Below are positions 1-64,000 of a stretch of DNA of 64,000 nt, in pieces. Under the pieces are notes generated by a model. The model worked only from the letters and a program-made list of their open reading frames with translations, was not told where the DNA came from and ran no database searches. Position 1 is the first letter of the stretch; every line of letters starts with the position of its first letter. Source of the DNA: Bryum argenteum (lineage: Eukaryota; Streptophyta; Bryopsida; Bryales; Bryaceae); NCBI GenBank assembly GCA_037043015.1, contig CM073324.1:18740097-18804096 (forward strand), written 5' to 3'. Made by a program: the position numbers and the translations under genes.

Positions 1-180
1 AAATTTGCCATGTTGGAATTTTAACTATTATTGAGCAAGTAACCTTACAACATTATTCATAGTATGTCCATTCAGCTTCCATCAAAATGTAAAAGATTTG
101 TACAATCGTGCTTCTAGACAATGTGTTATGAATATCTAATGTTGGAGTTGTAGAAGTTGTGCCATAGTGTAGTCTAGACA

Positions 181-299
181 ATTTATATTGAGCACATCAA
201 TGATCAAGCCTCAAAGCTATCATGTACCTCATGTGAAGACTATTTATATTGAGCACATTGTTGATCAAGCTTCAAAGCTATCATGTACCTCATGTGAAG
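181..299. repeat. Two-copy tandem repeat, period 61 bp
   Basis: Two nearly identical 58-bp copies (181-238 and 242-299) both run from TTATATTGAGCACAT to CATGTACCTCATGTGAAG, with a few substitutions. The surrounding 1-2200 interval shows no convincing gene; it is downstream of the minus-strand SRFR1-like gene and may include its 3' flank. Confidence 0.85.
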
Positions 300-846
300 T
301 TCTCAGTAATGGGCCATTTTTGGTAGTATTCTAATTTCAAGCGGGTTATATTGCATCGAGTAAATTTGAAAGGAGTAGATTCAATCTTTTTAATTGTTGA
401 AGAACAACTTTTACCCCCAACAGCCCAAGGGGTAGCAAACCTCCAACTTTCTACCAATGAGCAAGTCACTTTCTGAAATTCGAGGTTTTTCAAAGATGGT
501 TTGTAAAATTATAACCGCAACATCCTATTGGGTACTAACACAAAAAATTCTAACTTTTTCACCGCACAAACTACAAGATCCATGCATTGATGATATTCAA
601 GCATTGAAAAAGAAAAGAAAAGAAAAGAAGGTAGTGGACTTTGAGCAAGCACTATACTCACAAACTATGCCCAAGTTACAACCTCCCTTCAAAATTCATG
701 AGTAAACAGGGTTACCTACTTCCAACTCCACAAAGTCTTGTAATCATTGGAGTGGCTTGCAATCATTCGAGAAACTCAAAAGAATAAAGAAGAAAATGAA
801 TATAAACAGTTAGGCAACATAAACTAAGCAGATTGGAGATTGGACC

Positions 847-957
847 ATTATAATCCAAATTGACTGATCACATTATAATCCAAATTGACTGATCACATTA
901 TAATCCAAATTGACTATAATCCAAATTGACTAATCACATTATAATCCAAATTGATTG
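847..957. repeat. Minisatellite, period about 25 bp
   Basis: About 4.4 copies of a 25-bp unit built on ATAATCCAAATTGACTGATC lie head to tail. The third unit is shortened and the last is diverged. It is AT-rich and non-coding. Confidence 0.85.
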
Positions 958-2447
958 ATTTAACTGCTTGACATCCTTAACATGTTTGTATTCAAAGGCT
1001 TATAGAACAGAAAATTATAAGGCCAATGCCATCACTAAATTGCATATGGAATTAGACGCACCAAATTCCAAGAATAAAATTAGTCTTTCCAACAACTAAG
1101 CTATATGTATCCTACCAAGACCTTTTAAATCTTGAATTGACAACGATAGAGGCTTTACGGGTTAAATAGGAGGTATCACTATATCCCTTTGACATACCTA
1201 GGCACAAGCATTAAGTGAATATATTGCAGAATATATTGGAAGTAGAGGAACATAGTGGAAAATACAATAAAAGTTTACAAATAATTAGAATTCAACATTT
1301 ATGAGGATTGATACAATACTTGAGCCTCTAACATTTAACTTTCAGTTCTACTTCTCCCAACTCTTGGGAAAGAGATCAATGTCATATTTAATCTTCATTT
1401 CTACTCCTCCCAACTCCCAGGAAATTGATCAATGTCATGTTCACCTCCAAAAGTACAAGATCAATTTCCAGCTACTTGAGTTACGTACTCTGTGAGTCAA
1501 AGGACCAATCTACAAAGCCACATATTTTGTGCCCATCATGGAAGCATGAGACAGACCAGATACATCTTTGACTACCCAGTCAGTAACAACTACCAGTCTC
1601 AACAACATGACGAACCTCACAAGTTTCATGTCGGAGCTCATTCTTACAAAAGCTTGCATAATACGATACGATGTTTAGAATGTGATTCGCATTATTCTTC
1701 TGGAAGCTACAGAATCAGGTGGATGTTGCCTACCCTACTCACTACCAGTCTTTAGTTTCACTCAAACAAAAAGCGATCCTCTGAAAACCATCACTTTGAT
1801 AATAACTTAATATTGGAAAAACCAGATATTACATCATGTCCACAGATTACTTACTTGATTTGATTCCGAAATGAAAGGATGCATGTTATTTGGAGATCTT
1901 CTGATATCTCCTGATTTCTGGCTTCAGCACACTTGTACTTTCTGGGTATGAGGCACATGATTGTTATCATGTCAAAGTCCATAATAGTCAGTTCTGACAT
2001 AACATAATATTAACCTTTTAGTGGCACATCATGATTGCACACCTCGACAGTTGTGACACTTCTTCCACATGTCATGTCAGAAAATGCTTCAGGAACCTTC
2101 GAACCTGGTGCTTGAACACTTTCCATATGTGGATTGAGATAGAGGTGGGATATAATAGCTTCTGTGACATGCTGAGAAGGTAGGGTTATTGGAAATGGTT
2201 CACTCTATTTTGAGAAGATAAACTTAAGGAGGACCTACATGAGGACAATCAGAAATTTCAGCCAGAAAAACGTGACTGAGGAGCCGGAGCTGACCAACCG
2301 CAGGGGGATGCACAAACTCGACAGGATTGACGATTGAACAAGTACACATATTGACCTCAAACTTGTGTTCTAATATACAACACAACATATAATAACTGTA
2401 TAACATGTGAAAACCGGACATCTGCACCTTTTCAGTGGCTCCATTTA

Positions 2448-5400
2448 TCACCAATCTTGCGATAAAGCTCCAATGACAGCACCCGTTGAGCTAAACGTCG
2501 ATGAAACATCAGGAAGTAATTGCCATTCCGTATCGATACATGTCCCAGGATATAACCAGGGCCGAATGGCCTGGCTAAACGTCTGAGTATCTGGCGAAAG
2601 AATTGCTTCCCAATCCACCTGTTCGACACCCAAATCATCATGTAAGCATGCCTATGGTATCTTAGAGTAGTCTAAAATCTTTACTGCTCTAGATAAAGCA
2701 CACGAAACCAGGAAGTGAAAACAACTAAAGACTATAAGATGGTTCAAGCGGGATGACTACCTGAACGCCTTTGGGAATGGAGGCCGTAACTTTCATATTG
2801 GCAGCAAGAAATAATCCCAACAATGTGATATACCCCACGACAGCTGTGCCTCTTGCAAGTGGCATGAAGTTGTACCTAGAGATGTACATGCAGTATATCA
2901 GGAGTCTGACAAGAAGTCGAAGATAAACGGGTAATTTTTCACATCCTGCTATACTAAGGTACTCGCACTCTAATAAAGTAGAACCTGTAGGTGTAGGTGC
3001 AATGATGCAACACAAGTGATTTGATAAGCAAGTAAGTTTGCGTTGAGCACACGAACCAGTAAAATGAGAGACTTAGAATACAGTCACGCACGTTCTCCAG
3101 TTCAGAGAACTCAATTGAGCCATATGCTTTATCGCAATATGCATCACACAGTGCCTGTTTTTGCAGCAAGAATGTTGGAATAGAAAAGATAATATCGGTG
3201 CAAGAGCAACAAAATTCCCTGGCTGCAGTACAAACTCAAAATAAATAAGGTAGTTCAAAAGGGAAATCTGTGTACCTGCCAGGCAGCGGCGAGTTCAGCA
3301 TCGTAATCAGCCCAGCGTGCTGGAGTGCCTGGTGTTCTTATTGAAAAGTCAAATCCCTTCATGCCCCTGCACACAATAAAGAAAAGATTGGAAATATAAG
3401 GACATCGTATGAAAATCTTCATGTCAAGGTGTAGATTTGCAAGACGTCCTACGATGAGTAGCCAGGCCTTGGAACATTGGGGAGAGGCGAATCACACATT
3501 TAAAGGTAGAAGTAAAGAAAGTCGGTTGGTGGCTTACTGCTTTTGCAGAGTAAGTCGGGTACCGTCCAATACTTTCCTGTCAGATTCCACATCAAGTCAT
3601 ATGAGAAAGAGCTACTTCATTGCTTATACACACAAGCGGGAATTTTACGAGCTAATGTATGTGTCGGGTTAATAAGGGCAATTGGATCCAGTACCCTTCT
3701 TCATGTGAACTGTTACAAGGCGTAACCACCCAGAAGTCCCTTCCAATCACTTTATAAAGCTCCGCACAATCCTGAGCAGCAGCCACCTGCGGTAGGATAT
3801 CCGAGTATTTATAAGCAGTAGTCACGTGGTAGCCCCTAAAGAGATGACACCCTTGTCTGCTAGCTTACAAGAGGCCCACAAACTTAATATACTAGAATTA
3901 TTTTGGACTAGGTTTGTCTATGACCCTTAATCAGTGGCATACTCTACCATCATCGGATACAGGCAGCTTGCAAAACAACACTACAGATTAGAGTGGAATG
4001 TACTCACAGCCTTTAATTTTTCAGGATCTTTTAAATTCACAGGGCGGTTGGCAGCATCATTAACTGAACCCCTCTCGTCTATCAACTTCTTGACAGTTCT
4101 AAATGCTCTGCAGAAAGAACATGATCAAACAGAAGATTGTTCTGTAAGTAAAAAGTTCACGAAGCAGCCAACTCTAAGTCTGAAGCAACTGGTGCTCATC
4201 AAAAGGTAGCCTAATGCATATTAGTGATCCTACTGGGATCGTGATACCAGTGTATCATGGAATAAAGGAAATGAGTAGTGTAGCATGCAGTTCCAGACAG
4301 TGAGCTGAAAATAAAGGGGAGGAACAGTTCCAATCAAGCTTCAGGAAAGAAAGTGAACGTAATCATCCACAGTCCAAATCAAATCATCCAAACAACAGCT
4401 GCACCTTGTAAAATTTGGGTAATAGCGAACAACTTGAGCTTGTCCAAGCACCATTGGTGTGTGTGATCCAAATCCTGCTGCAAACTCCTTCTCACTGCGT
4501 GAACAAATGTATATTTTTATCTTCAAAATTCAAGAAATTAGACGCCACAATATATTCACGTAAATTACTGGTCCAAACAAGGACAAACTTGAATAAAGGT
4601 AAAGATTCCTAGTCACACCAAACCCATTGACAAAAACGGTACAAGAAGAAGATAAAATACATCAAGTAGCATGCGATATCTTGATGAAAATTGGGAACAA
4701 TATTGCAAGCATAAGTTTGTTTGCTGGCTCAACCCCTACCTCAGCTTATCAACCCAGACAACGGAGTCACAAGGCTCAGAGATCTGGCGCCATTTAACAG
4801 CTATCGAATAAACGTCCCTCCAGGAAGACATAAACGGATCCGTCCCATCATTATTTTCCTGTCCACTGCCACAATCATGCAAATCAGCAGTCGATCAAAT
4901 CAATCTGGTCATGACCACATACCGTACCAGGGTTGTGAGCTATTTACCCTTTGTTAGCTGCTCTTCCATTACCGCTTTTCTTTTTGTTCTTACGCCCATT
5001 CTTGTCCATGCTTTGACAATGTTCATCCCAATTCTCATTCATCGTGCGCCATGTGTAAGACACCTTTTGTGCAATTTCAATCGCAGCAAAACCAGCCATG
5101 CGTTGCTGTAAAGGGTTACCATCCAAAAAACAGTTAATTCTCTTACAACAGGTTAAGGGAGAAAATCGACATAAAGTACGCTTTTCCTACAACTACATGA
5201 ACCAGAATACATTCAGCCAACATACAGGTCAAGGAGTTTCAAGATTACGATCTGTAGACCTCACAACGCTCCTAATAAAGTCGAAAGCTACACTTGGTAA
5301 ACTTAAATAGTACTCGACACCTCGCGCTGTAACAAGCATCAGAATACCGTGTGCAGACTGTGACATCACAAAGTACCTGCCGGGCATTTCTCATGAACCC

Positions 5401-8400
5401 CGGAGAATTGTATTGAATGAGACGACCAATCGCATCAGCTGCATTCAAAAGTTGCTTTTTACTCTTGGTGAGTGCCGTGTCCTGTTGTCTGAGACTCCCT
5501 TTTGACATTTCTTTGAGTGCTGGCTGGGGCTTGTAAGAGTGATTATGAAAATCAAGTGCTACTCGCTTACACCATGCTTCCTGGCGCACAAATAAATGGA
5601 GTCACATAATGGTCATTCTATTGTCTTGAACCCCATACTGTAACAGAATAGTACAACGAACGATTTTTGCGTATCACTACAAGAAACTTACTTTGTAAAT
5701 CGGACTTAGATCACCATCTGGGTCATACCGACCGAAAGGCTGCGAAAGTTTCGAAACCGTGTACAGTGAATTCTCCCTCTGCAAGCCGATCAGAAAACAA
5801 TCTCTTAGATGCGTCTCAGAAGATAGCGAGTTGTTATCAGTAACAACTGAACCTACAAAGATATACTCCCTCGCAAGTATGACTGCCAAGTACTTCAGAC
5901 TGGCTACTGCTTCACTCCATGACGAAGTGGAGACCTCTCAAATGACTTTGAAGTTACAAAAAGGATCATGCGTGTTTACCTGGTAGAAAGACAGAATCTG
6001 CATAGTCTTGTTCTCTGGAGTTTCGGAGTCCATCTCAAGAACAGTTTCGTAATCCCGGACCTACAGCGTTATGCAACAAATCTCAAGGAACCCGCAAAAT
6101 TTCGCTGTAGTTTATTAGTTACAGGGTATATGTTCAGGACTAGGACTCTACGTGTAAGTAAAGAAATGATTCTAAGATTGTGTATGCAGTTGTGTACTTC
6201 GATAACTGAAAGATATCTGCAGTTCTTGCTCCATGTTCCTGAGACCATCGACAATGCATGGGCTGGTCATGGGAAGCAGCAGATAACCCGCTCCTCAACC
6301 TAATTAAGCCCCATACAGCACGGAAGTGAAACTTACTGCATCCGAAAACTCCCCGAGTGCCTGAGAGCAAGAACCCCGAAGATAAAAGCACTCCATGTTA
6401 TCAATCTCGAATTCTGAGGCTGTAGTCAACATCTTTGCTGAAGCTCTGACAACAAGCGTCCACAACTTTGTCACTTTACCATCCATCGAGACAAAGCAAG
6501 GAAATGAACTATCACGATGTAACACGTAAGGTTCAATTTGATCTACATTGAATGTAAGTCTAGCTAATGAACGCAACACATGTATGATCATGAAACCTCT
6601 TAGAATATTCTGAGTAACATAACTATATCACAGTACGATTATTCTAAGTAACAGCTTTTACATCTCACAAAGAGTTGCGATTCAATATCATGATTTCTTC
6701 TGCATTGAAGATAATGACCAAGTAAGACAGCATACCTGTAATCCCCAAGGCTATACAGAACGGTCCCCCATAATCGATATGCATTTCCATATCTGTGGAG
6801 AAATAGGGTTGCAACTTAATATTCTTGAACTATTTCATGAACAACTATTAGTAGCAGGATCCAAACGCCGAGCTATGAATCACCAGTATCTCGGAACAAG
6901 GTATTCTGCCTCTTACAGAATCTAAATGTACAGTTTATACCACATGTAAATTTAAGCGGAGAAGACTTACTTGTCATCAATTGCAGTGGCCTTCTTCAAA
7001 CATTCGATTGCCTTATCAGAGTCTGCCAATTCCTTATACGACTGAAACATAGCATAGGAGTAAAAGGTACACATTAATGATGATGATACTTGGCCCTGAT
7101 AATTACTTAAGTGCTTGCTCAGAAACTAAGGTCTTTCAACAAGTACAAGTATCTAGGCTATGGAATCTGCCGACGATAGAAATACCTGCGCCAAGTGCGC
7201 CCACCCCTCTTTGAAATTATCATCGAGTTCAACTCCCTTCCGCTGAGCCTCGATACCAGCGACATAACTACCTGACGCTGTCAAAGCAAGTCCCTACACA
7301 ACACAATGTCATAGTCATTCTAACGAGTACTCAACCTCCAATTTCAGATAGAAGGAACTCGAAGTTGATCTAATGCATTTACATTCGTCGACACATTACA
7401 AAGTAACCTAAGACTCCACGCATATAGGATGTATATAGCCGAAGTTTACCAAGTAGTTGTGCGCATGTTTGTTTTCCGCATCTTGAGCTAAACAAGACTT
7501 CAAATCCTCAATGGCAGCATAAAAATTCTTGAGCTTGAAGTTTACCACACCTGTAAAATGACAGATGTTACAATGACGAGCGAGCCAACTTTGCGTATAA
7601 CCCCAGCGCACACGTTCAAATACAACTAACACATCAAGAATATACCTCTTTCGTGCAACAAGTCAGGTGTAGGCTCCAGCTTGATTGCTTCTGATAAGTC
7701 CTCAAGAGCCTGCAACAAGATCCAAATAACCTTAAAGCAGAATTGCATTACCTGCTTAGAAGCAGTAGTAGATTCATGCATGAAAAGGAGTGTATGCTGA
7801 TAACAATATCGTACCTCAGCAGTTTCCCCAATTGCCGCCCGAGCTTGTCCACGTCTTTTCCAAGCCTCAACAGTCTTCGGATCCACTTCAATAGCCTGCG
7901 CAGAAATGAGCACTGTAAGTTCCAAAAGGCAATCTTGAGTATAGGTAACTCCTCGTAGCAGAACAACTTACTCTGTCTAATAAAGATGCTAACTTCTATT
8001 AAGGAAAATGATCACGTGCCCAAAGCATAACATGGCGTCAGTTGTGCAACTTATCAATATAGTTTGTTAATTTTAATCAAGAAATGTAATGACTAGTAGC
8101 AAATTCAAGGAAGAACTTCAGCAGCATGCATTGACCCAGATACCTTACTGAAATCAGCGATTGCTTTTTTGAGCTTTCGCATGAAAGCGTACGCCGTGCC
8201 ACGTCCCAACAACGCACCACAAGATTTGGGAGTTTCCGTTAGAATCTGTAAGCATCAAAAGATATAACTGATCAGGAACTTCAAACTACATTCTTAAAAG
8301 CACATCAGCACGGACAGGTGTATATACCATATCCGAATGTCCGATAACATAATACTATGTCATCAGAGGAGATAATTCATCTGCTTAGATGAGTGAGGAT

Positions 8401-10397
8401 TGAAAAATCAGTATACCGTATTGAAGATGCTGATTGCCTCTTCATAATTCCCCCGGTTGACCTGTTATAGAAGCTCCATGTAGTCAATGACAAAGATAGG
8501 GCACAAACTCTTAAAACCTCATCTTTACCTACGCATCACCTAACAAATTTGCTGGTTAAAACCAAATAAGGAGAGAGTGTCACCTGCTGAATCCCTTTGG
8601 ACAGCTTGATGTCTACCGTCACAGACAATCTAGATTGTCTGCTTCTGGACCCGCCATATATCTGCTCTATGGATTCAGAATCAGATTCTGTGACAGTCAC
8701 GGCACTAACTTTGCTGTTTCTTCTTGAAGAGCCGAAATGTACTGTGCTGGAAGTATTTAACTCTTCGTCCTGACAAAATCGCCAGTCCAGAGATTCTAGA
8801 ATTAGACTAGTCACACATGACGCAGAGGCGTCTAATGGCCACACCTACCCAAATGCGACAATTACAAAATTTTGCACAAATTGATCTCGAGAATGTACAC
8901 TACATGAACATCAGACCTTGGGTCGAATCTAGACCATCTACTTTTAAAACTCTGAATCCTACGTATTTTCACATATCATCAAGATAACAGTTCTTCCGAT
9001 GCATTGAATCCTACATATAAATTCTAAAAAGTCCAAAAAGAGTAATTACGCCAAGCAACTTAAGTGTCTCTTCTAGGTGCGCTAGGTGGTGAGTTGTTCT
9101 AGTAACCTCGTTGTTACTACCAAAACCGATGCAAGCTCATTAAAACCTTCGCATTCCACAGCAAAAGTTCTGCACTGATCTATCAAGCTTGAAAAAGCAA
9201 ACCATCATGATCAGGGCGTCTAGATCACCTCCGATAATGATTTTGAAGGCGGCTTGGCCTCGGCGGTGCACGTAGCCAAGGAGTGGAGCTGCACTACATA
9301 CGGGAGCTCTTCAGGCAAGCCAAGGGCCGATTCGTAACCCGTCTGCCACACTTGACATGCCTCGCTTTTCTTGTTCAAAGCAGCCAGTGCCTGTCCTGAC
9401 CACCCGCACAGTCGTACCACATCAAAAATATAAACTTTTTCTATATGAACTACAGTACGCACCCCACTATAAAACAGCAACATACCAATGGTAACACCTC
9501 CGGAAGAGGTATTCCTCAACCTCTAGATTAATATTGATACAGATGCCTTCAAACAATTTTCAGTCGTTGTACCCACACTCACATCTATATCTAAATAGCA
9601 AAACACGATGAACGAAATCTTGGTTCATCAATAACACTGAAATTCTGAGCCATCATCAATCGTTTGTTTCTAAGTATCCAAAAAATCTAAAACGGATCGA
9701 CACTTTGCAACACTGCAAATACTATACTGAAAATTTCTGTCTGTATTGAACTGGTCAAGATTAGATTCATGTGACGAAATGACTTCCAGCAACGCAGCCC
9801 ATTGATTGCACCTTTGTATAAATAAGCCTGAAGAGTCGATGGATTGAGCGCAATTGCTTTATCACAGTCCTTGATTACATGCTTGTGCAACTCCAGCTTA
9901 CTATAGCACCATGCCCTGTTGCTGTTGCAGTTAACACCACGCCCGTGATCAGCATTGAACAAGGATTTTCACACAAGGTAACTGATTGTTCGAACTCCTG
10001 TCGGTGAAAGTAAACTTGTCAAATTTATCTCACGCAACTAGACACGTTCTAACCAATGGTTTTCATTTGACTACTGCTGTAACACTCTCTTGTGAGATTC
10101 CAGCAAGCCCTGATTGAACGAGAACGTGCTGATTGCTCGTACAAATGCGGTACTTCTTTTCACGTTCGACTAGCGAGTGATCTGAACCGGGGGTTTTAAG
10201 CGATTATGGATATTACAGGTGAGATGATTGAACCAAACCCTAAGACTAGAATGGAGTAAGAGATACCATATTAGGAGGGCGGATTGCGGTGTTTCAGGTA
10301 GCGAGGTAATGATGCGGATCGCTTTTGACCATTCTTTCTTCTTGCAAGCATCTGCCACGGCCCTAAGTGGCTCACTCCCTTCTGTCGTGAACGCCAT
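2448..10397 (-). CDS. SRFR1: SRFR1-like tetratricopeptide-repeat protein (multi-exon)
   Basis: Homologue of plant SUPPRESSOR OF rps4-RLD1, a TPR protein known as a negative regulator of NLR-mediated immunity that contacts EDS1 and TCP factors. The ATG is at 10397; exon 1 ends at about 10267 and splices in phase to exon 2 (9921-9812), which reads NRAWCYSKLELHKHVIKDCD, a very characteristic SRFR1 TPR segment. Later exons follow the family order: about 9395-9229, 8769-8584 (Ser-rich linker ending KLSKGIQQ), 8460-8418, 8248-8148, 7899-7817 (WKRRGQARAA), 7711-7648, 7551-7450, 7295-7186 and 7044-6971. The C-terminal non-TPR part has FGRYDPDGDLSPIYK (about 5700), RMAGFAAIEIAQKVS (about 5080), GFGSHTPMVLGQAQVVRYYP (about 4400), YNFMPLARGTAVVGYI (2875-2761) and the last exon (2618-2448) ending STGAVIGALSQDW. 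There are roughly 20 exons and no obvious break. Exon ends in the middle are approximate. The family assignment rests on recalled motifs. Confidence 0.85.
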
Positions 10398-10699
10398 AGC
10401 CAGAATTGCGATGCAATGGAGCGCGAAGAGTGGTGTTCAATCACACCAGCCTTGTTTGAAGGAGGGAGACAGGCCCCGACCTGTTCTTCTTCCTCGTACC
10501 CTGACGATACCCGCTCATGTCCGGACACTATACCGCCAAAATCATGGGCAGGAGTATCAACCTTTGACTCAAGGTCATTAAGTGCAACTGCCTCTTTCCA
10601 AGCATTTGAGGAATTTACATGTTGTTTGAATGTAAATGAGGTGTCAACCAATAGAAAATATCGTATGCACAATTAGAATGAGATTTTTCCAATATTACA

Positions 10700-12890
10700 T
10701 GAATTTGTTATGAATTTTGAGAGATTTTATGCATAGCTTATTTCCAACTGCAAATTCGATTCTAAGAAATTTTTGCCAATTGTATGATGGTTGTGTGTTA
10801 AAATGATTTTAGAGGGAGGAGAATACCTAATTATAAATGGATGATACCACACTTGGGAATATGTAGAGTTCTAATACATAGGTGTAGGAAGGGGTGAGAA
10901 TAGGAAGGGGCTTGGGAATGAGTTGTTCGAGCTTCTGGTTCTCAATTTGATATCTTCTATTATGGAAGGCAGAGAGTTTGTTTGTTTTTTTTTTGCCACA
11001 TTGTAAACTTGTGGACCGCTTGTTGGATTTGGTTACATGAGGGTCCTTGCAAGAGGGTATTTTTGTTGGGGGGCGGGCAACAATCAAATCACCAAATCAC
11101 GGATCAATCACGAATCACATATCAAACCAACAGATCCCCAAATATGAATTTTCAACTTATTATGGCTTTAATAAATACCAAAAATCTAATCACGAATCAA
11201 ATCACGGATCACATGTTGAGCCAACGGATCCCCAAACATTGAATCTCAAAAGATTCATGCCCCAAAAATTACCGGATATTATATAAATGACAAAATTTTA
11301 GATCGAGCACTTATATGAGAGAATCTCACTGTCCAAGAACCGCATCGTTTGGAGCCTTACAAAATTATTAAAAAAAGAAATGTGGGCTAGAAGAGTCAAA
11401 TCTTGGCGCTTTTTTTTTTTTTTTTTTTTTTGTACGGTAGCAAGGACATATATGATCACTATATTTATGTAAAGGTGGCAATGCCACGGGGCATACTATT
11501 CTATCATATAAGGCATATAGTTTGTTCTGCTTTGTGAGTGACATTATGTCTTGGGAATCGTTGATCAGATTGTAGAGTTGCAAGCAATTGTCGAATTGCA
11601 AAACATGTGAGTGGGTCAAAGGATCTCGAGATACTGAATTTCCAAGTACTCATGGCCCCCAAATCACCAAAAATTACAAAAAATGACCTAATTTTACAAT
11701 ATGGTAACTATGAGATGCAAGTTAGGATCAATGTGTAATTGAGGTTCTTTACTTAATATGGGATAACTATTTTTTTAGTGTGACTACTAATGAATTTTAG
11801 CAACTTTGCTTTTGAAATCCATGAATCAACTTCAAGTCAAGTTCACCTAAAATTGAGGTAACTTCAACAAGTAAAATATGGAAAACATGATAATCTCTTT
11901 CACATGTAAAACTTTATGAATTGAAAAACTCAAAATCCGGGGTTGTTTGATAGAGGCAAAAAATCGCGGATTTCCAATGCCTCACGGCGTGAGCGCTTCA
12001 AGCAACTCATACAAGTCTACTGCAAAGTCCATATGACTAAGAGGGGAGAGAGATACCCTACAATTTAGAAAAAACTGAACCAGAGCCCACTTGGGGACTG
12101 AAACTAAACTCTAGCTAAATTACTATCCGGAAGTACTAAAAAGAAGCCATGAAGGGTTTCCCCAATTTGGCTAAGGAGGAATAATCCTTTCTAAGCAATT
12201 GCTGCATACTCCAATACTACTCTTATTACATTCTTGGCAAGAGTTACCTTTGCCTCTACTGCAATCTTCTCTCTGTAAAATTTTATGAACTAGTTTATGT
12301 TCTTATTTTTATCGATTAATTACACTCAAACCAACATACAGTGTGTCGTACATCAAGTTTGTTTTACTTCTTTAACTGACTTCAACATGATGCTCTGTAA
12401 CTTCCTATGTACCAACAAGTATTAACTTTAACATTTACTATTTAAACAACGTTGGTAACTAGAAAGTGCTTCCTATCATATTTTGAATTTTTGCTAAGTA
12501 ACAAAATGGGACCTCCAAATTTATGTATAACTTGAATTTGAACAGAATTTAAAATGGCTTCCTCGTATTTTGATTAACACATCACCTTCATGTTGAGATC
12601 CCTTTCATGATAATATCAAAACAAGAGAAACCAATACAAAGCCAAGGGCGACATCTTTTCAACCCACGTTACACATGAGTTATAGATTTAAACGAAGAAT
12701 CAATAATAAACCCATGGGATTCAATTAGGCAATCTAAGCTCCATTAAGGTATTCATGGAGCTTAAACCGCATGGTTGTGGACCTTGTGTGTACTGTTTGT
12801 AATTTTTCTTGGATGGGAAAATAGGAGGGAGAGTGAATGCAAAAATTTCGAAAATAAAATAGCAAAAATTGAATTTACTACAAATTTTTG
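10700..12890. other. AT-rich intergenic spacer, no gene seen
   Basis: Spacer on the 5' side of both the minus-strand SRFR1-like gene and the plus-strand PRP28-like gene. It holds two diverged copies (about 11,085-11,150 and 11,185-11,245) of a motif with repeated AATCACGAATCA followed by GGATCCCCAAA-like sequence, and a T tract near 11,411-11,432. I see no open reading frame with coding character. Confidence 0.6.
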
Positions 12891-12906
12891 AAGTCAAAAG
12901 TGTACA

Positions 12907-13154
12907 TGACCTTAAACCGCGCGGTAGACTCTCCTTTTTATCCAGCAGACCAGTACTTTGTGGCGGTCACGCATGTAGCGAAAACCATACAAAATAGAGT
13001 CACTATGCACTGTCAGATTTCTATATGGATTCAGTATGCGCCCTCAGATTTCACAACTGCTGTGCGTGCAATAAGGTCCACGCCATAGGCGGCTATTGGG
13101 GCGATCTACCGTGGTCTACCATGCGCTTCTGGGGGGCCGCGCGGTTTAAGGTCA
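12907..13154. mobile_element. 248-bp MITE-like foldback element
   Basis: A perfect 18-bp inverted repeat, TGACCTTAAACCGCGCGG at 12907-12924 and its complement at 13137-13154, bounds a 248-bp non-coding segment. No clear target duplication is visible, so the superfamily is unknown. Confidence 0.6.
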
Positions 13155-13572
13155 TTCTACCGTAGTGGATGCCTTGGATTTAGGGGGGATCCTCACGGGC
13201 GGCAACGGCAAGGGAGGAACTTCCTCGAACGTGGCATTTTGAGTAATTTTTTTTTCTTTTCCTTGATTCTCTCCTTACAATGTGGACTTCCAACCCACTT
13301 CCATGCACTAGTGCCGGTAGTGGAGTGGTAGCATTTATTGTGCCAACTCATTGCCATGTAGATCCCAAAGCAACATCCAAAGCCAATTCCAAAGCTGCAA
13401 GGTGATTCCATGTCATTCTTGCCACTCTCCCTACTTCCTCTCATGTGGCAACCATTTGCTAATTTGAACCAATGCTATGCATCCAACTCACTGCCTTTCC
13501 TCTCGTGTGGTTTGCCCCTTAGACTTGACTCCATTGGACTTGAGCTCAAGAACTGGGAGCTGGTATGGCCTT

Positions 13573-13802
13573 GCCACTAAGGGATGTAAAGAAACGGGGT
13601 GGCGCATCCCCGGGTATACCCCGCCGGGTATCGGGAGGGCCATGTCAGCGAACGGGGAGGGCCAGCTGAGCGCTGCGAACGGGGGAGGCCGGAGCCGGAG
13701 CGGGAGCCTGCGGGAGCGGACAGAACTCGAACGGCAGCAGACGGGCAGCTGTGGGGGGCGGGCAGGGAGGCGCCACCCCGTTTCTTTACAGCCCTTAGTG
13801 GC
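13573..13802. mobile_element. 230-bp GC-rich MITE-like element with 32-bp terminal repeats
   Basis: The ends at 13573-13604 and 13771-13802 are inverted copies matching at 31 of 32 positions; they start GCCACTAAGGG and continue into a GAAACGGGG block. Read one step in, the termini begin CACTA and are flanked by GC on both sides, which could be a 2-bp duplication. The interior is GC-rich (CCGGAGCCGGAGCGG), unlike the neighbouring DNA. It lies in the 5' region of the PRP28-like gene. Confidence 0.6.
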
Positions 13803-14545
13803 GAGGCTGGTATGGAGGCCCTGTACTTGTACGTGAATGAAGTTCTGGAGTTTTCCACATTCATCCTTGGAGTTTTCATCAGTCTCGTTCAGGCTCGTCG
13901 TCTTGCTCAGCGAGGCCTGAAGTCAGGCAATGTCCTGTCTGTGCTGCAATCTTGCAGGTTCAGTATTGTATTGATTCTTGCGAGCAGGACTGAAATCTGT
14001 CACTCTCTTCGGGTTTCTTCGCTGTTGCTGCATTAACACTTCTTTTCTCCGCTCAAATTGCTGGCGAGATCGTCCATAACTGAGCTTTTTGGTACCGGCG
14101 CATTGTGGTCCTGCGTGGAACAGGTTCGCGTTCATCGCCTCATACTTCTTTCTCGCTCTGACTCTGTGTTGCTCAATCTTGTTAGGCTATCTGAATTTTG
14201 GCACGAACAGAAAGTAAGGACGAAATTAAGCTGGTAGAGGTTGTCTTTTCTATTTATTTGAATTAGGTTAGCGAGGGATATTGAATGACAGAAATTGAGC
14301 GTTCGATTCTGAGTTTTAGTACGTTGATGAGAGGTGAGTGTGTTGATGACCAAGTGAGGAGGATTGTTTCATCGTCAGCGTTTTCTCGTATTCTGTCGCA
14401 GTTCGCTTGTCTTACTAGGGTTTGTTCTAATTGAATGACTTTCTATTGCTCAGGGAATTGTTCGCGTTTTTTTTGATATCTCAAGTGTTTATTTGAATAG
14501 TTCCTTCCGAGCTTGAAAGGCTTCAGTATTGTTTGAGCTTTCGTC

Positions 14546-22813
<8,268 letters not shown>

Positions 22814-23629
22814 TGCGAGAGAATCGGGGGCACGAAGTTGACACGTACTACGTTCCGGAAAGTATGACATCTGCAAATGAACGTAGCACGGCAATATCTC
22901 ACGCACAGCACGGCTTGTGAAATCGTAGCTCGTACTATTCAAACTCTCGAAGACAAAAGAGTGGGAAGGCTATATGTTGACTGCATGTATTCTGACGACA
23001 GTTGCAAACTCGCGCTTTGCTACGAATTTGAACATAGCCGATTCTACAGTAAGGGCAGCTATTGAAACTGATCGGATAGTATGTTACTAAAAGACTGCTT
23101 AGGAAGGTCTTTCTACTGCAATGATATCATACGCTTATCTTTCATCTGCAAATCATGTCTGTAGTGCACTGCCTTGTGATTGGAAGTTACGCTTTTATCG
23201 TCATTAGATATGAACTTTTTCATGAAGTACGCCCGCGCCTTATCATTGTCATCCCACATACACAATCAAAACAGTCTAGTTGCAAGTGGAGCATTTGACG
23301 TTGTGGTGATATCAGCTTCAATGAAGTCCGGTCTCTAGAATATCTGGCATGTCCAACTCCGATTGCGAAAGGTTTCGAAGTGCCCGTTTTATTGTAAGCA
23401 TCTGCCGATCCCTCTCACTTTATTCGCAATTGTTTGAGAATTGTACACTGAGCTGTTGATAATTGACCCTATCTCTAACTGTGAGACGCTGCTAATCTCT
23501 CCCACGTCATTCAAAACTGTCCAGAGAACTGCACACGAAAATAATAACCTATTTTGACTCGAATTGTAAGACGGTGTGACATTGACATTTTATCTACAAT
23601 GAGCCTGAGATCCAGTCAGGTCCGAATAC

Positions 23630-25552
23630 TTACTGCTCCCACAGACATTGCGCAAGAACAGGCAGATAATCAAAAGGAGTGGGAGAAGATGGAATAGAAG
23701 GCTGCTGAGGCATCATGAGAAAGTCCATTAACATTTGTTGGCTCTCAGAAGAAAACTGCGAGGGTATTCTGTAGTTGGTCGAACTTGAAGCACCTGGATA
23801 TTCGCTGTCTCTGATGTCTATGAAGCTGCTGGGTGACCTCGAAGAAGGGCACAACGGATTCTCCATAATTCGTACCGAGAGGGCCTGCTGCTCTTGTAAC
23901 ATACCCGTAACAACCCCATTGACACCATCTGCAACCACAGCATTTGACTCCCTCGAGCCAGCCAGCGGATCCCATTGATCCCAGGGTTGATGTTCACACA
24001 TGCCATGGTCTCCTTGGTTGGCACACTCAAAACCTGGATATGGCGAGACTGTTACAGGAAACACCGGAGAGGCGACCGTGCAGGCTCTCCATGGTGAATC
24101 TGCAACTGCGACTTGATTGGAAGGAGGAGTTAACTGGTGCGAGGAGATCGATAACCTGAGCTGCTTTGCGTTCATCCTCTCGGACATCACCTGTTCTTCG
24201 TCATCGAATTGCGCGTGGCTAGCACAAGAAGGCTCCGATGAACTCCTGAGGTTGATCGACGCTGGGCCGGTGGAGTGTTCTACACCATCCTCACCTTCTA
24301 TGATGGTAGGTGAATTAGAAGGCAAAACCAAAGGTCCCCATTCCGGCAGGCCTTGCTGCGGTTCTATTGTATCGGTTATGGCTCCACCAACAATTTCTGC
24401 AACCCCCAGACTATCCTCCGCCGAGCCGTTGTCTCCCGTTGCCTCCAAGTGAAGCGAGAGTTGAGGTTGATAGACGCTATCGTCTCCTTCGCCATCGACC
24501 TCCCCATGAAAAGGACGAGAGGAAAGGAGGGTGGAGTATATGGATGATACCCACTTTGCTTGCTCCTTCACGAAATTCAACTTGTCTTCAGCATTAACGT
24601 TGGCCGGTATGGGTCTTTCCTCCAGAAAGTGGGGGGTGTCTGAGAAGTTGAGACGCTTACCATAGTAGTGAAATGCTACATCCACGACGCGGGCAGCTTG
24701 AGTTTGAGAATTGAATTCACCAAAGTGCACCTTGGTCTTCTTGGGGGGCTTCATCTCTGCCGTCCACCTCTTGTGGTCCTCGCGGTAGCGTACTCCCCTG
24801 AATTGCTTAGTCTCCTTAGGAGATTTGCTTGGTGGCAGACCCCCCTGATTAAGCGGTAAAGCGACCCGGTGAAAACAGTCGATGGTGGATCGGCGTCGTC
24901 TCTGGAGGTGGCAGTTGGGGTGGTTCCTCCGCTTGCTAAAATCGACGACGTCTAACTGCAGTTGCCAAACAACGAACTGATCGGACCGATCCACGCGGCA
25001 TGGTGTCGCGGAGCGTCGCTGCGCAAGGCGAAGAAACGAATAACGCAACCACAAAGGTAGAAATATATTATTGACGGCGTCAGATGATCGGGAAGGGAGT
25101 CGATTACGCTTTCCAGGATTATCAAACCAGGAAACTCTGATGAAAGAGCGGTGAAAGGAGGAAAGAGGTCTTCCTTTCGCACGTGCAGGGAGTGATGACA
25201 GTGGGAAGGCGCAGCTTGTCATCACGGTGGTGCTGACAATGCTGCTGTCGGTGTGAGAAAACGCTGCTTTAAGCAGTGGCGATGACATGGCCTGTTGATT
25301 GAGATGGTGAAGCACCTCCACGTCGTTCAATTCACCATCTGGGTCCGCTTGCCAGTCTAGTGCCTCCTGCCTCGCGGCTGGTCTGTCGAAAGCCAGTCGG
25401 GAGATGGACGAAGCGTCGTGTATAACTGTGCCGAGAGCGCAAGCCCTGAAGATTTGAAATGGACCTTTGAATGGGCCATTGTCCCTCGCTACCAGCCAGT
25501 TAAGACGGTTGACCATCTCGGTGAGTTGTGAGGTGTCGATAGCGAGAGCCAT
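23630..25552 (-). CDS. Divergent AP2/ERF-domain protein, intact copy A
   Basis: A single uninterrupted 640-codon frame. The ATG at 25552 aligns with the ATGs of two paralogues in this window (31034 and 54048), which supports this start. An AP2-type DNA-binding domain lies at about residues 249-307 (FRGVRYREDHKRWTAEM, then VHFGEF and QAARVVDVAFHYYGK). It keeps RGVR and the AAR helix, but the usual tryptophan of V-W-L-G is histidine, so DNA specificity may be unusual. A basic patch (QRRRRST) precedes the domain. The long N and C termini are not recognised; the C-terminus is Ser/Pro/Gln-rich with a hydrophobic MLMDFLMMPQQ segment that could be an activation motif. It is convergent with the PRP28-like gene (817 bp apart). 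The role is inferred only: a nuclear transcription factor. Confidence 0.8.
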   Translation of the reverse strand: MALAIDTSQLTEMVNRLNWLVARDNGPFKGPFQIFRACALGTVIHDASSISRLAFDRPAARQEALDWQADPDGELNDVEVLHHLNQQAMSSPLLKAAFSHTDSSIVSTTVMTSCAFPLSSLPARAKGRPLSSFHRSFIRVSWFDNPGKRNRLPSRSSDAVNNIFLPLWLRYSFLRLAQRRSATPCRVDRSDQFVVWQLQLDVVDFSKRRNHPNCHLQRRRRSTIDCFHRVALPLNQGGLPPSKSPKETKQFRGVRYREDHKRWTAEMKPPKKTKVHFGEFNSQTQAARVVDVAFHYYGKRLNFSDTPHFLEERPIPANVNAEDKLNFVKEQAKWVSSIYSTLLSSRPFHGEVDGEGDDSVYQPQLSLHLEATGDNGSAEDSLGVAEIVGGAITDTIEPQQGLPEWGPLVLPSNSPTIIEGEDGVEHSTGPASINLRSSSEPSCASHAQFDDEEQVMSERMNAKQLRLSISSHQLTPPSNQVAVADSPWRACTVASPVFPVTVSPYPGFECANQGDHGMCEHQPWDQWDPLAGSRESNAVVADGVNGVVTGMLQEQQALSVRIMENPLCPSSRSPSSFIDIRDSEYPGASSSTNYRIPSQFSSESQQMLMDFLMMPQQPSIPSSPTPFDYLPVLAQCLWEQ

Positions 25553-25803
25553 GGCGGAGAGCAGAGAGAGACGACAATGGGGTGGAGGCGTCGTTGGGAA
25601 TTACACACACTACCGAGCAAGCCTACTTCTAGAGATGGTGCTAGGACGCGACGATGCAATCGGGAAGAGCCATGGGCAATGAAGTGCGACGAACTCAAGC
25701 TAGTCACGGAGGGGAAAGCCAGAGCAGCGCAAAACAGATGTGCAAACAACCTACGAGACGAGTCCTCATCATGATTCGCAGTTCCTGACCTCGTCCCCAC
25801 CGA

Positions 25804-25814
25804 AGTTTATAAAC
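25804..25814 (-). promoter_or_regulatory. Candidate TATA box of AP2 copy A
   Basis: On the minus strand GTTTATAAAC lies about 255 bp upstream of the ATG. The same position in copy B (31301-31310) reads GTTTATATAC, while copy C (about 54305-54315) has lost it. Conservation in the two better-preserved copies supports a core-promoter element. Confidence 0.5.
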
Positions 25815-26160
25815 AATGGAATTGAGACATAGACTAGGGGGGGAGGTGGGGAGGGAGGGGGAGAAGGGGGGAGCGTGCATTGGGTCCTGCGTGGTGGCTC
25901 CGGGACTCACTGTTGGTAGCCCGTTAGTCTATGGTTCTTGCCGACAATGAGAAGTCTGGGGTCGGAGGAGTAAGTTTAGGGGGGGGGGGTAGAGGCGAGG
26001 ATCTTGCCTTTATGTTGTTGATGACACAGATGCGGGGGATGCTTAGTTTGTGTTGCATGTGGCTACATTCTTCCAGCAATCTAGTCTCGAAGTTGACACT
26101 CTGAAAGTAATTTTGATACTCTGCTTGACTTTTTCTTAGTTTATCCGACCCGACCATATC

Positions 26161-26258
26161 AGTAACTCATGGTCATAGACCCGACCATAGACATAGAGAA
26201 AGTCAAGCACAGTATCATAGTTTAATCCTCAAGGTCGGGTCTATGACCATGAGTTACT
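26161..26258. repeat. Perfect 25-bp inverted repeat with 48-bp loop
   Basis: The arm at 26161-26185 (AGTAACTCATGGTCATAGAC...) is exactly complementary to 26234-26258. It lies in the 5' flank of AP2 copy A, beyond the promoter. The matching flank of copy B (about 31,740-31,775) keeps only one diverged arm. It could be a small foldback insertion or a hairpin locus. Confidence 0.75.
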
Positions 26259-26797
26259 GTTTCCTCCAAGCATATTAAAAGCTCAATTTTTGTATCTAGG
26301 ATCACGTAATTAGCCAAGCATGTGTTTCTTGAATGGTGACGGCGATTAGGAATTATGATTCTAACAAATCATCTTGTGAATTTATGATTAAGTGTTCAAG
26401 TTCATGTGAGTTTTTGAAGAGTATTCTTTGAGACTTTGTACCTTTCGGAATATTCACTCATAATTTTTGAAGTTTCTACAATAAGTCATATAGAAATAAT
26501 TATCGGTTAATCTCGATATTCGTGTAAAACACGTGTTCTTAGTGACAAACGTTCAGGAGTTGGCTGGGAAGTTTTAAAGATTGAAGTAAATAAATTGTCA
26601 AAATGAGAGGGTGTAAGCTTTATTTTCTTGATTGGACTCGAACTTAAAAAAGGTGACATGTGCTATTTGATTTAATTGCAACAAAAATGACAAAGTGGAT
26701 CAACATACAGGATGCACACCTGAAATTTTAAATACAAATCTTGCCCTAATATCAAAAAGGTTAGCATTCCAGCATCATGTATAGAATGCTCAAGTTA

Positions 26798-28359
26798 TCA
26801 ACCCCTAACTCTCCTTGAAGGCCGAAATGGGTTTTTGCAATTCCGGGCAGCCTAGATGAAGGGGTTAGAGGTAATATTTTTGCCCAAGAGTTTTATTGGG
26901 TCCTCCTTATACTGCAAAGTGTATGTGGTAAAATCAGCATAGTCAAATTCCAATTTTTGAGTCTTCTAGGACGATCCTTGGGTTGTGAGCCGAGATGGGG
27001 CAGCTTAACCCTTAAACGCCCACAATGTCGAAAAACGACATTTTGGATGTGCATCAGAAACTTTGAAGAGCCATATCTTCTTCATCCGAAGTCCGTTTTG
27101 GATGAAATCACTTGGATTAGGTTCCAAATCAAGTCTAGTTTGTGTTGTAAAATTTTCAAGCCCATACAATAAAGTATGAATTATTGGAATGCACTTTAGT
27201 GAAGACAACTCTTGTTTTTGGGTTTTCAAGCATGGGGCATGTATTACCATTGCAAGCCAATTATGTGAAATTAAAAATAGTTTTTCATGAAATTTTTTTT
27301 CATGGTCATAATCTTAAGGTGATTCTTAACAACTTTGTTGTGAGAAGTTTTTTGATCCAAATGATTTTGCTATTGGATTTGCAATGATGTTTTGTCAACA
27401 GTAAAAGTGAGAAAATGGATGATATTTGAGGAGCTATATCTCCCTCATCCACCGTTGGATTTCAACTTAATTTTTTGGGATGGCCTCCAATCAGAGTCTA
27501 GTCTAAGTGGTAGAAACCTTAACAAGATCGAAGATGTTTTGAAGATAAGGCATGAAATTGAATGCAAAGGGTCTTGTTTTGGACTATTTTTCCTTTGTAA
27601 AACGTTGGGTAGTTTTTACCATTGCATGGCTTTTATTTGAGCCAAGAAATTTTTTTGATGAGTTTTTGTTGGGTAAAGGACTTATTAAGATGAAGGTGAA
27701 CATCTTTCTAGTTGGTGATTTTTTCATTGCAATAGGTAAATTGGTAGCATTTCCACCTCAAAGTGAAAATGATGAAATTTTGCAGTTTGTTTTTGATATT
27801 AATATGTTATGATCTCCCGATCTATAAGGCCTCATGACTCAAATTTTGGTCCACATGATCTTGGATAAGTCTATTACAAGTTTGTACGGTTGAGATCTTA
27901 ATAGCTTCTCTTGATTTTCATCTATGACGATTTCTATGGAAATGTGTTTTTCTGCTAAAAATAGGCTCAGGCGTTTAGGGGTTAAAAGTAACTTTTAAAA
28001 AAATATGTTTTTTGAAACATGTTCATTACTAAATCACTACACAAATTTCAAAGTGACTCAAGTCAAAAAGTTTACCAATTTTACAAGGGCAGCCTCCAAA
28101 AATTTCAAAACCAATCTTCGTAATGCCCAAAAACACTTAGGAGACAAACTTTGGTTGTTATGATCCCAGAAATGGTAAACATCCAACGGTCAATTTTTTG
28201 AACAATAATCAAGCATAATCTTAGGTACAAGATCTTACGGTTGGAAGTTTTGGAAAAGGAAAAGGAATTGGTTCACACCCCTAGGAGTGCTTAGAGGTAG
28301 AGAATTGCGGTTTTGAGGTTTCAAGCTCCCAGAAAACACCAAGGAGATTTAGGGGCTAA
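26798..28359. mobile_element. TTAA-type non-autonomous element (family 1), split by a nested element
   Basis: The left end TCAACCCCTAACTCTCCTTGA and right end GGAGATTTAGGGGCTAA form imperfect inverted termini. Both the left and right interior match, in inverse orientation, the compact copy at 57102-58037 (for example GGGCAGCCT...ATATTTTTGCC near 26,850 and GGGCAGCCTCC near 28,085). A second element (27005-27985) sits inside it. No transposase is present. Confidence 0.6.
27005..27985. mobile_element. TTAA-flanked element (family 2), nested
   Basis: It begins TTAACCCTTAAACGCC and ends with GGCGTTTAGGGGTTAA, an inverted repeat matching at 15 of 16 positions. Just inside the left end is a small hairpin (ACAATGTCGAAAAACGACAT). 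The related copy at 49452-51148 starts with the same ACAATGTC...GACATTWTGGATG block. TTAA at both edges fits a piggyBac-like or Kolobok-like target site. Open frames inside are short and AT-biased; I do not call genes. Confidence 0.6.
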
Positions 28360-28430
28360 AGAATGTACGTTGCTTTTCAATTGCCAAGAATCTGTTGGCT
28401 TGCGTGACCAATATCGTGGCTCTATTCTTC

Positions 28431-28470
28431 TGAAGGACGTACTCGTCGTGCTGCCAAGACGGGTACCGAA
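28431..28470 (+). pseudogene. Fragment of PRP28-like helicase exon (motif VI), copy B
   Basis: Forty bases match the exon starting at 22271 of the PRP28-like gene, with the same AG before the exon, but the helicase residues have changed ([10 protein letters not shown] to GRTRRAAKTG). The rest of the helicase tail is absent. It marks the left part of the second copy of the PRP28-tail/AP2 segment. Confidence 0.75.
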
Positions 28471-29060
28471 TTGAGTAAAAGCTGCTTTTCGGATTTATCG
28501 AAAATTTGTACGTTTCTTAATCTGCCTTGGAAGGTTTCACTACTGCGATATTATCTTTCACCTGCATATTATGCGTGAAATGTACTGTTTTGCATTGTGT
28601 TTGAACGTTACGCTTTGATTGTCTTTTGATGTGAGTTGCTCTACGTACAATGCCAGTGCCTCGTCATTGTCATGACACATACACAGCTATCTTTCCTGTG
28701 CTTGCATGTCGAGCATTTGAGGTTGTGATTTCATCGCGGAGTTCACCTCATACCAGCTTCAACGAAGTCCGGTCTCTAGAATATCTGACACTCATATTTC
28801 CAACTCCAAATACCAAAGATATGCAAAGTGCACGTTTCATTCTAAGCATCTGCTAATCCCTCTCTCTTCATCCAATATTGTTCTTCATCCAATATTGTCC
28901 GAGAACTGTACAGTGAGTTTTAACAATCATAGCTCAAATTGTGGGATGCTGCTAATTCCTCCCACGTCATTCAATCCTATCAAGACAAATATACACCGAA
29001 GTAATAACCTAACCAAGCTCTAATTGTACAAGGCAGTGACATTGACATTCTCTACACGTA

Positions 29061-31034
29061 TCAGCCTGAGATCCAGTCAGGTCCGAATCTTTGCTGCTCC
29101 CGCAGACATTGCGCACCATCAAGGGGAAAATCAGGTGGAGTGGGAGAAGATGGAATAGAAGGCGGCGGAGACATCATGAGAAAGTCCAATGCCATTCCCT
29201 GACCCTCAAAAGAAAACTGCACGTGAATACCGTAGTTGGCCGAACTATTAGCACCTGGATGTTCGCCGTCTCTGATGTCTTTGAAGCTGCTGGGTGATCT
29301 CAAAGAAGGGCACGACAGATTCTCCACATTTCGTACCGATAGGGCATGCTGCTCTTGTAACGTACCCGTAACTTCATCTACACCAGATGCATGCACACGA
29401 TTTGGCTCCCTCGAGCCAGCCATGGGATCCCAATTATTCCAGGATTGAGGTTCACACATGCCATGGTTTCTTTGGTCGGCATTCCCATCACTTGGACATG
29501 GAGAGAATGTTGCGGAAAACGCAGGAGTGGCGACCGTGCAGGCTCTCCATGCCGAATCTGCAACTGCGACCTGATGGGAAGGAGTAAAATTGTGCGCGGA
29601 GATCGATAACCTGCGCCGCTTTGCGTTCATCCTCTCGAACATCACCTGTTCTTCGTCATCGAATTGTGCGTGGCTGTCACAGGAAGGCTCCGATGGACTC
29701 CTGAGGTTGATCCAGGATGGACCGGTGGAGACTTGCTCTGCTCCATCCTCAACTTCTGCGATGCACATAGAACTGGTAGGTGAATAGGAAGGAAAATCCA
29801 AAGCTCTTCATTCCGGCAGGCCCTGCTGCGCTCCAGATGTATTGGTGATGAAAAATCCACCAGCAACTTCTGCAACCCCAAGACTATCCTCCGCCATGCC
29901 GAAGTTGACCAAACCTGCCGTGGCCTCATGGGGAAGCGAGAGTTGAGGTTGAGAGGTGTCATCGTCTCCTTCGCCATCGACCTCCCTGTCGGAATGAGGA
30001 GGTAAAGGGAGGGTGGTGTATATGGATGATACCCACTTTGCTGGCTCCTTCACGAAATTCAACTTGTCTTCAGCATTTATGTTGGCCGGTATGGGCCTCT
30101 CCTCCAGAATGTTGGGGGTGTCTGAGAAGTTGAGAGGTTTACCATAGTAGTGAAATGCTACATCCACGACGCGGGCAGCTTGAGTTTGAGACTTGAATTC
30201 ACCAAAATGCACCTTGGTATTCTTTGGGGGCTTCATCTCTGCTGTCCACCTCTTGTGGTCCTCGCGGTAGCGAACTCCCCTGAATAGCTTAGTCTCTTTA
30301 CGAGAGTCGCTTGGTGGATCCCCCTGAATACGCGGTGCAGACACTCGGTGAAAATAGTCGATGGTTGATCGGCGTCGTCTCTGGAGGTGGGAGTTGGGGT
30401 GGTTCATCCGCTTGCTAAAGTCGACGACATCGAACTGCAGTTGCCAAACGACGACATGATCGGACTGATGCACGCGGCATGGTGCCGCGGAGCTTCGCTC
30501 TGCAAGTTGAAGATTCGGATGAGGCCACCAAGGTAGTAATGTAATACTGACGGCGTCAAATGATCGAGAAAAGAGCCCATTCCTTCTCCTTGTTGTAGGA
30601 GTATGAATCCAGGAATACCTAGTGGAATAGCGATGGAAGGAGGAAAGGGGCCTTCCTTGCTCACGAGGAGGGACTGATGACGGTGGGAAGGCGCAGCTTG
30701 TCATCACAGTGGTGCTGGCAGTGCTGCTGTCGGTGTGAAAAACTGCTGCTCGTAGCAGTGGCGATGACTCAGCCTGTTGGCAGAGATGGTGAAGCACCTC
30801 GACGTCTTTCAATTCACAATCTGGGTCCGCTTGCCAGTCTAGTGCCTCCTGCCTCGCGGGTGGTCTGCTCAAATCCAGTCGGGAAATGGACAAAGCGTCG
30901 TGTATAACTGTGGCGACAGCGCAAGCCCTGTAGAATTGAAATCGACCTTCGAATGGGCCATATCCCGTCGCATACACCCAGTTATATAAATTGACCTCGT
31001 CGATGATTCCTGAGGTGTCGATAGCGAGAGCCAT
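29061..31034 (-). pseudogene. AP2/ERF-domain gene, copy B, with one premature stop
   Basis: Paralogue of the intact gene at 23630-25552 over its whole length, with the same ATG context. The AP2 domain is preserved (RGVRYREDHKRWTAEM, VHFGEFKSQTQAARVVDVAF). After GAQQGLPE the codon that is TGG in copy A is TGA (29810-29808); the same frame then continues without break for about 249 more codons to 29061. One G-to-A change therefore removes the C-terminal third while leaving the DNA-binding domain. It might still make a truncated 408-residue AP2 protein, or be a recent pseudogene. A TATA-like GTTTATATAC is kept at 31301-31310. Confidence 0.75.
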
Positions 31035-31449
31035 GGCGGAGAGCAGAGAGAGAAGACAATGGGGTGGACGCGACGTTAGGAACTACACACACTACCCAGC
31101 AAGCCTACTTCTACAGATGGTGCTAGGACGCGACGACGGAATTGGGAGGAGCCATGAGCAAATGAAGTGCGACAGGATTGATCGACGAATCCAAGCTAGT
31201 CAGGGACGAAAAAGCCAGAGCAGCGCAAAACAGATGTGCAAACAACCTACGAGACGAGTCCTCAACATGATTCGCAGCTCCGGACCTCGTCCCCACCGAA
31301 GTATATAAACAAAGGAATTGAGACATAGACTAGGGGGGAGGTGCGTGGGGAGGGAGTGGGGAGAAGTGGGGTGCGTGCATTGGGTCCTACGTGGTGGCTT
31401 CAGGCAACACTGTTGCTCACCCCGTTATTAAATTGTTCTTGCAGACAAT

Positions 31450-32369
31450 GAAATGTGTAGGGCCGGGGGAGTGAGGGGGGTAGGGGGGAGGATGTTGACT
31501 ATGAACTATTGAGGTTACAGATGAGGGGGAGGCTTATTACGTGTTGACATGCGTGTACATTCTTCCAGGAGTGTAGGCTCGAGGTTGACTCACCGATAAT
31601 AATATTGAGAATCTTCACAAGTCAGTTTTTACAGAGACCAAAATTACTCAGCAATTTTTACTTTCACAATGATGCTCATTATTATTTACAAATTCAGGTG
31701 GAGTTCGGCTTAGCGCATACCCATGTCCAAGCCTAGTTTAGTCCTCAACGTCAGGCCTATCATTGTGGGTTAGTGTTTTCCTCAGGCATATTTAGAGCTC
31801 AATTTTTGTATTATTTAGGATCATGTAATTAGCCAAGCTTGTGTTTCTTGAATGGTGATGGGGATTATGATTTAAGATTCTAAGAAAAAAATCATATGCC
31901 ATCCTAAAGTATACAGATATGTATATAACATTTGAAAGTATGCTTATATGGAAGTTTTCTTACAGAAATTATTCATTTGAATATATGCACTTATATTTTA
32001 ACATTTTAATTATAAGTCACGCAGATACATTCATTGGGTGTGATGATCATCCACAGACTTATGGCAATTTTGTACCTATGTGAATTGCTTGTAATTAGTG
32101 GACTGTGTCTGAAAGTTGGTTGGAAAATTTTAAGGGTTGAGATGTTATAGGTTTTGTTTTGTTGATTGGATGTGGGTTTTTTAATAAATGATATTCCTAG
32201 TTAAAATCATTAAACTGCATCGAAATTGTTCTAAATAGATCAACGTACACAATGTAGTCTTTTATTACAAATATCGCCCTCAAATCAAAGAGGTTAGATA
32301 TATTATAGACTAATGTAGAGTATTTGGTTTACCAAACAAACTACACACTATAATAAGGATTGGGTATTC
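31450..32369. other. AT-rich flank of copy B, no gene seen
   Basis: The part to about 32,330 is diverged but alignable with the upstream flank of copy A (about 26,200-26,790; shared AATTAGCCAAGC and GTGTTTCTTGAATGGTGA blocks), so the duplicated segment reaches here. No coding signal. Confidence 0.6.
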
Positions 32370-32879
32370 GGGCAATGGTAAGCTTGGGGTATCACTTTTT
32401 GGACACACTAATTAGGTTATTTTTATTGAAAGCCTCCAAAGTTTGTCTAATTTAGTCATTTTAATCAAGTAAAAAGACCCTAAAATAGAAAATAAAATAT
32501 CATGCACCTCACTGAAATCAAAGTATATATGCCTATAGATTTTCTTTTAGATTTTTTATTTTTTTTGGATCCATTCATAGATGAGGGAAAAAGTGCTGAA
32601 TTTGGGGATTTGCAGGCATTATGGTGCACAATGAATTAACTTTTTTATTATTAAATAAATCATTTTGTATTCTATACAAGAAGATGTAGGTCATATTCAA
32701 AAATTATATTAAAATAAAAATGGTTGATATTCCATTTGCTTGATTCAATGGATTTTAGATTATTGGGACATGACTTACTTTTTCAACTAAAAAATCAAAT
32801 AAAATTACTTCAGAATATTTTTTTTAATTCTTAATTTTTTTTCTTGATACATTATAAGTATAGACAACTAAAACCACAT
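32370..32879 (+). repeat. Left half of a dispersed repeat interrupted by the 14-kb transposon
   Basis: This segment matches the reverse complement of 55189-55698 almost base for base, including AAGCTTGGGGTATCAC at its start and GTATAGACAACTAAAACCAC at its end. The homology stops exactly at the transposon border and resumes at 46983. Confidence 0.9.
32876..32879. repeat. Target-site duplication ACAT, left
   Basis: ACAT occurs once at the matching point of the uninterrupted paralogue (ATGT on the plus strand, 55189-55192) but twice here, flanking the transposon at 32876-32879 and 46983-46986. Confidence 0.9.
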
Positions 32880-32909
32880 AACGGATATTTAACTAATTAT
32901 GGACTAATT
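32880..32909 (+). repeat. Left terminal inverted repeat of the transposon
   Basis: Thirty bases starting AACGGATATTT. Mismatches with the right terminus fall at positions 6, 20 and 26 only. Confidence 0.9.
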
Positions 32910-33053
32910 CCGAACTTATGGATATTTTCACTTAAAACATAAGTATCAAAATGTATGGCAGATTAATAAATAATAGAAAACCAAGCAAGATATATTGAAA
33001 ATCAAGCATTATATATTGAAAAGTGCATGTAAAATAAAAAACTATCTAAATTA

Positions 33054-33922
33054 TATCGGCCGAAGGCCAATACAACTAAAACCGCTAAACCTTGAACCCT
33101 AAACCCCAAACCCTAAACCCTAAACCCTAAACCCTAAAGACCCTGAACCCTAGACCCTAAACCCCGAACCTTAGACCGTAGACTACAGTTCCCGTCCCCA
33201 ACCCACATTAGTGAAATTAGAGACGGACGGACCGCCGATAGAAGCCCAAGGAATATGACGAAGTAGTAGTAACAATATCGAACTCAAACTTAGAAAAGGA
33301 ATCCAAAAGGTTGCACACTCATTCATACACGATCAATATGATTCGTAGGATACATGGATACAATGCCATGAACAGAAAAGTCCAATATCGGCCGCCAGCC
33401 GAGAAAAGCGGAGTACATTAAAAGTGTACGATACAATGATCGCTACATTAAAGAGAGAGTAGGATATAGTGTATCGGAAAGCCATAGGTAGCTAAGTCAC
33501 ATATCGGCCGCCAGCCGAGAAACAGTAAACTATAGAGAAGGAGAAAGTACAACAAAGCAACCAATAAACGCTACAATCGTGAAAACAATGAATATACTCC
33601 AATCAATTGTCATGGATAGGGAAGACCGAAAACAAGAGTAAAGGAATGAACTGTAGCATATTGATAATGATGAGTATGGCGAAGCAGAAACACAACGGGT
33701 ATGCACGGATTATAGACACTAATCGCAGTAGTGAGGTGAGTCGGATAAGAACCAGTGGGTAGAGCGTGGTGTCGGCCGGCAGCCGATAGGAGGTCGGAGT
33801 TGCTGGTGGGAAAGCATATGAGATCAGTATCGGCCGGCAGCCGACAAGTGCAGAGCAGGTCCGTCATAGAGTGGGAGGATGGGAGGGAGGGTCACATGAA
33901 GCGTGTCGGCCGGAAGCCGATA
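33054..33922. repeat. Left subterminal palindrome cluster (6 copies)
   Basis: Nineteen-bp copies at 33054, 33386, 33502, 33770, 33828 and 33904. The local form is mostly TATCGGCCGGCAGCCGACA, with TRTCGGC and GCCGAYA arms. They lie downstream of the putative transposase gene, in non-coding DNA. Confidence 0.9.
33083..33175. repeat. Interstitial telomere-type repeat (CCCTAAA)n, degenerate
   Basis: About a dozen perfect and near-perfect CCCTAAA/CCCTGAA/CCCTAGA units lie some 200 bp inside the left end of the transposon. This is the plant telomere heptamer, but the run is short and embedded, so it is not a chromosome end. Confidence 0.85.
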
Positions 33923-35976
33923 CAAATGTTTGATGAACAGCTTAGAGAACAGCTCCAGCGGCCTCAAGGTTAGACATTGCAGCTGCAGCGGCCTGGTTGG
34001 GAATGATATGTGTAGCTGGTGGACCTTTCCTTGCATGTCACGGCATCCTATGAGAGAACAGAACAATGTTGACATTCACAATCTGAGGAAGACAAGGCTC
34101 CTTATGCCAGCGGCGAGTCCAGCACTCCCTAGCGATGATCGATTTTCCTTCCTTCTTAGCTCGCATAGGGGTCCACCATTCGATCTTGAAATTGCCATAG
34201 GTAGGACCAGGCGTTAGATCAACACACTCAAGGACACGCCCCAGCCAGACAGGAAGGAAATGGTCGTCGCTGGGGCGGCATAAGACGAAGTCGCCAAGAA
34301 GAACATCACGGAATGGATTAAAGTTGAGCCTCGGTCGGTCTTTAGCAGGACCACAGTAAGGATAAGCATCTGCATCATCCTCAGGCGTAATGTCCTGTGA
34401 GAAAGAGGAGCTAGATCCAGAATCTTGGAGGCACGAGAATGATCACGAGTCCAGTCTGAAATAGGCCAAAATCCTTCTACAAGAACGTCAGGGGTAGACG
34501 GTAATGGTGAATTGATCTCTCAGTTGATTCGCTCCCAGTAACCAACAGGTCCAGCCATCTCCTCGCAGTAACGTCTGTTACGCGCCATACCGGACTTCCA
34601 GAACTCAATGAACTTAGATATACCGTGCTTGATGAAACCCTATTTGTCATTGCACTCCGAGGCACAAGCTTGCTCCTTCATAGAGTTCAACTTGTTGGGG
34701 TTCACCTCCGTGACGCCCCATAACGGCTTAAATGGAACAGGACGTGGGTCGCCAGATGGAATTCTAGGTCTTCCTTGCTCGTCAGAAGTCCACATCTTGA
34801 CGGGGGGACCGGGTGGGAGCCATGAAGAATCAGTGGATTTCCGCTTATACCTCATGACAGGCCAGCCGCGATTGTCACCGTCCTCTTCGACCCAGAACTT
34901 GAAAGGATGCATATCACCAAGTCCAACAATTTTGTTGACACCGTCGTGATGAAAGTCCTTGACGTAGGATTTGAAATCAGCAACCTCTTGAACGAATTCA
35001 GGAATGAAGGCGACTGTCTTCTGCGAGTCCATAAAGGCCTTCATGAGATCGCCTAGAACGTACGTGTTCTTCCGCTTGATGAGCTTGGAAAGGTAACTGA
35101 AATGGGCATCAATATCCTCGTGAGTGTGGCCAACAATGAGGAACCCAACAACCTCCTCCTTAAAAATGCGCCGAGCGGTCAGCAAAGAGCAGAAGGCCAT
35201 CACAAATCTGTTCTTATTGTCCTTCGCGGAATTATCAAGTTGCAGGAATAGCTTACGCGGAAGCGGAACGAGCGGACGTCCAGGTTGTGAAGGACCGAAT
35301 TGAGTCCCGGTGGCGGGTGGGATCGATGCGAAACTCCTAGACTTTCCATGTAGCAAAGCTTGGAAGAAGCTGTTCTGTGGAGGTGTGGGAAAGAGCTCCC
35401 GGGATTCACGTACCGGTGGCTTCTCAAGCGCTCGCAGTACACGACACAAAGAAGAGATGGTGAAGTTGGAATCCCCCGGCCAGAGCCAAAGCAGTGGAGT
35501 AGTGTGCGTACGCACCATCACCGTGGCCGTGTGTCAACATGCCGGTAACAGAAACCGGAATCTGTCCAAGGCCAGCAGTGGCTTTTGTAATCCTCTGCAT
35601 TCTGGGAATGGCCGTCTTCGTGGTATCCATCTTGTCATGGATTATACATAGAAACTCAGAGGGGTTCTCGCAGATCAAACTCCAGCCACCATATATATGG
35701 CGGCAGGCACGCTGATAATTGAGATGGCGATTCCGGTCATCGACTAATGCCTGCCATTCATCACAGCCCCTTGGGTACTTGGATATGCACTCCACAAGGA
35801 AGTCACACTCGACACTTCGAGAAAGTCGCTCCCAAATGACTTTAACCTCGACATTCTTGAAGTGGTTCTTCCGAAGCTGACTGATGGTGGACTGAGAGAC
35901 CGGCTTATGGTGGCATTTGACATTCACCTGGAAGGAGGACATAAGGTAGGACGTTAACATCCAGGTCGACGCCTCC

Positions 35977-36172
35977 TATCGGCCGGCAGCCAACAAGAGT
36001 GCACTAACATAAGCAGGAACTAATCGCTAACGGAGTATCGGCCGGCAGCCGACAAGTAGCAGAGCATTGACTAGATAAGGCACGAAGGAATCGACAGAAG
36101 AAGCTAAAGCTGAGAGGTCTAATTGGAAACAACCAAAACATAGCAACCTAGTGTATCGGCCGGCAGCCGACA
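35977..36172. repeat. Three palindromes inside a transposase intron
   Basis: Copies at 35977, 36036 and 36154, all of the TATCGGCCGGCAGCCGACA type (the first has CAACA at its end). They lie between the splice donor at 36209 and the acceptor near 35,945. Confidence 0.85.
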
Positions 36173-37795
36173 TCGAGGACGAAGAGGAAATAAGAATGAT
36201 TGGGACTTACTTGATTCACTTGCTCGCGCATGGTGTCCCAGTTGAGCGCAGATGGAACAACCTTCAGGTTGTCAACTCGCTTATTTCCAACAAGCCTGAA
36301 CTCGTTAGGCATCTGGTCCGCATTCTCGTCAATAATCTTCTGCAGGGTTGCTCTAGCCTGAATCGTATGCGGGCGTGGACGAACAGCTCCAGAATTGCCA
36401 TGCGATCCGCTCACTGATCCACCCATTGCTGCAGCCTTGTAGACGTGGTAAGCTGATCTGGAGACACCGTGAATGATATACCAAGCATTCTCGCAGACCT
36501 CAACATTCTCAAGCGTGATGAATTTCCTGCCCCCCGGTTCATGGACATGAAGTTGACTTTGAACGGCATACGCTGTCTCTCTTCTAATTTCAAAAGAGCA
36601 AGCATAGTACTTACGACGAAGGATTCGAGTAGACTCTCACGGAAACGTCGTGACAAAGACCTACTCTTGCAAAGAAAAGACACAAACCGAACTAACTAAC
36701 CTTGCGAATTTCATCATCCGAGGTCTTCGACTTAAGCCTAGACCCAGTAGTCGCTTCCTTTGACAAGAGTCTACGACGAACGGACCTGTAGGGATTCCGA
36801 GGCACGCCCTGAAGTCCCGGATGATCGAAGGTGGAATTCTGAGCGGCCTCAGAGCAGAGCATGACAATGTCTGACAGGAGTTGACCGCCTTCAAGTCGAG
36901 TCCGCGAAAGAGGCCATCTCATTGTCGTGAGCTGTAGGGTATCGTGCTCTGATATGAACATTACTCCGACATCCAGACGCCAAGAAGATCCTCATCGCAG
37001 CTTCATCCGGAAGATGAGACTTGAATGATCGCCGCCCAAAAAAGGTATGATCCTCGTTCAGTAAGTCGCAGCACTTGTTCCTCCAGTCGGGCCGATCCAG
37101 GACCGCCTGAGGTTCCGGTCGCAAATGTTCAGTGTCGCGTGAGACAGAGGGGCGAAAGTTGACAGCGCTATCGGCGCCAGAACTATCCGAAGAGGGCTGT
37201 GAGAAAATTCCGTTGTCAAACGGCGTAGCATGAAGATCATTAGCAGATTCATTCCCTTGAGAGGAGAGGACATCGACGCGGGTTGGCGGATTCGTCCCGA
37301 CCCACAACCGTCCGCCCCCTCAAAATGAGAGAGACCGGTTGAATGATGCGGGTTACCCGAACTACCACAAGATGCAGAGAGGTGAGTCCTTGACACCGTC
37401 ATCGCCGGTTGGTTCAACCTTGACACTCCTCGGGCGTGGGGTGTATCGGCACCGCCAATAGAGTTGCCATTCAGCGGCGTAGCGTCGAGGGGACGAAGTT
37501 TGTAACCGCTCCAAAGGATTTCGTACCCAAGGCACTCGCCAAGCAGAGTGAGAGAAGGATTCTCACAGTAAGCTACAAGACCAACAAAGTCCTTATACAC
37601 AGTAGTGAGCTTGACAACTGCAAAGAAGCTATGCGGGACGCGGAAACCCTCCCAGGTGCCCTTAGGCGAGCACTCAACGATGACGCCCACTCCGACACAG
37701 TGATGATCGGTCCCGCCAACATGCAATAAAGCAACCTCCATGTTAACAGAGAGAGTGAGGAACTGATTTATGGGCTTCTCATCTAATGGGCCCGG

Positions 37796-37814
37796 TGTCG
37801 GCTGGCAGCCGATA
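37796..37814. repeat. Single palindrome within transposase coding sequence
   Basis: TGTCGGCTGGCAGCCGATA is read in frame (as IGCQPT on the minus strand) in an otherwise open stretch, so the palindrome has either entered coding sequence or marks an unrecognised small intron. Confidence 0.75.
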
Positions 37815-38158
37815 GGCTCGGATGATTCATCGAGGTTATCAACGAAGGGTCTCACGTCATTCACGTCCCATGTAATGTTGTTACCAGGACACTGACTAAG
37901 AAACTTAACGCTAGGAGTGGGAAACGAAATGATCATCTCAATATTTGGAGCGACGTCAATAACATGGACGTCTAAAAGAAATGGCTTTCGCGAGATAATT
38001 CGGTTGATGGAAGCAGTACCAGCATAATAAAATTTTGCGAATGACAGAGCGACAATCGCGCCCTTTTTCTATACGCCATCTCCCGAACCGTCGTTTCTTG
38101 AGAAAGTCATCAATCGGTTCGGTTTCCAGCATGATGGAGCATGATCTCTTCATTGATC

Positions 38159-38527
38159 TATCGGCTGCCGGCCGACACAATTGCGAATCTAATAGGTTGA
38201 GGAGACGTAGGAAGTAATGAAACAACCTGCAGAGACACACAACCACAGGTATATCGGCTGCCGGCCGACACAATTGCGAATCTAAAAGGTTGAGGAGACG
38301 TAGGAAATAATGAGACAGCTGCAGTAGACACAACCACCTGAGGTATCGGCTGCCGGCCGACACAATTGCGAATCTAAAAGGTTGAGGAGACGTAGGAAAT
38401 AATAAGACAAAATGCAGAGAAACAACCACCTGAGGTATCGGCTGCCGGCCGACACCTTGATCTGAAGCTCCCGGGAGACAGGACAATGACGGACACGTGA
38501 TAGTTCTATATCGGCTGGCAGCCGATA
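38159..38527. repeat. Palindrome-bearing 92-bp tandem repeat in the transposase leader
   Basis: Units start at 38159, 38252, 38344 and 38436 (spacings 93, 92, 92). Each begins TATCGGCTGCCGGCCGACA; the first three are followed by ATTGCGAATCTA, GGTTGAGGAGACGTAGG and an AACCAC block, and the last is partial. A further full palindrome lies at 38509, and two damaged halves at about 38559 and 38581. The array sits immediately upstream of the transposase ATG, the expected promoter/leader position. Confidence 0.9.
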
Positions 38528-39060
38528 TAAGGAGATCCGACTGAGTCCTAAGGAATCGTATCGGCTGGCGACATTCACTATGTCGGCTGGCGTCTAATAC
38601 CAGGGTATTGAGCCTCTAGCTATTAAATCGTGCAAATTGAAGTAATAAAAGGCTGCTATCTACCGCTCTCTATATAGAAAGAAGCGCAGTAACACGGGGA
38701 ACACAATGACGCAATTCTTGACTATTTCTGGCCAGGGAAAACTACAAAAACAGCAAAGCAAATCGCTCAGAGCGTCAGGAAACACGCGAGAAATGAAATA
38801 AAATGTCAGAAACAGTTGGGAATGGATAGCCATCTGAAATGACAGAGCGTGGGTGGCGCTCAAATCAAGAAGATTTCAAACTCAAATTTCAAATGATTTT
38901 GAATTTTTGGAGGGCTAATTGATAGGCAGGATGAAAAGCATGATGAAACGGATGAAAAAATTTAAATTGACGTTTTGGCGGCGCGAGCTTCAGAAATTTT
39001 TGGCGGGCGGGCAAGCGGATGCGAGAGCGGGCAAGCCGATTGAAAAGCGGGCAAGGCGCA

Positions 39061-39079
39061 AATCGGCGGGCAGCCGATA
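39061..39079. repeat. Palindrome between the divergent gene blocks
   Basis: AATCGGCGGGCAGCCGATA, slightly degenerate, in the spacer between the transposase start (38153) and the ParB-like gene start (39564). More partial copies and half-sites (CAGCCGACA) follow at about 39,360 and 39,430-39,555. Confidence 0.75.
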
Positions 39080-39118
39080 GCCATCATTGCGAAAATTGCG
39101 GAGGGGGTAAACCGTTCA

Positions 39119-39350
39119 CCCTCCCTCATTTGCTCTCATTTGTAATTTGCTCTCCTCTCTCACTTTTGCGCTCTCCTCTCACTTGTGCTCTCTCCACACT
39201 TTCTCTCCTCTCTCATTTGCACTTGCTCTCTCCTCTCATTTGCTACTTGCTCTCTCATCTCTCCTTTCTTGCTGTCTTCCCTCCTCTCTACTTTCATGCT
39301 TTCTTGCTGTCTTCTCTCCTCTCCTCTCTGCTTGCATGCTTTCTTGCCTT
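39119..39350 (+). repeat. Pyrimidine-rich low-complexity tract
   Basis: About 230 bp of CTCTCCTCTC/TTGCTCTC repeats lie in the presumed promoter or 5' leader of the plus-strand gene block. C and T dominate the plus strand. Open frames here are compositional artefacts. Confidence 0.8.
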
Positions 39351-39384
39351 AGCCGTTTCTGTGCTGGCAGCCGATAGTATTCAG

Positions 39385-39405
39385 TTTTAGGGTTTAGGGT
39401 TTTTA
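39385..39405 (+). promoter_or_regulatory. Telo-box-like motif upstream of the ParB-like gene
   Basis: TTTTAGGGTTTAGGG lies about 165 bp upstream of the candidate ATG at 39564. Telo-boxes (AAACCCTA) are known promoter elements of plant growth-related genes; function here is inferred from position only. Confidence 0.4.
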
Positions 39406-39676
39406 GCAGCGGCCGATATTTTTTAAGGTCCAGCCGACAGCTTTGCGCGGGAGCGGAGGCAGCAGCCGACACACCTTACGCACCAGCCGACAGCTTTGCG
39501 GGAGAGCGGAGCACTCCTTACGCACCAGCCGACATCGAGCACACGCCAGCCGATACATCTCCGATGGCGTCGTCGAAGAGGTAAGCCGATTTAGCTCTTC
39601 TGTGACGTTTCAGTATGCGCCGTTTCGATTGGCGTCGTTTCATTTGCATCTTTTCGTCAGGTTCTCTTGCCTTGTG

Positions 39677-40051
39677 TGTCGGCTGCCAGCCGATAGCTTG
39701 TGAGCTGTCGGCTGGCAGCCGATAGCTCGGGTGATGCATTAACTTAGAACGCTGTGCTTTGTGTGCCGGCTGGCAGCCGATAGCCCATTTGCTGTAGCCT
39801 ATTCTCTTGTAATGCTTAGTGTACTCGCGGGTCGTTAGTAGCTCCTCTGCCTTAGCGCCTTACACTGCCTTGTGTATCGGCTGGCAGACGATAGCTTCTA
39901 TTCTGTCGGCTGGCAGTCGATAGCATGCTATTTGCTGTAGGTCATTAGACTAGCTATCATCGTAACTATTGCAGTGTCGCGCTGAATATTTTTGCATTGT
40001 CGCTATCGGCTGGCAGCCGATACCATGGTTGTTATCGGCTGGCAGCCGATA
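39677..40051. repeat. Seven palindromes in intron 1 of the ParB-like gene
   Basis: Copies at 39677, 39706, 39764, 39875, 39904, 40004 and 40033, mostly TRTCGGCTGGCAGCCGATA; four are exact palindromes or differ only by A/G at position 2, and the others carry one or two changes. The intron (39581-40106) is the densest site in the element. Confidence 0.9.
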
Positions 40052-43042
40052 AGATATTCGTTTACTGATATACAGTAATGTACGTTTACATGTGTTCATT
40101 CTGCAGAAAACCACCAGCCCTAGCTAGACTGCTTGGTGTGGAACTTGCACACATGGATGTCAAGCATGGAGACATCGTCCCGCGTGCAGTATAGGCCGTT
40201 AATCCAGTCATCCAGCAGTGGGGACTATGCTAGAGAGTCCTCCCCAGCCAGCGAATCGAGATTGCTTGCTTGTACCTCTACAAGGGTAATATGATCCCTG
40301 GGTACGGTGATGTGCTCGAAATTCTGGAGAATGTGGAGCACGTCGACATTCTCATAAGCCTACCGGCCCTGAGAGATCCCTCTGCCCCGACCGACTACAT
40401 CGCCGTATCAATGCCGTGGAGACAATGCATTGAGGCGGTTTGCGGTGAGGCGGCGAATAAGCAGGGCATGACCTTCAATGGAGCTGCGCCTGCTACCGTC
40501 GAGGAGTTCATGGACGCGTGGTCCGCTATCGATTACGCAAGGTTGGCTACTAACATCGCCATCAATGCCTTAGCGGCCGAGAGGCTCCGTCGTCGTCGAA
40601 GAGGAAGCCCACTCCTTCAAAGAAGAAGCGACCTGCAGCAGAGATGGTCGATCTTGGCGATGACGGCGATGAAGACGTCCAGGGGTCACAAGATCCCAGC
40701 AAGCCCAAGAGACGGGCAAAATCGACTAAGGATGCCATCGAGTATACCTTAGACGAGGCCCCGACTAAGCAAGAACCAAATGACATCCAAGATGAAGGAC
40801 GTCGAGATCGACGCAATTTACAAGGCATTGAGACTCGGTCTTGGTCACCTCTTCCCCTACAAGAAGCGGAGGTCGCCGGGGTTATTCCTAGCGAGAAGCT
40901 ACACATCGCTCGGGACGAGCTCAAGCGACAGACGCATCGCGAAAGATCGTCTGGGCGGTATTTTGATTTTCTCACCGCTCTTATGAGGTTACGCTCTCGT
41001 GATCGGTGGCGGCCGATACATCCTCCGATCATCTCGATTCATGATTGTTCATTTGTTATGTTCTTCGCAGTGAAGGCCATCTACAAGGGCTACGGGCGAT
41101 CCGGAAGAAGCCTGAGATCCATGGTATCCCGCTTAAACGGGAACCACTTGAAACCGATACCGGGATGATGGCTGTGATGGATTCCATGCCAGGGGAGTTG
41201 GATATGTGGAAGCTAAACGACACAGACCCCGACACCGCCCCGAAAGTCCCCTGGTGGCAACACCCTTCCGTTAACTGGTATATCATCGGTGGTCAGCATA
41301 CGGTGACAGCCTGCCGCGAGTTGGCGGACGAGTACCCCGAGGGATCGGAGGCCAAGAAAGAGCTTCTCGAATTCGAGATCATCCCAGTGTTCTCAAGGGA
41401 CCCCATCGATCTTGTGAGGGTGTCGAACGCCCTCAATCTCAATATCGCAGAGAAGGTCGCCAAAGAGAACTTCCGATCGTCTTGCGGAACTCGGGAGGGC
41501 GGCATGGAAGCGTCTCGGGAGCCCCGAGCCACACAAGGGAGGCGGGAAGCCGTCGCCGGCCTTCGAGTATGGTTACCCTCTGCTTTATCTATCGGCCGGC
41601 AAACACATTTTTTTAATCTAGAGCTATCGGTACCGCACACCGACAACTCTCTTCTTCTTGCCTTCATACAACTAATGCTTTATGGTTGTTCATCAGGCTG
41701 CGAAGGCGCAAGTCATGGCGCACTTCGTGAACGAGAAGGTGTCCACAAAGCTCCCCTTAGTATTCGTTGGTGACAAGGCCTGGAATACTTGGATTGAGGT
41801 CTTCAATGCCTGGGAAGCAGGTGAACTCATTGGCGACGACGGCAAGGAGCCGGGACTGATCAAGCGGACGCCAATCTCGAACATTACGAAGACTGACCTT
41901 GTCCCCACACTCGGTCTTCGTGACTGCGACCTTGAAGAGCTTCTAGCGGAGGTGATCGCAAATCGTGTCTGCATCAAGGCCAACAGCAGGACGAAGGACA
42001 GACTCACACTGCCGGATTGGTGCCGCGACAAGAAGCTCAACCGGGTAATTATGAACGAGCTTATGTATCAGCTCAATAGGCATCCGCTTCCCTGCAAGGA
42101 TGCGAACTGGTCGCCATACCTAGATTCAGACTGGGACAAGTTGGCGAAGGAGCATCATTTCACCCCGAGTGTCGTTCGCAACATCTGGACAGACCTGAAG
42201 AAATTCATGGATGGAAATGAATGGCTTAATGGACGCGCCAGCGCAATGAATCCGACGACTGACAAGTCGAAGAACGGTGTGGCGCCGCCCATTTTCAGCA
42301 CCATTCTGCAAGCGTATTCTCAGGTCGAGGTTAGGACGGAGGAGGTCGATTCCGAGAAGGCGCATTTCGAGTGCAAATTCGCGGACACAGTTGCAGACGT
42401 CTTGCACAAGATCGACGCAGCTGTTGGCCATGCGGGCATTGCAAAGGACCCACTCCTAATCGTCTACTTCGGGTACAGTCATGGCGGAGTCTCGGTTCCA
42501 ACCAGTAGGTCGGAGCTTCGTGCGCTCGCGGAACGGTCGAAGGTCCCACTCACGAATGAGGACCTCACAATGGACGGTGACGACGTCACTCCGACTCGGC
42601 CTCTGTATCCAATCCCAATGTTGTTCATAACGAGCGCGAAGCAACGGGATCTTCTTTGTGCTGTCTGGACAACCGAAGATACGGAGTGGTATGTCCAGAC
42701 GGTCTATTACAAGCCGTGTCTTCGGGGAGGGTTCAAAAAGACGGTGACGGAATCGTCCCCGCTTGTTACGCTCAACATGACGTACCCAAAGGTACGCGGG
42801 GATGATGATCGTTGGACTACTTTCAGGAAGTATACTGGAATCGCCAAGCCAGTCGATTGGTTCCAGGCATCTCCTGAAAGTGCTGTCGATTGGAATGGGG
42901 GGGTTCTGCGGTGTCGACCATGACACGCTCGAGAAGTTGCTGAAGCCAACTCTCACCGCGAAGAAGGTCACCGTCATCAACGTCTGGGGTGGCGGAAATG
43001 TCACCGAGCTTGGATTGGTAAGGCATCCTCTCCTTTGCTTTG

Positions 43043-43473
43043 TATCGGCTGCCAGCCGACACCTTCTAATATATGTCCATTTCACCTTATTCGTTTCCCA
43101 GTACTTGTTTGGTTCCCTTCTGTCTCTTACTCTTGTTCATGGTCTTGCAGAGAAATGGGAGGTCCGTGATCGAGTTCGTCAGAAGTCAGGACCATGTCAA
43201 GTTGGCAGTCCAACGTGCGAAGGGACTAAACTTGGATAGGGTCGAGCTTCCACCGTCGTCTTCCGAGGATATGGAGACCGACGCTGGTCCCTCAGTCTCG
43301 TCTCGCGAGCCTGCCAACCCTGGACGACGTCCCGCCTCTGGTGTTAGGATTCAGGAAGTGCTGGATGAGATTGACCTTACTCCTTTGTCACTCATACCTG
43401 CAACCACGCCGACGGCTCTACCTGAATCGACTGCCACACTTATCCCTTCTCCTGTATCGGCTGCCGGCCGACA
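43043..43473. repeat. Two palindromes at the end of the ParB-like gene
   Basis: The copy at 43043-43061 lies in the last intron (donor 43018, acceptor 43150). The copy at 43455-43473 lies in the last exon and is translated in frame as VSAAGRH. More degenerate copies are near 41001, 41590, 43645 and 44092. Confidence 0.85.
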
Positions 43474-43869
43474 CATTGTCACCGTGTCAGCTCCGCCTCC
43501 TGATACTACAGCAGATCTTCCTGCATGTGCTACGACCACGATGCAGGTTGATTTGCAAAACGCCCCGGAGGAAGAGGTTATCGTCGTGGAGCAGGTTCCT
43601 CTGTCTCGTGCCCCTCAGAGTCCTTCGCAGTCCGTTCCTGCCCTTATCGGCCGGGGCAACGACATCTCCCGCTCCTCCATGTAGGGAAGTTCAGAGGGCT
43701 CACTCGGCATTGCAGGCGTACTATACACGAAGGGAAGTTGCTGTTGATTCGGCGGCCCTCCTGGAGGACGACGCAAACGACATCAGCGCAACAAATGAGG
43801 AGGCTCTCCAGGAGGACGACGCGTGTATGACATCATCGCCCCAAACGAGGCGGCCCTCGTGAGACGACA

Positions 43870-44940
43870 ATGAGTTCGCCATCGACGCCCGAACGAGGCT
43901 CTGTCTCCACTGCGGCGGATCATGCTTCCCCGCAACAACAACAATTACATGAAGGTTTGTCCTAGACGAAGGCGTTTCTTGTATATAGTCTCTTCTCACC
44001 ATTGCATAAGCATTTTAGGTTCTAGAATGGATTTGGTATTAGAATCTCCTGGTTGCAACGTGCTCGGCCGCCTCCTTCCCCTGTGACATCAGATCGGTGC
44101 CCGGCCGACTCCTATTATCGTTTCACGTTTCCTTTGTATTCCTTGTCTCCGATGTCGATTTCTCTCAACGGTGTTTTTCGCTTATCACCGCCAAACCGAC
44201 AAGTCATCATGTCCTTTCTTTGCACTATTATTCTCCCTTCTGTCATGGTGATTGATGTTATTTGTATCCACTGCCACCTCTGTATCGCTCGTGTCTCACT
44301 TTGTTGTTTAATTCTTGCTGCTCTTTTGCTTATTGTACAAATGCCCTAATCTCTTGCAAAGTCAGGTGAATCTGAGAACGAGGCGTTCGTGGACTCCGCG
44401 TCTCATGGATCGCGGCAGGGCACCTCCATATCGACTCCTCTCGTATCTGGAGGGCAGGTAGCCCGTCGAAAATATTTTATTCTGTTCGACGTGAATGGCA
44501 CTCTCATTCACTACGTTCCTCGTAGGATCATTTCTGGTGGGGATCGTCCCCGGTGGCAGAAGCAGGAGGCAAGGGCAAGACCTGGCCTTCAGTCAATGCT
44601 TCAGTTTTGCGTCGATGCAGACTGGCAAATTTGTTTCTGGTCCTCGGTCACTAAGAAGAACCTTACTCCGAGGATCGAATTTATTCGCTCTGTTTTTCCA
44701 AGGCTCCCTAGGAACATCTTGGAGTTTGATCAGGGATATTGCTTCCGGAGTTGCTACCGGGAGCCTGATAATCCTGACCGGCCCTTCTTTATTAAGTCCA
44801 TTGATCATCTCCTGGAAATGAGTCCTGACCTCAGGGCTCGTGGTGCTAATCCCGAGAACATGCTTCTCATCGACGACTCCCCCTACAAGAACGTTTTGAA
44901 CAATCCTTACAATGCGTTCCACCCTCACACTGTACTTTGA
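43870..44940 (+). pseudogene. FCP1-like HAD phosphatase with premature stop
   Basis: Exon 1 43870-43954 (MSSPSTPERGS, then a Gln run) joins in phase to exon 2 from 44366. The domain reads ILFDVNGTLIHY (nucleophile Asp at about 44488), FWSSVTKKN, and LLIDDSPYKN (about 44,862), the three signature blocks of NIF/FCP1-type HAD phosphatases, which remove phosphate from proteins such as the RNA polymerase II C-terminal domain. In the canonical DxDxT the second Asp is Asn here, which should weaken general acid/base catalysis. TGA at 44938 interrupts the frame, but the same frame continues open for 63 codons (GPYFRGFCTSLFDLYNSQ) to a TGA at 45130, so the original protein was probably longer. It is encoded within the transposon, 186 bp after the ParB-like gene. 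Confidence 0.75.
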
Positions 44941-45600
44941 CCTCGGAGCGAGAATGTGAGTGGCGGCCCTTACTTTCGAGGATTCTGCACCTCATTATTC
45001 GACCTCTATAATTCTCAGAAAAATGTTCTTGAGTTTATTCTGGAGCACGCAAGGTTAGGGAAGCGCCGTATGCTCCCGGGAAATCCGCTGTACGAGCAGT
45101 ACAGGACGCTTGATTTTGGTAGGAGGGAGTGATCATGGATTGATTACTTCTCGACCTTGGCGTTCGAGTTGTTCAAGATGGTGGAGCAAGTTCAAGATGC
45201 TCCAGCTTGTCTACCGCCGATACATACACCTCTTGTTCCCCTACATAGATTACCATATGAATACATGTCCTTAGCATGGGTGTATAGATTTTTCATCATC
45301 CAATTCGATGATCTAGCGAGCTAGAATTTGTAGATCACTTAGATTTTCTTCTAGTTCTCAGAAATTTTCTAGGGTTCCACTCGAGACTTTTTCTAATCAG
45401 ATATTTCGAGGATGTTTAATTTGTGAAGACTCTCTTAATCTTAACGTGGAGAGTTTTCTATCATATTCCCTTTCTTGGTATCGGTTCTTATGTATGGTAT
45501 TTTCTTTTGTTTTCCTTTTTGCTTTAGGATCCATGGCTTCTTCTTGTCATTGTCTCCTTGTCGTCTTTACTCATGGACTCTCTTGTTTGTTTTCTTCTTA

Positions 45601-45619
45601 TATCAGCTGCCAGCCGACA
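45601..45619. repeat. Palindrome upstream of the second HAD-like gene
   Basis: TATCAGCTGCCAGCCGACA, one base off consensus, in a probable intron or leader ending at the acceptor before 45732. Confidence 0.75.
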
Positions 45620-45731
45620 CTTCTATGTTTATTTTGGTTTTGTCTTCTTGTCATTTCACGGCCGATATGCCCGCCTTATCATTCTATTCTTTGTCTTTTG
45701 CGTTTCTAATCATCGTTCTGACTTATTTCAG

Positions 45732-46304
45732 GCTTGTATTGTTCAGGGTGACTGCCGTTTGGATTATGACATTGCTGGTACTTCTACCTCCAAGAAATGT
45801 ATCATTCTATCCGTATCTGGATTGCTTTGCTACATCAGCCCTAATATTCCGACGGATCGTTGGAATGCTCACCGTAATGTAATCAAGCGGCCAGGTGTAA
45901 CGAAGTTATTTGCCATGTTGTTGGAGCGCTTCCATGTTGGTCTCTGGTGTACGATGCCGATGCGTGACTTGAGGCCTCTCCTATCTTACATTCTACCTTC
46001 TGGCGTCATCGACAGGCTATCCTTTGTTTATGGTAGAGAATTTTGTGATCGTCCTATGAATTTTCCGTGGTGTTACAAGCTCTTGAAGACTCTCTATTGC
46101 AAGCGTCGTTCCCGTGAGGTGTGCAGGCCCGACCAACTTCTCCTCGTTGATGTTTCTCCACTAGCATTAAGGTTGGCGCCGGATGCTGCCTGCTACATGC
46201 CTTATCCTTTTCGAGGTGATTTGACGTCTTCAAGTACTACTATTCCCAATGTAGCTACAGATATTCTTCCGTTCATCTACCCCTTATACCATTCGAATCA
46301 TTAG
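45732..46304 (+). CDS. HAD/FCP1-like protein lacking catalytic aspartates (partial)
   Basis: An open frame after a clean acceptor (TTATTTCAG at 45731) ends at TAG 46302. It keeps the layout of the FCP1-like neighbour: CIILSVSGLLCYISPN in place of the DxDxT loop, GLWCTMPMRDLRPLL at the second motif, and LLLVDVSPLALRLAP at the third. Both catalytic aspartates of motif I are Ser, so phosphatase activity is not expected; it may be a pseudo-enzyme partner or a decayed copy. The 5' exon or start codon was not identified. No stop or frameshift interrupts this exon, unlike the neighbouring genes. Confidence 0.55.
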   Translation, partial: ACIVQGDCRLDYDIAGTSTSKKCIILSVSGLLCYISPNIPTDRWNAHRNVIKRPGVTKLFAMLLERFHVGLWCTMPMRDLRPLLSYILPSGVIDRLSFVYGREFCDRPMNFPWCYKLLKTLYCKRRSREVCRPDQLLLVDVSPLALRLAPDAACYMPYPFRGDLTSSSTTIPNVATDILPFIYPLYHSNH

Positions 46305-46422
46305 TCAATATATGAGTCTTTCTAATAGACCCGGTCAACTTCATTATGAAGTTGCTCATTCCCTCAAGTACGGTGTTCCTCTCAGATCGCAGTGTTCCTA
46401 GGTTTTACTTAGTTTGCATGCC

Positions 46423-46937
46423 TATCGGCTGCGAGCCGACACTTCAGGCGATCAGCCGGTGCAGCACAACCTGCGATGAGCCGGTCAGCACTCGCACTCG
46501 TCGACTTATCGCTGTCGGTCTTCAAATCGAGATTTGCCCGGGATTAATATCCTGGATTGTTGAATATGGAGCGCCAGAAAGGAGGAAGTCGATGATGGAG
46601 TCGCGTTGCTACTTATCGGCTGCGAGCCGACACCGCTGCAGTTCACCTATGTTAAACTTCTGTCTTCTTCGATACCTAGTGTTGTTGTATATTGTATAGG
46701 GTGTTGTAATATTTATTGATACGAAGTTAGTGCAGTCGGCTGCGCGCCGATACCACATGCTAGTGGGACGAGCTTTGTTTGGAATATTCGCTTATTCTTT
46801 TAATGAAACGGATTTGTTTCCTAACTCTAAGAGTGTATTCATCTATATTTTCTCCGACTTGCTAATAATGTCAATCATTCTCATTCTCTACCTTGCCTTG
46901 TTTTGCTCCTTCGAGGTGTGTCGGATGGAAGCCGATT
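46423..46937. repeat. Right subterminal palindrome cluster (4 copies)
   Basis: Copies at 46423, 46614, 46734 and 46919. Here the local form is TATCGGCTGCGAGCCGACA, differing from the left and central forms in the middle bases. The last copy is 45 bp from the right end of the transposon. Confidence 0.88.
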
Positions 46938-46952
46938 GATTTCTGGACTGTC

Positions 46953-46982
46953 AAATTGTCCAAAATTAGTTAAATACCCGTT
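46953..46982 (-). repeat. Right terminal inverted repeat of the transposon
   Basis: It ends AAATTAGTTAAATACCCGTT; the reverse complement aligns with the left terminus at 27 of 30 positions. Confidence 0.9.
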
Positions 46983-47103
46983 ACATCTAATGAAGTCTTA
47001 TTGTATTACAGTTTAAAAATGGATATGTTTGTCACACCAGCATAGAGTGCAATTGTTCATGGGACAACCTTTTTGGGTACCCCAACCAGACTATCACCCA
47101 TTC
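46983..47103 (+). repeat. Right half of the interrupted dispersed repeat, including ACAT duplication
   Basis: It starts with the second ACAT (46983-46986) and continues CTAATGAAGTCTTATTGTAT, matching the reverse complement of about 55,070-55,192. Homology fades after about 47,103. Confidence 0.9.
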
Positions 47104-47189
47104 ATCATTTCTTTATGGGTATCCATGAATAGTTGAAGACCTGAAGTTGTGTGTAAGCCATTGGGGCATTCTTCTCATAGTTGGATTAT

Positions 47190-49455
47190 TTAACCCCTAA
47201 ATATCCTTAAAACGCGATTCGGGTTTTGGAGCTTTTGGCCAGGGTCGTTATTGGGGCAAAAATTAATATTTTTGGACGCATTTTTTACAGTAGGTAGGTT
47301 ATTCTATAGAGAAGGTGTGGTAGAAAATTTGAAAAAAAAAATCTATTCTTCCGCCTAATTTGGCATTTTTTTTGAAATCAAGCTTGGGTGTGGCAAGTCG
47401 GGCAATGCCTTCGGCCAACCACGGGTGATGTGAGATTTTGGCGGGCAGCCTGAGTTAGTGCCCAAGATTAGCGAAGGGCAGGGTGTTTAGAATGGGATTA
47501 GGGATACACCCTTGATACAAAATGGGGGTTGGCCAACAAGAAGCACTAAATGCGCAAATGGTATGGCCCGATGGCATACCGCCATAGCACGGTGTCGTGC
47601 AGGTCACTATTGATACTCTAGGTATAGATTTCTTGTACCCATTGAATATCCCCCCACCATCTATATATATAATAAAATTATTAAAACTGAATAAAAATAT
47701 GTAATTTAAAAAATAAAAATATGTAAATAAAAAAATTCAAACCAAAAGTATAAGTATCCCAACGCACTGCTCGAGGGCCCAAGACGCACTGCTCAAGGGC
47801 CCCAGACACCTTGCTTGGGGGCCCCAGACGCACTGCTCGGGGGCCCGAGATGCACTGCTTAGGTGCCCCAGACGCACTGCTTAGGGGCCTTATACGCACT
47901 GCTTGGGGGCCCTAGACAAAAAAAATAAATAATGATAATTCGGTTTGATAAATGGTAGACACGGGATACTTTTTTGCAAGTACCATGTAAAGATTTTCCC
48001 CGTCTGGAGGACAGGGACCTCACTAGTTTCATATGTTCCAATATTTTATGAAAACATAATTTTTGTAATTTTTGCAAGTAGTTTGCGATTCTATTTTTTC
48101 CCCCTAACGCACAATTTTTGTTTCCACTATTGTAGAATGCAAGTATGATGACATTGGAGCACTTCTCCATCTTTACTTGGACACAAAATGGGGCTCATAT
48201 TATTGTGAAAGGGACCTGGATTTCATTTTTTTTCGTTTTTTTTTTGTTTTTGGGATGCTCGAAAGTTTGCTCCCATTTTTTTCACTGCTAGCTAGGCACG
48301 AAATCGAGCACAGGCCCACAGGCCGACGTTGGGAGGCAAGAGCCTCAGCTTACAGCGGCAATCGCTGCCGGCTCTGTTCAGGTGGGAAGGGGCTAGCGGA
48401 GCTGGGCTTGCCAAGCTCCGGCTCTACTATCAGCTGGCTTGGCAGACTCGAGCCCCGACAAGTTGGCCAGGCGGGTGCTCCAGCTTGGCCAAGTCGCGGA
48501 TAATCCAGCAACAGGTGGCATGTCCTGCGGAAGGATCAAATTCACAATGTCAGGTTACCCAACGGCACTCAACTACGGTCCTAAATGGCTCCCAAGCTTG
48601 CAGCTCCTTTTACTCCAAAATTGGACATGCATCAACAATTGGATTTAGCAAATCATTTATTGCAATCCTCTCTTCATTTAGTGTGGAGGTTAGTGGGAGT
48701 GCGCACCTACAATTTTAGCCATGTTTACTAAATTTTGGTTGGTGTAGTTGTAACTGCAATGAATGCGACCCCACCATTTTGTTTGTGCCTCATTATTTGC
48801 AAAATGGGAATTGGAGGAGCAGGGAGGGAGCCAGCATTCGCGAGCTGCCCCTCTCCCTCACATCTAAAGGATTTGTGTTTTACTCATGGAAATTCATAAC
48901 TTTTTAAGATTTCGATTTTTTGATGAGATCTGTGCCCAAATTCTACAATTTTTTTATGCACACCTTCACCGTCCGGATCTTGCACATTCCTAATTGTCTT
49001 TTCGCAATTCCAATTTGTCCTAAAAGTAGCATCCATGTCCATTCCAGACCTTGATCTCCCTAAAAAATTAGATGGAGGTTCAAATGCACCAAATCGGTTT
49101 CCAAAATTTTGCATGCAGGTAGCTAACTTGGAATCCTACTTGAAAAAAAATATGCCATAAATTTTTGAGGTAACGAACTTCAACTTGCCCTTGGCACCAT
49201 TTGCACTATGTGTCCCGGGCAATAGCCAAAAAAACTTTTGCATCAACTTTGAACGTTATGATCTCACAAGTGGAGAAGATCCAACGGTTGAAATTTTTAG
49301 CAGCAGATTGAAATCAAGTAAGGTACAAGTTCCTATGGTTGGATTTCTCAAATTTATAGAAACGTTTGATCCACATGGCCGGGAGTGAACGGGACTCAAA
49401 ATAGGCAGTTTTGAGACTTCTTGCTCCCAAAACATCAAGGAGATTTAGGGGTTAA
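47190..49455. mobile_element. TTAA-type element (family 1), enlarged copy
   Basis: The left end TTAACCCCTAAATATCCTT and the reversed right end TTAACCCCTAAATCTCCTT match at 18 of 19. Its outer parts match 57102-58037 (for example CCAACGGTTGAAATTTT near 49,285 and in reverse near 57,270). The middle, about 47.6-48.9 kb, is extra sequence absent from the compact copy and includes a minisatellite. Open frames there are GC-rich but have no recognisable domain, so I do not call them. Confidence 0.6.
47762..47915. repeat. Minisatellite, period 22 bp, 7 copies
   Basis: Seven units of the form ACGCACTGCTNRGGGGCCCNAG lie head to tail. GC-rich in an AT-rich setting. Any reading frame across it is a by-product of the repeat. 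Confidence 0.9.
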
Positions 49456-51148
49456 CCTTTGAATCAATGTCCACAATGTCAAATTTTGACATTATGGATG
49501 AAGGCTGAAACTTCAATGAACCAGAACTTCTTTAGTCTTTACCCACTTTTCTTTTGACGAAATTATTGGCTTCCAACCCATGTATATCAACTTCTAGTGA
49601 TGAAAATTACAAATCCATCTAAGATGATATGAACTAGTATGGCATATATATTATACATTGTAGTGCAAAAAGCCTTTCAAATGTTTTTGGTAGTATGCGA
49701 GTGCCTTGGCATTGTTGTTGTATGAATTTCATTATATAAAAATTGATGAATTTTGTCGGTTCCTTGACAATACATATGCTCACTGTAGATTGAACGTTTT
49801 ACCTTACATCATTGTTTTTATAGAAGTGCTTTGTAGTGTGCTAGTTTTGTCTTTCATACTTGCGCGTAAGTCTTGTGAAGTGATAAACACAGTGACACAA
49901 CTTTGTTCCATTGTGTAGTGGTTCAAACTTCCTATTAATAACACATAGTGTCGTAGCACATTTCATGAACATTACGACAAAACTTTTCTTATTGTCTATT
50001 CGTACTAGCATAAGATCTAGTATCCGCGCCGTGTTCTAACAGGACCAATTTACTCAGCAGTATTCCCCTCAGGATGGTGCTTTTCATTCATTTACAGATT
50101 TACCTGCAGCATGGTTTACCGTAATTCTATCCACAAGCATATTTATGGTGGATTTAGTAGTGAAGTTGACTGTGTTAGCAATATTTGTGGACCAAGTAAG
50201 TGACAGGTTAGATCAAGTGAAATCATGGGTTTTGGACTTTTGAAAACTTGTTTCAGAATTAGATTTGTACGTCTTTTTAAAATGATATCCTCAAATGTTC
50301 CCTATGAGTACAAAGAAAGTTATGTACAGACTTCATCCCTTGAAAATTCAAGCGATTTTTAGACCAACAAAACTAAAAATAAAAAAGTGTGATTGTTTTA
50401 CCACCTTGTGGGAATTAAGGTGTGGTCAACATTTTTATCAATTGATTCTTTTTATTTTGGAACATAGGATCTCAGACTTTCTACAATTGATACTACCATG
50501 TGAAACTTTGACAATTGGATCTTCACCATTTGTGCGATCACAACATTCAAAGTTTATGCACAACTTTTTTTGGGCAACCTTTAGGAGACAATGAAGATTT
50601 TTATCCGAAACATTTTTTCCATATTTTTTTTTCCTGCATGTAGAAAATAAACATTCAGCAAAACATAATACGTCAACTGTATTCAGTCTAAAGAAAAAGT
50701 GAATAGTGAGTAGGCACCTTCATGGGTTTGTGGATTGAAAAAGAAAGTAAAGAAAAAGGTCAAAAAATTCCAGATTCTTAAAGTTTAACTAACTTCCAAA
50801 AGGAAAAATTGTAAAATTATGGAAACTTTGAAACTAAGCCTTTAATTTTTTGAAGAGTGCTATTGTAGAATTGGTAAACTTTCCAACTCGAGTCATGTGG
50901 ATTTAAGTAGAAAATCAGTCAAGAGAAGATTCCAGAAAAAAATCTTTAAAAAAAAGTTTGTTTTTTCTTGCCCAAGGGCTGGAAAACCAGAATTTCGCTG
51001 AAAAAATAAAAAAATGGAGTTTGACTTTGCAATATTTCTCATATACACCTAGTAAAAGTATCATGCAAAAATATTAACTCTGACTCTTCATCTATATTGC
51101 CTAAAATAACCAAGAAGCATGTCAGTGGCCGTGGCCGTTTAGGGTTAA
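49452..51148. mobile_element. TTAA-flanked element (family 2), abutting its neighbour
   Basis: It begins TTAACCTTTGAATCAATGTC and ends GGCCGTTTAGGGTTAA. The block CACAATGTC...GACATTATGGATG inside the left end repeats that of 27005-27985. It shares one TTAA (49452-49455) with the preceding element, as if one inserted into the target of the other. Only short AT-rich frames inside. Confidence 0.55.
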
Positions 51149-51598
51149 TTTCACATCTAAACAGAAAGAATTTGGACCCATAATCAAGACAGATGATCAT
51201 GCAGGCCACGATGAACTATCAAAGGAATACCGCTGCTTACAACCAACAACCACAATAAGATCATCATACTCCGAGACAACGCCTAAGTATGGACTTGCGG
51301 ATTATGGTAGAAACAGCGAATAGCTTGACCAGCTTCATGTCCAGTACAATAGTGAAGCATTGATCTTTCCATTTAAGAACCTATAGGATTCAGGTCTGAT
51401 CATTCATATATTCAAGTGCAGTTGCTGGTTACTTGCGATTGATATATTTCTCATTTATAGGAACATATCATTTCAGAATGTAAGCACACGAGTGAGATGT
51501 TTCAATGCCATTTCGTTTGCTCTTTGATCATCAGTTTAGATTGATAGGATGAGCACTAAAGAAATTATCTGATCATGTTTGGTTTCGTCTACTGTTGC

Positions 51599-51863
51599 AG
51601 ATGTTGGTGCAAAGGAACAGCCCCGTTCCTCCAGAGCTCGCTCGACACGAAGCCTCTAAATCTACACCAGGTTTCTTCTCTTCTGTGTCTTTACTTTTCG
51701 CATCTACAAACCCCAATACCCCATACATGTATGTGTTTCGGGAGATCTGATTTGTCATGGTAAGAGATGATGATATCCCAATTCACTGAACTCTTTACAT
51801 TTAGAAGCTTCCTCTATTTTGATTCTGATACAGGGTCAATACCAGATCGTCCACCGCGGTGAA
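51599..51863 (+). pseudogene. Last two coding exons of PRP28, duplicate fragment (copy C)
   Basis: 51601-51670 encodes [20 protein letters not shown], one residue different from the genuine exon at 22518, with its acceptor and donor preserved; about 51,834-51,863 encodes SIPDRPPR and then meets TGA where PRP28 has an Arg codon. No other helicase exon is present. It cannot make a helicase; it marks the left end of the third copy of the segment. Confidence 0.9.
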
Positions 51864-52537
51864 ACGTCGCGTGATTGTTCGCAAACCATTAGTGAGAGAA
51901 TTTGGGACACTTACTACGTCCTAAAGAACTTCAAGACATCTGCAAATGAAAGTAGTACGGCAGTTTCTTACGCACGGCACGGTTTGTGAAGTTGTAGCAC
52001 GTACTGATGGGATTTTGTGATTCAAAGAGTGGGATCGTTCTACGATGACTGCAAGATTGTGTATTCTGACGACTGTTGCAAACTCAACTTATGCTTGTGT
52101 ACGGATTTGAACATACTTAGTCGGTCATTCAACTTATGGAAAAACCAGATTGTATGTTACTATGAAACTGCTTTGGGAGGACTTTTACTGCATTAAAAGA
52201 AGTCATCCGAGGTCTAAGTTGCAACTTATGCTTCAATGAGGTCCGGTCTCTAGAATATCTGACACCGACATTTCCAGCTCCGATTGCGAAGTGCACATTT
52301 TGTCATAAGCATGTGCTGATCCCTCCCGTTTCATTTATTGTCCGAGAATTGTACACACACTGAGCTGTAGTCAATCTTAGCTCTGAATTTTGAGATGCTG
52401 CTAATCCCTCCCACTTCGTTCAGATTAACTGTCAGGCTGAGAACTGTACACCGAAATTCTTACCAATCCTAGCTCTAGTTGTAAGACGCTGGAGAACTGG
52501 CCACAACGCATTTTATCCACGAATTAGCCAATTTAGC

Positions 52538-54048
52538 CTAAGAGTCAGTCAGGTGCAAATCTTTGCTATGATCAGAAAGATACGCGAAATGAGTGGGAGA
52601 AGATTGAATAGTATGAGGCGGAGCCATCACTAGAAAGTCCAATGGCATCCCTTCGCTGTCAGAAGGAAACTGAGCTCTGAGGTTTCCGTAGTTGGTCGGA
52701 GTTAAAGCATCTGGATGTTCGCGGTCTCTGATGTCTATGAAGCTGCTGGGTGACCTCAAAACATAGCACATTCCATTCTCCACATTTCGTACCGACAGGG
52801 CCTGCTGCTCTTGCAACGTACCGATGACGACTCCTCCATCGACACCATGTGGCCCCGTTGAGCTAGCCGTGGGATCCTGGTGACGCCAGGGCTGAGGTTC
52901 ACACATGCCATGGTCTCCTTTGTTGGCATCTCCATCACTTGGACATTGAGAGAATGTTGCGGGAATCACAGTAGTGGCGGTAGTGAAGCCTCTCCATGAC
53001 GACTCTGCAACTGCGACCTGATGGGAAGGAGGACTTAACTGGTGCGAGGAGATCGTGAACCTGAGCCGCTTTGCGTGCCCCCTCCCGGACATCACCAGTT
53101 CTCCGTCATCGGGTTGTGCGTGGCTGCCACAAGAGGGCTCTGATGGACAGCTTGTGTTTGCGACTTGAACTCACCAAAATAAACCTTTTTCTTGAAGTTG
53201 GGGGGCTTCATCTCTGCCGTCCACCTCTTGTGGTCCTCGCGGTAGCGAACTCCCCTGAATTGCTTAGTCTCTTGGTTACTCGGTGGATTCTCCTGAACTC
53301 TCGGTGCAGACACTCGGTGAAAGGAGTCGATGGTTGATCGGCGTCGTCTCCTGAGGTGGTGGTTGGGGCAGTTCCTCCGGCTGCTAAAATTGACGACGTC
53401 AAACTGCAGTTGCCAAGCAACGCACTTATTGGACTGATCCACGAGGCATGGTGTCGCGGAGCGTCTTTGTGCAAGGTAAAAATAAGAATAACGCAACCAG
53501 AAAGGTAAATATGCATTATGAACGGCGTCAGATGATTGTGATGGGAATCGATTATGTGTTCCAGGAGTATCAAACCAAGAAACTCTGATGAAAGAGCGGC
53601 TGAAGGAGGAAAGGGGTCTTCCTTGCGCACGAGCAGGGAGTGATGACAGTGGGAAGGCGCCCGGGAAGGCGCAGCTTGCCATCACAGTGGTGCTGGCAAT
53701 GCTGCGGTTGCTCTGAGAAAACGCTGCTTTCAGCACTGGCGATGACTTCGCTTGTCGGTTGAGATGGTGAAGCACCTCCATGTCGTCCAATTCATCATCT
53801 GAGTCCGGTTGCCAGTCTAGTGCCGTCTGCCTCGCGGCTGGTCTGTCGAAATCTTGTGGGGAGATGGATGAAGCGTCGTGTATAACTGTGGCGAGTGCGC
53901 AAGCTCTGTAGATATGGGATGGCCCTTCGAATTTCCCCCTCGTCGGCCAGGAACTGCTACCAATCATGACATGCCTGGTGAGTTCCGAGGAACTGTTAAC
54001 AATGTTGACATGCCTGGTGAGCTCCGAGGTGTCGATAGCGAGAGCCAT
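52538..54048 (-). pseudogene. AP2/ERF-domain gene, copy C, with internal deletion
   Basis: Paralogue of the gene at 23630-25552 with the equivalent ATG at 54048. The N-terminus carries an in-frame 13-codon tandem duplication (39-bp repeats starting 53968 and 54007, reading SSELTRHV twice). The AP2 domain begins normally (FRGVRYREDHKRWTAEM, VYFGEFKSQTQA), then the sequence jumps near 53,150 to the region after the domain: about 450 bp present in copy A (about 24,241-24,691) are missing and the frame shifts, stopping at about 53,092. The rest of the C-terminus remains in another frame to 52538. The DNA-binding domain is cut in half, so this is a pseudogene. Confidence 0.85.
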
Positions 54049-54449
54049 GGCGGAGAGCACAGAGAGACGACACTGGGGTGGAGGCGAGACACTATCTAGC
54101 AAGCCTACTCCTAAAGATGGTGCTAGGACGCGACGATGTCATTGGGAGGAGCCATGGGCAATGAAGTGCGGCAGGGTTGATCGACAAATCCAAGGTAGTC
54201 AGGAATGGAATGGCAGAGCAGCTCAAAACAGATGTTCTGAATAACTTACGAAACAAGCTGGAGTTCTCATTCTCAATGACAGCTACGGACAATTCTCCCC
54301 CGAAGTCTTAAAAAGAGACGGGAGTGGTTGGGTGGGTCCTCCATGGTGGCTTCGGGCAAGGCTGCGGCTGACACATCCTCCAATTATTCCTGCCGACAAT
54401 GTGTGGGGCCGGGGGAGTCAGTAGGGGCGGGTAGGTGTTGACTTTTGAG

Positions 54450-54830
54450 GACATGGATTCCAGTTGGTGAGAGGTTACTTTTCTTTTTTTTCTTTTTCTT
54501 TTTTTACAATTAATGTATTAATCAATTGCAAGTTAATACACTAGGAACCAGGACACCAGAGGGCCCGGCGATATTTTTGAAAATTTTCTACTATCAAGGT
54601 AAGATTATGAAGCTACTCCTGCCTAGCTCCTAGGCTACGAAGACACTCCAACAGGGAACCCCTGCAAGAATTCGAACCATCCACTACACTAAATAGGTAG
54701 ATTAGTGTTAGATGCACTAATTCGTGTAAAGTGTAAACATGTCATAAGTTTTTGCTGTTGGTCAAAAAAATCACCCCCTACATTCATGAAGATGGGGATC
54801 CTTCCATGGTATTGGAATCAATAGAGGCAC
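54450..54830. other. Non-coding interval with a tRNA-like B-box on the minus strand
   Basis: T-rich run near 54,480-54,510. The reverse complement near 54,660-54,685 reads GATGGTTCGAATTCTTGC, a good RNA polymerase III B-box, but I find no A-box and no cloverleaf, so it may be a degraded SINE. Nothing else seen. Confidence 0.35.
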
Positions 54831-54835
54831 CACAT

Positions 54836-55698
54836 CCCTTGGCTTGGTGGTTAGGGCTTAGGCCCCCAATGAGGAGGTCATGGGTTCTAATCCCCATGCC
54901 GGCGTGGTGCTCACCACTATAGTCTACCCAACTACTGTGGGAGGTCCTTGGACCTTGTTGTATGGGTACCTCAAAGCCCTTTGGGGGGATACTATGTCAA
55001 GTATCTTCAAGGCACTAGTAACTAGGCTAGAAACTAGCGTAGTTATAGTGTCCACCCTTGAGAGGGGGAAGTGGTGGGTGATGGTCTGGTTGGGGTATCC
55101 AAAAAGGTTGTCCCATGAACAATTGCACTCTATGCTGGTGTGACAAACATATCCATTTTTAAACTGTAATACAATAAGACTTCATTAGATGTGGTTTTAG
55201 TTGTCTATACTTATAATGTATCAAGAAAAAAAAATAGAAATTAAAAAAAATATTTTGAAGTAATTTTATTTGATTTTTTAGTTGAAAAAGTAAGTCATGT
55301 CCCAATAACCTAAAATCCATAGAATCAAGCAAATGGAATATCAACCATTTTTATTTTAATATGATTTTTGAATATGACCTACATCTTCTTGTATAGAATA
55401 AAAAATGATTTATTTAATAATAAAAAAGTTAATTCATTGTGCACTATAATGCCTGCAAATCCCCAAATTCAGCACTTTTTCCCTCATCTATGAATGGATC
55501 CAAAAAAAATAAAAAATCTAAAAGAAAATCTATAGGCATACATACTTTGATTTCAATGAGGTGCATGATATTTTATTTTCTATTCTAGGGTCTTTTTACT
55601 TGATTAAAATGACTAAATTAGACAAACTTTGGAGGCTTTCAATAAAAATAACCTAATTAGTGTGTCCAAAAAGTGATACCCCAAGCTTACCATTGCCC
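54836..55698 (+). repeat. Dispersed repeat with tRNA-like (SINE) head; unoccupied paralogue of the transposon target
   Basis: The first 60 bp contain TGGCTTGGTGG (A-box-like, about 54840) and GGTTCTAATCC (B-box-like, 54883), spaced as in tRNA-derived SINEs; each has one mismatch to consensus. From about 55,070 to 55,698 the segment is the reverse complement of 46983-47103 joined directly to 32370-32879, with a single ACAT (55189-55192). It is therefore a copy of the host repeat without the 14-kb element. Confidence 0.7.
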
Positions 55699-55699
55699 T

Positions 55700-57101
55700 G
55701 GTATTGTTCTAATTTCCCCTTGTCCGGTGGCCATCGGGATATTAGCATTACGAACGGACACTTCATTCACGCCGGCCCCGTAGAAAGGACAGGAGTTTCT
55801 ATCTATCTATCTGGAATCAATAGTTCAATACTCTTGGTAATTTTATTTTATCAAAAGTAAAAACTTATAGCATTTCAAATCTTATTAAAATCTAACACTA
55901 ATCTACCTAGTGAGTGAGAGGTTACTTTATTAACCTCTGAGGGCACTATTTGCATGCTTTACCCTTTTTCAGTGCAGAATACAAAATAAATCTACTTCTA
56001 TAATAAAATACCGTACGACGATCCTTCCTACCCACCAACGTACCAACATACAAACCTACCTACCTACCTTCTTTTATATATTCTGGATTACGTATTAAAA
56101 ATTTATAAAACCACAGGCATATATAGAAATAATAAACATTATATCGTTTGAGGAAATGGTAAACATGAGATACTTTTTTAAAAGTACCATATATAGAGCT
56201 TTTCGTCAAAACGACGAGGACCTTACTAGTAAATAAATTTTAAAAAACAAACAATTTTGTTTAATTTTTGAAGCTATTGTGATTTATGGGCAGATTATTA
56301 GAATAATTGAACATACACTGTGGTTTTGGCTAGATTTTAGCATGCCCTAATAGTATATTCAAACTTTGACTATGGATTTTTCCTAAAGTATGAGGAATTT
56401 GAAGCACAACAGGTCATTCTGAAAAGGAATGAAAAAAAGTCTATAACTTGCAAAAGGTTCCAAATTTTATGCTGCAAGAAGTTCCAAAATTTATGCTGCA
56501 AAATTTGAGAACATGCAGCCCTAACTAAAGTCAAACCAACTCATTTTGGGCCTCTCAATATGTCCCGGATTAACCCTCAACAAATGCTTTAATTTTCACA
56601 AAAAGGTATGTTGTATATCATACACGAATGCCCCTTTCAACATTAAAAAATGCATGTATGAAAATATTGAAATTCATGCCTTATAACTTCCTTCACATAC
56701 AAAAGAAACAAAACTTAGGGAAAGTAAAATCCCAATTCATGATTAGTTTTTGATGTTATTGCAATCTAATTGGTTTTGGGCAGATTTTGAGAATATCTAA
56801 GCATATACAGCAGTTTTGGGTAGATTTCAGCATGCCCAAATAGTATATACAAACTATGGAAGTGAAATATTTCCTAAAGTATGAAGATTTTTTTAGCAAG
56901 AATGGTCTTGTTGGAAATGTATGGGAAATCTTAAGTATACTCATTGAGTTCCAACTTCAAATGATCTTTGTTTAGTATATAAAATCTTGACCAAGGTCAA
57001 AAAGACCCTAATTGAGCTTCACTCTTCTTCTAGGAACAATGTAAGGTGCGAACCGGAAGCGCATTATAGAGTATTAACAACACCCATTCTCAAACAAGCC
57101 C
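55700..57101. repeat. AT-rich repeat-derived interval
   Basis: No gene seen. Contains a diverged direct repeat of about 140 bp (about 56,275-56,400 and 56,755-56,885; shared GGGCAGATT, TTTCAGCATGCCC-like and TTTCCTAAAGTATGA blocks). A block at about 56,150-56,235 (ATACTTTTTT...GTACCAT) also occurs diverged at about 47,955-48,040. Confidence 0.6.
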
Positions 57102-58037
57102 TTAACCCCTAAAAATCCAGGGGTTTCCTCGACCTCCAGAACCAAAAACTGCCATTTTTCACCTTCGTTGGGAGATGGGGAAATGGAGAAACTTTTTTTT
57201 CTGTTTTTAGACTTTGAACCGTAAGATCTTGTACCTAACTTGTATACAAAGGACTGGTCAAAATTTCAACCGTTGGATGTTTTTCATTTGTGAGATCATA
57301 ACAATCAAAGTTTGACCAACACTTTTTTTTTGCCATTGCGTGAGAGGCATTGTCTAAATGGTGCCAAGGGCAACTTGATGATTGTTATTCCAAATATTTT
57401 TCCCTCATTTTTTTTCATGTAGGTATTCAAGTTGGTTATGCTCATGCAAAATTTTAGAGACCAATTCCACTTTTTGACCTTAATGTAAAATATTTTATGA
57501 AAGAAGGTCTAAAAACAACCATATAGTAAAACAAGCACCACGTATGATATATTTAGTTTGAGAAAAATCTCGACGGTGAGAAGGTGCATTTATGATAATG
57601 TGAATTTTGAAAAAAAAAATCTTGGAAAAAATCCAAAATCTCGAATTTTGGCAATTTTTGAAAGAAAAAATTGTAAAATTACTAGAAATTGTGAAGATTG
57701 TTTTTGAAAGTTTTGGAGGCTGCCCTTGTAAAATTGGTAAACTTTTTGACTTCGGACACATTGGAATTTGAATAGTAATTTGGTAATGAACATATTTCTA
57801 AAAAAAAAAAAATTAAAAAAAATTATTTTAAACTGCCCGATTTGGACTTGAAACCTAAAATTTCTAGATGAAGGTTATAAAATTAAAATTTGACTTTGAA
57901 AATTTTACCACATACACATTACTGCATGTGGAGCACCCAATAAAAATCTTAGGCAAAAATATCAGTTTAAATGCTTAAAATGAGCTGCCCGAAATCTCAG
58001 AAAACCGAATCGGCTTTCCTGGATTTTTAGGGGTTAA
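57102..58037. mobile_element. TTAA-type element (family 1), compact 936-bp copy
   Basis: Exact 20-bp terminal inverted repeats, TTAACCCCTAAAAATCCAGG at both ends. Non-coding. It serves as the reference for the larger copies at 26798-28359 and 47190-49455. Confidence 0.8.
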
Positions 58038-58713
58038 AGGTGATGATGAAGGGATTTGATAAGGAGAGATTTGGGGCCCAAATCCTTGAAGATCAATAAG
58101 AAGCTCCATCCAAAAACTCTAATTTGACATATTATACAGTCACAATTGCCAACTGAAGTTTATAGTTCTCAAATAAGCCTCTTAAGGAGAGAATACTAAG
58201 AATTTTTATTCGATGCTAATTCTATAAATTTGAAGAATATTCTCTAGAGAACAAGCTTTGAAGGTTGCGAGTCCTTTGAATGATTGAGGCCAAGGCCATT
58301 TAGACTTAGAGGATTTCTTCTTGCAATACTTGGATGACACATGCCCCACTCCTACAATAGGCAGACTACTCAAAACGTACATATTATATTTTAGGGTTAA
58401 TTTTTGTTGTGCTGACCATGAATATTCTAGACTGCACCATTATAGAAACATGTAGAAAACCTCATTCAAAAATTCACAATAAATTCATATGAGACTCTAC
58501 AATCTCTAATCTTCTATCTATTTTGCCCATGCACACAATAACTGACACGACTAACTTTACAATAAATCTAACATTTGTGTCCTAATTGAGCACCCTACCT
58601 TACCTCTCGATACTTGGCCATATTTTTCGTGGTATCTAAGCTCCATTTCTACTTACCTTTACGATAATGCTACTTATTATCTACAAATTTACATGCATTA
58701 TGGCTTACAGTAT

Positions 58714-58944
58714 GGCCAAGGTCTCATCGCATCTGGGTAAAAGAGAAAATGAAACCACATAGTGAAAGTGAATAATTTATTTTGTCCAAATTATTTATTT
58801 ATTAATATTTTTCTTTAAAAAAGACTAGAGATTTCAAATAATGTCAATCCAAAACATGGAACTCAAAAATGAACCCCAAAATTAAACCCCTACACCGCTT
58901 TAGTTTACATAACCCTAATTACATGATGCGATGAGACCTTGGCC
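58714..58944. mobile_element. 231-bp MITE with perfect 20-bp terminal repeats
   Basis: GGCCAAGGTCTCATCGCATC at 58714-58733 and its exact complement at 58925-58944. No evident target duplication. AT-rich non-coding interior. Confidence 0.75.
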
Positions 58945-59096
58945 CCGGACAAGGCGGGATGCATACCTCAGCTAAAGGGAAAGATTTGGGAGGTGGAGTT
59001 GTGCTTTCCACGCAGTCTTGTCGGCATGAAAAGTATTCCGACAACATAACGATGAGAGGCGTGTATCAAAACCCCACAAGGTATTGTTAACTCTTA

Positions 59097-59664
59097 GGGC
59101 CACTTCACACTATGGCAGAAGGTCGAGAGGCCGTCGATTTTAGCCAATCAAATTGCAGGAAACCATAGTTTCGGCCTCTCGAGCCTTCGCACTAGAAACC
59201 AAAGTCCACCAACCGTCACCCTCCAAATGGCCAACGTGGCAGCGCTTTTTGACCAAGGCGACGGCCTCTCGTCGTTTGTTTGGGTCTTGCATTTTGCAAG
59301 ACCCAAACTATGGTCGAGAGGCCGTCACATTTTATTCATAAAAAATTCAAAAACTTACAAAATCTTGGCCGTTAGATCAAAAGGATGCCTTGGACAAGGA
59401 ATAAAGTGGTATGGGTTTGGACTTTGGGCTTGGCCTTTGGAGGCTTCACACTACGACCATCCAAGTTGAGAGGTGATGGGAGTTCATGGCCAAAGCTTTA
59501 GACTTTGGGCTTGGCCTTTGGAGGCTTCACACTATGCTCGTCCAAAGACTCCAATTACAATATTTTATTGGTTATTTTCAGTAAATTTCTTTGGACTCTC
59601 AACAAAGTTTGGACTCTCAATCCTACTGCCTCTCGACTTGGACAGCCATAGTGTGAAGCGGCCC
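59097..59664. mobile_element. Tourist-like (PIF/Harbinger-type) MITE, 568 bp
   Basis: Terminal repeats GGGCCRCTTCACACTATGG match at 18 of 19 and are flanked by TTA on each side (59094-59096 and 59665-59667), the 3-bp target typical of PIF/Harbinger. Inside is a tandem pair of about 82 bp (about 59,410-59,550) that repeats the TTCACACTA motif. Confidence 0.75.
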
Positions 59665-60026
59665 TTAACCCTTGAATGCCTAAGGTGACCCGAGGGGTCA
59701 TGTTCCAACATAATCTCCTCTATAGCTCTCAAATTTTCACTTATATTCTGATGTCAAACTGGTCACCTTCCTGTGATGCATTCAAAAAGTGAAATTTTAG
59801 AATTCAAATCACAATTTGTATGAGTTCTTTTGTGCTTTGAAAGAATTGTGGTAGGTAGGTTGGGGTTGTACATAACCTTGTAGGAGGTTGCAAGCTCATC
59901 ATTGATTGGATGATTCATGATGTCCAAGTCCAAAAAGTACACTATTCATGATGCTCAAGTCCAGAAGATGCTATGATCCAATTTTGGGCTGCCCCAACCC
60001 GTATAGCTAAACGTTTAAGGGTTGAA
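59665..60026 (+). mobile_element. TTAA-flanked MITE (family 3), copy 1
   Basis: Starts TTAACCCTTGAATGCC and ends CGTTTAAGGGTTGAA, a degraded form of the family terminus. About 362 bp, alignable throughout with the 60241 copy. Confidence 0.75.
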
Positions 60027-60240
60027 GGCCCATGGGGTCTGAAATGCCAGCCCAAAATTGGATCACATGATTTTTATTCTATTGAATTCAATCAAATAAT
60101 GTATCAATTAGTTGCGAAATCAATACATACATGCACCAGGATACTAAGTATCCGAAGAGTCAGATTTTTGTATTTTTTTTTACTATCTAAGTACTATCTA
60201 GAAGTAACCTTGCCTAGCTCCCACGCGTGAGAGTTCCTCC

Positions 60241-60610
60241 TTAACCCTTAAACGCCCGAGCAAGCCCAAGGGGCTTGATTCCAATAGAATCTTCCCTGTA
60301 GCTCTCATTGTACTCAACGTTTCACTTATATTTTGATGTCAAACTGGTCACCTTCTTCTGATGCATTCAAAAAGTGAATTTTCACAATTCAAATTACAAT
60401 TTGTATGAATGATTTTGTGGGTTGAAAGGATTGTGGTAGGTAGGTTGGGGTGGTACATAACCTTGTAGGAGGTTGCAAGCTCATCATTGATTGGTCCATT
60501 CATGATGCCCAAGTTCAAAAAGTGCACTATTCATGATGCCCAAGTCCAAAAGATGTTGTGATCCAATTTTGGGCTGCCCGTTTTAGACCCCAAGGGCGTT
60601 TAAGGGTTAA
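60241..60610 (+). mobile_element. TTAA-flanked MITE (family 3), copy 2
   Basis: 370 bp with intact termini TTAACCCTTAAACGCCC and GGGCGTTTAAGGGTTAA. Non-coding. Confidence 0.85.
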
Positions 60611-60920
60611 CACCCTACGGTGTCTTCAGACCCTTACTTCCCCAGCTGCAAGCCGAGGTTTTCAATCAAGTAGCGTGCCCATCGGTACTTGCCACACCTT
60701 CCTTCGGAGTCCTCTTCTGTCACATTCAACGAAATGCGAAGTATGTAACTAATTGTTACCAAAGCGATCCAGGAAAATGGATGAGTGTTGCAGGTACTAT
60801 TGGATCAGTTGTGTCGTCCGAAACCACGCGGTATTCAGTGCTTCCACCAGAGATTCCCATATCCTCAATTCGGGTTGATGAGGAGACCACAGTGCATCTG
60901 AGAATATTCCTGTGCAGCGA
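60611..60920 (+). other. Low-copy interval with possible exon-like sequence
   Basis: About 310 bp between two MITEs with balanced base composition, unlike the AT-rich surroundings. An AG at 60792 is followed by an open frame (GTIGSVVSSETTRYSVLPPE onward) to about 60,950. I recognise no family and cannot show splice partners, so this is only a candidate exon or gene fragment. Confidence 0.2.
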
Positions 60921-61241
60921 TCACACCATCTTTTGGACTTGGGCATCATGAATAGTGCACTTTTTGGACTTGGACATCATGAATGAACCAATCAACGATG
61001 AGCTTGTAACCTCCTACGAGGTTATGTACAACCCCAACCTACCTACCACAATCCTTTTAAAGCACAGAATCACTCATACAAATTGTGATTTGAATTGTAA
61101 AATTTCACTTTTTAATTGCATCACAAGAAGGTGACGAGTTTGACATCAAAATATAAGTGAAAAGTTGAGTACAGTGAGAGCTACAGAGAAGATTCTGTTG
61201 GAATCAAGCCCCTCATGCTTACTTGGGCGTTTAAGGGTTAA
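60921..61241 (-). mobile_element. TTAA-flanked MITE (family 3), truncated copy 3
   Basis: Inverted relative to copy 2. Its right edge is GGGCGTTTAAGGGTTAA, but the other end is missing, breaking at TCACACCATCTTTTGG. It shares TTAA 61238-61241 with the next copy. Confidence 0.8.
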
Positions 61242-61607
61242 CTCTTAAACGCCCATGGAGTGTGAAACGGGCAGCCCAAAATTGGATCACAACATCTATT
61301 GGACTTGGGTATCATGAATAGTGCACTTTTTGAACAAGGGCATCATGAATGCACCAATCAATGATGAGCTTGCAACCTTCTACAAGGTTATGTACAACCC
61401 CAACTTCGCTACCACAATCCTTTCAAAGCACAAAATCACTCATACAAATTGTGATTTGAATTGTGAAATTTCACTTTTTGAATGCATCACAAGAAGGTGG
61501 CTAGTTTGATATCAAAATATAAGTGAAAAGTTGAGTACAGTGAGAGCTACAGAGAAGATTCTGTTGGAAGGTGACCCCTCAGGTCACCTTGGGCGTTTAA
61601 GGGTTAA
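61238..61607 (-). mobile_element. TTAA-flanked MITE (family 3), copy 4
   Basis: 370 bp, TTAACTCTTAAACGCCC to GGGCGTTTAAGGGTTAA, in the same orientation as copy 3, tail to head with it. Confidence 0.85.
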
Positions 61608-64000
61608 GCATAAAATTCAGCTCATCAGACTTAAACCGCAAAAATGTAAATTGAGCATTCAACTCTGCAGCAACTCAAACTTCAATCTTCCTAAAGGCAC
61701 TCGAAGTTGATTACAAAGCTGTTTTCACCACTTCTATTGATGTTAATCAGGCCAAAGATCTAAACCACTTGCACTGAAATTCCTTGGATTTGCACGATTG
61801 TGTTATAAACGGTCATCCTCTTTGATTGCTCATGTTTCCTTGACAACATGCCTCCAATTATGCTGAGTTTCTAAGATGGATGAAACTGATGATGGTGGAA
61901 TAATGGTTAGGGGGCTTAGAATGTAGGGTTTTAGCAGTTAAGGTATAAGATTACCGTATATAAAAATGGGACCGGTGAGATGTCTACCAACCAAGGAATT
62001 TTACCTTTTTCGAGTTTTGTTGTTCGTACACATGAATATGATGGTAACACATGTTTTGATTGTTTGGATTCTTCACTCAACAATTATTCGGTACTCTTTT
62101 TTAATATCAAAGACTTGCCATTGTAGTTGAGTTTTAACATGTACACCCATGTGAGAAATCAAGATTTTACCTAGGTTTTATAGTCCATATGAGGGTGATT
62201 GGGTGAAAAATATGTAGGTATATTCCTAACTCACCTAGGAACAAGAAGAGTTTCAAATCATAATTTCTCCCAAAATGGTCTATTTGGTACCTACACGACT
62301 ACTTACTCATTCTTTAACAAGGATAATAAAACTTTTTTTTCAACTTGAACGTTATGATCTCACAACTGGTGAGATATTTGGATTTAAGATTTGACGTACA
62401 TATACATGTTTAAGTTAGTAACTCGATCCTATGGTTACATACTTCAAAACACATCAAAGAACAAAAATCTTTACTTCTCGTTGAAAAAGGGTAATTTTAA
62501 AGCTTCATGGCGGTTATGAAGCCGTGGTCCTTTTGGGGTTAAATTAAGGGGAAGGAAATATTGGAATGAGTAGAATTGGTGACACCAAGATAAGAAAAAC
62601 CATATTCAGATACAATTTTACGTATCCAAATAAGCAACAAAAATCAAGAATATGAAACTCCATTAATTTTCTTTTGTGGAGGTAGTAAACAGACTATGTT
62701 TTCAAATCGACATGAAGATAAATAGGTAACTACTCAATCAAATAACACTAACTGTTATAATCTTCAATAATAAACAAGAAGAAAATCTAGAAGAAAATGT
62801 GAGCTGCCATGAAGTTGTACCTCAATTTCAAAGTATAGGAAAAAGTACAAAATTGACCCTCAAAGATTGCATATTTACTAAAATGACCCTCACTTTTGTG
62901 AAATTACTTGAGTGACCCTCGTTGTTCATGAAGCACGTTTCTATACCATCTCTTTGCACTACAATTTTAGAATTCACATTTACATTCGCAAGCAAGGACA
63001 ATAAATTCACATTTGCATTTGCAAGCACGACATCAAGATAACAAATTTGAAGATAGAAGTGCTTGAATTCTAGAAATACCACTGAGTTGTCATCTAAACT
63101 GATCAAAGTCAACATCTGGTGTATTCAGGGTTAAAGGTTTGTGGGGTTTAATCCTTGCATTTGAATGACTTGAAAGGGCTTCCAAGTTTTAAGGGTTAAG
63201 TATTAAAAACTTTGTGTGCTCAATGAAAATAGCATAAGAATTCTCTGAACGGATACTGAGATGTCCATTAAATCCAAGTATATTCCAATGGATGGTACAG
63301 ACTTTCTTGTAGCAGTGAAGAGGTAGACCAATGAGGCTTGCCGGGAAATGTACAGTATTTCTGTCGGCAACCTCCCTCCTGCCTTCGCACTCTCCGAAGC
63401 TCCTCGATCGCCACCACTGACATGGCCTTAGCACGATCCACAACCAGTGAGGTTGTGCGTGTTTCTGGGGTTCTTTCCTAGTGCAAACGAAACGAATTCT
63501 TCAGGATTTCGATGCGATGTGTGTGTAGATGAAACGAAGTCAGCGTGCCACGGCTACGGCGGTTTAGCCTTCCGCTGGCCATACCGACAACCGAAGTTTC
63601 TTAGAACGATTCCGTTATCAGAGAGCAGAGTAGTACCAAGCGGATTGGACAGTGTTGTTCATGATGTACCAGTGCACAAGGCATTCAGGGACGTCGTGGT
63701 CTTACAAATCTGTGGCGTGACCTAGTTGCGATTCAGTTTTAGGTTTCGGTCTTTTCCTGTTGAAGCGGATCGGAGAAGACGGTGGGATTTGCGTGGGAGA
63801 GAGAGAGGAACAACATGGCACCGTGAAAGTGGTTTTCGTCCCTCTTTGCATTTCCAGTGTCCATACTGTCACTGTGGAAGGGGTTTCACTTTCCATCTCA
63901 CTCCATGACACAAGTGGTGCTTATATTTCAGACAATGAGAATGAGGCGCCACGATGCGCCACGCTGTGCTGCGAAGGGGTTGCTACCTCAAGGGAATTCA
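61608..64000. other. No supported gene
   Basis: AT-rich to about 63,350. TTAA-flanked termini of the same type appear singly (GGGGTTAA near 62,542, AAGGGTTAA near 63,197), suggesting further degraded elements. From about 63,400 the base composition becomes balanced and could be the start of a gene beyond the window, but no frame has a recognisable domain. Confidence 0.5.

Follow-up and report, generated by a model that had tools for sequence, protein, structure and literature searches.

A four-gene DNA transposon family with a conserved, dispersed 19-bp palindrome and a possible self-recognition system

Sola2 transposons are described as having AT-rich 4-bp target site duplications, inverted ends of 12-21 bp and an accessory protein, Fanzor1 (PMC3627910). 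In Ectocarpus, the 21.5-kb element Sola1-1_Ec32 encodes a ParB-like domain fused to a DNA methyltransferase, and its authors suggest that such ParB-like proteins act on the transposon encoding them, by binding and modifying it (PMC12477816). The bacterial ParABS system likewise relies on a ParB-fold protein that recognizes a palindrome, the 16-bp parS site (PMC8494293). In Arabidopsis, VANDAL21 and VANC21 form an element-encoded, sequence-specific system with a short noncoding motif which is repeated, often in tandem, and varies between related families (PMC5735166, PMC10398659). The element described here, a DNA transposon of 14,103 bp at positions 32,880-46,982 of a 64-kb stretch of DNA (the window), recalls each of these in part. 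It has the AT-rich 4-bp duplications of Sola2, and it shares with Sola1-1_Ec32 its giant size and a ParB-like gene encoded on the other strand from the transposase. The Ectocarpus protein differs in carrying a methyltransferase fusion, and the accessible part of its description mentions no dispersed palindrome (PMC12477816). The likeness to VANC lies in mechanism only, since the VANC motif YAGTATTAY is non-palindromic whereas the motif found here is a 7+5+7 palindrome (PMC5735166). Compared with ParABS, the present case concerns a eukaryotic transposon with tens of sites in 14 kb, a weakly supported ParB fold and a binding reaction that is presumed.

The left border reads ACAT followed directly by AACGGATATTTAACTAATTATGGAC, and the right border GTCCAAAATTAGTTAAATACCCGTT followed directly by ACAT. 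The terminal inverted repeats are AACGGATATTTAACTAATTATGGAC at 32880-32904 (plus strand) and, reading inward, AACGGGTATTTAACTAATTTTGGAC at 46958-46982 (minus strand), with the unstranded ACAT duplications at 32876-32879 and 46983-46986. A telomere-like CCCTAAA array lies near the left end (33085-33180, plus strand); it is present in all 11 family-1 copies and is bigger in the family-2 copy. A paralogous insertion site without the element was found at 55075-55698 on the minus strand, with ACAT at 55189-55192. The left flank (32,370-32,879) matches 55,698-55,189 at 97.6% identity and the right flank (46,983-47,100) matches 55,192-55,075 at 98.3%, the two matches overlapping at ACAT only. Because the insertion site is a member of a dispersed repeat (at least 40 matches, each at 99-100%), the unfilled site represents a different member of the repeat, not an allele.

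At least 40 left ends and at least 40 right ends are among the matches listed for the genome, and the 25-bp end motif, with up to 2 mismatches, gave 376 matches against 0 for the reversed control. Perfect 4-bp duplications flank all 32 copies read at both ends, which were picked for having both ends in the match lists: the window copy and ten more full copies (11 of 11), 20 of 20 additional copies and one family-2 copy. End reading and flank alignment thus confirmed the borders, inverted ends, ACAT duplication and unfilled paralogous target of the original prediction, which had also depended on the existence of further copies; many were found. Its figure of 27 matching bases in 30 between the inverted ends became 26 of 30 by our own count (23 of the first 25). 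It had further called the transposon complete, which holds for the full 14,103-bp element; the reading frames are broken in the window copy.

The catalytic exon of a putative transposase occupies 33945-35970 on the minus strand. Copies c4 and c10 have it as a single open frame of 677 aa; in the window copy it is split into ORFs 35424-35960 and 34640-35521. One or more upstream exons lie at about 36212-38100 (minus strand, limits set by eye), a region with a long open frame in copy c9. The predicted DUF7869-like protein was borne out by a Pfam match to DUF7869 (PF25273) with E 1.3e-42 and 146 bits against a cut-off of 26, while a PDB profile search with the putative transposase gave no credible relative and a single match at E 1.8. 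Candidate acidic residues are the D in IIHDKMD, the D in QLDN..NKN and the E/D in GHTHEDID, the last two being 39-42 residues apart. These motifs are kept in two remote relatives from the same genome; a few fragmentary homologs deviate or lack the region. Together with the 4-bp duplication, the motifs suggest that the DUF7869 protein is a DDE/D-type transposase.

The ParB-like gene is found at 39565-43960 on the plus strand. By eye, its exons run at about 39565-39581, 40108-40963, 41070-41545 (the core, of HWYIIGGQHT type), 41697-42990 and 43152-43960; in the window copy, exon 40108-40963 is open over 40234-40749 only and the core has a frame break. Neither Pfam (including PF02195) nor NCBIfam recognized the protein or its remote-lineage version, a PDB sequence search did not recognize the protein either, and no known DNA-binding domain was found. 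The original assignment as ParB-like nevertheless has some backing from phage ParB-like proteins, to which the profile match is weak (probability 21% and 47%). The profile score was 34.7, compared with 9.8-16.6 for 29 of 30 shuffles and 29.1 for one. Among PHROG families the commonest match, in 21 of 27 members, was phrog_2020 (best E 0.0059, about 16 residues), which has no known function, and ParB-like families rank lower, with E values of 0.14 and above. As candidates for the GxxR/GxHR-type nucleotide motif of a ParB fold, the ParB-like proteins have HWYIIGGQHT and IIDGQHS. The name is a fair lead, and the fold itself is weakly suggested by the profile match.

Two NIF/FCP1-like proteins are encoded towards the right end on the plus strand, the first at about 44368-45129 and the second at 45733-46398, where the window frame stops at 46304. 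The catalytic motif of FCP1/NIF phosphatases is DxDx(T/V). Protein 1 has DVNGT (as in the window) or DINGT, retaining the first Asp, and NVNGT in two copies; protein 2, without the catalytic Asp, has SVSGL (as in the window), FVSGL or CVSGL. The full motif is thus missing from both proteins in both families, so that they are probably inactive as phosphatases. Their prediction as FCP1/HAD-like is upheld by Pfam NIF for protein 1 (26.9-29 bits, cut-off 21.8) and approached for protein 2 (20.1-20.3 bits, just below it), without extending to the full catalytic motif.

Further copies revealed a second family, whose left 25 bases are identical to the family-1 left terminal repeat and which keeps all four genes, as the original prediction would have full-length copies do. 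Between the families synonymous sites are saturated (pS 0.68-0.79) and pN is 0.10-0.38, in alignments whose margins may include a small number of read-through intron codons; conservation is highest in the transposase exon (83%). All four genes are under purifying selection. Since they persist in family 2 despite saturation, the extra genes are conserved parts of the element, and the earlier label of cargo, in the sense of captured host genes, has to be dropped.

That the superfamily already has a name, Sola1 or Sola2 being the likeliest, and that only the family is undescribed is a serious possibility of somewhat less than even likelihood, and is compatible with the mechanism proposed below. 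It is favoured by the resemblances set out above, including the AT-rich 4-bp target duplication of all copies read at both ends, and is opposed by the lack of a methyltransferase match among the element ORFs scanned. KDZ elements (Kyakuja, Dileera, Zisupton) are similarly large and have accessory genes (PMC12477816), but they were rejected because an 8-bp duplication is reported for Zisupton (PMC12730594), compared with 4 bp in all 32 copies here. Moreover, DUF7869 was the sole above-cut-off Pfam match in the 677-aa exon, with no KDZ transposase profile there, and none was matched in two upstream window ORFs. CMCT elements (EnSpm, Transib, Lanisha and others) are described as having C(2)C and H(3-4)H motifs between the second D and the last E, and mostly 5'-CA..TG-3' termini (PMC12730594). 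They were rejected because the termini here are AACGG..CCGTT and neither motif was seen from QLDN to GHTHEDID in protein P0149. Ginger, with its Gypsy-integrase-like transposase (PMC2836005), was set aside as no integrase match was obtained among the ORFs scanned.

The main discovery, which was absent from the original prediction, is a palindrome dispersed throughout the element. TRTCGGC-N5-GCCGAYA is 19 bp long and consists of two 7-bp half-sites and a 5-bp spacer. Counts are 29 in the window copy, 20-35 in the ten other family-1 copies and 56 in the copy from family 2, compared with 0.02 expected when the window element and the family-2 element are shuffled; together with reversed-pattern controls of 0, this rules out chance. 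All 29 window palindromes lie inside the element and none elsewhere in the 64 kb. Read on the plus strand, five form a left subterminal cluster (33386-33922), three are in the presumed DUF7869 intron (35977-36172), and six lie between the divergent genes (38159-39079), four of them at 92-93-bp spacing. Seven more, several spaced by 29 bp, lie in what is presumed to be the first intron of the ParB-like gene (39677-40051). Further introns and spacers (41001-45667) hold others, some decayed in the window copy, at alignment positions 41001, 41590, 41625, 43043, 43455, 43645, 44092, 44183, 45208, 45601 and 45649, those at 43455 and 43645 being coding. The right subterminal palindromes, at 46423, 46614 and 46734, span 46423-46752. 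Most lie in noncoding DNA that is otherwise barely alignable. Only 5 of 56 family-2 palindromes are coding although 61% of that element is coding; in family 1 the figure is 4 of 38 positions (array-insertion positions 39679, 39716, 39907, 40001 and 33222 left out) although about 62% is coding, with approximate coding limits. A literature search of limited scope on DUF7869, the peptide motifs and the palindrome found nothing.

The palindrome tends to occur close to the ParB-like gene. Taking the first 71 palindromes listed for contig C1, 63 are no more than 10 kb away from a ParB-like gene among those listed, and none is that close to any of the 15 other DUF7869 genes listed, a count based on listed palindromes and ParB-like C-terminal-exon matches in the first 18 Mb only. 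Seven of 19 palindrome clusters on C1 have no such exon match within 10 kb; by eye, five of these are next to the end of an element or to a fragment of the ParB-like core, the exceptions being the clusters at 911480 and 15675032. A family-3 locus (L039, L040) combines a ParB-like ORF with seven palindromes, and is treated as a truncated copy, as an approximate search there found no element ends. In two compared copies of another DUF7869 family (L041, L042), neither inverted ends nor the palindrome were found.

Homologs from other sources also contain the palindrome, in translated form: among 125 ParB-like proteins, 17 hold a total of 22 occurrences, compared with about 1.1 in shuffles, apparently within read-through introns. 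The homologs covered were 120 of 201, 27 of 27 and 120 of 178 listed; many are closely related, making the occurrences non-independent, and one or more may come from the window's own species. A remote lineage in the same genome has a ParB-like core with 33% identity over 91 residues, as well as relatives of the DUF7869 upstream exon and of NIF1. The TATCGGC palindrome was sought there and not found. Instead, there are 27 copies of TATCCCC-N5-GGGGATA, of equal geometry, which occurs at 1,141 places genome-wide (control 0). Within 9.9 kb of one remote ParB-like locus, C5:10217931, there was no repeated palindrome.

The explanation we favour, with a probability of roughly 0.5, is that a DDE-type transposon encodes a self-recognition system resembling that of VANC, with the ParB-like protein as its most likely reader. 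The DUF7869 transposase would act at the short inverted ends, making staggered cuts 4 bp apart. A sequence-specific element protein, most likely the ParB-like one, would bind the palindrome, and 20-56 bound sites across introns, spacers and subterminal DNA would label the whole 14 kb as self. This mark would most likely maintain open chromatin over the element and expression of its genes, the role that VANC plays for VANDAL elements, whose ends are of MULE type; it may also help to bring the distant ends together. Without the full catalytic motif, the FCP1-like proteins may be binding partners instead of phosphatases. Against the ParB-like protein as the reader, the palindrome differs between lineages along with all the element genes and not with the ParB-like gene alone.

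It is less probable, though worth weighing, that the palindromes are internal sites of the DUF7869 transposase or an FCP1-like partner, assembling a transposition complex over 14 kb. Repeated subterminal motifs are used in this way by TnpA of CACTA elements, and the subterminal clusters on both sides, the conservation of the transposase exon and a family-2 palindrome that starts 65 bp from the right end (16802, with the element end at 16866) would fit. However, the palindromes are element-wide with no concentration at the ends, no TRTCGGC half-site was seen by eye within the 25-bp ends, and the 15 other DUF7869 genes on C1, like L041 and L042, are without them. About equally doubtful is a more specific scheme of ParB-parS-like clamps, in which dimers would load at palindromes, switch, spread and coat the element, with lineage-private specificities (TATCGGC versus TATCCCC) as anti-silencing self-tags.

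Recruitment of a host transcription factor for element expression appears improbable. Auxin response factor dimers of plants bind inverted sites of the type TGTCGG-N7-CCGACA, a format matched by the TRTCGG half-site and its 7-bp inner spacing, and palindromes do lie between divergent genes and in introns. Yet the preferred half-site of family 2 is TATCGG, present in both arms of 33 of the 46 sites with exact arms and unlike TGTC, and the related lineage uses TATCCCC with the same genome and host factors. No better are the prospects of neutral, readerless repeats produced by slippage and gene conversion: many palindromes do form tandem arrays, with periods of 29, 46, 56 and 92 bp, but near-exact 7-bp arms outlast synonymous saturation, and palindromes also occur singly in separate introns and in other-source homologs, while being rare in coding sequence. 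Least probable are RNA hairpins in element transcripts for splicing or small-RNA control. The palindromic form and the frequency in presumed introns would suit them, but among the 225 family-1 sites with exact arms, 119 carry A at one and C at the other of the mirrored positions 2 and 18, a combination unpairable in a plus-strand transcript, so that arm sequence is kept and pairing is not; palindromes also lie past the last recognized exons, near both ends.

To our knowledge, there are very few systems in which it is understood at the molecular level how transposons discriminate their own DNA from that of the host and resist silencing. In the present case, a palindromic tag has been kept through saturating divergence, is swapped for one of equal geometry in a remote lineage, and moves with a compact conserved gene set; the question can therefore be tested with one protein and one oligonucleotide. 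The ParB fold is best known from bacterial chromosome segregation. If the ParB-like protein is indeed the reader, that fold would serve as a transposon self-recognition factor in a plant-like genome.

The transposon in the Bryum argenteum window was found to occupy positions 32,880-46,982 (14,103 bp), and both borders, together with the flanking ACAT duplication, were confirmed in the sequence. The inverted termini of the original prediction are present, with 26 of 30 bases matching rather than 27. The empty site (55,698-55,075, minus strand) also held up: both flanks of the element are joined there at ACAT, and the site is itself one member of a dispersed repeat family for which at least 40 nearly identical matches are listed. 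A search for more copies with the same termini had been proposed, and the assembly (258.8 Mb, 25 contigs) yielded at least 40 left-end and at least 40 right-end matches. A 25-bp end motif occurs at 376 places with up to two mismatches, compared to none for the reversed control. Ten more full copies were read; the resulting 11 elements are 13,845-14,211 bp long with pairwise identities of 91.8-97.3%, and every one (11/11) is flanked by perfect 4-bp duplications. Perfect 4-bp duplications were likewise seen in 20/20 further copies, selected for having both ends among the matches listed, and in this set the duplicated targets are AT-rich without a fixed sequence. End-to-end distances in these 20 copies range from 8.8 to 51 kb, a spread we attribute to deletions and nested insertions. 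The original observation is real, and its scope is wider than first described. In its neighbourhood, three related units, 70-80% identical in matching parts, lie on both sides of it (23095-31614 and 51578-54257), and at 59663-61608 a 320-370-bp repeat is clustered in both direct and inverted orientation, its copies being 85-91% identical.

The element encodes four genes. The DUF7869 putative transposase, on the minus strand, has a 677-aa catalytic exon (Pfam E 1e-42) which copies c4 and c10 retain as an open frame. Its candidate catalytic residues lie in IIHDKMD, QLDN..NKN, and GHTHEDID, the last two separated by 39-42 residues, and two distant relatives in this genome retain them. The plus strand carries a multi-exon ParB-like gene and, in addition, two NIF/FCP1-like genes (NIF1 and NIF2), with exon limits set by eye. 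FCP1 phosphatases carry the motif DxDx(T/V); at this position the NIF-like proteins have DVNGT/DINGT and SVSGL/CVSGL. In the window copy, the frames of the DUF7869 exon and the ParB-like gene are broken. DUF7869 is abundant across the genome (151 matches from the 150 scored of 1,812 candidates, some with frames near 1,100 aa), and no match was found in 14 control genomes.

With the ParB-like C-terminal exon as a tblastn query, relatives at about 55-57% identity were found. A second family is represented by an element at C1:1602000-1621500 (14,516 bp, ATGA duplication), whose left end is identical to that of the first family over 25 bases and in which all four genes recur in unchanged order. 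Between the families, identity is 83% in the DUF7869 catalytic exon and 56-65% in its upstream part, 40-56% in three conserved parts of the ParB-like protein and 27% in its tail, 44-46% in NIF1, and 62% in NIF2. In eight comparisons spanning the four genes, pS was saturated (0.68-0.79) and pN was 0.10-0.38; all four are thus element parts under purifying selection.

The most striking feature of these elements is a dispersed 19-bp palindrome, TRTCGGC-N5-GCCGAYA. At up to three mismatches it occurs 29 times in the window, always within the element, where 0.01 would be expected. When only the arms of the pattern are scored and at most one mismatch is allowed, the window copy contains 29, the ten other copies 20-35 each, and the family-2 element 56; dinucleotide shuffling of the window and family-2 elements, 100 times each, yields a mean of 0.02. 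Across the 11-copy alignment there are 42 site positions, located subterminally, in the spacer separating the divergent genes, and in the majority of presumed introns. Many palindromes are held in tandem arrays with periods of 29, 46, 56, and 92 bp. The palindromes avoid coding DNA: only 4/38 in family 1 and 5/56 in family 2 are in coding sequence, which makes up 61-62% of each element by approximate exon limits. Apart from the palindromes, noncoding sequence can be aligned between the two families only at the ends, in a telomere-like array, and in short stretches; therefore, the sites look maintained. The arms differ in usage, family 1 combining one TATCGGC arm with one TGTCGGC arm in 180/225 exact-arm sites and family 2 having two TATCGGC arms in 33/46. 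The telomere-like CCCTAAA array (33085-33180 in the window) is present in 11/11 family-1 copies and at 272-498 from the left end in family 2, 200-500 bp inward of the left terminus in either family, with 6-11 and 19 CCCTAA units, respectively, in the first 700 bp; it could be bound by telobox factors.

The palindrome is linked to the ParB-like gene. Of the 71 palindromes that come first in the contig C1 listing, 63 have a listed ParB-like gene no more than 10 kb away; to 15 other listed DUF7869 genes on C1, no palindrome of the 71 is that close. Palindrome clusters were found near a ParB-like gene in 12/19 cases (0.33 expected for random places). Two copies of another DUF7869 family (L041, L042) showed neither the palindrome nor visible inverted ends. 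In ParB-like homologs from other sources, the translated palindrome was found in 17/125 proteins (5, 11, and 6 in the three frames; shuffle expectation 0.075, 0.04, and 1.0), mostly near protein ends where an intron appears to have been read through. The same test on 120 DUF7869 homologs gave 5, 1, and 1 (shuffles 0.075, 0.08, and 0.45); the homologs in these comparisons are interrelated. The two homolog lists have 13 contig sizes in common (93 and 90 distinct), suggesting that the two genes share contigs elsewhere.

Pfam, NCBIfam, and PDB sequence searches returned no match for the ParB-like protein, nor for its remote-lineage counterpart. In PHROG, matches were weak: the leading one was to a family without known function (obtained with 21/27 members, lowest E 0.0059, over some 16 residues), and two ParB-like partition families came next (E 0.14 and 0.52). 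By profile comparison, the HWYIIGGQHT region aligns with 13 phage ParB-like proteins at a score of 29.6 (ten shuffles, 9.0-15.5); using 126 proteins the score was 34.7 (29 shuffles at 9.8-16.6, one at 29.1). A ParB-type fold seems fairly probable. The sole genome match reported for PF02195 (ParB_N) is at C4:16718650-16718760 (L097, E 1.49), a position absent from the element ParB-like loci listed.

A family-2 ParB-like core query revealed an abundant remote group at 32-37% identity. One such locus, C6:683500-701000, contains 27 copies of TATCCCC-N5-GGGGATA at up to two mismatches, some arrayed and others isolated, which keep the 7+5+7 geometry; a TATCGGC-type palindrome is absent. A relative of the upstream exon of DUF7869 is also present there (30% identity, E 8e-18), as is a NIF1-like stretch (E 5e-4). 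The TATCCCC palindrome occurs at 1,141 places genome-wide (control 0), and its first listed cluster surrounds a ParB-like gene. At a second remote locus (L100, C5:10217931), no repeated palindrome was found within 9.9 kb (C5:10212500-10222400). Its ParB-like gene has a 933-aa frame with 28-35% core identity; the locus could represent an ancient copy, or else a lineage whose sites are of a different type.

As a working model, VANC21 comes closest: encoded by its element, it binds a short motif that recurs, frequently in tandem, in the noncoding DNA of VANDAL21, and it removes silencing marks (PMC5735166); VANC-related families use differing motifs (PMC5735166; PMC10398659). The present architecture fits this logic, but with a palindromic site. 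Given that ParB dimers are associated with palindromic sites, the most economical reading is that the ParB-like protein would be the palindrome's reader. In Ectocarpus, a 21.5-kb Sola1 element has a combined ParB-like and methyltransferase gene on the strand opposite to the transposase, and its authors proposed that the element's own sequence is bound and modified (PMC12477816); in Sola2 elements the 4-bp duplications are AT-rich (PMC3627910). A tblastn search with an element ParB-like protein gave weak matches below significance, among them actinobacteriophage ParB-like proteins and DNA methyltransferases with a ParB-like front (NC_054724, NC_054726, and others; L044-L056), the latter echoing the Ectocarpus arrangement. 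Given the Sola1 element, a giant transposon with a ParB-like gene has a precedent. No dispersed, lineage-specific palindrome in a ParB-like-bearing element came up in the searches of open-access literature. What appears new is a DUF7869 element that unites a conserved four-gene set with an apparently selected, putative self-tag which differs between lineages.
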